From positions 29,273,223 through 29,337,222 of the forward strand of contig CAIIXF020000002.1 in NCBI GenBank assembly GCA_903813345.2: 64,000 nucleotides of DNA. The letters run 5' to 3'. The translations under genes and the position numbers were made by a program. The notes beneath the pieces were generated by a model. The model was not told the origin of the DNA, did no database searches, and saw nothing but the letters and a program-made list of their open reading frames with translations. Positions within the stretch are counted from its first letter, which is position 1, and each line of letters opens with the position of its first letter. Of the stretch, positions 1 to 64,000 are shown piece after piece. This stretch comes from Owenia fusiformis (taxonomy: Eukaryota > Annelida > Polychaeta > Sabellida > Oweniidae).

Positions 1-266
1 TTTCCGTCGCCTAGAATTCCTTTAGGGCTCTCTAGCAAAATTGGCAATCAAAATGCTAAAGAGCCTTAAAATTTGAGACTCTTTAGCCGAAATACTAAAG
101 AACCTTAAAATTTAAGGCTCTCCAGCCACGGCCTATTTTGTATCGGTACTAGATAATTTATCCAGATTTTGGATATTTTTCATTTGCCTGCAGCCTTGGT
201 GTCTACTACTTTTTTCAAGGCCTGACTGCGTCGCTAACATGCTAAATATAAGAGTTAGCTGACGTT
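1..266. other. Short degenerate repeats, no gene
   Basis: Two related segments (about 24-90 and 84-130) share gctaaagagccttaaaattt-like sequence. No coding signal was seen. Confidence 0.4.
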
Positions 267-966
267 TGGGAGTCTGACTTACCTTCTAAAGGTTAGAACC
301 CGAATCTTAATGAAACCATATCACCTTTATTCCGTCAACCATGGAGCATTTGCCACAGCATCCAAGAGGTAAATCATGGATCGAGAAAATGAATGATTTC
401 CTTGTAAGTTCCGGAAGTTTCAATACGAAAAATTACCGAACATATATGAAAACCGAATATTTGTTCGTTGTTTTCACGATTTACAGGTTCGTTTGTTCTT
501 CAATGTTTTGGTCTAAATTATAAAGCATCACCAACAGGTCTTACTCTATTAATCGACTAATACAGCAGACGGCTCATATTTCTACGTAGCATTTCATTCA
601 GACCAATAGTGGGAGTGTAGATCACGCAGTTTCGTTCGTTGCGTACTTCACTTGAAATTGGTAATTTTAAATATTGACTACTTCACTTAGCTTGGCGGAT
701 GTAGAACATTGCTTAATATTCTTTTAATTTTCACACCAGACATGCTTGGTTGACACGTCAACAAAGTTCAAGGGTCAATGCGTTATTTCGTGATAACTAC
801 AACGCCTTCCCGGAAGTCAACATTGATGAAAAATGAAAAAGTCGGAAAAGCATTTACGCTAATTTCTATCAAATGCTATGTTTATGCATCATCATCGACG
901 CAACAAAGGTGATATGGTTTCATTAAGATTCGGGTTCTAACCTTTAGAAGGTAAGTCAGACTCCCA
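267..966. mobile_element. Foldback/MITE with 62-bp inverted ends
   Basis: Bases 267-328 (starting tgggagtctgacttaccttc) recur as an exact reverse complement at 905-966. The 575-base interior has no significant frame. The ends carry splice-like motifs (gtaagt in one arm) that are part of the repeat. Confidence 0.75.
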
Positions 967-1218
967 AAAAAAAAGTAGTATAATGAGACACTGTCATGGG
1001 AGTTTGAAACTGAGAAAGCCTATAATTCAAAATACACTGGCTTGATTTAGAATCTAGGCCAAATCAAATAAATGGAAAATCATGTCAAGCAAGGAAGTTG
1101 AACTTGAAGTTCAGTTGCAGGTTAAAGCAATTTTGACACCAGTTTTCAGTCATCAATGATGCCTCAAATCTGCCCAAAACTTCACATAACGTTAAAGATT
1201 AGTTTAAAAATAACTTAC

Positions 1219-1312
1219 CGGGTCCAGTAAATAGAACCACGTATGCGACGGGCAGTAAAACAATGATAATCCCCAAAAGAGCTGCATTTTTCCAATTTAT
1301 TAGAACTCGCAT
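1219..1312 (-). CDS. First coding exon of a type II membrane protein (partial gene)
   Basis: Read on the minus strand, an ATG at 1312 opens 31 codons plus one base and runs into a consensus splice donor (gtaagt at 1218-1213). The peptide starts MRVLINWKNAALLG and continues with about 20 hydrophobic residues ending VVLFTGP: a short basic cytoplasmic tail, then one membrane segment. This is the usual start of Golgi type II enzymes such as glycosyltransferases and sulfotransferases, or of a signal anchor. The catalytic exons would lie at lower coordinates. I could not find them in 1-1200, so they probably lie beyond the window edge. Exon and anchor are seen in the sequence; the protein family is unknown. 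Confidence 0.6.
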
Positions 1313-2507
1313 TTGTCCTCCGATAGATGGCTCTCGTAAATTCAGCAAGATATCGAACGTGAAATAGATCTAACATTATTTGTTCGCAAATTTATTTGTG
1401 ACGAATCGTGTACCACCAACAGCACTGGTAACACCATCTTTATAAATTAGAGAAAACTTTATAACACAATGAATTACTGCTGTGAAATAAATAAATACCA
1501 CCACCGTACCCACGTGCGGCGCGGCACTGCTGTAGGCTTACCATTCCATTATCATCATCGTACCATTCCATTAGGCCTAGTCATCATCAGATCATGGGCT
1601 TTCAAGAGATCACACAATCCGCGTCGCCGCCGTCGTCGCCGTCGTCGTCGTCAGGCCTTGATTTGTAGGCAATTGCATGCCTTTGTTTAGGTACTTACAG
1701 ATAGGAAATTATACCCTGCGTGCAGTTAAACTACACGAAGCTCTCTTTTAAGAAGTGAAGTCAAACGAATGCAAAGGGTAAGGAAATTATATTTTGAAGT
1801 TTTGCTGTGCAATTCATTTTTTTCTTTCAACCAAGTAAATGCCCCATGCCCAAAAACACGTTCTGACCTACTTTACACTTATTTGACCTACTTTAGTGAC
1901 AAAATGTAAGCCATGGTACCGTTTGTACAAGCTTTTCAATATTTGAGATTATGATGTCTCTGAAGGCAGAATCAGAATGGGGTCGCACGATTGCAAACTA
2001 AACACCAGGACAGTTGACCAATGGATTCTTTACCATGATAACATCCGCGATATCGGTTATCAATTTGTGAAGTTACCTAAGCTTAGTTAAGATTCAAGCA
2101 TAGACCTATGAAATGGCTGAGACCATCATAAAAGTGAGATAAAATATCTTTTAAATAAAGAGGGCTGTGCAATCAATCTGTGTTTAGGCTATTTGAGTTT
2201 CTCTTGAAAGATTGAGGTTAATATAATTCTACCATTCCGACATCTTAGCCTATATTCAATATATATATTGGCTAGAAACGTATGATAGGACCCCATTTTA
2301 TGAAAATAGCTAGATTTCTATCATCGTATGGATCCGCTCTAAGTGAGGTAGTTCTTTGAAGGATGACATTGTCTGGTATCAAGTATGGACAGACTAGCTT
2401 ACTAATTTTGTTTAGAGCATGTTTAGATCCGTATTTCCAGTAAAAACATAGTTGAGGTCTATTCTTTTAATTTAGTTTTAAGACTTCCTCATGTTTTCAA
2501 AAATAGC
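1313..2507. other. Intergenic: CGT microsatellite and dispersed repeats
   Basis: A CGT/CGC tract lies at 1620-1655. 1713-1781 is a dispersed repeat with copies at 8638-8734 and 28877-28940 (core accctttgcattc, gcagggta). 1958-2010 resembles the start of the repeats at 43177 and 48716 (aaggcagaatcaga). No gene was seen. Confidence 0.45.
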
Positions 2508-2832
2508 TATCCCGGCCTTGACATACAAAGGAGTGGTATCGATATGGATAACTGAATTCAACCATGTTTTTCTCTTAAACCAATCATTGAAAACATTCTG
2601 TAAAAAACGCGGTATTTTATGTAATGTTGACTGATTGACAACAATTTAATGCGAAAGTTATTTAGAAATATTTTATATAACTGTTTTTGTTAACATTTTT
2701 TGTTTTTTTAGTGCAATTGTTTTGCTCCTTTCTACCAATTATTGAGAATGAAATAAAATGTCTTTCCGAACCTTGTTAGAACAAAATAGCATATACAACA
2801 TGTTTTTAGACCTCTCAATATTATAGTTATAC

Positions 2833-2967
2833 AAAGGAATTTTTGGTTGATTTTTAAAAAGTATTCAAAAAATTCAAAAAAAATCCCCCAAAATAGATAA
2901 AAATCAAGATAAACCTTTTATTTCATTAACAAGATACTTTTTAAAATCAACCAAAATTTCCTTTGTG
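2833..2967. mobile_element. Hairpin MITE inside the foldback
   Basis: acaaaggaatttttggttga at the left pairs with its complement near 2945-2967 around an A-rich loop. It is absent from the opposite foldback arm, which supports later insertion. Confidence 0.55.
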
Positions 2968-4184
2968 CAATTACAAATATATAAGCACTTGTGCCAAAGG
3001 GAAAGGACCAAAAGTTGTAATGGAACTTAGCGGCAAGAAAAAAGCAAACTCTAATTGCATACCAGTCAAGAAAAACAAACCCCATATAGCCCAAATCCAT
3101 GATGTAACGTGAAAAGAAACAATGTCTAATACCCCCTTTCCCCCACCATTCAAGAACCAATATCACAATCCAAGACCAGAAGACCAAGGGACATTTCATT
3201 CATACTGAAGTCATTACAATACATTTGAAGAAAAAATTTGAATTTGATAGCCATGCAATTGATAGCCAATACTCATAACCTCAAAAATAGTTGTAGATAC
3301 AAGTACTCATACAAGATAGAGCATTCAGTCTCAAATGATGCGGGATAGATAAAATCCAGTCTCCAAGTCCATATTGAGAGACCTAAACATGTTGTGTTTA
3401 TGTCGTTTTGTTCAAATGAGGTTCGGAAAGATGTTTCATTTGAACACTCTGGAAACATGACACCAGGAACAAAACAAGTCTTTGATGTGTTTTCTAAAAC
3501 AATACGTCGTCGCATGAGAATAACTTTGTACTATCTCACATTTTTACGGAACTGAGAAATCAAGGTTTGAAAGTTTAGAGGTCTGTATCTTACTTAGTAT
3601 TGCTATGTGAAACTTGATTTTTTGTATGTCACCTGGTCTCACCCTAGAGATATCTCATATGAAATATCATACCTTGAAACAATTTACAAGATCCTTTTTT
3701 AAAACTATGGAAATGGAGTTGATACAATTTCCCACCGGAATAACAGCTTATTTCTAATTTCAAATTGTCATATCTGATATCAACTGTTTCAACCAATCAA
3801 CTCTCTAAGAATTGGTCATGTGACTTGCAAAACTTGGAGTTATAACAATCCTATATTAAAGCAAAGTATGCCAATATGCATGTTATTGTATCTAGAATGA
3901 AAAATAATGTTTTGTTTTGTAAAAAAATCTTCAAAAACCAAAGAATATTATTTAATAAAATAAAGAAAATTCAATTTATTAAACTTTAAAATCAATTTCT
4001 CAAATAAGTACAATTATTTCTTAATTTGGGAATCTCAGGACACCCTTCAAAAAGAATTTATTGCCTTTGAAACTAAGGCAGAAGTACAATGCATTGAAAC
4101 CAATGATGCCAATACGGTCCCCCACATATTTCCCTCGGTATAAACCCTATAGCCTAAACCTCCCAGCACATTACAATGTAGCCC

Positions 4185-4320
4185 CTAAGGGCCGGTCCGC
4201 TGGTCATTATCAGGTTATTTTTGATACAGACCAGTTGATTTTTTCACTGGGTATAGGAGAATAATATTTCAACTGGTCCGTAATTCCATTTTGACCAGCA
4301 GGTTTCAGATCCTTAGGGCC
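4185..4320. mobile_element. Small MITE inside the foldback
   Basis: Ends ccctaagggccggtccgctg and its imperfect complement (gaccagcagg to ccttaggg). It has no counterpart in the right arm. Confidence 0.5.
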
Positions 4321-7300
4321 TAAGACATAACCAATTTTTATAACGTGCACATGGAGAAGAAATTTGAAAATAGAAAAATAATTTCTAATTCAGTTTAGAT
4401 TAATGAAAGTGATGAAACCTCGATTTAGGTAATCACATTTTGTTCTTTGGGATGCAGCTATCATTATCCATTCATTTTCTGTTGTTTGCTACTCTGTGGA
4501 GTACAATTGGGAATTGAAGCAATCGTAGAAGTGGAGACTAAGAGTGGCTCTTTGTAAAGAAATTGAACCAATTTGTTACTTTTCCAAAATAAAATGTAGA
4601 TGATCTAAAAACAATGATCCCAAAAATGCAAAAGAAAGCACAAATCTGAAAAACATACTCGTAATAAAATAACTAAAAAGATCCCAGATGTTCAGTGAAA
4701 AGCAGTCAAAAGTACCCTTTATCTTCCCTGCTACCAGGTCTTATGGGGGTTTGAATTGCAAAATGCAATAGAAATGCATATACGAAGCTGTCATCATTAA
4801 ATGTTGAAAATGAAAGACTACTTATTTGTTTCTTCAAATAGAGTACATAATAATAGGTTATACAAGGGGCGATCCATATATTCTGATAAAAATGCTCTCA
4901 TTTTGTGATTTTTTCACATATCCATCTCATTTTTTCAGAACTTGAAGATTATGTAATTACACATACAATGCTTAAATATTATAGCTATATCTTAAATAAT
5001 TTTTGAGATAAGGTTGCCATGGTAACCTGTATTTAGGGTAGGCAGGTCAGTTAAATTATAACGAATAAAATAGATAAATTTGTTAATTTAATCATTCCTC
5101 GGTACCTATTTCAAGCAGATCAAACGCATATCCAGGTCAATGCCAACTATTCCTTGAACTGCTCCATACCCCTGTTACCTTTGTTTGCTATTTCCACAGT
5201 GGAATAGTTTTTTTTCATAAATTGCATCTCAAATTATCGTAGTGTTATTCTCTGTCCGCAAGCTCTTCTTGCAAACAGATTGGGAATGATATTCAACAGT
5301 GAGTAGCCTTCCTCAAATTTACAATACTATGAGAGATCCTTAGAGCAGACATAACACCTTGTCCATACACTATATGAGTCCATGTATGCCTCTGCCAGTG
5401 TCCTCTTACTTATTCTTGATAGTACATAAAATCTAATGGTACCCCTAATGTATCTGTTAATGTCACACTCTGCTGCAGCCGCACTAACCTCATCTGATCG
5501 GTCATTTTGAAATTTAGTGTGTCTCATGACATGTAATTCCAATTTGCCCATCATGTCATACATTGCTATTGTGAGTTGTTGTGATGTGATCACAAATAAA
5601 CATTTGTTTAGCAACAAACAACGAGAAACAATACAAAACTTTTTTAAGAAAAAATGAATATGATTTCCACATGCTTTAAAATAATTAAAATAACAAGTTA
5701 TTATGATATTTTATACGTTATAATTTAATTGACCTGCCTACCCTTAATACAGGTTACCATGGTAACCCTATCTCTTAATTAATTTAAGATGTAGCTATAA
5801 TATTTGGGCATTGTATGTGTAATTACATAATCTACATTTTCTGAAAATATGAGATGGATATGTGAAAAAATAGCAAAATGAGAGCATTTTTATCAGAATA
5901 TATGGATCGCCCCTTGTATAACCTATTATTATGTACTCTATTTGAAGAAACAAATAAGTAGTCTTTCATTTTCAACATTTAATGATGACAGCTTCGTATA
6001 TGCATTTCTATTGCATTTGGCAATTCAAACCCCCATAAGACCTGGTAGCAGGGAAGATAAAGGGTGCTTTTGACTGCTCACATGATCTAATTAACTGGTC
6101 ATTTGTACTTTTCATCTTCCCTGGTAGCAAGGATTTAGGTTTTCGAAGAAATTAGTAATTCTATTTCATATCATGTGGCTATGAATAATCCAATGAGCAT
6201 CCATAATACAAAGAGTAATTGAGGGCATATAATTTGAATATGCATGGGATTACACATACTGTATCATTTTATTTTTTTGATCTACTTGTAATAGTTCTAA
6301 AATTAAAACATGAAAGGCCAGGCATGCAAACTGGCATGGTATTGTGTTACAAAACATTATTTCATTCTAGATACAATAACATGCATATTGGCATACTTCG
6401 TTTTAATATAAGATTGTTATAACTCCAAGTTTTACAAGTCACATGACCAATTCTTAGAGAGTTGATTGGTTGAAACAGTTGATATCAGATATGACAATTT
6501 GAAATTAGAAATAAGCTGTTTGTCTGGAGATGGTACAATTTCACACGGAATTCTAGCTTAATGAGAGGGAATTGAGATGGGGCATGTATCTGAGATGAAA
6601 GCCTGTGTTTCAAATAGTAAAATTCCATGTCTATCTCAATTTTTTTGAAAATGGCAGTTAGTACAAAGTTATTCTCTCGCGACGACGTATGGATGAAAGT
6701 ATATATACATATTTCAAATTATATTGTTACCATTCAAAAGATGACCATTAAATTGACGATGTATTAATTTTTAGATTTTTTATGACTGGTTTAAGAGAAA
6801 CGTGTGTTCAAAAAGTTCTCCATATATCGATACCACTCCTTTGCGTTTAGGCTAAACTCGTAAACACTAATTCGAGGAAATTCCAAATGTCACAAGTTTA
6901 GGAGACTTTAGGTCATAATTTTGTTTAATTTCCTCATTCAATATGACATTTATCCCAGCCCCTTTGGATTTGAATTTGCAAGCCTACAATCCCTTTAGTC
7001 ACGCATATAGAGTCATAGAAATAAAAATAAATATTCGAATTTACTTCCGCATATTTCTTATTTCATAGTATTACAAGTCAGATCAAAGCACTTGCTTTCC
7101 TTGTATAATCTCAACAACAATGATAAGCGACCGAACTGATTGAAACAACAGAGTAGAGGGATGCATTTCCGAGATATTTGTACAAACATCCATTATACAG
7201 ATTGCGAAATGAGGTGCCATTCTATTTTGCTGAGGACAAAAGTCAATTTCAATTTCAAGTATGTTCACCGAATGTCATATCATTAAAATTAGAGGATATA

Positions 7301-7342
7301 CAGTGCAGCGTTAATAAAAATATGTGTATTGATTACTTATCA

Positions 7343-7868
7343 CACTGGTGATCCACTCGATTACGCTTGTTACCAAAACGAACCGTTTTGGTAACAAAAT
7401 GTCGGAACGTCGAAGGCACGATTTTTCTTTTTTCCTTATTTCACGCGTTGTAGGCAGAATCCCCACGACGTTTTTTCTCACAACGTGCATCAGTATCATA
7501 TGTTTTAGAAAATGTACATGTTTACGAAAAAATAGCCCAGGGGATAACAGAAGCGTCGATTTACTTCCTCACTTAAGTTACATAAACGGTTTTTCGAAAA
7601 ACAGTGAAGATCTGCACTTTTAACCCAAACCGTTTATGTAACTTAAGTGAGGAAGTAAATCGACGATTCTGTTGTCTTCTGAACTATTTGTTCGCAAATA
7701 TGTACAATTTCTTAAACATATGATATTGTGTTAAAAAATGTCGTGGGAATTCTGCCTACAACGTGTAAAATAAGGAAACGAGAAAAATCGTACCTTCCGG
7801 ATGTTCCGACATTTTGTTACCAAAACGAACCGTTTTGGTAACCAGCGTAATCGAGTGGATCACCAGTG
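7343..7868. mobile_element. MITE family A, copy 1 (TSD TTATCA)
   Basis: Long terminal inverted repeats starting cactggtgatccactcgatt; an inner palindrome ccaaaacgaaccgttttgg occurs in both arms. The bases ttatca flank both ends. A second copy lies in receptor gene 2 (24813-25168). Confidence 0.85.
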
Positions 7869-8004
7869 TTATCAAATAATTTAATGATGCCATGTTTTCA
7901 TAATTCTTTCTGACACAAGTGAATGAGCAATAACATGGCGAGTGTATTGCTGAGTAGTAAGGAGTGGGCGATTGAATTAAAATCTTGACGAAGCGAGGCA
8001 TAGC

Positions 8005-8184
8005 CTGTATTCGCGAATGCAACTAACGGCTGTCGGCTACCGGATTAACCTACTATTTTACTGGCAACTCATTTAAATATGAAAAGTTCCTGCCACTATT
8101 CCATTCATACTTAAATGAATTGGCCATAAAAAAAGTAGGTTAATCCTGTAGCCGACATGCGTTAGTTGCATTTGCGAATACAAG
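8005..8184. mobile_element. MITE family B, copy 1
   Basis: Ends gtattcgcgaatgcaactaa and its complement, with an inner aacctactatttta pairing with aaaagtaggtt. Related copies are at 19725-19869, 19905-20085, 20487-20530 and 41391-41513. Confidence 0.75.
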
Positions 8185-8234
8185 CTCGTCACTGACATTG
8201 CTGAAACCGTTTGAATTTCCATCAGTATACGAGT

Positions 8235-8570
8235 AATTCACACACAGCTAGGCAAGGTGTGTCTGATTCCACCTAATCCGAACACAGCATTTCATATGTT
8301 CTAACTGCACTCTATTTTATAACCAATCACTACTCCCAAGGTCATTCGTTAGGTTGTCAAGGTGATATCTTAAGTTTTGGTTGATATTGATGCTTTGCCA
8401 ACTTGACCCTTACAAGCAGTTTCATTGGAAATATGTTCTTTCATTGATTTCGTATCTTTAAGGGGATTTCGTTGAAAATATTTTTCAATGCGTGAAAATA
8501 ATTTAAGTCCAAGACTTGATGCATTGTGGCTGATTCATTCCATTCCTAAACTTTGCATTCCCGCTGCGGA
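8235..8570 (+). repeat. Dispersed repeat C, copy 1
   Basis: Shares attcacacacagctaggcaa, tttgtatctttaagg-like and ataatttaagtccaagact blocks in the same order with 62062-62386. No terminal repeats; possibly a truncated transposon. Confidence 0.65.
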
Positions 8571-9562
8571 GTCATGTAAAGATTTGAAAACAATATTCAG
8601 AGGAATAATTCAGTCCACAATGCACTGATTCCATGGCTTTACCCTTTGCATTCATTCGACTTGATTCTTAAAACTGAGCTTCGTCTTCAGTAATAGTAGT
8701 AGTTTATAACTAGACTCTACACGCAGGGTAAGAGGGCTTAATTCCTTAAATAATTTAATTTCATTATTTAATACTAGTATGAATATTGAGTGAATGGTTG
8801 CCTTGCTTAAATGTTTTTGATTGACTTCTTAGAACTGAACTTGAACTATTGTATCTATATTTCTAAGTATACCCTCTTGACATTAAAACACATTCAATGG
8901 TCGATATTGCAAATAACAAATGAGGGTAAACATTATGTGGAAACTGTGTTAAAACTTCTGCGAAATATACCTATCTGTATATTTTTTTGCCTGTTTTGAT
9001 GTTCATTCAAATTTTATTACTGAAAAGAGACATTCAATAAGTGAACAATCCAATACAGTATATACAAATTGAAAAGAGAGTATCGTATCTAGAGGGCACA
9101 TTTCTGAAAAGTATAAATTCGACGCAATAACTTACCAAAATACCAAAACTTATTAAAAGGCAGTTTAAGAGCTATATGGGTGAAAAGGAACTTGTTCCAA
9201 TGTACTTTCTCTGTATGGATAATCGTTCAAAATTCTTTCACTTTCTATTGGCCCACCCTGTAGAGTGTATGTACTTCGTGTTTTTTAATGCCATACAGAG
9301 CGCATTCAGTGGCGGATATGGAGGGGGGGGGAGCTGAGTATAGATTTGGAGCCCACCCCTTCCTTTGGTGGGCTCCAAACCTGAGAATCAAAAAAACTGT
9401 TAAGCCCCAAATCTGCTTCTCCCCACATAAACTGGGCAATTTTGGAGAGATTGGGCCCAGATTTTCAGATTTGGGGCTCAACATTTTGCCCTCCTCTCTT
9501 TTTGATTTCCAGGTACGTTTCTGACATTGGCCATATGGTAACGCAATAACCTTATACAATTT
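8571..9562. other. Intergenic, repeats only
   Basis: 8638-8734 is the dispersed repeat also found at 1713 and 28877. 9300-9530 holds a G-rich agtggcggatatgg segment with a ttttgatttccagg end resembling 23150-23215, probably an old DNA-transposon fragment. No gene was seen. Confidence 0.4.
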
Positions 9563-11177
9563 CTATGAAACTGCAAATGCCCCAAAGTAGCATGTAGAAT
9601 TATCAATTTTAACAGATCTTGCCATGTCTTTATGATGGCCTGAAAGTACCCCCAGTCGAATTGTGGAACCTCGTTTTAATCTAACCACGCCACCTATATA
9701 GTTTGTATTGTAATTCTCCACAATATTTGAACTTTCTGGATGTCCTGGGGCAGACCGTGAACACATTACAGGTCGTTCTCTACAGCTGATACTTTTACAA
9801 GGACGCTCATAGGTGTCAGCCACGTACAAACAGTGGCCCATCTCAATGTTCTGAGCGTGGAAGAATACCTGCCCGTAGATGTAATAATTTCTCGTGTATT
9901 GAATGCCGATGTAAGTCTCGATTGAGCCACGTCGCCGTCCTATGTGTGGCGAATCAGTGTAGAGTTTTATATTAGACCTTGATTTCGCAGTCCAATTACA
10001 CTGAATATTTCCTACAAAGAATAGAACTAACTTATCAAATATTTCAGAAGTAAATGTAGCTTAAGCTTTTATTACAAAAAAAATATTTAAAAAGTAAGTA
10101 AAAAGTAACATTATTTCCTGATAAACCACATCATTTCATTATACATCGGGTTATATAGCATTTTTGAAAAAATGCGATGCATTATTTATTTCAAATTTGA
10201 TATTTTTCTCGTACAAATCTGTTCTAAATACGCTACCAAAATAAGGCAATAGTTGGCCTGTATCAGTGGAAAAGATTGGTTTATCATTATTTGAATATTT
10301 CTGTACTGTATTGGTTTCAATGAGAACTAAAATTTTAAATGAAATTTTCTCAGAACACTTTTTACACAGATGGAGTGGTCTAAGCAAAAAACATTTCTTA
10401 CCATTTAAATCAAACCCTCCTGTTATAGCATAGGGACTTTCCATCACTGGTTCTACATGTATGTAGACTTTCTGGAAATAAAAAAACAGGGTTATCCCAA
10501 CTGGAGAAGATAATGTTGGGATCAACAAAAGGTTCACTTAGGTCTAGCCCTCATATTTTATCTAATTTAGTAGAAACACACGAATGTTACAATATTCTAT
10601 GGCCACTGTACATGTACTGTACATGTATGCACTGCAATTTTAAAGAGAGTTGCATCAATTTTTTAAAATTCAAAACAAATCTTTAAAAAAGATTTGTCTT
10701 GCCTTGCTTATGTCACGATCGCACCCCTCATACTAAACCCCCCCCCCCAAAAAAAAAAAAAAATTGGCGTTCACACCCCTCCTGACTGACGCTGCCTACA
10801 TGTACGTCCCTGCACCCCTGTATTGTGAAATTGAGACTCCGAGTAACATAAACATAACGGGTATTTCTAGTTAGGCCTCTCTCTCATTATACTGAATCAC
10901 TAACCTTATCTTTCTTGGATTTTTTCGTTCCGCGACGAACCCTCCACCTTTTGAGCTTCTCGCTAAAGTTATAACCATGTTTACGCGTCCTGTTATTTGC
11001 TTCTGCATTTGTACGAGCAAGAAATGTCAATAGCTGCGGTTTCGAAATCAAATAATGGGATTCCCCTCGTCGTTTCTCAAGAGTTTGGATCCCATCATCT
11101 TCATCCCGGATCGTATTCTCAACCTGGTTGATATGTGATGCAGATAAAACTGCAAACAGGATCCATTTAAAAATCAT
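9563..11177 (-). CDS. TNF-superfamily ligand with furin site (EDA/TWEAK/APRIL-like), 3 exons
   Basis: Three minus-strand exons join in phase: 11177-10905 (donor gttagt), 10471-10402 (acceptor tttccag, donor gtaag) and 10011-9563 (acceptor ttgtag, stop TAG). The product is 263 residues. Residues 3-14 are hydrophobic (signal peptide or short type II anchor). A basic stretch at 76-91 contains RVRR at 79-82, a furin consensus, so a soluble ligand is probably released. Exons 2 and 3 form a TNF homology domain. Diagnostic are NYYIYGQVFFHAQ in the central strand, YIGGVVRLKRGSTIRLGV near the end and the C-terminal CYFGAFAV, matching the family's Y-x-Y-x-QV, G-x-x-x-L-x-x-G and YFG-A/L motifs. A cysteine-rich loop (HC, PC, SC, MC) lies between them. 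Furin-cut ligands such as EDA, APRIL and TWEAK are the nearest types; the exact subfamily is uncertain. The gene faces away from two receptor-like genes on the other strand. Confidence 0.87.
10735..10766. repeat. Poly-C/poly-A tract
   Basis: A run of Cs followed by a run of As, in intron 1 of the TNF-like ligand gene. Confidence 0.8.
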
Positions 11178-13476
11178 ATTTGAAAAATACTAAATTCATT
11201 AAATATTCACATCTTATTTCTTGAAGAGCTATCTTGGTCCCCTGACACCCTAAACGCTAAGATAAGATGACTACCCATCCTTCTCAATTCAAGCCACGTG
11301 GCCATTCTTAACCAATACGATGCCAAGCTTCTTCACTTGGTTGTCTGTATTTTCAGTGCCATCGAGTGTAACTTAGGAGTATTGATCCAGGTGATTATTT
11401 GTATTTCAAGGTGCAAATGGATTATGTGTCATCGTGACAATGAAATCCCAGGAATATAAAATACAAACGCAACCTTCAACCTCGTATAAGAGTGAAACTT
11501 GGCATTTCTCCACTTGCCATGACGCCAATTGCAAATAACAGCTTTTTCAAAATATTGACTTTTTTAAGCCCAATGCCCGGGGTCCCATGATTACATAGTT
11601 CTCATACAACCAATAGTTTAAAACAGATAGACACATTTGTTAAAGAAAAAACAACTTTTTGTATTATTTATTTCATTTCAGTTTAACTTCTTACATTTTA
11701 CAGCAACCTTCAAAAACTTATTAAAGAATACCTTTAGTGATATATACCAGAAACGAAAGTAATGTCATATCTTCGTTTCTTAGAAATACAATTCAAAAGG
11801 TATTGTAAGGACAATATTGTCCCAGAGAATGAATAAATCTTGTAAATCTTAAATGAACACATTAACTTTCAAAATTTCAAGTGGATTTTGATTTGTTGTT
11901 GAAAGTTGTTGAAAAGGGGGTACGAACTCATGTAATGTGGGTCATCTACAAGTTCTCAGAATTAAGCTGTCTATTAGCGTCCCTGCTGGCTGTAACGTTC
12001 TTTATTTATCAACATTCACGCGTCTCATTTTAATAAACACATAAGTGAAATACACAACAGCTCAATATTACAAGGGCGTTACAATACCCGGGAATTTATC
12101 GGTTCGTCCAGTACTTGTTTGTGATAGCGCCCTCTGTAGGTCACTGTGCTTATAGCCTACAGTAATACGGGGTAGGATATCGGGAATTCGGTCAGTTTCT
12201 ATCCGTCGATTTCGCTATGAATTGAAAAGTGTGACCACTTTATCCACTTAAACAATTTGATAATTGATTAAATCTTTAAACAAAATCGATAAACACGTTA
12301 TACACTTCCTATCTCCTTAGAAATTAGCATGTATTTATGGATTGTGTTTTCGAACAAGGCTCGACCCACCCCAATAGGGAAATCCTTATGCTAATTAGTA
12401 TGACGTCATATTTTCCTGGGGAATCCTAGATTTCAAGGCCTCAGTCTGTTATTGTGTCAAATGTAAACGCTCTTGGGACGCTCTTTTGCAGACAGAAAAT
12501 TGACAGATTAGCTTTTAACTTTCAGCTTTGATGTTTAAATATTCTGTATTTCTACCGGACTTCTTGCTGAATATCATATAATGTTATAACTTGATTTGGA
12601 TCATTGCCTGATTGATCATTCTGAAATTTTGATTGTGATTCATGATTGATTGGCAAGAAAAATAATTCCTATTGTTTTCCAGCGAAGTCAAAATGTTACA
12701 GCATGAGTTATAATGTCGAGTTTGCATCATGTTAAATTCTGCTAGTGATTAGAAGTCCATGCACAAGCATACACATAAGAGACAAACACACCCAGGCTCC
12801 AGGCCGTGGATGGAAATATAAAACTATTTAAGGCACAAACTGGTATTAATAGACCGATATGTAGTGTCTGCCATGTATTGAAGGTAAACCAATCTGTATT
12901 ATTAATGTTTCTTCTATCAATACATGGGTTGTGCAATAGAAAAGCAATGGCACAATCAAAAATGTGCATATCAATCGTGAATATCTCTCGGTTCAAAGCT
13001 TATTTCCAACAGAATCGTGTCAAAATATGTGTCTGAGTAACAGTTATACATTATAAGATCGCAAACTCTTACCAATTATCAGCCGAATGGCTCATTTTCA
13101 ACGAAATGTCCTTAAGACAACAGCCCTGGGTCGCGCCTGAGACCAAAAACTACTTCAAATAGCCCTCCCCTAATTATATTGGATAATCACATTTATGCGT
13201 GCGCGCGCAGCTCATCCAATGAACGAAACGCCACTTCCCGCTGAAATCACCGGGTATTGATCTTTCCCTTGAATATTACAGCACTGTTGCAAAATAAGAA
13301 GGTCTACTTGACAACCTATATAAGGAATGACATCATTTAGCATCATAGTGACGTCATGCAAGTCATGGCGTTTAATCGCAATAATTGTAAGTAGGTTAAA
13401 TCCGAATTCGGAGCACCAATATAAGAAATGCACCTCTGGCCTATATTGAAGTCTAATCATATCCTATTTTTTACAG
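11178..13476. other. Divergent intergenic region between TNF-like ligand and receptor gene 1
   Basis: Must contain the ligand promoter and, if gene 1 is functional, its promoter and signal-peptide exon. I saw no ATG exon ending in phase 0 with a convincing donor. A donor-like gtaaac at 12884 is preceded by an open frame but no in-frame ATG. A dispersed gcgccctctgtaggtcac motif lies at 12130. 13199-13209 is a GCGC-rich palindrome. Confidence 0.4.
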
Positions 13477-14845
13477 GTAGTGATAGGCGGTGTCCCCGTA
13501 CCAGAGAAACAAATCGAATCAAAATGCAGACCATTTTCTGAGTTTTTACTGGTTAAAAAAGACGGATCTGTAAGATGCCATGCGTGTTCACGATGTCCAG
13601 TGGGAAAGTGCGTTGAAACTCACTGTTCTGGATACATCAATACCAAATGCAGAACACCAGAGGCAAATGAATATCTCGCTGGTGATGTGTGTATGCCATG
13701 TACGGACTGTGGAAATCGACGAATAGTTCAGCTTGGGTGTAGCTCAAACTCGGACACAAAATGTGGAGGCTGTAAATCAGGTAGCCTCATGTAATTCTAT
13801 GCATGTTTACGACAAATAATGTAATGATCACGGGCATTTGGTTTCGTTATTTACACTATTGACTTTCATAATTGTAGGAATCCGTGAAAAAGATAAATAA
13901 CAGTGATTTTTTAAGATGTGTTTGCATCATTCTACAAATTATGGCTTTAAATTATCTCATGAATGTGGTTACCATGTAATAAGTACAACAACAAAGTGTT
14001 TCATTCTTAGAGTACTATTGGGACGAAATGGTTGAAGAATGCATTCCAATTTTTCATGAAACTGAATCGGATACAACGGCAGCTCATCCTTCACATTTGT
14101 CCACGCTTATTTAAGACCCGACAAAGCAACACTTGCTTTTTTTCAGCCGACTACTGGGAAACAAGGTGAGCATTTATTTTAAATAAAAAACTGGAATTAT
14201 TAATATAGTCATATAGATATAGAGTGTTGACCGTGGACACCGATCCACGAAAGCCGAATACAATTTTTTTTTAAAACTTTGGTCAAAATAACTTGTCACC
14301 ACTTTTCGTGTTGAAATAAAAACGGCGAGGCATTAACATGCAGAATGTCACTACCTGTCATTTGTTACAGACGCCGAAGACCAACCAACGTCCTTAAAAG
14401 TTATAACAAAGAGTGTATAACAATATGTCACCACCCGTCATTATTTACAGACGCTATTCGCCGACTGCCAAATTTCGAACGCTGACCAGCAGAACACCGT
14501 CCACAAATTGTCAGAGACTAGAACAATATCACACAAAAAAAACATTCATTTGGACCTTCTCTTACTTACGAACGAATGCAGGTCTCCTGCAGATCCAGCA
14601 TTGATAAATGTTGTAAAGATGAGTAGGTTGTTGTTGATTGTTTTTACTATTCAGGTGAAACGACACATCCATCCTCTGCTGGTGTAATCGTTCTCTCAAT
14701 AGTGATATCTCTTGGTATTATCATATTTATTGTAAGTATTATAACGTGTGTTCGTCTGAAGCAAGTTTCCAAAATATGCGATGGGATCACCGATCTTCAG
14801 GAAACGAACCTACGGTACAGCCCCATGTTTAACAACAGGCAATGA
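13477..14845 (+). CDS. TNF-receptor-superfamily-like gene 1 (5' exon not located)
   Basis: Exon 13477-13780 (acceptor ttttttacag, phase 0 in, phase 1 out, weak donor gtagcc) encodes about 101 residues with two cysteine-rich modules. The second reads C-x2-C-x2-C-x9-C-x8-C-x2-C around CMPCTDC and DTKCGGC, the classic TNFR pattern. Exon 14655-14845 (acceptor ctattcag) encodes a Thr/Ser stalk, a membrane segment of about 24 residues (AGVIVLSIVISLG onward), a basic stop-transfer and a tail of about 30 residues ending in TGA. Between them an exon at 14011 (acceptor ttcttag) starts YYWDEMVEEC, clearly homologous to YQWDFMLEEC of receptor gene 2, but reaches TAA at 14112-14114. Exons 13477-13780 and 14655-14845 are phase-compatible without it. 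So this is either a gene with soluble and membrane isoforms or a decaying copy. No signal-peptide exon could be placed upstream. The tail has no death domain. Confidence 0.72.
14011..14114 (+). CDS. Juxtamembrane exon of receptor gene 1 with in-frame stop
   Basis: Follows a good acceptor (tcattcttag) and continues phase 1 from the cysteine-rich exon: E-Y-Y-W-D-E-M-V-E-E-C, then 24 Ser/Thr/His-rich residues and TAA. The matching exon of gene 2 (25407-25586) runs 60 codons to a donor instead. I see no donor in the correct phase before the stop. Inclusion would give a secreted receptor without a membrane segment; skipping would give the membrane form. It may instead be a disabling mutation. Confidence 0.6.
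14220..14520. repeat. Relative of the tgtcaccac element in intron of receptor gene 1
   Basis: Contains cttgtcaccacttttcg, gaggcattaacatgcagaat and a second tatgtcaccacccgtc, the same landmarks that flank the minisatellite element at 43327-44609. Probably a rearranged or partial copy without the satellite. Confidence 0.5.
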
Positions 14846-16065
14846 TGAACGTTCATAGAACCAAACATGGAGGGAACATTGTTTCTTAAGATCTTGATGA
14901 CCTCATGAAGATGCTTAACAGTTAGGGCTCAAAATTTATTTGGAACAAATGGGTTAAAAGGACATTATCGACTCTTATATTAATCATATTATATTATATT
15001 TTTATATTATTATATCATACATGTATAAAGTGTATTTTATTTTTATAATTTGATACTATTCTTAACTATAATATGTTTGTTTATTTGTTATCCATTTGGC
15101 AACATTGATCCAAGTTATTATGAACAATTCGAAGCTCTATATAAAAACGTATTAGTATTGGGTACGGGTAGCACTTCTTTTGCGCGATTTCGGGGTCCAT
15201 GCTGGTTAAATCATCCCAGGACACATTCCTTATCTCCACCCTATACAGACTGTGCTATAGAAAAATAAGCGGTGTGGATATCATGTGCGCAAGGTGCGGA
15301 TATTAACGGTCATTTTTAATTTTAATTTGTAATATTTCATAGACTAAGTCTGCATAGAGTGATCTCATCAAGAAAAATATTTCAGCGTTTTCGTAAAACA
15401 TCTTAGTTTTATCCTCTAGGACTACAAACATGGAAACATTGAAAAATACATTGAAAACGGGTAAATAATTCCAAGTACATGTTTTACTGAATACATCTAA
15501 ATCTCTCTAGTGGACACCATTTCATTCGCAGGACTGACTCCTGATGTATCAACTACCCTCTCTGTAATGAACATCTACCTAAAATTTTTGGCTCGATAGT
15601 TGATTACTGTACACAGGTTTTATTGTATATCACAAATTATCCTAATTTTCTGAATGTATTCACACACATACCGATCGAAAGATTTTAAGTACTAGTAAAA
15701 TGGTTGCTTGAAACAGCAGTTGGTTGTTAAGAAAATGTGAATTTACGTGAGGCTTATTCATACATTTAAGTTAAGAAGAATTGGCTCATAAATGAAAGCA
15801 GGAAGTTGTTTTATGCCTAGTTTCTCAAAAGACTTTAAATAATTTATGAATAGAGAACGAAAGTATTACCTCAAAATGACGACAAAATCATATTTCATTT
15901 CAAACAGCATATTTCCTGGTATCATCAATTTAGCTCTATAATTCTGAGAATATATTTATATCACAGAGTGTTATGCAAGTCAAAACAATGAAATATCTGT
16001 GCTGCATACAGTGGCTCTTTGTCTTGTAGGCTTTTGTGGTATTAGCTGTTTTCATCAGTAAAGGA
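14846..16065. other. AT-rich intergenic, no gene seen
   Basis: 15420-15475 shares catggaaacattgaaa and acgggtaa blocks with 32070-32095. No coding frame with supporting motifs. Confidence 0.35.
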
Positions 16066-16355
16066 TGATTCTCGGTTTGGAGAACGAAGTTCATCACTCT
16101 AATAGAGCGCTATCCCTGCTTCGGACAAATTTGATTTTTTTACATAATATAGATTTGAATGTCTTCTTTTGAATAGACATAAATTAATTTGAGTAATATT
16201 TCTAGATTTTCCATAAACAAATTACTAGTGAACCACCCAACGTCGCTTCTATGATTCGTACTACTTTTTTAACTTGATGTATTGCATATTTTCGTGGGTC
16301 GATTTAAAAAAAAATACAAACGACGTATACATGAATATGTCATAAGCATATCGTG

Positions 16356-19204
16356 AGATAATTGTTAGATTAGGTTTGCTATAAGTGACTTTAAAACAAA
16401 AAAATAAAAAACATTAGTTCACGTGTTAAAGTTCCATTGACCGTGACATCAAGGAAAATTGAGCTTTTTGTCATCAGACATCTTTATAGATGGAACTAGC
16501 TATGTACTACATTTTCAAATACACTCACATAGAACATATCTAAGATGTTCTTTTTATCGATGAAAAGATTCTTACATTCGGAAGTTACATTAAAATATCA
16601 ATTGCAATAGCCGCCTGTTTTTAACATCCCTTTGTCACTCATCCCTTAATTATCTCTGTGTATCCATTCTGATACTCATAGCATCTTTCTGTTTCACCTG
16701 AAACATCTCAGGGCTGAGAAGAAATGAGATGTCATGGTTTATCATGATGCTGTGTATCTTATACTTGTGTGTGTTCGATTTTGATAGCACCCGAGTGCAA
16801 TCTAAGGAGCACATACAATACATTTTGTGTATGCCCAGTCTGGTCTTATATCTGCCTGCTCCGAGGAATTTTGGTGGCGATTTTTTGATTTTTGTAATAG
16901 CCTACTACATAGCATCTCTTGTGCGCGTAAATCCCAATGTTTTGAAATAGAAAATAAAGACTCAATTCTATATCGATAGTTTCACAGATGAGGGTAGCGA
17001 ATGGGCGCAGCTTTGACGATCAACGAATGATATAACGATATCACGGATTTCACCGAATGTTATATTCATCCCTAAATAGCTTATTTATTTAGTCTTAAGA
17101 TCCTTGTGATGTTTCTATTCATTGCAGTGACTCTGAAATTGCTGTGCCAGATATGACGTCACAGCGACTCATTTTCCAACATTTAAGCATTTAACTAAAT
17201 AATTGAAATATAATTATTAAAGAATGAGGACCTTGTGTTTCACTCTGGACGAGGGGGGCCATGTCTCGGCTAGTTGTGCATTAACGTTTGATATTTTGTG
17301 GATAAAAATAATGAATATATGTTAACGTAGCACTAAGCAGATACTTTTAAAGAATATAGTTACACTTAAAGAATAGGTCCAACGAATAGATATTGAATAT
17401 AGGACTCGTTTGATGAACGATCGTTGTAATAGTTCTAATAAACCTATAGAAATGAATCAACGATTAAACTGTATTCCAACAGACTCTTAACTCATTCTAT
17501 TTGTTCATTAGTGGCAAAATAAGATTTCCCGGGAAAAAACATGACGTCACGAATAGAACCGGTTATGGATTTTTATCGGCAATGCGTTATGCAACTCGAA
17601 TGTAAATTCAAAAGTGTTCATGTTATACCGTGTTCTGATTGGCCAGAAAGGAGTAACACTTACCGAAATCACCTCATGGTTCAATGCCTTTTGGTTACAA
17701 GATTTTAGACGCCTTATGTTAGGTAATACTATCAACTGAGCGTGTTTATTTTCTATATTGTGTTCTGACTGGCCAGAAAGTAATTCTGCATGACTAGCTA
17801 TGTGAAAACGTACCGCTGGGTCGGAGGCTCTAATTTAGGTATTATTTTTTTTGGTTTATCGGAGGAAAAAACGTGACTCCAAAGTAGTCATCTCTGAATC
17901 AATTCCTCACTTCAATGAATGCAGTTGCAATCAATTACACTAACACTTTATAAGCACGTTCGGAGATTATGAACTCCAACAACATATTCTAAACCCGTGC
18001 TGTTCGTGATGACATGATAGAGATTTGAAATTGTGTTCCCGATTTTGAACATTAAATTTCACATTTATAAAAATGTTTACAAGAACGGTTACTGGTTCGA
18101 CATGTTAGTGGTATTTACTTCATTTAGAACGTGTATAAACTGTATTTTGACCCCATGAGCATCGAACAGACACTTTAAGTTAATTGAAAGACTTCGTGTT
18201 CAAGTTAACTGAATTTCGTGTAACTTAACTCTGTTATGTTTCTAGATTTTACTTGTGGAGAACAGAAATCATAATCACAATCGTATTTTAAGGCAAATAG
18301 GCCATGCATATGCTTTGAGTTACACGGTGAATGATCAAATTAACATATTTTGGATGTTGAATTTCATTTCAAGTTCATTCGAATTTTACGCATTATCCAA
18401 TAAAATTAATGTATACTGTCTAGGCTGAGACTAACATATATATGTTATTTAATGTATTTACAGGATATATCTGAGAAGGTTATACATGTATAATATATCT
18501 ACAAGAGGAACAGTGGGGACCGAGGGTTCATATATTACCTTTACCTGTCGAAAATCGGGCATTTATAACTGATTTATTTGTAAATTATGAGGATTAGATA
18601 CGCATTGAATGTAAGTTATTGAGGTGTTAGAAAAACAAACTTACAAACAAACCACCGAGTTTAGACATATTATTACATGTATTGTCCTATTATCAAATCA
18701 TATATTGTATTCTATTTCTAAAACGTTAACAGTTTATGGTGTACAATAAAACTATTACTATGAACCACTTTGATACATTTAGACATAAAATATCAAGTTA
18801 CTCATCAGCCAACAAATCACAAAATATCGAAAAATGAAAAATACGAGGTACTTGTTCACTCAAATCTTGCAGTCAATTGGTAATGTATATTATATAAACA
18901 GTTCGCAAAGTAAATGAGCAAAAGCGTAACATTTGTATGTAGCATGCTTCATAAAACAAGTCAGCGTGCATTTTGTTCCTGGCACTGATTGGTTAATAAG
19001 TGAATACAATTCGTTGAATGCACGATGCACTCACAAGATTAGCAGCTGGGAAAGGCTATTCAACAAAAAGTACGCTTTCGTACTCATAAAAGGATTACCC
19101 TTTTACAACTTTGACAACTTTGAAGCATGAACTTAGAAATGTACTTACTGTTACTGTTACCCTGTGGATCCCAGGGTTTTGATATGTTCTGCGAAGTCAT
19201 GCAA
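16356..19204. other. AT-rich region, no gene seen
   Basis: 16655-16760 shares attctgatactcat with 42505-42575. Two tgttctga-t/c-tggccagaaag repeats lie at 17634 and 17760. Nothing coding is supported. Confidence 0.35.
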
Positions 19205-19610
19205 AGAAAGACCATATAGTCCATTTGTCATTTTCTGAACGTATGAATATTTAAAAGTATGATGTTTTTCTGTGTAAATACTATCATTAGGGATTATTGG
19301 AGTGATTTAGCTGGGTTGCCAAAAAAATAACTTTGGGGAAAATTTTGGTATCTATTACCATAGTAACATACCAGGTATATGGTGGTATCCCAACGCTAAG
19401 TCAATAGTCAACGCCATGTTAAGCGATTGCACCCCTCCCTAATCAGCCTACATAATTTTTTCCCCAAACAAACTTTTTCGGCAACCCAGTTAAATCACTT
19501 CAAAAAACCCTGATTATCATAAATCGACTATAAAACATCGTACTTTTAACAAATTCCAGGTTCACTATTGGATGTATAGGGGTGACAAATGGACTAATAT
19601 ACCAAAAGTA
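19205..19610. mobile_element. Hairpin MITE with nested arms
   Basis: ggagtgatttagctgggttg (19298) pairs with caacccagttaaatcacttc (19483), and outer blocks tatagtccatttgtc and gtatgatgttttt also have complements near 19590 and 19545. Confidence 0.65.
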
Positions 19611-19724
19611 TATGCCTGCAAGTCATATCTGTGACACTTTTGTATGATATGTATTCCACTTTGAACCACCATCTATTTCAATATTGTGAAAATATATATT
19701 TCCCAAATTATAAAATAAATGATC

Positions 19725-20085
19725 TTGTATTCGCGAATGCCACTAACGCCTGTCGGCTGCCGGATTAACCTACTATTTTATGGGCAATTCATTAAAATAT
19801 GAATGGAATATTGGCAGGTACTTTTAATATTTAAATGAGTTGCCCATAGAAAAGTATGTTAATCCGGTAGATGAAATCTTTCATTCCCAAATCATAGTCT
19901 TAGCTTATATTTGCGAATGCAAATAACGCCTTTCGGCTACCGGATTAACCTTCTATTTCACTGGAGACCCATGTAAATACGAATAGTACCTGCCACTATT
20001 CCATTCACATTTAAATGAGTTACTCATAGAATACTGGGTTAATCAGGTAACCGAGATGCGTTAGTTGCATTCGCGAATATAAGGT
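19725..20085. mobile_element. MITE family B, copies 2 and 3 in tandem
   Basis: 19725-19869 begins cttgtattcgcgaatgcc and ends inside a right arm. 19905-20085 is a fuller copy, from tttgcgaatgcaaataacgc to gttgcattcgcgaata. Confidence 0.65.
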
Positions 20086-20087
20086 TA

Positions 20088-20481
20088 GAGTCCATTTCAC
20101 TGTTTTATTGCGTCAGTAGAACCCCAAAAATAAGAAATCGGGAGACCATTGTGCAATAATATATGGAAAAGTAGATTCATATTGTACATGAATGACATTT
20201 GTATATTTCAGATCTTCTCGTTTTTTTGTGCAATAAGACTGTGACCTCTTGTAATTTGAAGAATTTCAGCCATGTTAATCTTATTGAAAATAACATGGCA
20301 GAGAAGCATCCATATATAAGAGGCCACACACTTTATAAGCCAAACTAGAAGCAATCCAAGTTATACAAATGTCATTCATGTACAATAGGAACATATTTTT
20401 CCATATATTATTGCATGATGATATTGTGATTTCTTAATTTTTAGGTTTTACTGACGCAATTCAACAGTGAAATGGACTAGC
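20088..20481. mobile_element. Foldback MITE abutting family B copies
   Basis: agtccatttcactgttttat at the left is complemented by cagtgaaatggact at the right. Inner arms share gtacatgaatgacatttgta and its complement. It sits between family B ends (20085 and 20487), suggesting nested insertion. Confidence 0.7.
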
Positions 20482-21443
20482 AATTGTATTCACGAATGCA
20501 AGAAACGCCTGTCGGCTACCGGATTAAACTACCTTTGCAATCGTCGGTATTTTAGCGCGGAGATAAACACCAACAGCGCTTTGATGGCGCTTTTAAGCGG
20601 CGTGCAAAGCATAATCAACTGATGTGAATTTCTGAAAATTGTGAATTAAGCTTATATCGAAAAAGCTAAAAATCCTTTGTTCATGTCACTAAAGGTTCGA
20701 AAACGTTATTACATTTTCCAGTTACTTTAGTTACCACAGTTATCCAAGGCTATTTGGGCAAATAAAATCCGTAGTTTGAGTGATCAATTCACGCTCAGCG
20801 ATACTGCATGGGGGACATGAAAAGTTGTTTATTTTCCAATAAATCCTGCCATCATTTGGTACATCAAAGAACCTGATTATTGACTAGATAAATGATGTCA
20901 AAGGTTGTAGGTAGCAATATGTCCATAACAAAGGATTAACTTATTGCTGAAATTGAAAAAGAACAACCCATGCCATCATCAATCTAGCAAATCCAAAATG
21001 ACTAATGACTCTGTTTAATGGCAACTGAAAAAAGACTGGAAACTTTTATTATATATAGCAACATACTGAACATAATCGATGGTTTCATTTTGGCAATCGA
21101 GGTTTTATTACAGATTCTTATATGATAAACCAAACAACTTTTACATTTACCAGTCGCTTATGGTAATTAGCCATACATTTCTAGGTATACGTTTTATCGC
21201 AATCGTGTCAAAATATAAATTGTATTGATAAACAGAAAAGAACACAAAAAATCATATACATGTACGGGCGCCATTTTTCTAAGGTGTTTCTAAGTGTTGT
21301 TTAATCTCTCTAGACTATCTCTCATCAACGGCTTATTGTAGATTGGTTGAACAATGAACGTGTTATTTATAGCTATAATAACCACGTTGATCGATGCTTG
21401 GGCGAATTTTAAGGTTTAAATCAGGAAGAGAGAGGTAGAAAGA

Positions 21444-21525
21444 GGCGTAATCTTGTGGCAAGTTCCTCACCTCCTACGCGCTGAATTGTGTTTCGATTCC
21501 CCGTCCATTCTCCACACCGATTTTT
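21444..21525 (+). repeat. Possible tRNA-derived SINE head
   Basis: tggcaagttcctca resembles a pol III A box. It is followed about 37 bases later by gtttcgattcccc, one change from a B box, then by a T-rich run. The cloverleaf is not intact. Confidence 0.3.
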
Positions 21526-22573
21526 TATTTTTAACTCATTGATGTATCCCTTTAAAGGAGTACAGGCTACAGTGAAGCTGTAAAGGTAGGACGTTTGTTT
21601 ATTTCCATATTTCTGAATGTAAGCTTATACTAGATTTTACATACATGTTTATTCCAAGTGTTCTACTATATATTGTATAGATTCATCAGGCAGTTTTCAG
21701 TGTATTATTAGCAGAAAATCCCCATCGACCACGTAATCACGTGGTAGGATAGAAGTGATATAAATACACCCTCTCCAGCTCACAGCAATTGACTAGCTTA
21801 TATTCACCACTAGCATAGTTCATAGCAAGTGGTGACATCTAATTAATAGATGATTAATCAATTTTATATATGACTTGTAAAATGCCAAAAATCTGAAGTC
21901 GCTCTTTTGAGAGGCCCTCTATTGGATGAATGTGTATAAAATGTCAGAGAATATCTCGAAAATGGGACACGATTTAAGAATGAATTATTTTCGAATGTTT
22001 CTTAAAAACATATTGAAAGGATTTTTTCATGATATGCTCATGACATATCCCTGTATGCTTTGTTTGTCTTTTTTCTCAAATTGACCCACGGAAATATGCA
22101 ATACATCAAGTTAAAAAAGTGGTACGAATCATAAAAGCGACGTTGGGTGGTTCACTAGTAATTTTTTGATGGGAAATCTAGAAATATTACCCAAATTAAT
22201 TTAGGACTATTCAAAAGAAGACATTCAAATCTATATTATGTAAAAAAATCAAATTGGTCAGAAGCAGGGAAAACGCTCAATTAGAGTGATGAACTTCGTT
22301 CTCCAAACCGAGAATCATCCTTTCCCATCTTGTTTCGCCCCGTTCTAAAACCACTGACAAACCCAGACGTATGAGGAAGCAGGGTGACCAAATTGCATTC
22401 ACTGATACTGTGATACAGCCATCTCTCTCTACCTGAGGCCCAGGAATACGTTAAAAATGTTTAAAAAATACCCTAGTGCATACTGAGTTGGTAATGCGTG
22501 GTGTATACATGTATATTATACTGATAGAATACTTACATGTATAAGAATAAGATTTTTTATTCATGACTATATA

Positions 22574-22747
22574 CCAGGTGTAAAAGGGTAGGTGGTCTTA
22601 TCAAATTTTGGTCCTACTCTCTATTGATTTATATGGTGACCTAATTACAATTATTTTCCTTATTATTTATACACAGTCAGGGCCAGTAAGGGCCGTAAGG
22701 AAAGGGGACCATAATCCCCAGGGGACCATAATTTCTTTTACACCGGG
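22574..22747 (+). mobile_element. MITE family D, copy 1
   Basis: Begins ccaggtgtaaaagggtaggt and ends ttttacaccggg; internal gggccagtaagggcc. Other copies, reverse orientation: 24009-24180, 36386-36531, 56257-56360. Confidence 0.8.
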
Positions 22748-23595
22748 CCTCAGCTCTCTACAATGCAGCGATAGCCATCGCTGGATGACCACGCTGCCTA
22801 TTGGTTTGAGAGGGTCTTCTTTCTTGTCCTTGTCCTTGTTGTCATCAAAGATGATGACAATGTCTGATCTGTGCCTTGTCTGTGTCACATGTTTAAGAAA
22901 GATGAGTCGATTCCTTGGGTCCAGTGACTTTCATCCTCCAGTATGTTGACTTGTAAAGAATCCCAGGTGTTGGAGGGGAATTACTCTTTGACAAGGCTGA
23001 AGTCCAGGTTGATGTTTCTTCTTCCTTTACCCTGAGTGGGTGGTTAGGAATGGATAGGGTGGTTATCTAAGATTAGGTCTATGTGTCGGTCTATTTTTTC
23101 AAGACTTAGTCATGTCACCCCTCCCTCATGTGGGCCACGAAAAATTGGGGCCAAATCAAAAACGATTTACCGCAGAAAGTTTTGACTCCTTTTGATTTCC
23201 AGGATCGCCCCTGACTAAAATTCGAAGTACCATATGCTTTAACTCACAAATGCTATCAGCGTCATTATCAACATAACATATATCATATTGATTAACTCTA
23301 GTACTTCCCAATGACTCATTTGAGTACAGTAAAACTGAATTTCGAACACATCATTAGTCCTAACATCTCTCAATATGATTTTTTTTGATCCCATCTTTTG
23401 ATCTGTCAAATACTTCCATGTTAAAAAAAACTCGAAATGTGAACGCCTGTCATTCTAAACAATGTGGCCGGTCCCAAATGGCGTTCCGATTAAACAGGTT
23501 TTACTGTGTATGTTTTTGCTAGCTAGGCTTAGGAGTAAAATAGATTTTACTCTGCAACATGGAAGTAATGTAGTATTCTAAATGTAATCGTAAAG

Positions 23596-25986
23596 ATGCG
23601 AAATAACGTAGTCATTTCCATTACTGGACGTGCATCCATTCGGATTATCATCAGACCGCTATCAGCATGGGCTGCAGTCATAGCAGTGATGGTGTTTGAA
23701 TGTGGGGTGAGTAGAGTATACGTGGATACTATATTGATTTCATGTTTAAAACGAAACTGAATGCATAGTGCATGCCATGAATTGTATAATTTATGAAAAA
23801 ATATTAACTATTCTAATATTTCGGATTGATTATTTATAATATGTAATATCAAACAGTTACCTCTATGTTTTTTTCGGAAGGAAAACAACTGATATTGACC
23901 GAAGAAGTATAGCTAGGTAGGCATCTTGTTGCAGGTCGTGGGGGGCTGATGACTGTGATGAGCAATGCGCATACACAACGAAGCTTTTCACGTGCATAAT
24001 GCAACAACCCGGTGTGAAAGAAATGATGATCCCCCAGGGATTATGGTCCCCTTTCTTAATGGCCCTTACTGGCCCTGATTGCGTATAAATAATGAGGGAA
24101 AGAGTTGTATTTAGGTCACCATATAAATCAATGGAGAGTAGGACCATAATTTGATAGGACCTCCTACCCTTTTACACCGGCAGTGAGCAGAAGCCAATGT
24201 TTAAAGCAATGTTCAGCTAAAAGGGATGCAAACAAAACAAACATCCCTGATCGGCTCTAATCTTTACAAGGCTACATAGCTAATAGAAAACGAACAGTTA
24301 TTTCACATTAACTTTTTATTTTTTGTTTTAGAATACAGTAAAATGCGAAAAAGCAACGTTAATGAAAAATACATGCAAAATGTGGAAAGAATACAAAGTG
24401 GTAACATCAGACGGACGCATACAATGTAAATCGTGTTCACATTGTGCAAATGGCGAGTGTATATCTTCGCATTGCTATGGATTCACTGATACACAATGCC
24501 GAAGTGTTGGGACGAATGAATTCATAAAAGGGGCGGTGTGTTACCCATGTACCGATTGTGGTAATAAACGAGAGCTTTTACGAGTCTGTTCTCATGATTC
24601 TGATACACAATGTGGCGGGTGTATTGAAGGTGTGTTGTGTTTTGACAATCGTTACAACAATTCATTTCAAGATGTCACGTCCTTAACGACGAATTGCGAT
24701 TTTTCAAACGACATGTATTTTGTGAATTTACAAGTAAATTGACGTACGTGGAGATGTATCGAGGCTATTCTAAGATATAATGATACAAAATACTAATGTT
24801 TTGTACTAATGTCACTGGTGATCCACTCGATTACGCTAGTTCGTTTCGGTAAAAAAATGTCGGAACCTCGAAGGTACGATTTTTCTTTTTTCCCCCTTTT
24901 TAGGCGTTGTAGGCAGGATTCCCAAAACATTTTTTATCACAAACGTGTATCAGTATCATACATTTCAGAAAATGTACATGCTTGCGAACAAATAGTTCAG
25001 AAGACAACGCAATCGTCGATTATTTCTCACTTTGGTCTTTTTTTGGTATGCGTCCGTCAAAATGTTGTTGGAATTCTGCCTACAATGCGTGAAAAAGGAA
25101 AATCAGAAAAATCGCACCTTCGAGTTTCCGACGAAAGGTAACCAGCGTAACTGAGCGGATCAGCAGTGAATGTAAGAACTAATATTGGACAATTTTCTGA
25201 TCTTAAGTAAGTGTGCGGAGACGAACTTGTAAAATTTCGCGTTTGTGTTTTTGTTATACTAATGCTCTACATGTATACACTTGTCTTCAAATGTTTGTAG
25301 TTTGTGTACATTCAACAAAGTTTGTTGGTCTTTTTTATCAATTGGAAAGACGTTCTTTACAGAGTATATGTTTTCATTCATTTGTTGTGGGAAATTATTT
25401 TTTAAGGTTATCAATGGGACTTCATGCTTGAGGAATGTCTTCTTGATCCAGAATTTAATGCTACCGCAGGCCACTATCTATCCAATAAGTCATTGCGATT
25501 GAATATTAACAAACCAGGTGGAACGGCCAATCCTGAATCACAAGACAGTGTTACGTTTGGTCCAGTGGACAGTGGACATGGTTTAGGTAACAAACTCTAT
25601 AGCTTTCTAAAAAATAATTCGTTAATTTGTTTCTCGTTCAATTAAACTATAACCATGTTTGTAAGTTGCTTATATGTTAACAATAAGCCTAATTTTCTGA
25701 TTTTCCAGATCCAGGAAACGAAATGATAATATGTTTGACGATTGCTCCTATCGCGATAGCAGGGCTTGTTGCTATTGTCATGATCGCCAAGATGAAGAAG
25801 AGCAAACGGTCTTTCACAAATGCTCAAGACAGAGACAAGGCGTCTCGTCAGAGTTTAATTGAAGGAAGTGGAAACGCTGTTTGGGTTTCAATGTGCGATG
25901 AATCGAATAAAGATGTCATTCACCAGTCAAGTAAAGTCTCACCACCACCATTGCAAAATAAATCAGATTCAGCTCTTTTGATTTGA
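23596..25986 (+). CDS. TNF-receptor-superfamily-like gene 2, type I membrane protein, 4 exons
   Basis: Four exons join in phase to 288 residues: 23596-23706 (signal peptide, donor gtgagt), 24332-24629 (cysteine-rich, acceptor ttgttttag, donor gtgtgt), 25407-25586 (linker, donor gtaaca) and 25709-25986 (membrane and tail, stop TGA). Exon 1 ends in the hydrophobic run WAAVIAVMVFECG after a long basic-polar start. Exon 2 holds two TNFR-type modules: CKMWKEYKVV to DTQC, then CYPCTDC to DTQCGGC. Exon 3 opens YQWDFMLEEC and has potential N-glycosylation sites (NAT, NKS). Residues 202-223 form the membrane helix, followed by KMKKSKR and a 60-residue Ser-rich tail ending ALLI. There is no death domain and I see no clear TRAF-binding motif. 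The exon plan matches gene 1, so they are tandem paralogues. Intron 1 carries a MITE at 24009-24180 and intron 2 another at 24813-25168. Confidence 0.83.
24009..24180 (-). mobile_element. MITE family D, copy 2 (intron 1 of receptor gene 2)
   Basis: Starts ccggtgtgaaagaaatgatg and ends cctacccttttacaccgg; reverse complement of the copy at 22574. Confidence 0.8.
24813..25168. mobile_element. MITE family A, copy 2 (intron 2 of receptor gene 2)
   Basis: Ends cactggtgatccactcgatt and gagcggatcagcagtg; flanked by aatgt on both sides. Shorter than the copy at 7343 and lacks one inner palindrome. Confidence 0.8.
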
Positions 25987-26384
25987 AATGAAATTAGCAA
26001 ATATGAAAACAATGACATTTACTACGCATATACCAAGGAGCTTTTATGCATGGCTGCTATACTAAAATTGTGATTCTCAAGGCCTCCTCTGAACGAAAGC
26101 CCCCCTCCCCCGACGTCAACTTGCGTGTACTGGCAAATAGGACTTGAGTAAAACTCGTTCCCATCAGTATATGTACGTTCTACATGGTTGCATGGTTGCA
26201 TTTAGACGGCTTAAAAAGCAAGCGCAAAGATGTGCTTTGGTTTGCAAGTTTACGTTCCCAAGACTGCGTTTTTAGGTTTTTAGCGGACTCGTTCATATGT
26301 GAGGGGTTTTATCACGCCCGGTGAATGAAATGGGGGGGGGGGGGGTAGGCGAGATCGCAAGAAAATTCAACAAAATAAGAAGAT
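25987..26384. other. Downstream of receptor gene 2; poly-G tract
   Basis: No further exon seen. A run of 13 or more Gs lies at about 26332-26345. Confidence 0.4.
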
Positions 26385-28390
26385 TTCCTTTTTCAAGAGA
26401 AAGTTTACAATTGATTGCTAGGCGCACGGCATGGTATGGTAAAATATGTTATTTCTTCAAGGATTTTTTTTGAACCGATGCGCTTCTAAGATATGAGATC
26501 CATTAAAAGGCCCACCACCACCAACTTGAAAAGTCAATATCTTTGCTATAAATCAGGCAACAATGGTCAACATGACCTGTAATAAATACTAACAAGGGAC
26601 GTATTATCACAAAACTAAGGGCATTGTCGGGGGCATTGTGTCTTTCTGAGTCTCCATAATTTCCATAATTTCCGTTTTGGGCGCCTATTACAAACCTCTA
26701 TTGCTGCGTCTACATTTTTTGGCATTAAACGTAGCAGTTTAACATCCTAACATCTTTTAAAAATTGATCAATACGTCCTGTCCCGTCCCGCGTCGTCTTC
26801 CACACTACGCACCGTCGTGTCTATGGCATTGATAAATTCTCCCTTTCGCGATTCGCTCTTTGAATCAGAACGTTCGCAAATATGTACTGAAAAAGCACTC
26901 AAAAAGGACAAAAATTGATTTGTCAATATTTTCTCACTATGCATTCCGCGTAGCTATTTGCGTGACCCGAAAGTTCTAAATCAAACTAATTACGCAATTT
27001 TGTTTTTACACCCGCACGCTAAATAAAACAATGACAACATCGGAAGTATTCTTCTTTGTCATTGCTTTAATAGTCACTATACCGAGTTTAATCAATAAAA
27101 GATTGTACAATTAACAACAAAATTCGGAAACGAGTACTATAGCTTTGCTTTCGAACCACTGAACAGAGTGACCTAGATAATAGCGATGCTTCTTCTTTGG
27201 TCTACTGCTCAGTTATTTGTTGGTTTTCAACGTAACTCTATGATGTAATTTGAAGATGAATACTTTTATTCAGTTGATGCATCGATGTTGCAGTTTGTAG
27301 TGCGGTAAGATTGGCATGAAAGTATTGAAAGTCGAATGGAATTGTTTTTTTCCAATATGGCGACTAGTCAACTGATCATGTGACCTTCTCTTCCGGAATA
27401 TTTTCTCACTTTTCAATCATCGTTTTCACCACGCTATGAATCAATACAATGAAAAAAATAGCTGTTATATTAAGATTAATAAGAGATCAATCGTTTCTAA
27501 TAATTTTTTCTGTACCCTCGTACGGGGATATGAACGAATATATCGTTTGAAAAATAGGTGTGAAAATCCCCATGTTAAACCTATGAGGGAAAACAAGGAA
27601 GTATAAATTTGTTCCTCCGCGAACTGCATCATGGGAAATATTTTGACCTTATAAAGAAAGATTTTCGCGTCTCCTCTTTTGAAGAGGGAACAGCGATTTC
27701 GACACCGGGGCGTAGTGGAAGACAACGGGACGTATTGATCAATTTTGAACCAATGTGCGGGTGATTTCGAAACTGCTGCATTTATTGCCCAAAAATGCAG
27801 ACGTAGCGATGGAGAATTGTAATGGGCTTCCTTTGGAAAAATATGGGCGAAAATGAGAAAACAACTGGTGAGATAACTCGACTTTTAGTTAAAATCTTTG
27901 AAAACTTCCGTGATCTAGCAGCTGGGGACCTAACGTCGCTAAAACGAGAGACCCTGTACAATAAAGCAATGTACCGACAGAAAGGCATATTTTTGTTTTG
28001 CTTTGTATGGTAAAAGTTTGAAAAAAGGATGCGGTTTGAGGCTCACAATCCTTGATTTTCCAAAACCTGGTAAGTTTAAAAACTTTCACTTTCGATACGA
28101 GTTACAAGTAACATCTCTTAGCAAGTCTTATAGACACATTACACCCACCTTCATTTACTCCCCCTCCATTCAATTCTAATTATTTCCAATTATTTTATTT
28201 ATAACGTATGGAAACTTATTTAAAAAAGCGATATTTATTTCAGGTCGTGTAGACCATTGTTGCCTGATTTAAATAGATCTCATATCTTAGAAGCGTATCG
28301 GTTCAAAAAAACCTAGAAGACCTAACATATTTTAAGATGCCGTGCGCCTATTTATTTAGCAATTGTAAATTTTATTGTCTTTGTAAACAT
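26385..28390. repeat. 2.0 kb foldback
   Basis: 26395-26590 (aggcgcacggcat, gatatgagatcc, caggcaacaatgg) matches 28225-28385 in reverse complement. Inner blocks 26760-26800 (gatcaatacgtcc, gtcttccac) match 27703-27755. No coding frame supported. Confidence 0.7.
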
Positions 28391-29372
28391 AAACCTAGAT
28401 TTTGCTGAACTGAGAAGTATTTATTCACAAAATGCAAATGAATGATGCTGTTCAATTTATGAAGAAAAGGTCTGAATAACATTTTTGCCACTTAGTTCCA
28501 CATATACTGGCATTTGTCAAAGTGGAAAGGGATGGCAAAACGAACAAAATCTGTTCCGGATACCAGTTTTTTTACCCCCCCCCCTATCACACCAAACTAG
28601 TTCTTACCCGTTCTTGCCAGTCCTACGAAAACGTCGTAAAACGGGCTCATTCTGCCTGTGGTCGGGAAATATGTCTAAAATAATTACTAATAGCTACTTC
28701 GTTCATGAACAGTCTTCAATACGTCCATCTCATTCGCAGTTCGTTCAGGTCGCACCACGTCGGTGTGCAACGTCGTATAACGCGTCCCTTAGTCTAGAAG
28801 GTCATCATGACCTGATTACAGAACGGTATGGTCGCCATCGAATTTTGAATCGATTCAAAATTCTAAATCACATTCCCCGTTACCCTTTGCATTCGTTTGA
28901 CTTCACTTCTTAAAAGAGAGTTTAATATATCAGTATCCTGGAAACAGCCCTGAACTGAATGTGACCGAAAATATGGGTTCAATTGTCGACGATAGGATGG
29001 ATATTGAGTTCTAAAAAAGGACGTTGATGGTAGATACTTCAAGAAAACTCTTCTAAAATGCCTTAAAAGGTTTTATGGGGATTACATAATACCACATCCC
29101 TATTTATAGCGAGTTTAAGGCCATGTATGGAAAATATTGCTGCTGCTATGGCCTATGGAGACACATCGACTATTATTTTGGTGTAAAACTGACTTTAATT
29201 TTGGCCTAACACTAAATTTTGAACTAAATTTTCCCATTTGTAAGATGAAGCATGATGCTTGGCAAATCAATCTAACTTTGGATGAGGTTTAGGATGATAT
29301 ATGACACATACTATGGAGACATTAGAATATGTCTGCCTATGGGCCGGCGTGCCCATACTTTCGGGACACCCT
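28391..29372. other. No gene seen; dispersed repeat at 28877
   Basis: 28877-28940 is a copy of the accctttgcattc repeat also at 1713 (reverse) and 8638. A C-run lies near 28576. Confidence 0.4.
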
Positions 29373-30058
29373 GTATAATAATGATAATTACTATTTCCCT
29401 ACCCCTGGAAAGTGGGTGTGGTCAATGAAAAAAAAATCATAAAGTAGCAGTTTAAATTCAAAGTTAGTTAAAATGGCACTCACGACAGCTTTCCCTTTTT
29501 TGAACGCCGATAGATCGGTAAGTATTTGTACTATGACCTTGAATCTGCTTAAATATGTATTCTTGGTGGTACCATCTCATTGGAATCAATGGAATCAATG
29601 GAAACATTGTCACTCATACTTCATGTGCTAGTAAGCACTGAAAGTGGACTTTTTGCATTGTGGCCGACCCCATACAAAGCAAACATCGCGGTGGGGGGGG
29701 GGGGGGGTCTAAACATTGACCAATTGGGCTGAATTTTGTTGTTGGCATTGGTCAAATCGTAGATCATTTTGTCAAAAGGTAAGGATGATCCGAGAAAAAG
29801 TTCGTGAAATGAAAACCCTATATAATAGATTTCATTATGGTACATTGTACTGCATTGAAACCGTGTAGAGTCCTATATTCTAATAATAAATGAATTACAA
29901 TGTCAAGTAACAAGTGAAGATGTTTTTAATCATTGATTTGCTTTCTAACGATACACGTTTTTAACTGTATGCTGCAAAATGATAACATTTACCACGCCCA
30001 CTTTCCAGGGGTAGGGTACTATTAAAAATTGTAAATCGTATATTATCATTATTATAGT
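29373..30058. mobile_element. Foldback element 690 bp, downstream of the sulfotransferase
   Basis: ctacccctggaaagtgggtg (29399) is complemented at 29998 (cccactttccaggggtaggg), and the ataataatgata ends pair beyond it. A poly-G tract lies inside at about 29691-29707. Confidence 0.65.
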
Positions 30059-30431
30059 TGTATGACACTATCAAAAAAGCTTGAATTAGTTTATGAAACG
30101 TAAAAATCACAAAATTTACATATTTTTCCTATTATTGCAATATTTCTGACACTAATACAGATATCGGCCTATAACTTTAGGATATTCTTCATCTCTGGAC
30201 AAGTAATATAATGTGTGCTGTAGAAAACAGAACACAATAGCCAATATATCCTTTAAGTTATGAAATATTGCCAGCAGCTGATACATTTGGCCAATATTTT
30301 TATTGCATCATTTTGTATAGTATGAGTAAGACTGACTGTATATTTTCTACAATTTATTTAGCAATGTGTATGATGTGTATTTATTATTTATCAATAACTA
30401 TACATATTTATGAGTTTACTTTTCTGTGTCA

Positions 30432-31688
30432 CTAATCATAATCAAACAATACAAGGTCATTCTGATAGACCGATTTTAGTCTGTATAACATGTCTTTCGG
30501 CAGATTAGCATACCCAGCTTTTTGTGTTTTTAACGGAAGGTATAGTAAATTAGTCAAGTTACTTTTATCCATACGATTAAAAATCAACTGAGTCAAATTT
30601 GATGCAATATTTGGTCCATATGGTATTTCTAACAAATCATGAATTGAGTTGGCGTCTAACGGTTCGATATACCCATGGCTGATAAAGTTTTGTACAATTC
30701 TTACAATGTATTCATTTTTAGACATACAGACTTTCAATTTTGGAAACTGAGAAAATGACCACTCGATCTCACGATTCATTGTAGCTTTTCGTAGTTCCAA
30801 GCTAGGGGTATCGGCCGTAGGAAGTCGTATTTTATCTTCTGCACCAATAGTACGCAGTACGTGCTGAATATCGTCATGGAATGTCTCCATTTTCCCTATG
30901 ATGTCGTATTTGATCAGACACGGATCACACCTGACATCAAATGGCTTCCAATGAGGATCCATGACAGTTTCTAAATGTTTTTCAGAACTTGATATAACGA
31001 AACTTAGGAACTCGGCAAATGCAACATCATAGCCACAGGCCTTGGATTTATTGCTTGGGTTTTCACGAAATCTATTGACTAAATACCGGCCAACTTTTAA
31101 CCAATAGGGAGCATTTATTGTGACAAATTTATTTTCATATGCTGAAAAAAGTCTGCTAAGAGGATCTCTGACAAATGTTACCTTTGTATATGTTCTCAGA
31201 ATTTCATCTTGCTCAGTTTCGTTAAAATCCTTTAGCGTTGGAAATTTTTCGCCATGTACACTTCCGATTAATTTGTGAGCGTAGGTTTTAAAGGGATTTT
31301 TCTCAGTTACGTTATTGAGCAATGTTTTAAGAATTGTCTTCAAAAATGTGCTTCCAACTTTGGCATTAGGGCAAAGTAGAAATTTATATTTTTTATTGAT
31401 ATACAAGTTACTATACAATGCGTCCTGATGCCTAGTTAAATCCCGATAAAATCGAGTGTGTTTTCGACATTTTTCCTGCATGAGGTTTTTTCTTTCTTGC
31501 ATTTCTTGTATTTTAATCCTTGTCTTGTTTCCATGTTGCTGGTAGTATCGCCTCAGTTTTGACAATTTAAGTATATCGGTATCATAATGATATGCCTTGT
31601 AACTTAATAGGCATATCTCGGCTACAATAAAAAGTAGTGAAGCTCCCAATAACACGTTGACTCTAGGCATCATAGTGGTGAACTGCAT
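30432..31688 (-). CDS. HNK-1-family carbohydrate sulfotransferase (CHST8-14-like), single exon
   Basis: An uninterrupted 418-codon frame on the minus strand. Residues 11-31 form one hydrophobic segment after a short N-terminus, the type II anchor of Golgi enzymes. Residues 32-100 are a basic, partly helical stem. CPNAKVGSTFLK (106-117) is the 5'-phosphosulfate-binding loop, and FVRDPLSRLFSAY (172-184) is the 3'-phosphate-binding motif for the donor PAPS. Later residues (DPHWKPF, RCDPCLIKYDIIGKMETF) match the conserved middle of the HNK-1 sulfotransferase family, which transfers sulfate to GalNAc or glucuronic acid on glycans. Length is normal for the family. The lack of introns may mark an old retrocopy or a naturally intronless lineage; the frame is intact. 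The exact substrate cannot be told. Both flanks are repeats. Confidence 0.9.
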   Translation of the reverse strand: MQFTTMMPRVNVLLGASLLFIVAEICLLSYKAYHYDTDILKLSKLRRYYQQHGNKTRIKIQEMQERKNLMQEKCRKHTRFYRDLTRHQDALYSNLYINKKYKFLLCPNAKVGSTFLKTILKTLLNNVTEKNPFKTYAHKLIGSVHGEKFPTLKDFNETEQDEILRTYTKVTFVRDPLSRLFSAYENKFVTINAPYWLKVGRYLVNRFRENPSNKSKACGYDVAFAEFLSFVISSSEKHLETVMDPHWKPFDVRCDPCLIKYDIIGKMETFHDDIQHVLRTIGAEDKIRLPTADTPSLELRKATMNREIEWSFSQFPKLKVCMSKNEYIVRIVQNFISHGYIEPLDANSIHDLLEIPYGPNIASNLTQLIFNRMDKSNLTNLLYLPLKTQKAGYANLPKDMLYRLKSVYQNDLVLFDYD

Positions 31689-32999
31689 TCTTCATTTATT
31701 ACTGCTATGAATATTGATTTATATTTTAACCCCCATTCATAGTGGGGGTAAGCTTACCGTTACGACGACTGTGGTTTCACGTTTTCATAATGGAGACTTT
31801 TACGGAGAATGTTTGCAGTTTGCTCTCTGTCGCTTGGTCAATATTCTATCGAGTAAAAATTGTAAATTCCCTCTCTATCCCCATTTTCCGCGAGTATTCC
31901 TGCCACCAGGTACATGCATTGATTTAAAATTTCTAGTATAACGTTCACATAATGTCGGTACTTTTCGGTAAATGGGTTTGATATTAGATAGATATGGGTT
32001 TGATAGTAGAGAGATTTCGCAACTCACTCAAAGCATGCTTATCATTCCCGTATCTTTACCCCCTTGGACACAAAAATGGAAACATTGAAACCGGGTAATT
32101 AATAATTTAAAGGTACAGTAAAATCTGTATTACTGAATACCTCCTTCGCACGTTTAACTTATGAAACGTTTGATTACGTCATCATTTATTACGCAGCTCT
32201 TTACGTCCATACGTTTGATATTCTTACGTATAGACGACGATCTATAAGATCATCACACTTGTGGACGTATAGAGTGACATATAATTTCTATTATTGAGCG
32301 ATATGCCAAATACCTTCAAAGAAAATACCCTTCACACAACAGAACTTTGAATATCGTAACAAAGCAACTGAACAAGCAAGAATTGCCGAAATTACCAAAC
32401 TGAAGAAGAAAGTAAATCGTACCCCTTTCCGCCATTCTATAGAGCTGTAAAGATAACGAAACTACAGTCATCTAAAAGTATACTCCAGTGTAACTTCCAT
32501 TCCTAACAAATATTAGATAACAAGCTAAGATGGAGAAATTCAACTCCTAAAAGAGAATAGGATGGGGACATTCAACCCCTAAAAATAAAAGTAAAACTCA
32601 GAAGAGAACAATGCAGCTAACTGTAGGAACCCGCTCTAGAATATCCTTGGTGCTTAGACAGATCTTACAATAGCGTGGAATGGTGAAAGAACAAATTAAT
32701 GCATATTTTTATTTATTCACCTGGCAATCATGATACTTCAATAGCATAGATACAGTTCAATAACTTGAATTGTTTATACTATAGTTATTAGAATGTGGGT
32801 TTTGAAGAAACAGAATGTATTCTATTGCTCTTTTTCTTATATTTCTTGCAATATTATTCGTAAATGTTTCTTCCCAAACAGCAAATATAGGCAATTCTTG
32901 CTTGTTTAAAGTAGTTCGTTCTGGAAATGAGAAAAAATAGAATTTGTTTTAATATTTCAAGTTTTATTTAAAAAACATAGACCGAAGAGCAGGGGTAAT
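31689..32999. other. Upstream flank of the sulfotransferase, no gene seen
   Basis: Contains a gggtttgatattagatagat/gggtttgatagtagagag direct repeat near 31975-32020 and the gaaacattgaaa block shared with 15430. No promoter element is recognised with confidence. Confidence 0.35.
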
Positions 33000-35612
33000 A
33001 TCGCTGGTATTTCTTCCACAATTCCAAGAAATATCTCCCCATAGTCTCTCCTAATAATGAGAAAGTGTTGTTAAGGTGTTCCTGAAACTATGGGGGAGCA
33101 GGACTTTAACTTTAATATGATTTAAGGTTACCATATTGTTAATAGGGGTTAAAAGGGTTAATGCTTGTTAAATATATTTTGGGATTTACTGTACATGATA
33201 AGTCTGTTGTACCTGTTATTCGTGTATCTAACAATTGTTTCATGCATCTTTTTCATCATCAAACAAATATATTATTAAACATATGTGATACAAATGGGAA
33301 TGTTGTATGATTGAAGCATGAATTATTTGTCCCAATTATTATTAATTTATTGGTGTATATTTTAATCTTTGATTATTCCAGAGTTTAATCTCTACAGGAT
33401 ATTTCGGTGAAACGCCTCGATTTGTGGAAACTGGTGACCTATGAAAGTGAACTGTTGACAATACCAATCAATCATATTTCAATATGCTCCCCTACCAATT
33501 AATTTGTACAATATTATTGGCAGTTACATGTAAATAACACCACAAAGCCATATCAAATGTCAATAGGGACCCAATACCAAACTAAATGTCTAAATATAAG
33601 ACAATATCTGGGAAACAATCAAAATCAACCTCAATTTTTATTCACTATCAAAGAGGATGATGTTTGAATATGACTATTCACCGTTCATTGAAGGCTGCTT
33701 GGCACCTTTCACCTGACTGTGACCAATGACAATTCTGCAATAAACTTTGTAAAATATATAAAAAGTGTTGTCACTGGAGATTAATAACAGTAAATAAAAT
33801 GAGTATTTGCTATTCATACCAAGGTTAAGATTGAGTATATTGCCAAAGTAGGGTGGGTTGTTCTATTATGAGAAATCTAACAATTTAAGCAGTGTAAACA
33901 CTAAATTAAATTAAAAGATTTCCATTATATATAAAAACCACTGACCCTAAGATTCAAAGGGTCGAGTCGGGTGTGGTATGAGTGTGGTTTGGAGGTGGTA
34001 TAAACGCAGCACAGGTATGGGTGATACATAATATGAATAAAAAGTGTGGTCTAAAATTGTGGGAAAAGTTTGTTTTTTAAGTCAACAAACCCATAAATGT
34101 TTATATAAGTTATAACAACAATGTTCAATTCCACAGCTAGGACAAAATGAGTTTACTCAGATCTAGCTAAGATATAGATTAAATGAAAATTAGCATCCAA
34201 GATCCATCATTAAACTTATAATTATTAATCAAATGATTAATTATTATCAAATAATTATTAATCATACTGAAAAAGGGACACATTGAAGTGACGAGCCTGA
34301 ACTGAACATACAGAGGCAATCAGAACTTGCCATTTAGATAGATACAGAAAAGTATCATTTAAAGCTCTGTAGATGGATTGAATTATCAGTTAACCTTCTT
34401 ACAAATCTGAAATATGGTCTTCAAGCACAATAATGTACATTACAAATGTTTACTATAAAGCAAAGAAAAATACGCTTCACGAAAAAAGATCACATGATTA
34501 TGAATATAAATATCTCCCACAGAATGCATCAACTTGGGTTGTTGCTATAGAACAACCTACTATCAACCTTTGGTAACAACTTAAGATGTGTTTTTCAAAA
34601 TCTCACAGTTTTCACTAAAACTTCTTTTAATAACCTGTCCATATAACTGTAGCTTTAAGGGTGATTAAGTACAAAATATGTCATTTGTACTGAGATTAAA
34701 GTTAAATAAAAATCACATTGCTACATTTAGGTTTCCTCATTCGCATGAATTTAGGGTTTTTGAAAAGATACATGTCATGTATTTAGGACTCAATTTGTCC
34801 ACAAAGCACATTCTGGAATGTGTAATAACAAGTTAACTGACTTATTGAACTATTATTTTTATAAACATATCAGCAACATGCTTTTCTTATTTAATTATTA
34901 GATTTAGACTCTTGATTAGAATTATAATCTTATTATTAAAATAAACATTGATATAATTCAAATAAATTCACTAACTACAGGTACTGGACTATTATTTTAA
35001 CATATTGATTACATGTATTTGTACAGCAGACACATCCTGTTATTCTTTAATTAGTCTTATAATAAGATTAGTCAGTTCAGTCAAAATAAGCTTCCCTTTA
35101 GAATAACTAATTTAAAATACTCTGTTTTATATTAATGCAAACTTCTGATCTTCGTAAATAAAAAAGTCAAGCATCATTCATTCCCGCATTCATTTTGACT
35201 CTAACCCGTATGCCATTTTACTGAAATATTTTGTAAAGATTAAACTGTTTAACCTCAGTCAGAGTATAAAATGTATATGTGATCATATTAACCCATCTCC
35301 CTATGCTTCAATCATAAAACATTCTCATAGTTGCCACATTCGTAATGTAATATTTGATTGAAGATGCATAAAACAGTTTAGATACCAGAATAACAGGTAT
35401 AACCGATTTATCATGTACTGTACAGTAAAACCCAAAATATATTTAACAAGCATTAACCCTTTTAACCCCTATTAACAATATGGTAACCTTAAATCATATT
35501 AAAGTTAATGTCCTGCTCCTCCATAGTTTCAGGAACACCTTAACCACACTTTCTTATTATGAGGAGAAACTATGGGGGGATATTTCTTGGAATCGTGGAA
35601 GAAATACCAGCG
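33000..35612. repeat. 2.6 kb foldback with palindromic centre
   Basis: 33000-33320 (cgctggtatttcttccac, ttaacaataggggtt-like, actgtacatgataa) matches 35310-35612 in reverse complement. Shorter matches continue inward, and the centre near 34215-34265 is itself palindromic (ataattattaatca). No frame encodes a recognisable protein. Confidence 0.75.
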
Positions 35613-36053
35613 GGGGCCACACTTTTATGAGTGTCAAAACAGGTAACCCCAACCACACTTAAACATATGTTGATTGGTAAAAATGTGGTTAAAAAAGGTC
35701 GTATTTTAACCACATGAGGAGAAAACAAGCGTTTTTATCATTAAATTGACGATGTGTAAGTAAATAAAAAAACATGTGTTCAATTTAATTCGCCAGTAGA
35801 AGGTTTATTTGCCCAACGTGACAATTGAATTTATCTCCAAATTCCCTCTATTTTTTTAAATGAAAATAACATAATACTATAGTACATATTTGGAATTTTA
35901 TTTCATCTAGCATTATATCACAAAATATATATGTTTACATTTATATAGCCTATAGATACAATATTTCCCCTTCCCCTATAGCTACATATAGTTTTATCCA
36001 GTTGTATTAGTCTCATAAGTCGTACTCTTACCAGTAAGCATAAACGGATTATA

Positions 36054-36747
36054 CAGGGTGAGTAAAAAAAGTTAATCCAAACAGATCTTAATAACCCTGT
36101 CATTGAGCATGGGTCATATTCATCAAAATTAAATCCTGTCAAACGTTTTTTCATTCTACAAAGTTTCATTGGTTTTTAACCATGCTATAAAATGACGGTG
36201 TCGAGTCTGGAAGCAAACTTGAACGTTCGGGCGCGTAGTTGTTCACTACACGAGCACATACATATTGTTTGATAGCTCATATATTTTCTTCTCTTGTTTC
36301 AATGCATATGGTTAACTTGCCAGTGTAGACATTAGCTCCATAGAAAACAATCTGGAGTGATCATGTCCGGTAATTGTGGCCTGTTCCGGTGTGAAAGAAA
36401 TTATGGTCCCCCTTCTTAACGGCCCTTACTGGCCCTGATTGAGTATACGATAATAAGGGAAAGAGGTCACAATATAAATCAATGGAGAGTAGGACCATAA
36501 ATTGATAGGACCTCCTAACCTTTTACACCGGCATTTGGAGCATGTTTTGTAAATGACCATAAAAGTGTTACCATTGGGGCTAAACCAAAGAAACTTAGTA
36601 GAATGAAAGAACATTCTTTGTTCATATAAAATCTCCAAGATACGAGGTTTCGAGGTTTCTAATTCATTGTGCAAAATATGATTTCCCATTAGGAAAGACT
36701 GAGTGACAAATATACATTTGTTTGGGCTACTTTTTTGGCTCACTCTG
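36054..36747. mobile_element. Tc1/mariner-type non-autonomous element, TA flanks
   Basis: Left end cagggtgagtaaaaaaagt and right end (reverse) cagagtgagccaaaaaagt match at 16 of 19 positions, and TA lies on both sides. MITE D copy 36386-36531 is nested inside. No transposase frame survives. It lies just downstream of the LRRC74A-like gene. Confidence 0.6.
36386..36531 (-). mobile_element. MITE family D, copy 3
   Basis: ccggtgtgaaagaaattatg to cttttacaccgg; slightly shortened internally; nested in a mariner-like element. Confidence 0.75.
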
Positions 36748-36820
36748 TACATGTATAAGTGTCAAATGACAACTAAATATTACACATCAAATATTATTAT
36801 TCATCCCAATTGCCCATGAT

Positions 36821-39800
36821 CTATTCCCGTATTAAGGATCGTTTTCCAATCCTTGAGGCTGGCTTACTGGCTCCAGTATTTGAACCACGTGACACCCCAC
36901 GTGTTTGATCACGTGATGTAAGATTCCGCCCAGGAAGCTGAGGTAATGGTTCATATTTTGTTCCAAAATTGTAAAATTCTTTCATTGACATTTTTCTCTT
37001 GAAGACTGGTGGAGCCTCTTCTCGTTCACCATTTTCAGCAGTATCTTGGAGATTTTCTTTCAATTGAGTGAGAGACGGTGTCTGATTTGGAGTTTGTTTA
37101 CCCGAAATAGTTGGGAGTTTCAGTGCCTCTTTTTTCCTTTGCTTCTCTTTGTTTAAAGCTTGTATTCTTTTCATTCTTCTTTCTCCTTCGATGAATTCTC
37201 TGAAATATGTATTCTATTTGAAATATAATTGGAACATCAAAGTTTTAATCTCATCTAGCATTGACTATACCAAAAGCAAGAAATTTAAATAAAAATAGGA
37301 TTATTACTAATTTGAGAAAACAATTAAGATAAATAATACATTGCTAAAACTGATAATCTTGAAATAAAATAGTGCTTACAGTATATCTATTTCGCCATCT
37401 CCATCAGCGTCCAGATAGTCGATCAACTCGTCAAGCGCACTTTTGCTCATGTTAAAATTCATTCTCTAAAAATGAAATATATGTTATTTATAAGGCAATA
37501 TAACATTAAATCTATACCTAAAATCATTCTTTGATGTAATAAAAATATAATTATTCTGGTTTGTTTATATGATAACAAACATTTATACGAATATTTAAAA
37601 CAATTTTCACGAATTGAAAAAATATGTATATAAAAATGTGCAAGGCTAAATCATTTGTATTAACCACGCTTCAATCCGAAAATACTTGTGAATGGCATTG
37701 GATAAAAACTCACAATCTCTTGCAACAATTGTGGTTTAGTAGTGTAGTCTAGATGAAAACAAAGGATTTATCACTGAACCTTGTTTTGGAGTATATACAA
37801 TGTTTTATTGCATTTTCTGATAGTTAGACGTGTCCTGGTCAAAAAGTCACAAATATGCAGTTGTGGTAGGTTGAGCATTTTTTTCTATTGTCTTTTTAAT
37901 ATTATGTAATATTTCTGAAAGGGAGTGTGGCACATTTGGTAGTATTCATGTATTTAAATGGAGTTAAACATCCCTTATCGCTTATTTTTGTTTAATTTAT
38001 GACTTGCAATATACTTATCTACCCGTGAACATTCTTTCTCTGAAAAATACAGTAATTATGCAAATTAAGTCATTAAATCAACACTACCGGAACAATGTAA
38101 ACTAAGTGCAGTAACGATTGTCTGATCTTTATAATGGGTTCACCTTTTGTAGAACAGAGATTTGGTATCATTGTTAAGCTAAGACTATAAATGTGTTCCA
38201 AGTGGAGTTAATTTCACTTGAATTATTAACATTACCCTAAATTAGAGTAGAATAAATACGATCTAATATTTCAATTATGAGTATACACGGTAGGGATTGT
38301 CATCACGTGACCTTCGCAACTGATGGTGTCTGAACAAGGCGTAAGATTTTCTCGATTAAGCAAGAAAAACGAATAATTTTCATATTTATACTTTGTTAAA
38401 TGCTTCAAATCCCGCCCCACTTGTGCATACTATCTCAGTATTTCAAATGAACCTAAATTTACAAGCAGAGAACGCATATTTTTTGAGATATCACTGTTTT
38501 TTATTTCGAAATATGATGGTGTCTGAACAACTCTTAAATTCTGCATGATGGTGTCTGTGCACATTTTAAAATACACTACTTGGAAAGTAGTCCTCGTGTT
38601 TTCGTGTGTTTTTTAAATACATCTGCTTCTTTCCAATGTGTTAAACCGAAATCAACCTAGAATTGTGATGTTTGCCTGTTATCACTGCCATCCATTGGTT
38701 GAATTCCCAACATTCAGTGAACGATTTGCAAATCATGTGTTGGACAACATCCATCAGAGGAATTTAGATACATCGTGTATTGTCACCAGAAACTGGGCGA
38801 TTAAGTTATTTGATCAGACGTTATTTATCCAATATTACAAACGTTTACTTGATGTACTTGAATAAAACAATATAAAATGAATCCATCAATTTAGACTGCC
38901 CAGGGATGGTATTATTCCTCATCTTCGCACGCTCGGTCTTCACTGCGTTCCGACGGGAGCCGAGTGAACGAAGATGATTATTCAGTAAAGCCAGTCACCT
39001 TTTGAGAGGCCAGAGAAATCTGACCAATCAAAATACAGGATTTGTTCGTGATGTCATTGTCCTCATTAAAGTCTCTGCAAAATTATGTAACATTAATAGG
39101 GTCTAGCTTCTACACTGTATAATAACTTATTAAATATAGGCTTTGTATAAAAAAAACTGTACCTTATGCCCACGTACCCACTTACGTGAGTCGTGATACA
39201 GTCTTTGGAGGGTTCAATTTTTAAAGCTTTAAAGGATTATCCGATCATTTTTTTTACAAATAGCGCCAAAGGCTCAAAGGCTCGTCCAAAAGGGAAAATC
39301 TACGCTAGATTAGGTTTTAATATGTCGGGGATTTGCTAAATGGAATTCTGTACTTCAGTTTGTTTAATCACAAAAAGGGGAACGATGATTTTAGTCTCGG
39401 GGATCGTAAATTCATCCCAACACACGAAAGTGTAATTGTTTGCTCAATTGTGGATGGTGATTCCGAATTGGATGACGGGAAGAGTAGTACACCCATAAAG
39501 ACAAGGTTGTAATGCAACCTAAATATGGCAATATAGTCACACCTTAAAGACGACTACCTAGAAGTCCCCAGCAAATGAAAAACGTGACAATTTTAGTGAA
39601 TATTGCTTCTAGTGAACGAGCATTAATAGAAAAGGATCCGTCATACTAAGTATAGTATATAAAACTGCCCCCAGGTCATTCATGACCATTATGACATACG
39701 GTATTTAGTAAGGTGTTAATTATGGCATACTGTTCAGGTCCATCCTAAGTGTTATTGAGGCCATAGTGACCTTGTAAAGGTCAAGTCAGTGCATATCTGA

Positions 39801-42800
39801 TAATAAAAGATTCTTGTGTGCAAAATCATCGTTTACAAAATTTAAAATGTGAAATTATGATAAAGAATGTTGCAAAGGACAATTTTGACCTTAACCTTTG
39901 ATTTTCATTTCATTTTTTTGTTTTATTATTTTATTTGGTTCCATTGACTTAGCATATGGATATCAGCATTTATTATATCACTATCTAGCTAGCGACAGTA
40001 TGATTGGTCAAAACCGGGTCACATGTCGTGGTATATCTGGCGATATTCAATGGCAATGCTAATCAGATAAGACAACCGTGAGATATCTAGCGATATCACA
40101 CGCTCCCGGGAATTTTCAAAGAATTTGTTTTCGTTCAGTGTAAATAATTTAGTTCAGTGCAAGTCAAAATGGCAGACGAACCGAGAAGATTAAATTTGAA
40201 ATATATGTATTTCAATGTTAACCTATGACTTAACAATATTAGGGATGTTTAGCTAGACAGTGATATAATAATGAACAAATATTTCACTCTATTGAGGTGA
40301 ATACCTGTAGCACTTTCACAAGGTGATATTCCACTTGCCCTTCGGGCTTTGTGGAATATCACTTGTGAAAGATGTACAGGTATTCACCTCAATAGAGTGA
40401 AATATTTGTTCAGTATCGACTTGATAATATCCTGATGTTAAGTTAATTATTCTTTCAAATGAGCTGGGTATAATGCTCCTTCTTAACCTTGGGACAGCCT
40501 TATCTTGACATTCTAGGCAGGTTACCAATTTCCCTTGAGTTATTATGCTATTGTATAGTTATATTCTTAATCCACTTTGTACATTTGTAGCACGAGTATA
40601 GTCAATATCCAAAATAGTACAAAATATTTCGAAGAAAATACTTGACATATACACATTTCAAAGCAAATGCGTGACATACGGAACTCGCGTGAAAAGTCCG
40701 AACGGAATGCGTTCGTCTTTTTTCGACGTACACTAATGCATTTACAATTCAGCATAGACGAAGATTGAATGATCTTATATTTTAAAAATCAAACCCTTCA
40801 AAGACTGTATCATGCCCCACGTACGTGGGTCGGGACGTGGGTACGAGGTACTAGGTTTTTATACAAAGCCTTAAATATACGAGAGTACATGAATGCATAG
40901 TATATAATAAACAATTACACATGAAAACATGGAAACTGGTATCCATGTCGTGTATTTAAAAAATTTGTACAGACACCATCATACAGAATTTTAGAGATGT
41001 TCAGACACCATCATTTTTCGAAACGAAAAACAGTCATATCTCAAATAATATGCGTCCTCTGCTTGTCAATTTAGGTTCATTTGAAAGACTGAGATAGAAT
41101 TCATAAGTGGGGAGAAATTTGACGCTGTTAACAATGTATAAATATGAAAAATATTCATTTTTCTGGCTTAATCGAGAAAATCGTACGACTTGTTCAGACA
41201 CCATCAATTACGAAGGTCACGTGATGACAATCCCCACCGTGGTATAGGGGTAAAAGAAGTGTATAACAACTGTGTTTTTAAATTATGCATATTAATTGCT
41301 TACTAATTAACATATAAACTTTAATTATAAACATTGACTCAATTTGATTATTTGTGCAATATAATACACTAAATATGATATCAGTCTTAGCTTGTATTCG
41401 CGAATGCAACTAACGCCGTCGGCTACAGGATAAACCTACTATTTTCTGGGCAACTCATTTAAATATGAATAGTACCCAGTCGCTAGCTGTTAGTTGCATT
41501 CACGAATGTAAGCTTATGTTTTACTCTTACTTCAAAAGGTAGTATTATTAATCTATTGTCACCTGCTATAACTGAACCTAAACATATTCAAGTATTTCAT
41601 AACTTCAAAATATTTCCAAAACAATAACCTTTAACATGTAATAGCAGATACAGTTGAAATTACACATTCAGTATTAAAACAACTTCGCTCATAAAATCTT
41701 ATATTTTACTTTATTCAACTAAAATTATTTAATGTTCTTTCATTTCTTTTTTTAACTGTAATATGTAATCCAGTTCATTCTGACACTAATCTTATTTTGT
41801 TTAAAATTTTAATTTTAAAAATACACTTCATTATAGGATATTGATTTCAAAAGATACCCGTTCCGTCATTGTGAATTCGTATCTTTTCAGAAAAAAACTA
41901 TCATTCAGACTTGAATTAAATGGCCGATTAGTATTACTGTAATATTCTGAAGAAATAATTTTGCTCCTAGACACCCTGCTCTTGTTATAGATACGAACAG
42001 GACTAATACGCTACATATGAACACCATAAATGGTTGAATTCTATCTATTCATTTATTTGCGATAACCTGTGTTGCATTTTGTCTTGTTAATGTTGCAAGA
42101 TTATCTTTAAATGTAAAGTTGGCATTAATTTTTGTCACTAGTTTGTCCATATGAGCCAAAACTCATTGATCATAAAAGAGTATACCGTTTCTGCTTTTCT
42201 CATTTATTAAATTGTAATGTAATCTATTTCATTCTGACACTAATCCTATTTCATTTAGGATTTAAATTCTAAAAATACACTTCATTATAAAATATTGATT
42301 CTAAAAGATCCATCGTTGCTTCATTGTGAATTAGTAACTTTTCAGAAAAAAAAACTATTATCAAGAATCAAATTAAATGGGAAAATACTATGTGTTGATA
42401 TTCTGATGAAACGATTTTGCTCCTAGTCATACCGCTGTTGTTTTAGATTTGAATGGGACTACTATGCTGCATAGGTCTACATGAACACAGTAAATGGTTA
42501 AATCCATTCTGATACTCATCACATATTTCTGCCTTCAACGAGAAATATGAAGGCCATGATTTCTCATGATGGGCTAAATCTTACCTAGTTTAATTGATGA
42601 ACTTCTGAGAATTTTTGACAGGGGGTTTCGCACTTATCACCACATGCCCATATATGGGACAGAATATCGGTGTTGCACTCTGGGAGTCAATCTTCCTTGA
42701 CCATTTAGCGCATACTGGTAGGATTCATGCATTCAGTTGCTAATGCCTTCATTTCTACTACATGCAAGTAGAACAATGCACCTGACAGATGCCATATCCC

Positions 42801-45800
42801 ACACACTCTCCCCCCCCCCCACTTATCATCCTCCTAAGCAGGTGTACAGAATCCGTACCTCCTTCTTCCCCCTGCTATAACCAATTTGGGAGTGCCCGAT
42901 TAAACTGAATCACATGATCTAATTATTATGCGCATGACTTATACATGATTTCTGTTGCGACAGCCAATCAGATTGCGAGTTCTTAATCGGGGAAATGCTA
43001 ACTGCTTATCGCAGGGGTAAAAAGAAAGAATATATTCTGGATTTTGAAGCCCCGTGATCGAGGATGCCACTTATAGAGTCTTTATTAGTAAAGCTAGGAT
43101 GTTCATTCAATTATCTACTTTTACTATATGGTGTAATAACTTTTACAACTATGATGATTTAAGATTGTGTAATTTTATTAAAGGCAGAATCAGATCTATG
43201 GGGTGACAAAATTAAAAGCAACGTGTACAATTGACCTACCAATCTATTCCTTACAATCTCAAATACAATCTCCCAAAAGATTCACAATATGTTATAAATC
43301 AGTAAAGTTACAATAGATTCAAAGTGAAACAAGGCATTAACATGACAAAATGTCACCACCTAAAACAATTTGGTCAATTTAAAGCAAGTTGGAAAATACC
43401 TTTTGACCTTAAGAAGAACTTCTGAGAACATGTAGATGATTTTGAAAAAAAAATTAGTCAATTTGAAGCAAGTTGAAAAAAGACCTTTTTGACCTTGAGA
43501 AGGTCATTGAAGGTCAAAGGTCAAATCTAAAGTCAGATTTGAACTTCTGAGAACTTGTAAAGTCAAATTTGAACTTCTGAAAAGATGTAGATGATTTTGA
43601 AAAAAAAATTTGGTCAATTTGAAGCAAGTTGAAAACAGACCTTTTTTGACCTTGAGAAGGTCATTAAAGGTCAAATGTCAAATCTAAAGTCAGATTTGAA
43701 TTTCTGAGAACATGTAGATGATTTTGAAAAAAAATAGTCAATTTGAAGCAAGTTGAAAAAAGACCTTTTTGAACTTTTTTGACCTTGAGAAGGTCAAATG
43801 TCAAATCTAAAGTCAAATCTAAAGTCATATTTAAATTTCTGAGAACATGTAGATGATTTTGAAAAAAAAATTTAGTCAATTTGAAGCAAGATGAAAAAAT
43901 ACCTTTTTGACCTTTTTTGACATTGAGAAGGTCATTGAAGGTCAAATGTCAAATCTAAAGTCAGATTTGAATTTCTGAGAAGATGTCGATGATTTTGAAA
44001 AAAAAATTTAGTCAATTTGAAGCAAGTTGAAAAAATACCTTTTTGACCTTTTTTGACTTTGAGAAGGTCATTGAAGGTCAAATGTCAAATCTTAAGTCAA
44101 ATCTAAAGTCAGATTTGAATTTCTGAGAACACGTAGATGATTTTGAATTTTTTTTTAGTCAATTTGAAGCAAGTTGAAAACAGACCTTTTTGACCTTTTT
44201 TGACCTTGAGAAGGTCATTGAAGGTTAAATGTCAAATCTAAAGTCAGATTTGAAGGTCAAATGTCAAATCTAAAGTCAAATCTAAAGTCAGATTTGAATT
44301 TCTGAGAACATGTAGATGATTTTGAAAAAAAATTTAGTCAATGTGAAGCAAGTTGAAAAAAGACCTTTTTGACCTTGAGAAGGTCATTGAAGGTCAAATG
44401 TCAAATCTAAAGTCAGATTTGAACTTCTGAGAACATGTAGATGATTTAGAAAAAAATTGAAGTCAGTCTAAACAGTATTTGTTAAGTTATAGGAAGTTGT
44501 AAGAAATTGTTACAGACACCAACCTCCAACCGCCGGACGCCAACCACCAACCGCCGTCGCAAAAAAACGGAGACCATAACAATATGTCACCACTTTTGGT
44601 GGTGACATAAAAATGGGTGTAAAATGTTTAAATTCTCCCAAGTAATAAGAATGGTCACCATTCTTATAGAAAAATAATACATTATTGTAAAAATCTTTAG
44701 TTTTCCTAAAAAAGACACGAAAAGGAATGACATAAGCCAGAATTATTCTAAAATTGAAACAATTTTTTGTTAGTCTGCTCGCTAGATCTGATTCTTTCCT
44801 TAAGTAATATGATGTTAATTGTTGAGCAAGTGTAATTTTAAATTCTTTTTGAAGGTGGAAAGAGTATTAGAATGAGTAATTTTATGAGGTAAAGTGTTCC
44901 ACAGGTAGGTCTGACCCTGTCTTCCTTATAGAGTATTTTCCCATGGTTGTTCTGAACGTACAAGATTTAAGATTGTATATTTGTCTGGTTTGAATGTGGT
45001 AGAATTAGTGGTTCTCGGTTTATATAATAAGTTTTTTCTCTTGGAGCTGATGACTACATCATAATAAAAAATTAATTACCCTATATACAATTCTGCTGAT
45101 TTTTCGTAATACAATTTGTTATATCTCTAGCTCCAGCTAATGAGAATTTGAAGATTCTACATGATGCCTTTAAAAAGTTTTAGAGAAAATCTTAACTGTG
45201 AGGGCCATATATATGGTTGTAAATTGATTATATATGTTAAAATCAATTGAAATGAGAAAAATAACCATTACCCCTGACTCAGCTCTTAATTACGGCCTTA
45301 CTTTTTATCAGTTTCTAGGTTCAGTTCAAAGTTAATCATGTAAATGTGACATGAAATCACTGAAATCATGTAAAAGCAAGTATATAAGTTCTTAAATCTA
45401 GATTTTTAAAATCCCTACTTATGGAATATTACGAATTCTGCTGACCTTGCAGAAAAAATTGCTCAAGGTAACATTACTGCATATTTGTCAAATCTTCATC
45501 AGAACACATCAGACCAACATATTATGCAATAAAACATTGTATATACTCCAAAACAACCCCCTCTTGGCTTTCTTCTAGACTAGTGGTGGGATAAGTAAGT
45601 TGAGGTACGAGAATAAGGTCGTTCAATAGGTTCATGCAAAAATTATCTAATTTTGATATTTTTCATGAAAACGTTCAGACAATTTATAGGAAAATTATTC
45701 GTATAAAAGACGACCAATTCAACCAAAATGTCATCCATGAAATACCTGACAAACTAGATGAGACACCAAATTTTATGAGATTTTATGACAGTAAAGTAAT

Positions 45801-48800
45801 CTTCGGTAAAGTAATTTTCAAAGTTTATCAACTTTGAAAATTTAATTTTCTTTGAAAATGTGACTTCTAGGTCGGGGAGATTCCCCATAGAGCCCATGTT
45901 GTAAAACCACAAAAAGTGAAATATCTTTTCTTGTGTTGGGCAGATAATATTTTCTTTTACTGGACATATTTTAATTTGTATAACTAACAGATATGTACAT
46001 AAAGGTAATATGAAAAGTGAACCATTAAAACGCATGCATGTTCAAGTTTAAGGGAATTTTGTAATACCCTGCCATGTTAATTCCCCCGAATCAGCCACCT
46101 GGTGGCGAAACTGGTAACTACCTACTCGCATCTGAGTAATTCGGCTTCTATTTCTTAGTTCCCAGAAATACAGTTATTAACCTAAATCCTCAAGGACACT
46201 GGCACAAAATAAAAAATAAGAGGTATCTCATAACAAAAATGAATTTAGATAGTGACATATATTTTCCTTTTGTTATTCTGTACTATATTTATTGAAATAC
46301 AATTGATATAGGTTTGATAGTAAGTATTACAGACTTCCAGCTAATGTATATTTGTATACTTATCCTTTTACAAGTGAGGTTTCAGGTACATGTAACAGCG
46401 GGATATATAGAATTCATATCTTTGGTAAGTGCCACATATACTATAAGTTATTGAATGATTTGAAGTGCAATACTGGATACTTATATTCTGCTCTAGAAAT
46501 TCTGTATTGGAACGAGACGAAGTTTCTTGATTGATTTCTCGAAAATAATGAGAACACTAAGAAAACAAACCTGGATATGGGTGTCCTTAAAACCTCACAT
46601 TATACAAGTAGGGTATATTCCTCAGGAAATATGATATCTTACTTTTCACCCTCCTGCCGCCTTCCTGACCTTCGGTAAGATATATTTCCCTCAGGATATA
46701 CCCCATTTCAAAACCCTCCATAATATAACCCTCATATAGTTACCTCCATCCCTTTTCTAAATTCCTCCCTTGATATTGTCTGACTTCCATCGGCGTCCAA
46801 ATTATTAAAGAAATCAACCGAGCGTGACATTCTATCCTTCAGACTATATAAGATCTTTGCAGGCTCGACATTGAATACCCTTGTTGGAGACTTAAAGCCC
46901 AAATTCGAGTTTTTATTGTTGCCTTTCTTCATAAAGCTATTAACATCCAGTTGACCACGGAGATGCATAGAAGAGTCGTATATCGCCTCGAACTGTCTTA
47001 ATTCTTTGATTTCTTTAACTGTTTCTTCAAATTCAGTGCTAACCACCATTCCCTGAAAAAGCATTTATACAATCAAAAATTTCAAGCTTGACACTGTTAA
47101 TTTGTCTAAATGAATACAGGAAATACTTAAGCCATGTAAAATTATGGGATGTGAAAAGGATAGTATTGTGAAAAATCACGCATCGGTTGATATTAGAGAT
47201 AGGAATTACCCCATATCAGAGACACATAAATAAGGGTTATGTACTGGGAGTTTTTGGGTATGGGGTTTATCAAATGGGGAGATATGCATGCATATCTACC
47301 TGAGAGACCGTAGGGACAATGTATCTCACGAGGGATGAACCCAATATCCAAACCGACCGTACATAACTGCTTTATCCTATACCAAGTAGAGTTTTCAGGG
47401 GCATAGGGCCATTTCAATAGTACAAGGTGTAAAAATAAACAAATCATTCATATGCAAAGTCATTTTATTGCATTTCCACTACTTACCGGAAGCGGGAAGA
47501 TATGCACCGAAGCGGGAGATATGGAGGTTCTGGATATGGAAACCTCAAAATCAGGTTACGGGATATATCTTACCAACTTATCTCCTTAAAACTCTACTTG
47601 GCATAGAACATATTATCATATGTCTCTGCCCATATGCAATACTTTACGAATAAAAATCAATATGAAATTTTGAGAGACAATATTGTTATTGCTTGAATTC
47701 GAACATGGTTATGTATGTACTTGTGTACGGTACGCGGGCTGCCAACTTTATTGTTACTTACACTTAGATCGAGATGAGCTAGTTGTGATACCCCGGACTC
47801 CTTCAGTTTAGATATAGCATACGTTGTAGTAACAGGAGTCAGAGGATTTCTTGAAAGCTAAATAAAATATATATCATGTTAATAAATAGAAATGAAACAA
47901 ATCTAGCAGCTAGGAATGCTCAAGTTCTTAGAGGCACTTATTTAATTGTGAATACGTTTGTTTCTCATTTTATAACTAAAATAACGTAATAATTACAATA
48001 ATTGAATGCTATTGAACTATCTAAAAAACCTGCTTGAAAAAGAAACAGATACTCAATTATCAATTTTAAATAATGGTAAATTAAAATTGTATTTGTATAT
48101 TAATCTTGAATTACAAATAACTATATTTTGAGAATATTACTTTCCAGATGAATTTGAAGGCGTTGATATCAATTAGTCATTTACTTAAGACATTCTCTCT
48201 TGCCTTTAACATGCCTACATTGGATGCATCAATATAACTTACATTTAAAACTTCTAATTTTGAGTTCCTTATTAACCCTTCAAAGAGGACGAACGCTGCC
48301 GGTGGATGTATTCTATTGTTTGTTAAATCCAACTCGGTTAACGTTTTGTTCTCTTTTAGTGCATGTGATATTGCAGTCGAACCCTCATTCCCAAACCCAT
48401 TGTAACCAAGTGACAAACTTGTTACACTTTTGTTGGTCTGAAAAAGATGTATTATGTATGACACGATGGTATGAACATGTTAATAATACAGGCCCGTAAC
48501 CGGGGGAGGGATGGGAGGGGGTTCGGGGTCCCCCCTGGACAAAGGTTCCGAAGTTTTAAAATCATGTAGTTTTTTCACTATTCTGAGCACTTTTAAAGTG
48601 ATTTTGGTCATTTTCGGGGCAAAGCTGTCAAAAGTGAACCCCCTAAAAAAAATTTAAAATCCCTTGGCAAATCCTTGCTACGGGCACTTACTCTTTTGTT
48701 GGTCTGACAAAGATGTTAAAGGCAGAATCTGATCAATAAGGGGTGACAAAATTACAAGCAACATGTATAATTGACCAACCAATCTATTTCTTACAATATC

Positions 48801-51800
48801 AAATACAATATCTCCCAAAAGATTCACAACATGTTATAAATTGGTGAAGTTATTAATGATTCAAAGTGCAAAAATGAGTGAAAAATGTTTAAATTCTCCC
48901 AAATATGAATGGTAACCATTCTTATAGAAAAATAATACATTATTGTAAAAATCTTTAATTTTCTTGGAATAAAATTGCACTTTTGTGGTTTTTAGAAAAT
49001 AGACATGACAAGGAATGACACGAGCAAAAATATTCTGAAATTGAAACAATTTTTTGCTTAGCCTGCTCGCTATATCTGATTCTCTCTTTAATTAATATCA
49101 TATTTTGTATCGATGCAGGGGGTTGAATTATGTTACGGAACATTGCATGACTGGAGCGCGGGCATCGCCCGATTCCATATATACGTACGTTTATAATGCT
49201 TATAACAGGAAAAACGTTGACTCACCTTCAGACCATTTCCTATTGCAGCTGCCCCTTTGCCACGCAAGTGATTCCAACTCAGGTCTAATTCTTCCAGACT
49301 ATCGTTGTGACCTTGACAAACAAAACAAGAAGTTTGTAAAAAATAAATAAAATAATAATAATATAATAACAAATAAAATAAATATATCATGCTAATTACC
49401 TTTCAAACAACTAATTTATTTCTAGATCATCAGTTGTAAAATATCAAAATTCAATATTTTCAAATTCTTATGGAACCCTGTTAGACCCTACATTAATAAG
49501 TAAAAGGTTATGTTGACAGGTTCTCAACAGGTGCACACGTATGCAGGAATATATATTTTATCATCTAAACATATCAAAACAACTGGCGAATCAACGAAAA
49601 ACAAGATGATGATAAAAGAAAGAAACTAAATGGAACAATAATACAGTTAAACATTGCTAATAATTTTTCTAAAAAACGATTCATCAGTAGATAATGGTAG
49701 AATGCTCGCCTGTCACGCGGGTGGCCCCGGTCAGTGCAACCTTTTTACTGATCTTTACAAGAAAAATTCAGACTATGTCAATTTTTAAAAATAGCCAAAT
49801 GCATTAGTGATATGAAAGCACTGGTGGTTCAGTGGTAGAATGCTCGCCTGCCACGCGGGCGGCCCGGGTTCGATTCCCGGCCGGTGCAAGCTTTTTACTG
49901 ATCTTACCAGAAAAATTCAGACTATGCCACTTTTTGAAAACAGCCAAATGCCTTGGTGATATAAAAGCACCGGTGGTTCAGTGGTAGAATGCTAGCCTGC
50001 ATATATATTGCCAATATTACACTGATATTGGTCGTTCGTCAGTGTAAGAAAAGCGAGGGACTAAATACGTGAATTGTGTCTTTGTTAACATATAAAACCT
50101 AAAACCATCGACACATTCTCAAACTAGACTATCTTCCTTAACTTCGAGCCAAATTATTATCCACAACGTGACTTATAAGTAGGTGTAAATCGGGAAATAA
50201 AAAAATCTTATCGAAACCTAGTCCCGGAGGAAGTTCCGCCATGATACACCGACGATACGTCTGTGTAATTAGGTGGGTAGCAGTGACAATGCCAATTTTT
50301 GAAAACAGCCAAATGCCTTGGTGATATGAAAGCACTGGTGGTTCAGTGGTAGAATGCTCGCCTGCCACGCGGGCGGCCAGGGTTCGATTCCCGGCCAGTG
50401 CAACCTTTTTACTGATCTTTACAAGACAAATTCAGACTATGTCAATTTTCGAAAACAGCCAAATGCCTTGGTCATATGAAAGCACTGGTGGTTCAGTGGT
50501 AGAATGCTCGCCTGCCACGCGGGCGGCCCGGGTTCGATTCCCGGCCAGTGCAACCTTTTTACTGATCTTTACAAGAAAAATTCAGACTATGTCAATTTTT
50601 GAAAACAGCCAAATGCCTCGGTGATATGAAAGCACTGGTGGTTCAGTGGTAGAATGCTCGCCTGCCACGCGGGCGGCCCGGGTTCGATTCCCGGCCAGTG
50701 CAACCCTTTTACTGATCTTTACAAGACAAATTCAGACTATGCCAATTTTTGAAAACAGCCAAATGCTTTGGTGATATAAAGCACTGGTGGTTCAGTGGTA
50801 GAATGCTCGCCTGCCCCGCGGGCGGCCCCGCTTCGATCGATTCCCGGCCAGTGCAACCTTTTTACTGATCTTTACAAGAAAAATTCAGACTATGCCAATT
50901 TTTGAAAATAGCCAAACGCATTGGTGATATGAAATCACTGGTGGTTCAGTGGTAGAATGGTTGCCTGCCACGCGGGCGGCCCGGGTTCGATTCCCGAGGC
51001 CTCATTATCATCTGGTCGCAACGCAAAATCGCATGCGAATCGCATCGCAAGACATCGCAACGCAACTATTTCCCAAAAATGTTATTATCATTCCATCGCA
51101 TCGCAAGTCTGACGCAAAGTTATCGATTTTCTGATCGCAACTTAACAAAAAGTTGCGACGGCGTTTACCCTGTCGCAAATCAAATCGCAAATCTAGTTCA
51201 TCTCTGAGCGTAATTTTATCTATGTTAATGGATATTTTGTGGTGTTTTATATCGGTCATTTCACTACCTGTTAAGTATTAATCAATAGTATCGAAGAAAT
51301 TGTTCAATTTTATTTATTTAATATGATTAAAATATACATTTAATTGAGCCTGCAAATCCTTAAAAATCACGTTTGTTTCTAAATATTGCGAACGCATCAC
51401 ATACTGTGTATTCGTCTTAGATTGGTGCCTGCAATATTTCGTGCTCTTTGGAGCATAGGATTTTCGCCAATTAAATATTTATCTAGCTAATAGAGCTTGT
51501 TTGGTGAATTAATCTTGCCACTACTACACTAATGTTCTGAGTATTCCTAGTGTTTTTGTACCTCACCTACATCGTCTGCAAAAGTGCAAGAACACCAAGA
51601 TGTTTCATTTCATTGTGGATCACCACAATCGTATTGGCCGAAGAGTATTTCGAGATAGGTTTAACCCACTCGATTCACTAAATGACATCGAGATGCTCCA
51701 GAGATACAGAATGCCGAGAGCATTGTTAATAGAGGTAATAAACCTTCTTGAAGACGAACTGACACCAAAGAATAGGAACAATCAATTCATCCCGGGGTTT

Positions 51801-54800
51801 CTAAAAATGTTGATCAATGGTTGAACTCCTGTGGTATCTTTGTACAGTATTTGAGGTGCTCGTTTTTCTGAATGATCTTTATGTTCCCAGATAGATTAAA
51901 TATTAAAGACATTTTATTTGATCGAGTTTGAATATGAATAGAAACGTTTTTAATTCTACATAATAGAATAAATGCATATCAGTGCAAATTACTACAAATT
52001 ACAGACAGATTGTTGTCCAAGCATCACCCATCGCATTGAAGTTGACTCGTCGGAAAGATTTTCAATTTGAAATGAGAGTTCGTCTCAAAATTGTAGATTT
52101 TCACATTTTCATCCCGACCCTGATTCAAACATGATTTGCTTTGATCACAATGCATATTTTGTTCCAAAGGAAAATAAATGCAATACACAGCTGGAGACAT
52201 ATTTAAACATATATCGATATGGAACCCACAACTTGCAATTTTCTTGCATGTGTATAAAATGTAAAATATACACCATCAAATAGAAAAATCATTAGCTGTT
52301 ATCGTTTCATTGTCTGTTGAAAAATTATGTTGACGGATTTTAGATAGAAGCATTGTAGAACACATACAACAACGACCAAAAGTTCATTTTATTTCAGTGA
52401 GTTTCAGTAACATGACAACTTCCCGTTTTAACAGTTATTTATTTTCAGTGATGTATGACTTACAAAACGTTTTTTCTAGTCCTCATTTCCACACCAAGTG
52501 AACTTATTTTTCAGCTACCCTTGCCCAGCAACTATCCTGTGACTGTATTGTTATTTGACAGCTAAGTGGTGCCAAAAGAATATTTGCATCCTTCTCAATG
52601 AGAGATACTAATAATTCTTGTTCATCATTTGCCCAATTCCTTGCCCTCGACATGTTTCTTCGACTACCGTCTGTTCAATGTAAATCGATTTGCATTTTGG
52701 CGCACTTATGTCTTGCACAAGTGTAATGCATGCGCAACGAATCAAATCATATCAATTATTGGATTTCTATCAATTTCAATCAATCAATGTCAAAAACTAG
52801 CACCAGTGTCCTTTTAAATTTCGCGCCAAAATACACTCTAGACTTGCGATCGCAACTTACGTTTTAATTGTTTTGCGATTGCTTTGCGTCTGCGATTGCG
52901 CTCAATTGATAATATCACGCATCGCATGCGTTACGAATTGCGATCGCAATCGCATCGCAGACGCAACGCAACTATTTGCGACCAGATGATAATGAGGCCC
53001 CCGGCCAGTGCAACCTTTGTACTGATCTTTACAAGAAAAATTCAGACTATGCCAATTTTTGAAAACAGCCAAATGCCTTGGTGATATGAAAGCACTGGTG
53101 GTTCAGTGGTAGAATGCTCGCCTGCCACGCGGGCGGCCCGCGTTCGATTCCCGGCCAGTGCAACCTTTTTACTGATCTTTGCAAGAAAAATTCAGACAAT
53201 GCCAATTTCTCAAAACAGCCAAATGCCTTGGTCATATGAAAGCACTGGTGGTTCAGTGGTAGAATGCTCGCCTGCCACGCGGGCGGCCCGGGTTCGATTC
53301 CCGGCCAGTGAAACCTTTTTACTGATCTTTACAAGAAAAATTCAGACTATGTCAATTTTTGAAAACAGCCAAATGCCTTGGTGATATGAAAGCACTGGTG
53401 GTTCAGTGGTAGAATGCTCGCCTGCCACGCGGGCGGCCCGGGTTCGATTCCCGGCCAGTGCAACCTTTTTACTGATCTTTACAAGACAAATTCAGACTAT
53501 GCCAATTTTTGAAAACAGCCAAATGCTTTGGTGATATAAAGCACTGGTGGTTCAGTGGTAGAATGCTCGCCTGCCACGCGGGCGGCCCGGGTTCGATTCC
53601 CGGCCAGTGCAACCTTTTTACTGATCTTTACAAGAAAAATTCAGACTATGTCAATTTTTGAAAACAGCCAAATGCTTTGGTGATATGAAAGCACTGGTGG
53701 TTCAGTGGTAGAATGCTCGCCTGCCACGCGGGCGGCCCGGGTTCGATTCCCGGCCAGTGCAACCTTTTTACTGATCTTTACAAGACAAATTCAGACTATG
53801 CCAATTTTTGAAAACAGCCAAATGCTTTGGTGATATAAAGCACTGGTGGTTCAGTGGTAGAATGCTTGCCTGCCCCGCGGGCCGCCCCGCTTCGATCGAT
53901 TCCTGGCCAGTGCAACATTTTTACTGATCTTTACAAGGAAAATTCAGATTATGCCAATTTTTCAAAACAGCCAATGCCTTGTTGATAGGAAAGCACTGGT
54001 GGTTCAGTGGTAGAATCATGCTCGCCTGCCACGCGGGCGGCCCGGGTTCGATTCCCGGCCAGTGCAACCTTTTTACTGATCTTTACAAGACAAATTCAGA
54101 CTATGCCAATTTTTGAAAACAGCCAAATGCTTTGGTGATATAAAGCACTGGTGGTTCAGTGGTAGAATGCTCGCCTGCCACGCGGGCGGCCCGGGTTCGA
54201 TTCCCGGCCAGTGCAACCTTTTTACTGATCTTTACAAGAAAAATTCAGACTATGTCAATTTTTGAAAACAGCCAAATGCTTTGGTGATATGAAAGCACTG
54301 GTGGTTCAGTGGTAGAATCATGCTCGCCTGCCACGCGGGCGGCCCGGGTTCGATTCCCGGCCAGTGCAACCTTTTTACTGATCTTTACAAGACAAATTCA
54401 GACTATGCCAATTTTTGAAAACAGCCAAATGCTTTGGTGATATAAAGCACTGGTGGTTCAGTGGTAGAATGCTTGCCTGCCCCGCGGGCCGCCCCGCTTC
54501 GATCGATTCCTGGCCAGTGCAACATTTTTACTGATCTTTACAAGGAAAATTCAGATTATGCCAATTTTTCAAAACAGCCAATGCCTTGTTGATAGGAAAG
54601 CACTGGTGGTTCAGTGGTAGAATCATGCTCGCCTGCCACGCGGGCGGCCCGGGTTCGATTCCCGGCCAGTGCAACCTTTTTACTGATCTTTACAAGACAA
54701 ATTCAGACTATGCCAATTTTTGAAAACAGCTAAATGCTTTGGTGATATGAAAGCACTGGTGGTTTGGGTAGAATGGTCGCCTGCCACGCGGGCGGCCCGG

Positions 54801-57369
54801 GTTCGATTCCCGGCCAGTGCAACCTTTTTACTGATCTTTACAAGACAAATTCAGACTATGCCAATTTTTGAAAACAGCCAAATGCTTTGGTGATATAAAG
54901 CACTGGTGGTTCAGTGGTAGAATGCTCGCCTGCCCCGCGGGCCGCCCCGCTTCGATCGATTCCCGCCAGTGCAACATTTTTATTGATCTTTACAAGGAAA
55001 ATTCAGATTATGCCAATTTTTCAAAACAGCCAATGCCTTGTTGATAGGAAAGCACTGGTGGTTCAGTGGTATAATCATGCTCGCCTGCCACGCGGGCGGC
55101 CCGGGTTCGATTGCCGGCCAGTGCAATCTTTTTACTGATCTTTAAAATTAAAATTTAGACTTTGCCAATTTTTGAAAACAGCCAAATGCATTTATGTTAA
55201 TATGAAAGCACTGGTGATTCAGTGGTAGAATTTTGATAAAAATCGGCCAGTGCAAGTTTTTCCTGTTATTGTTAAGGAAAATTTCTTTCTCTGATCTTTG
55301 CGAGGGAACAATCATGCTGATCTTTTACGGCGGCCCCTGTTCGATCTCGGCCAGTGAAACCTTTTTTTTACTTTAACAAGGAAATATTCAGACTATGCCA
55401 ATTCATAAAAAACATATGCCTGTTCTTCATACCTAATATGCTTTCCAATCTACTCTTTGGTAAGTCTTACCTAATGCATGTCCGAGAAAAACACCACCAC
55501 TCTCCATGAAATTATTGTGGCTGAGATCTAACCTGATGAGGTCCGTGTTATACTGAAATTAAACACAGTTGAAAAGTTAACATTTTTATTATGTCACCAC
55601 CTTTTTTATTTTTAAAACATTTTCAATCACAAATTATCTCTTATGCCAGCTTTGATGAACCCTCCAGAAGACACATGTTGCATGTAAAACAACTCCTAAA
55701 ATGTATTTGAAAGTTCTACTTTAAAAAGCGTCTGATATCTAAAGAATATTTGAATTTTTTTACGTCAAAGTCAGCAATTTTTAGGAAACCGGGCGAACTT
55801 TGGAAATTGCGATGACAGGTCAAATAGGCACTATGGATTAACAAAATGAATGTAGAAATGACTTAATGCGAAAAGCAGTTTTGATTTGTGCGGCTAATGT
55901 TGATGGACGGACTAACGGACGGACACTTAGTCGATCCTTTAGGCTCATTGTGTGAGCAAAAAATAAAGTGTCACATAACATAAAAAGAAACCTATTTTGA
56001 AATGTCCGTTTTATTTTCAGATATTATTTTTCTCCCAAAATGTATGTTTATATGTAGTAAAATTCAATATAAACACTTACCCGTATTATGAGAGAAATAT
56101 ATTTGGCGTCTTTATCTTGGAAATCATTGCCTGAAAATCAAGTTATGTTTTAAGTTAATTTTCAGAGATCAAGGATAGATGTTACATGTGGTTTGTATTG
56201 TATATTGGTATGTTAGAACTAAATCTCCATTGAACATACAAAATCTGTTTCACAGACCGGTGTGAAAGAAATGATATGGTCCTCTTTCTTAACGGCCCTA
56301 TCTGGCCCTGATTGCGTATAAGATAATGAGTGAAAGAGTTGTATTTCGGTCACCATATAAGAACCTCACCTGATAGATTGAGTCTATTTACACTGTTGTG
56401 TTTTGAGAACATCTTGCCAAGTGTTCTAGCGCCCTCTGTCGTGAAGTTATTGTCCGAAAGATCCTGAAAATAACGTGATGAACTATATAGATAGAATAAC
56501 ACCCCATGTAGACAGGTCGACTAAAATTACATTCGTATGATGTGAGACTCGACATTCACCAGGAAACTTGAACAAATAATTAGAAAAAAACTCACCAATG
56601 TTGAAATGTACACGTTAACCTCCAGAAGTTGTTTAATGTATTGTAGTTCTTTATCACCAAGAATATTGCCTGACAGATCGAGATTTGTAAGAATATAGTC
56701 ATTCTGAAATATGAAAACATCCAAATGTATGCTTATTTTTTCACCTCTCAAGCCAAAAATAAAGAAATTATAGGCCTATAAGGCAGTGCAGTGCCTCTAT
56801 AATAGATCTATGTATATGTACCACCTATGGGGTACTATTTCCATTCCAAACCCCAGGATGTAAATGCACATGTATCGATACGTGACACCCTGAGCGGTAA
56901 CACCTTGTAACAAGGTACATGTATATTACATATATGGAGGCATAGCTGCCTTTAAAAGAAGTAAACTTAAAGAAAATGATACCCATCACAAGAAAACACT
57001 TACTAATAATGCAACACATAGGGCCTTAGTGCCCGCATCTCCAAGGCCGTAGCCCTTCATACTGATAGCCTTACATCCCAACTGTTTCGAAAAATGAGTC
57101 ATTGGCAAGGCGTTGAATGTTTTACAGGCGCATTTATATGAACGTTTTATTCTTTTTATTGCATCTTTATTCGCCTCGTTCCATTTTCGTTTATCAATTT
57201 TATCCCTTTCTATGTCAACGACAGCCTCAAGTAATTTCCATTTACTTGGTGGTTTCTTCTCCGGTTCACTTGTATCATTATGTTGTTTCCTCTGACGTGC
57301 CGTGTCTTCAATAACAGGAAGTCTCTCCCCTTCAACACCATCAACCAGCGTCATACTGCGATAGTCCAT
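36821..57369 (-). CDS. LRRC74A-like leucine-rich repeat and EF-hand protein, 11 coding exons
   Basis: Minus-strand exons, all GT-AG and phase-matched: 57391-57004 (ATG at 57369), 56703-56596, 56463-56370, 56130-56081, 55552-55471, 49311-49226, 48437-48243, 47857-47762, 47052-46744, 37465-37380, 37199-36821 (stop). Product 616 residues. Residues 1-95 are charged and lack a signal peptide. About residues 98-359 are ribonuclease-inhibitor-type leucine-rich repeats: LTNLDLSGN, VNRLNLSGND, LIRLDLSHNN, LEELDLSWNH, VTSLSLGYNG, LTELDLTNNR, LAHLDLS. A linker leads to EF-hand loops at 445-456 (D-A-D-G-S-Q-T-I) and 481-492 (D-A-D-G-D-G-E-I-D-I-L-E), then a basic low-complexity tail. This order matches LRRC74A-type proteins as I know them; their function is poorly known, and calcium binding is inferred from the loops. 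Introns of 6.2 and 9.3 kb hold the tRNA array and foldback elements. Confidence 0.85.
38288..41240. repeat. 3.0 kb foldback in the 9.3 kb intron
   Basis: 38288-38600 (ggattgtcatcacgtgacct, gatggtgtctg) matches 40930-41240 in reverse complement. Inner blocks 39130-39235 (cccacgtacccac) match 40770-40870. Repeated agacaccatcat motifs occur in both arms. Confidence 0.75.
40273..40411. mobile_element. Near-perfect hairpin MITE
   Basis: gaacaaatatttcactctat at 40273 pairs almost without mismatch up to a loop at ttgcccttcgggct. It is nested in the 38288-41240 foldback. Confidence 0.8.
41391..41513. mobile_element. MITE family B, internally deleted copy
   Basis: cttgtattcgcgaatgcaac to gttgcattcacgaatgtaag; the right inner arm is missing. 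Confidence 0.7.
41749..42506 (+). repeat. Tandem duplication, about 300-bp units
   Basis: 41749-42046 and 42205-42506 share cattctgacactaatc, aatacacttcattata, cttttcagaaaaaaactat and ttttgctcctag in the same order, at roughly 80-85% by eye. Confidence 0.65.
43327..44609 (+). mobile_element. Mobile element carrying a minisatellite
   Basis: Left landmark aaggcattaacatgacaaaa, then tgtcaccacc. The right end is a hairpin (atgtcaccacttttggtggtgacat, given as two halves either side of tttt). The boundary is read from the uninterrupted repeat at 48716. A partial relative lies at 14220-14520. No coding capacity; class uncertain. Confidence 0.6.
43366..44470 (+). repeat. Minisatellite, 8 units of about 125-180 bp
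   Basis: Each unit contains gtcaatttgaagcaagttga, gaccttgagaaggtcatt, caaatgtcaaatctaaagtc and gtagatgattttg (the last at 43431, 43585, 43713, 43851, 43986, 44131, 44312 and 44436). Unit length differs through inner duplications of the aatctaaagtca block. Opposite-strand open frames here arise from the repeat. Confidence 0.85.
46611..46703. mobile_element. Hairpin next to an LRRC74A-like exon
   Basis: gggtatattcctcaggaaat pairs with its complement ending ggatataccc, 41 bases from the exon end at 46744. Confidence 0.6.
48492..48686. mobile_element. hAT-like MITE 55 bp upstream of an exon
   Basis: Ends gcccgtaaccggggg and (reverse) tgcccgtagcaagga. Lies between the exon at 48437 and a duplicate of that exon's splice acceptor at 48691. 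Confidence 0.55.
48716..49090 (+). repeat. Dispersed repeat E, empty copy
   Basis: Continuous version of the repeat that is interrupted at 43327-44609; gattcaaagtg passes almost directly into tgtttaaattctccc. Confidence 0.8.
49693..49740 (+). pseudogene. tRNA-Gly fragment at the array's left edge
   Basis: Only the D-arm end, the anticodon arm (GTC in place of GCC) and the last acceptor bases remain; the 5' acceptor strand and T-arm are missing. The downstream spacer (tactgatctttacaag) matches the array. Confidence 0.7.
49818..49888 (+). tRNA. tRNA-Gly(GCC)
   Basis: A 71-base gene with a pairing acceptor stem (gcactgg/ccggtgc, one T-G pair), A box tggttcagtggtag, anticodon loop CTGCCAC and B box ggttcgattcc. 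It differs from the other units by ccggtgc instead of ccagtgc. A T5 terminator lies three bases downstream in the spacer. Confidence 0.92.
49967..50000 (+). pseudogene. tRNA-Gly 5' half, truncated by unrelated DNA
   Basis: Begins gcaccggtggttcagtggta and stops within the anticodon stem at about 50000. About 285 bases of unrelated sequence (50001-50285) follow before the array spacer resumes, so this unit was cut by an insertion or rearrangement. Confidence 0.75.
50001..50285. other. Unrelated segment interrupting the tRNA array
   Basis: About 285 bases with no similarity to the array unit and no convincing terminal repeats, placed between a truncated tRNA body and a normal spacer. Its origin is not recognisable. 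Confidence 0.5.
50332..50402 (+). tRNA. tRNA-Gly(GCC), one T-stem mismatch
   Basis: Full 71 bases with anticodon GCC and both internal promoter boxes. A C-to-A change in the T-stem (ggccaggg for ggcccggg) breaks one pair, so function is less certain. Followed by T5. Confidence 0.8.
50482..50552 (+). tRNA. tRNA-Gly(GCC), consensus unit
   Basis: Canonical 71-base unit: acceptor gcactgg/ccagtgc fully paired, anticodon GCC, intact A and B boxes, T5 terminator. Lies 150 bases after the previous unit. Confidence 0.93.
50632..50702 (+). tRNA. tRNA-Gly(GCC), consensus unit
   Basis: Identical to the consensus tRNA body; period of 150 bases from the preceding unit; terminator cctttt. Confidence 0.93.
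50781..50855 (+). pseudogene. Variant tRNA-Gly with expanded T-arm (class P)
   Basis: 75 bases. The anticodon triplet GCC is kept but base 37 is C (CTGCCCC), and the T-arm reads ccgcttcgatcgattccc, with a 4-base cgat duplication that disrupts the seven-base T-loop and B box. Probably not a working tRNA. The same variant recurs at 53840, 54447 and 54900. Confidence 0.75.
50935..50996 (+). pseudogene. tRNA-Gly 5' part, split by a transposon
   Basis: A tRNA-Gly unit reading tcactggtggttcagtgg (first base T instead of G) that runs normally up to ttcccg in the 3' strand of the T-stem, where the 50998-52999 element begins. The missing 3' part is found at 53000-53012. Confidence 0.85.
50998..52999 (+). 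mobile_element. PIF/Harbinger-like DNA transposon inserted in a tRNA-Gly gene
   Basis: Its ends are perfect inverted repeats (ggcctcattatcatctggtc at the left, its complement at the right), followed inward by purine/pyrimidine-biased subterminal repeats built from gcgatcgcaatcgcatcgc. CCCG occurs on both sides of the junction and may be the target duplication. The interior keeps a short frame (51600-51824) resembling the N-terminus of HARBI1-type transposases; the catalytic DDE part is absent, so the copy is non-autonomous. Confidence 0.75.
51600..51824 (+). pseudogene. HARBI1-like transposase N-terminal remnant
   Basis: 74 codons. The segment RVFRDRFNPLDSLNDIEML, then QRYRMPRALLIEVINLLEDEL, matches the start of PIF/Harbinger transposases as I know them (an FRDRLNPLD-like motif, then a Y/F-R-F-x-R helix and an L-L-x-D/E-L-x-P segment). 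The frame then ends; no DDE catalytic domain follows. It lies centrally in the transposon that splits a tRNA gene. Confidence 0.6.
53000..53012 (+). pseudogene. 3' remnant of the split tRNA-Gly
   Basis: Reads cccggccagtgca and continues with the array spacer; it completes the unit that starts at 50935. Confidence 0.8.
53092..53162 (+). tRNA. tRNA-Gly(GCC), one T-stem mismatch
   Basis: 71 bases, anticodon GCC. A G-to-C change in the T-stem (cccgcgttcg) removes one pair. Terminator T5 present. Confidence 0.8.
53242..53312 (+). tRNA. tRNA-Gly(GCC), acceptor-end mismatch
   Basis: Body identical to consensus except the end reads ccagtgaa, so the first base pair of the acceptor stem (G1-C70 of the 71-base unit) is lost. 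Maturation may be impaired. Confidence 0.75.
53392..53462 (+). tRNA. tRNA-Gly(GCC), consensus unit
   Basis: Canonical 71-base unit with T5 terminator, 150 bases after the previous unit. Confidence 0.93.
53541..53611 (+). tRNA. tRNA-Gly(GCC), consensus unit
   Basis: Canonical unit. Its 5' spacer ends gatataaa rather than gatatgaaa, a spacer subtype shared with the units at 50781, 53840, 54145, 54447 and 54900. Confidence 0.93.
53691..53761 (+). tRNA. tRNA-Gly(GCC), consensus unit
   Basis: Canonical 71-base unit with T5 terminator; 150-base period. Confidence 0.93.
53840..53914 (+). pseudogene. Variant tRNA-Gly with expanded T-arm (class P)
   Basis: Carries CTGCCCC in the anticodon loop and the ttcgatcgattcc T-arm expansion, plus a t in gcttgcc. 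Followed by caacattttt. Confidence 0.75.
53993..54066 (+). tRNA. tRNA-Gly(GCC)-like with a 3-base insertion (class I)
   Basis: 74 bases: a tca insertion in agaatcatgctcgcc lengthens the junction between D-arm and anticodon arm. All stems otherwise pair and the B box is intact. Function is doubtful because this junction is normally one base. Confidence 0.55.
54145..54215 (+). tRNA. tRNA-Gly(GCC), consensus unit
   Basis: Canonical 71-base unit with T5 terminator. Confidence 0.93.
54295..54368 (+). tRNA. tRNA-Gly(GCC)-like with a 3-base insertion (class I)
   Basis: Same tca insertion as the unit at 53993, otherwise consensus. Confidence 0.55.
54447..54521 (+). pseudogene. Variant tRNA-Gly with expanded T-arm (class P)
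   Basis: Same changes as the unit at 53840, including its downstream caacattttt spacer; with the following class I unit it forms a higher-order repeat pair. Confidence 0.75.
54600..54673 (+). tRNA. tRNA-Gly(GCC)-like with a 3-base insertion (class I)
   Basis: Same tca insertion; follows a class P unit exactly as at 53993. Confidence 0.55.
54753..54821 (+). pseudogene. tRNA-Gly with damaged D-arm
   Basis: 69 bases: the A box reads tggtttgggtag, having lost two bases, and gaatggtcgcc replaces gaatgctcgcc. Anticodon and T-arm are intact. Confidence 0.65.
54900..54973 (+). pseudogene. Variant tRNA-Gly with expanded T-arm (class P)
   Basis: Class P changes plus a deleted G near the 3' end (tcccgccagtgca). 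Confidence 0.75.
55052..55125 (+). pseudogene. Class I tRNA-Gly with further changes
   Basis: Carries the tca insertion, a G-to-T change in the A-box region (ggtataatcatgc) and a C-to-G change in the 3' strand of the T-stem (gattgccgg). Confidence 0.6.
55208..55356 (+). pseudogene. Two decayed tRNA-Gly remnants at the array's right edge
   Basis: A 47-base remnant (55208-55254) keeps the A box and acceptor ends but lacks the anticodon arm. A second piece near 55328-55356 keeps only a T-arm-like ggcccctgttcgatctcggc and the acceptor end. The array decays outward into unique DNA before the exon at 55471. Confidence 0.6.
55580..55990 (+). repeat. Dispersed repeat with gacggac tract
   Basis: From tatgtcaccacc to tgtcacataacat, with a gacggactaacggacggaca tract and ggctcattgtgtgagc near its end. 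Possibly a MITE with atgtcac ends, in the intron between exons 56081 and 55552. Confidence 0.45.
56257..56360 (-). mobile_element. MITE family D, truncated copy next to a splice donor
   Basis: ccggtgtgaaagaaatgata through ggtcaccatataa. The remainder of the element is missing, and it stops nine bases inside the intron from the exon end at 56370. Confidence 0.75.
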
Positions 57370-57681
57370 CTTCTGTTTTTTATCAATGAATCTAAAAAAG
57401 AAATGTTAATTTCCTATATGACAATCCCATCTGACATGTCTGATGTGTATCCGGTAATATCTTATAAAATCATGATGACGTTAATGGGCGTTTTTCATGT
57501 ATAACCTCATTTTTCATATATTCTTTCAGAAATAACGTATATCGAATATGCCAATCTAAATCTACTTTAAAGTCTACATATATGATGCCCAAGGTTAGAG
57601 TTTCCAGACTTTAATCAAACATTAATTGAAATTCAGAACTTTTCAAACTTACCAATATATTTGTATTTCGTTATAATCCAT
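57370..57681 (-). other. Probable 5' leader of the LRRC74A-like gene with a short upstream ORF
   Basis: A strong acceptor (cttttttag) ends at 57392, 22 bases before the main ATG. A donor gtaagt lies at 57652-57647. Joining them puts an upstream ATG (57681) in a nine-codon frame that starts MDYNEIQ and ends at a TGA made by the splice itself. The main ATG at 57369 is therefore the first start of the long frame, and the upstream exon is non-coding apart from that mini-ORF. The transcription start is not identifiable. Confidence 0.4.
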
Positions 57682-58197
57682 ATTTAATGGTCATTCGAGA
57701 CCAAAAGAAGGTGTAGGTTTCCTTTACAATCCTAATTGAAGTTCCTCTGATAAATATAGTTTGTACAAACTCTGTATGTTAAAATTTCAAAATTGAAAGT
57801 TAATATTTTGGTTCACTTTTACCATTGTAAAATGGCGATTCTATAATCCAGTTCCAAACAACCTATGATTTGACCACAAGCTATAATCACACAGTGGTTC
57901 AATTTGGTCCATCGCCCAGCGACAGTTCAATAACGTGAACGTAGTGGTAGCTGGTGCGTCAACATCGCGAATCAAACATGGAAAATGTATTTACACAAAA
58001 GCTTTAATCTGATTGCAAGCGTTAATCCGACTGTTGTTGAGTATTGGATTTGGATTTACCTATTTACAGATTAGAATCATTGTATTGTATTTACACCGTT
58101 TTGGTCATATAATCGGAATATACATTATATGCAATTAATATTTCAATCATTTTATAGATGGCATCGTATATCAAAGCTAATATCTAGCTTTGTCTAT
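57682..58197. other. Upstream flank of the LRRC74A-like gene
   Basis: Must hold that gene's promoter. No TATA box or other element is recognised with confidence. Confidence 0.3.
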
Positions 58198-58738
58198 GCG
58201 CTCGGGGTTAAATGATATTCTCGTTCACTTTTTGCACGAATAGCATAGATTGTAATGGAGAGTATCATTAGGAATCTCAAAATTCTTCCAAGATATAAAT
58301 AAATATATATAATAATGCATGCACTTAAATTTGTTATACATTTTTATATATATTCTCTGTTTCCTATATATTCATATTGTTATTGTTATAAAAGTTTAGG
58401 ACATGCCCTGATAATCAGTGGCCGTGCCAATGAATAAAGGAAAATAAATAAAATAATTTCTGTGACTGTGCGCTCGGGGTTAAATGATGTTCTCGTTCAC
58501 TTTTTGCACGAATAGCATAGATTGTAATGGAGAGTATCATTAGGAATCTCAAAATTCTTCCAAGATATAAATAAATATATATAATAATGCATGCACTTAA
58601 ATTTGTTATACATTTTTATATATATTCTCTGTTTCCTATATATTCATATTGTTATTGTTATAAAAGTTTAGGACATGCCCTGATAATCAGTGGCCGTGCC
58701 AATGAATAAAGGAAAATAAATAAAATAATTTCTGTGAC
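58198..58738 (+). repeat. Near-identical tandem duplication, period 272 bp
   Basis: The unit starts gcgctcggggttaaatgat and ends aataaataaaataatttctg. Copies at 58198 and 58470 differ at very few positions. The aatgaataaaggaaaataaa end resembles a non-LTR retrotransposon 3' tail in plus orientation. Confidence 0.85.
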
Positions 58739-58794
58739 CCATTTTGATGACCAAGGAATACGAGAAATAATCAATACGTTATTGACGCTTTTTA

Positions 58795-59210
58795 GGGGTG
58801 GCATCAAAAGTTCAATGTCTGATAGGAAACTAAATAAATCTAGTTTTGAGTTGGACCCCCCCTTCCTCCTCAAAACTAAATACAATGAAAGTTGATCGCG
58901 GACTTTTCACATGTTTTAGCGACTCAATTTGGACTTTCATGGGGCCAGTACTATAACTTATTTATGATTCTTAAAACATGTGCCAACAACAATAGGCATA
59001 ATATTCCATGTTGCATGCATCTTGGTGAAGAAGGCATCTGGTAAAGTCTTTATTTTTAAACCATTCCAAGGCATTTCGAGTCGAAATTGCGAAAAATTTA
59101 AATGTTGAAATTTGTCGGTTAGCAAACTGAAATAGCTTTGACCCCCTCCCCCAAACTAGATTTATTTAGTTTTCTATCAGACATTGATCTTTTGATGCCT
59201 CCCCTTATAT
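58795..59210. mobile_element. Foldback element about 415 bp
   Basis: tgtctgataggaaactaaat (58818) is complemented by atttagttttctatcagaca (59163); aactagatttatttag and the C-rich blocks also pair. Confidence 0.65.
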
Positions 59211-59385
59211 ACATCAAAAGAGTATAGAACATGTGTAATCATGACTTAATTGCATTCTCGTCAAACAACAGTCGTCTGAGTTTTGAAAGAAAAAATAAAT
59301 AAATGTCAAAATAATGTCAACTAAACGACAGTTTAAGCCTGTACTCCAGTAAGTACTCCACCTAACTTTGATTGGGAGGAGCATA

Positions 59386-59540
59386 ATAAAACAAATAAGC
59401 TGGATGATCAGGAGCTGGATATGGCCAGAATACCTATCCTCGAAAAAATATTGGGCTCGGCTGCCGCCTCGCCCAATATTTTTTCTCGAATAGGTATTCT
59501 GCCATATCCAGCGCCTGATCATCCAGTATTTGTTTAATAT
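59386..59540. mobile_element. Hairpin element, full copy
   Basis: gctggatgatcaggagctgg pairs with ccagcgcctgatcatccagt around ggctcggctgccgcctcg; the arms share aatattgggc. Confidence 0.75.
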
Positions 59541-59608
59541 CGACCTGAGCAATATGTGACGTCATAGTGGTTGGCCATAGTGGCCGGCCAATAATGCATT
59601 AACGCGGG

Positions 59609-59690
59609 CAATATTAAACAAATACTGGATGATCAGGAGCTGGATATGGCAGAATACCTATTCGAGAAAAAATATTGGGCGAGGCGGCAG
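59609..59690. mobile_element. Hairpin element, half copy
   Basis: caatattaaacaaatactgg through gcgaggcggcag; one arm of the 59386-59540 element. Confidence 0.65.
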
Positions 59691-59904
59691 TTATTAAGAA
59701 ATAAAACTCTGAAGTGGGAATGTTGCAAAAACATTGAAAAAAATATCCGACCCTTTTTCTCGAAAGGGTCAGATATTAAAAAAATATCCGGCAGTTTTCA
59801 GAAAAGAGCAGAGTATTGCCAAATTACAAGCAACTAAGAACCAATCAGATTTGAGTATTTTAATGAGGTGCATAATAAAGTGAATTATTATGCACCCCGT
59901 TTAG

Positions 59905-61800
59905 AATTGCCTTGCACATCTCTGTCAACAACGTCAAACCCTTTAGATATGTCAAGAAATGCTAAATATGTTTTAAGGTTCTTGTCCTTTCTCATGATTC
60001 ATAAACCCTTAAGAGCAAAAATGTGATTTTCTAATCTCAGGTTTTCACGAAATGCACCTTGAAGGTCGTCAAGAATATCATTATTTTCAAAGAAGTGCAG
60101 AATATTCTTCTCTATAAGAGAGGTAAAAAGTTTATATACATTTGATTTTATTGTAATACCCCTATAATTGTCAGAGTTCTTTGTCACCAGCCTCACGTGA
60201 TGGCTGCAGGAGACACTTTTCCATTCTGGCGGAAATTTTTCTTGAATTTTAATCTCAGAAAAAAGCTCGAAAGTGAACTATGAAGGGAAAGGCCTCCATT
60301 TTTAATGAATTCATTTGGAACAGCTTCCCAACAGCTTTACCATTATCAAGCTTTTTAATACACCGTGTAAGATAATCAAGGTCAAAGGTGAAGTTAAAAA
60401 TGGCATTGTCAGAAAATGTAGAACTTGACTCTAAATTGCCCAATTGCTCTTTAAGATCAACGTGCGTATAGTGTTAGGATTTATGTTAGCTATGCCAACA
60501 CCTTTCCAATAATCACCCAGTATCTGGGATATGAGCTTAGGGTCAGTGATATTAGTCTGCAGGATCATTGAAAACTTTAATTTGAATTGGATGACCAGCC
60601 CGTGCATTGAACATAGTTAGAGTCTTCCAGTATGATTAAGAATTGGATCGCTTCTGTGCATTTTTTTGTAATACATCTAATATAATTTTGAATATGACGT
60701 TGCTTAATAGCATCATGGACTTGCTGTTCGCGTGTTAAGTACATTTCCCATAATTCACTAAGGATATCAGGGTCACAACATTTTGATCTACTCCAATATC
60801 TGTGGAAACGACATGCTTGTTTACGGGATCTGATGAGATTTTTTATCTCGTCATCTCAAAATGAGCGCTGGTTCACAGATACTGTTTTAGTACCAATGGT
60901 AGACATAGCTACATCCTTAACATATTTTTAGTAAAATCATTTACACACTTATTCTGGTGGTTTGGTTTGCTGGGCTTAGTTGCTAAAGACACATGGACTA
61001 CTAAGAATACATGACTACTGCCCACGGACACATCATGATCATGGTCTTCATGTATAATCATACTTTTGTAAATATCTGAGAATGCTTTGTTGACATGTAC
61101 ATAGTCTAACCTTGATGTGTGATTGTTTCGTGATCATGTTATTTCGCCATTGCATTCTTTTGTTGTATTCAAAATAGTGGTATTTGTGACTTCACTTAAT
61201 AACACATCAATCAATTTTCCTTTGTAGCTATTTTTGCCATGGAAAAACTGTTTAATGCGTCCATTGAAGTTGCATTAAAATAATATGTTCATTGCTTTTA
61301 CTCAATTCATTAATCATGTTAATATTACGTGCAAGCTCGTCAGAAAGGGCTTCACTTATGGGCACACTCTTCCATTCATTTGGGAAATATACAACGCCAA
61401 AGCCAAAAACATTATTATACAGCTGAACCTTAATCCAGTACCTTTCAAAAGTATCATCGTTAGATTCAAGCAAATTATCATCGCATATAGTTAAGTATAT
61501 TATTATTGATAAAGAATCCTTTACCCCCACCTGGTCTATCAATTCTATTTTTACCTAGCCAGGTATAGTCATCATTTGATACATTTAAAGGGTTACGATC
61601 ACTGAAAAAGGTTTCACAGACTCCCAAAATTACATGTACACTTCTCATAATATTTCACAAATCATTGTAAATACCATTAATGTATGTGGCACCTAATACT
61701 CCCTCTTGGGGGTCATAGCCACTATACACTATACAACCTGTAAATATGTTACATTGATTTTAATAAAAAAAAGTCAATATACTCATCATTGAGAAGTTCA
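59905..61800 (-). pseudogene. Decayed non-LTR retrotransposon (endonuclease plus reverse transcriptase)
   Basis: On the minus strand, in 5' to 3' order. An endonuclease-like region (61800-61252) has NRIDRPGGGKGF in one frame and FERYWIKVQLYNN, then VYFPNEW and IILM in another. A reverse-transcriptase entry region (60443-60255) has KKLDNGKAVG. RT domain 1 (60196-59999) has NSDNYRGITI and LQGAFREN, followed by a TGA and then YLAFLDISKGFDVVD, the motif holding the first catalytic aspartate. The motif order fits the jockey/CR1-type LINE families. Several frameshifts and stops and a missing 3' half show it is dead. Confidence 0.7.
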
Positions 61801-62061
61801 CTGAGTTCGTTTTTTGCAAGTCCAAGGTACTCCACATTATTAAAACCAATTTTTAGAGGGATTTTTGCAGCGTGTATAGATTTACGTGCATATCTACGTG
61901 TACGCTTATGTGTCGTAGTGTTGGGTTAAGAGCCATGGGTGAGAGCGTTCACAGGGGAGAAGACGATATCCTCACCAAGTACCTAGTATTGGTTTTGCGC
62001 ATTCTTTTTGCAACCCTATTTGTGTACGATGCACGGTATTTCAGCTCAGGATTATTTGGAT

Positions 62062-62386
62062 ATTCACACATAGCTAGGCAAGGTGTGTCCGATTCCAGCC
62101 AATCCGAACAGATAGAGTATTCACAGAATGAACAGTGTGTGAAATATCAATAATACGCATTTGTTGTGTACAGTTGCTAAGCGATTGAGATTGAAATTGA
62201 GTTTTCCAACACTTGACGCTTGCAAGAATTTTAATTGAAAATATGCTCTTTTAGTGATTTTGTATCTTTAAGGTAATTTTATAGAAAACAATTTGCAATA
62301 TTTGAAAATAATTTAAGCCCAAGACTCAATGCACTGTGGCTGCTTTATTCCACTCAGATGTTGTTTCCTAAACTTTGCTTCCGCTT
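62062..62386 (+). repeat. Dispersed repeat C, copy 2
   Basis: attcacacatagctaggcaa onwards; same block order and orientation as 8235-8570. Confidence 0.65.
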
Positions 62387-63590
62387 CTTCAAACGTTTAT
62401 TTCAAAATGAAAAAAACACGATGTTTTTGTTATTTAACAACAATAATTTATTTAATATATACAATTCGATAACATTACTACATCATATTGTACATTTTAC
62501 TGTAGATATACTATATTTGAGCCTCGCCATGGGAAAACCGGTCTTATCATAAAATTTTTAATTTTGTTACAGGGCCAAAAATGTGCTCAAGATGTGCTAA
62601 ATTCGAATCCGTCTTTTTGGTATATATCTGTAAGGAAAATTTGTTAAGACATAAGCTGTGGCTTGTTCGAAAGGTCTCTTTGTGCGTTTTAAGATAAACA
62701 AAAAATCAGAATATTGAAAAAATCTGTAATAAGACCCCTTTTCCTGTGGCCTGGCTCATTTACTTTGATCATATTTCATAAATATATACCAGACCTAATT
62801 AGACGTCTGAAACCTGGATAATCAAACTCCCATATTGGCAGATTTATAAAATTCCATGTTGGCAAACATGTTATAACAATTTTACAACATAAATGTATCG
62901 TTAATTGAAAAGATGTGGTATATCGATCGTAAATACGATGTAATTCAACTTTCTAAGAAATAACATCTGATCAGTAAAATTGTATAAAAATACTGGATAG
63001 TCCTCAAATTCGCGCACGTCATCCATTTTTATGCCCACTCTGTATAACACAATATCCTATAACTCTTATACATGACTGTTAGAATTTTTTTTATGTCATT
63101 TCAGACATTAACCAGTTTCTGAATTCCACATGTCAATGTGATGTTTTAATCTCAGTAAACACGTTCATTACATCTCAATTAATCTTGGCTATAATTCTGG
63201 TAAATATACCAGAAATTAACAAGTTAGAAACGTTTTTACAAAAGGAGGGGATTTGTTTGTCGAATAAATCGGGAAGTTTTTCATCCAAAAACATCAATGC
63301 ACTTAAAAACATTTTATTGAGTATACGATTGCACCATATAATCCCACCAAAATATTTATCATTTTCGAAGATTATCTATGGATTAGCACCCAGGTATTTT
63401 CATTTTTCAACTTCAAAGGGCTTGGAATCATTGACAATCAACACTTTTGAATAATATAAATGCTGTTTTAAATAGGTTTCATATGTACCAATAATTTCTC
63501 AAATTGTGTAAACTGTACGTATTCCTTAATTCCTAGAATTTTCTATTTGAGGAAGTTCCCATAGAAATCCAATGGTACAGGTCCAAACAA
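62387..63590. other. AT-rich region, no gene supported
   Basis: An 89-codon frame at 63185-63454 has no motif I recognise and no clear splice context. cccactctgtata at 63030 looks like a lone mariner-type end. Confidence 0.35.
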
Positions 63591-63705
63591 ATTTTGAGAT
63601 AACAGAAAAGTAAATCTTTATACACACCTTATTGGGTTGTTTTGGTTTATATAGCAACCCCAAAAAGGTGTGTGTTAAAGATTTATTTTCCTGTTATCTC
63701 AAAAT
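63591..63705. mobile_element. Hairpin MITE
   Basis: attttgagataacagaaaag pairs with its complement ending ttatctcaaaat; inner arms share cacacctt and gggttg. Confidence 0.75.
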
Positions 63706-63809
63706 ATGCTGATATAGCGGGGTGTGGCAGTCATAGACCATTAAAAAGAGGTTCATCTTTAGATTTTTTGAATTTTTGGGCTCCATCCTTTTATTCAAAT
63801 TCAACATTT

Positions 63810-63997
63810 CCTATGCACGCAGTTTAAAACACTGACAAACTGCGCGCATATCAACATTGCATCATACAAGCTGGAGTCTGTGTTTTCAAACGTCATTTTA
63901 AGACATTTATTCTGCATTGATTTATAGTTTCATATGTCCCCATCTGCCATTTTAAATATGCGCGCAGTTTGTCAGTCTTTCAAACTGCGTGCATAGG
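63810..63997. mobile_element. MITE with 40-bp inverted ends
   Basis: cctatgcacgcagtttaaaa at the left is matched by the complement of caaactgcgtgcatagg at the right; the inner actgacaaactgcgcgcat also pairs. Confidence 0.8.
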
Positions 63998-64000
63998 AGC

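Follow-up and report, generated by a model that had tools for sequence, protein, structure and literature searches.

The window, as we call the whole stretch of 64,000 nucleotides analysed here from the annelid Owenia fusiformis, holds a TNF ligand gene on the minus strand (9563-11177, by gene model and Pfam search) and, on the plus strand, two TNFR-type receptor genes without a recognisable death domain, receptor A (13477-14845) and receptor B (23596-25986). The ligand is placed in the TNF superfamily by its homology domain, which exceeds the curated Pfam cut-off: the last exon scores 28.7 bits against PF00229 (cut-off 23), and the joined three-exon model 27.3 bits (E 3.9e-6). Against PF00020 (TNFR_c6), the cysteine exon of receptor A joined to its membrane exon reaches 33.4 bits (cut-off 29.4), while the cysteine exon of receptor B reaches 28.7 bits; the two receptors are 46% identical. 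The original prediction had read from the letters alone a minus-strand TNF homology domain gene and two plus-strand TNFR-like genes with membrane exons, and had proposed an HMM search against both families. That search found the domains, confirming the ligand gene and receptor A; receptor B has a downstream membrane exon as A does, but its cysteine exon falls slightly under the cut-off. The ligand had also been placed head-to-head with both receptors, which holds for A and not for B, a tandem second receptor ~9 kb past A and itself not head-to-head. The extent given to the ligand gene likewise needs correction, as the gene reaches a predicted start codon at 11177, so that the spacer to receptor A is only 757 bp.

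The ligand's first exon, as read from the sequence, is an open frame with a GTTAGT donor in phase 0, and judged by eye and by hydrophobicity it looks like the start of a protein with a cleaved signal peptide, as opposed to the usual type II membrane precursor. Counting the window copy, exon-1-like candidates occur in 11 of 14 ligand copies, as do counterparts of exon 2 with the motif I(H/Y)V.P (11 of 14). By hydrophobicity, receptor B has a signal peptide, an ectodomain and a single membrane pass, and receptor A an ectodomain and a membrane pass, its first exon being a candidate signal peptide only. Because the stalk exon of receptor A contains an in-frame stop, a membrane form would need that exon skipped, and the exon perhaps belongs to a soluble form. 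Structure models were too poor for use (pLDDT 54 with nine strands for the single-sequence ligand model, 50 for the receptor). The ligand model gave no Foldseek match at E 0.001 or better, and its top hits, factor XIII among them, carry no meaning.

Table 1. Features of the ligand-receptor locus, in window positions.
Feature	Position	Strand	Remarks
Ligand exon 3, TNF homology domain, stop TAG	9563-10011	-	PF00229, E 1.4e-6; 14 genome copies
Ligand exon 2 (KVYIHVEPVMESPYAITGGFDLN)	10402-10471	-	Splice phases 0/1, read from sequence
Ligand exon 1	10905-11177	-	Signal peptide-like start (MIFKWILFAVLSAS); pro-region with RVRR and basic run GTKKSKKDK
Spacer, predicted ligand start codon to predicted receptor A start codon, 757 bp	11178-11934	.	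Possible shared promoter
Receptor A exon 1, candidate signal peptide (MWVIYKFSELSCLLASLLA)	11935-11991	+	Candidate only; weak GTAACG donor
Receptor A exon 2, TNFR cysteine modules	13477-13780	+	PF00020, E 6.2e-8
Receptor A stalk exon (EYYWDEMVEEC...)	14011-14114	+	Ends at in-frame TAA, no good donor before it; sequence reading only
Receptor A exon 4, transmembrane segment and short tail (~32 aa)	14655-14845	+	No death domain match
Receptor B exon 1, signal peptide-like	23596-23706	+	GTGAGT donor; counterpart in copy at C2:20.21 Mb
Receptor B exon 2, TNFR cysteine modules	24332-24629	+	PF00020, E 1.7e-6, just under cut-off
Receptor B exon 3, stalk (GYQWDFMLEEC...)	25407-25586	+	
Receptor B exon 4, transmembrane segment and tail (~65 aa)	25709-25986	+	No death domain match

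The genome (498 Mb) contains at least 14 ligands and at least 12 receptors of these subfamilies, and two different queries per family recovered identical sets. A ligand gene lies head-to-head with nine of the 12 receptors, and no other TNF or TNFR match separates the partners; when two unplaced contigs are taken as second copies, the non-redundant count is seven of 10. The remaining receptors are receptor B, tandem behind a pair, and those at C2:20.21 Mb and C4:17.16 Mb, which have no ligand nearby. Five ligand copies are without a receptor of their own, and none of the three other TNF matches in the genome is near a TNFR match. Four pair places fall between 17.2 and 29.3 Mb on contig C2, with copies up to 12 Mb apart. 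The signal/cysteine/stalk/membrane exon plan was wholly or partly recovered in all 11 receptors scanned. The recurring arrangement exceeds chance, though the copies are related and are not independent events. Between predicted start codons, the spacers of six of the seven pairs measure 757, 1333, 888, 486, 436 and 2058 bp; k-mers shared among these six showed no excess over 60 shuffles, and a shared promoter motif was dropped as a candidate.

That the back-to-back pair recurs at several places suggests that ligand and receptor were copied and inherited together. Imposing a single topology on the seven pairs costs 0.03 lnL when receptor B represents the window and 0.18 when receptor A does, a fit equalled by 48 and 96 of 5040 relabelings, respectively. 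The best tree of the set with receptor A ranks 19th of 945 for the ligands, where the KH test rejects it (0.038) but the AU test does not (0.063). The Mantel distance test is weak for either receptor (A: r 0.30, 480 of 5040 permutations as good; B: r 0.33, 352 of 5040). Both genes are under constraint, with dN/dS below 1 in all 16 computable comparisons (0.06-0.64) and at 0.06-0.29 in 11 older paralogue comparisons, 10 of which have a dS of ~1 or more. Taken together, recurrence, shared tree and constraint indicate that ligand and receptor were probably duplicated together, as one unit, and then kept. The co-inheritance proposed earlier is thus supported, both by the head-to-head pair at seven non-redundant places and by the fit of the two families to one tree.

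Among solved structures, the ligand profile best matches BAFF (TNFSF13B; E 2.2e-7, single-domain chain), followed by TRAIL (6.9e-5), LIGHT (1.1e-4), APRIL (TNFSF13; 7.2e-4) and EDA-A2 (0.046). APRIL and BAFF have been placed in an EDA cluster (PMC7674686). The furin site of EDA is given as Arg-Val-Arg-Arg-Asn-Lys-Arg (PMC4731439), and the Owenia ligand similarly has RVRR and basic residues ahead of its domain. In contrast to BAFF, APRIL and EDA, it seems to have a signal peptide at its start in place of a type II membrane anchor, its domain has extra conserved cysteines, and the exons read here contain no collagen repeat. The receptor profile best matches p75NTR (TNFRSF16; E 3.9e-7), then UL144 (1.4e-5), TNFRSF21 (0.005) and CD40 (0.012). 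Compared with p75NTR and other TNFRs, the Owenia receptors have one cysteine exon (matched region ~87 residues) and, in most copies, a GYxWDxMxEEC-like stalk, with no death domain found. Close kinship with EDA and EDAR, prompted by features of the human proteins and judged by profile searches only, was rejected: the ligand profile is nearest to BAFF, and EDAR is absent from the 29 receptor-profile matches up to E 1.

In humans, EDA and EDA2R lie a few Mb apart, and we know of no head-to-head arrangement of these two genes. EDA (Xq12-q13.1) and its receptor gene EDA2R (Xq12) do lie in one chromosome region (PMC4731439), and the original statement that linkage of a TNF ligand with its receptor is unusual has to be qualified to that extent; like the window genes, they place a TNF ligand and a TNF receptor in one region, but unlike them they are not adjacent and are single copy. 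Drosophila has one ligand, Eiger, which matches our ligand profile weakly (E 0.005). Its gene and those of Wengen and Grindelwald are not known to be linked. The latter two, as the receptors of Eiger, are reported to use JNK rather than NF-kB (PMC7674686). Expanded sets in oyster, amphioxus and tunicates include tandem TNF clusters, and in oyster receptors without a death domain; the portions of these accounts available to us describe clusters of ligands, not ligand beside receptor (PMC4346834, PMC12843592). Head-to-head TNF/TNFR pairs had no report in the largely open-access literature searched.

We read the window locus as one copy of a duplicated module in which a TNF ligand gene stands back to back with a short TNFR-type receptor gene and the two products most likely engage each other (probability roughly 0.7). 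A founding pair would have arisen once and then been copied as a unit along one chromosome, to the four places on C2 at 17.2-29.3 Mb, with purifying selection keeping both genes. The ligand is probably secreted and processed in the furin manner, and each ligand would most likely trimerise and bind the adjoining receptor, perhaps near paralogues too. The receptor might signal through its short tail and a so-far-unrecognised adaptor, or hold the ligand as a sink, and close linkage may keep the partners together, perhaps co-expressed from the shared spacer. The recurring pairs could form a series of signalling channels with matched partners. Among the open questions named in PMC4979521 are which ligands invertebrate TNF receptors have and what role the receptors lacking death domains play. 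With most receptors of one subfamily beside a ligand, the Owenia genome offers seven candidate pairings that are directly testable, and a natural experiment in how the specificities of ligand and receptor diverge once both have been duplicated together.

In a rival reading, the linked receptors would be decoys or sinks restricting how far the adjoining ligand acts, and the signalling receptor would be one of the unlinked TNFR genes. No death domain was matched in nine membrane exons from the 12 receptors (window A and B and seven copies, one exon cut at the end of its piece), and none of the 99 death-domain matches genome-wide is in these receptor loci. The tails are 24-99 aa, and three patterns of the classical TRAF-binding motif (TRAF2/TRAF6 consensus) gave no match in nine tails, where shuffles average 0.95. 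The in-frame stop in the stalk exon also allows receptor A to be read as soluble. On the other hand, the TRAF scan covered those three patterns only, and XEDAR, which is not known to have a death domain, offers a counterexample. Its action on TRAF proteins is described as needing no adaptor (PMC4731439), so absence of a death domain does not imply absence of signalling. We regard the decoy role as a tentative possibility, somewhat short of even odds. A bolder extension of the module reading, in our view rather unlikely, is that the divergent pair is a self-contained cassette, each duplication creating a new private channel and linkage being selected since separated partners would misfire; linkage might then be old in animals and EDA/EDA2R its loosened remnant.

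The linkage could also be a passive relic: the two genes would have become neighbours once by chance and been spread by segmental duplication, without being functionally tied. Every pair may go back to a single founding arrangement, and recurrence for that reason does not count as independent evidence; there are extra ligands and receptors without a partner, the six spacers show no excess of shared k-mers and the distance test is weak. However, since the proteins come from a known ligand family and the receptor family known to go with it, chance neighbours would be an odd coincidence, and the pair is intact at seven of 10 non-redundant receptor loci despite a dS of mostly ~1 or more and copies up to 12 Mb apart. 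We consider such a relic doubtful, and favour the duplicated module of engaging partners. Least probable is a fast-evolving recognition locus (allorecognition or an immune arms race) with strongly differing alleles. Linked ligand and receptor genes are the expected design of recognition loci, and across much of these loci the copies on contigs C483 and C92 show a DNA difference of roughly 10-16% from those on C2. Yet DNA ~18 kb away differs by 5-9%, the C483 and C2 proteins are 97 and 96% identical, and dN/dS is below 1 throughout, and we set this reading aside. A repeated element occupies the 5 kb searched at the far end of contig C92, which may be a paralogue or a second haplotype of C2:20.14 Mb and carries two identical ligand last exons, a feature that would also suit a recognition locus.

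The ligand gene of the window and its neighbouring receptor belong to a repeated arrangement. Across the genome that contains the window (498 Mb in 525 contigs) there are nine pairs in which a TNF-type ligand gene lies head-to-head with a TNFR-type receptor gene, the two being transcribed away from each other with no intervening TNF or TNFR match (see the table). Used as a query, the window ligand recovered 14 strong matches in this genome, none with E above 1.4e-39, plus eight weak ones (E > 0.8), and a second ligand query (C2:20.18 Mb, on the window's contig) recovered the identical 14 and no others to E 1. With the window receptor as query, 12 matches were strong (E at most 1.6e-14) and three weak; the strong matches of a second receptor query were the identical 12, with four weaker besides. 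PF00229 and PF00020 searches yielded 17 and 22 matches, respectively, at E up to 1. These ligand and receptor counts are lower bounds, since the search scores single exons, and only the top candidates among them, and may leave gaps. If contigs C483 and C92 are counted as second copies, seven of 10 receptors and seven of 11 ligands stand in direct pairs. Two receptors have no nearby ligand (C2:20.210, with the closest ~24 kb away, and C4:17.155 Mb), and five extra ligands (C2 17.165, 17.171, 17.182 and 17.186 Mb, and a second C92 copy) each lie ~15 kb or less from a pair. The three remaining TNF matches (C4:8.107, 8.119, 22.651) serve as a control from the same genome: none has a PF00020 match within 3.8 Mb.

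Ligand and receptor genes of the window and paired loci of the genome (ligand/receptor), with spacers from predicted start to start codon
Feature	Location	Strand	Spacer (bp)	Remark
Window ligand gene, TNF	predicted start codon 11177, stop 9563	minus		three exons
Receptor A	13477-14845; candidate exon 1 11935-11991	plus		TNFR cysteine exon
Receptor B	23596-25986	plus		TNFR cysteine exon
Window pair	C2 29.283/29.287 Mb		757	receptor A start is a candidate; receptor B in addition at 29.298
17.175 pair	C2 17.175/17.179 Mb		2058	better receptor exon, GTGAGT donor, from 18770 of merged piece
17.73 pair	C2 17.730/17.726 Mb		1333	
20.142 pair	C2 20.142/20.145 Mb		888	
20.173 pair	C2 20.173/20.176 Mb		486	
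20.179 pair	C2 20.179/20.181 Mb		436	
20.185 pair	C2 20.185/20.190 Mb			
C92 pair	contig C92		2099	
C483 pair	contig C483			

The original prediction had described a TNF homology domain in a minus-strand gene and TNFR-type cysteine modules in two plus-strand genes. A Pfam search of the ligand's last exon bore out the former (PF00229, 28.7 bits against a cut-off of 23); as to the latter, the cysteine exon of receptor A exceeded the PF00020 cut-off of 29.4 (33.4 bits), while that of receptor B fell slightly below it (28.7 bits). The two receptors are 46% identical across these exons, and both have, in addition, a membrane exon and short tail. Receptor B has four exons with clear splice sites (phases 0, 1, 1), and its exon 1 is flanked by inverted copies of one element (window 22584-22949, plus, and 23863-24171, minus), the frames of which begin KGR(W/R)SYQI(L/M)VLLSIDLYGDL. 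The candidate exon 1 of receptor A has a weak donor. Its stalk exon (window 14011-14114) terminates at an in-frame stop and lacks a good donor upstream of it, so that a membrane form would need the cysteine exon to be spliced directly to the membrane exon, a join that the phases permit. As read from the sequence, a soluble form of receptor A, ending at this stop, is possible, and the exon may serve to switch the receptor between a soluble and a membrane form. Across the 11 of 12 receptors scanned for further exons (C483 left out), we located a signal exon with donor in nine (receptor A's being weak), a GYxWDxMxEEC-type stalk exon in 10 and a membrane exon in 10, no one type being located in all 11.

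Exon 1 of the window ligand begins with a signal-peptide-like stretch and ends with RVRR followed by a basic run; candidate counterparts with a hydrophobic start and basic end occur in 11 of the 14 ligand copies, a count that includes the window. The receptor first exon was not located for the 20.185/20.190 and C483 pairs, and an alternative receptor start for the 17.175 pair, lacking the GTGAGT donor, gives a spacer of 1794 bp. Since k-mers common to six spacers were none of them in excess of shuffles, a shared promoter for the paired genes would be possible on distance alone.

Co-inheritance of the pair, as originally suggested, is supported by its recurrence at seven non-redundant loci and by the phylogenies. 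Trees of 14 ligands and 12 receptors show the same split, 17.175 and the window against the other five C2 pairs (support 98/95 for ligands, 95/94 for receptors), with several inner forks lacking resolution. For seven non-redundant pairs (C483, C92, unpaired receptors and extra ligands left out), all 945 unrooted topologies were scored per family. One topology, joining 17.175 with the window, 17.73 with 20.179, and 20.142 with 20.173 beside 20.185, fits both families at a cost of 0.03 lnL (receptor B representing the window) or 0.18 lnL (receptor A) relative to the separate best trees, a joint value matched by 48 and 96 of 5040 relabelings, respectively. Weighing against a shared history, the best ligand topology ranked 7th (receptor B set) and 10th (receptor A set) among the 945 for receptors; conversely, the best receptor B-set topology ranked 3rd for ligands and the best receptor A-set topology 19th, the latter rejected by the KH test (0.038) but not by AU (0.063). 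Ligand and receptor distances compared by Mantel test correlated at r 0.33 with receptor B (352 of 5040 permutations equally good) and r 0.30 with receptor A (480 of 5040). The tree and distance evidence for joint duplication is thus good but not overwhelming, and position and orientation argue for it more strongly than the trees.

Among 17 pairwise dN/dS comparisons, one (receptor A versus 20.145) was incomputable through saturation. The 11 between older paralogues gave 0.06–0.29, and in 10 of these dS was roughly 1 or higher. Five comparisons were closer: C483 versus C2 gave 0.15 for the ligand and 0.23 for the receptor, C92 versus C2 gave 0.48 and 0.13 in the same order, and the two young ligand copies, 17.165 and 17.171, gave 0.64. 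Both families are therefore constrained and the pairs old, which opposes a fast-diversifying recognition locus. On C483, DNA ~18 kb away from the pair matches C2:17.752-17.755 Mb at 91–95%, so this contig most plausibly represents the alternative haplotype of C2:17.73 Mb. C92 (ligand 88%, receptor 91% protein identity to the 20.14 pair) may be a haplotype or paralogue of that pair. C92:8539-20000 contains a stretch directly repeated over at least 4.7 kb (99.9% identity) that carries two ligand last exons identical in protein; the repeat is either a recent duplication or an assembly artefact.

EDA and APRIL offer precedent for cleavage and for matrix retention through a basic run, and from them we infer that the ligand would be secreted and cut at RVRR, its basic run holding it near the matrix. 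Most likely, the secreted ligand would then trimerise and engage the receptor encoded beside it, the two genes perhaps being co-expressed. The main rival is that the linked receptor acts as a sink or decoy. The membrane exons tested, from nine receptors (one cut at a piece boundary), gave no death-domain match, none of 99 genome Death matches fell inside ligand-receptor loci, and nine receptor tails held no TRAF2/TRAF6 pattern. A profile of 11 ligands had as its best match, among the best 60 of 72 to solved structures, single-domain BAFF (E 2.2e-7), the BAFF-APRIL fusion chain reaching 7.6e-21 via three repeats; next among those listed came TRAIL (6.9e-5), LIGHT (1.1e-4), APRIL (7.2e-4), TNF (0.001), Eiger (0.005) and EDA-A2 (0.046). 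A profile of 10 receptors matched p75NTR best (E 3.9e-7), EDAR being absent from its 29 matches.

TNF and TNFR families and their invertebrate expansions are known already. We found no description of a repeated divergent ligand-receptor pair in the literature searched, including PMC12843592, PMC2772990, PMC7674686, PMC4346834, PMC4979521, PMC10794254, PMC4731439 and PMC9977687. Human EDA and EDA2R both lie in Xq12-q13.1, according to PMC4731439; this leaves room for an old ligand-receptor linkage without being evidence of one.

Adjoining the receptors is an intronless 419 aa open frame of the sulfotransferase family (window 30432-31691, minus; PF03567, E 4.5e-44). At 46732-49402 (minus), frames encoding leucine-rich repeats and an EF hand perhaps make up a single LRR/EF-hand gene, and a repeated stretch at 50138-53384, with locally raised G+C, has frames that reiterate YESTGGSVVECSPATRAARVRFPAS. 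The region C2:28.35-28.47 Mb, less than 1 Mb away from the window, carries four strong death-domain exons in ~130 kb, which may form a cluster of death-domain genes.
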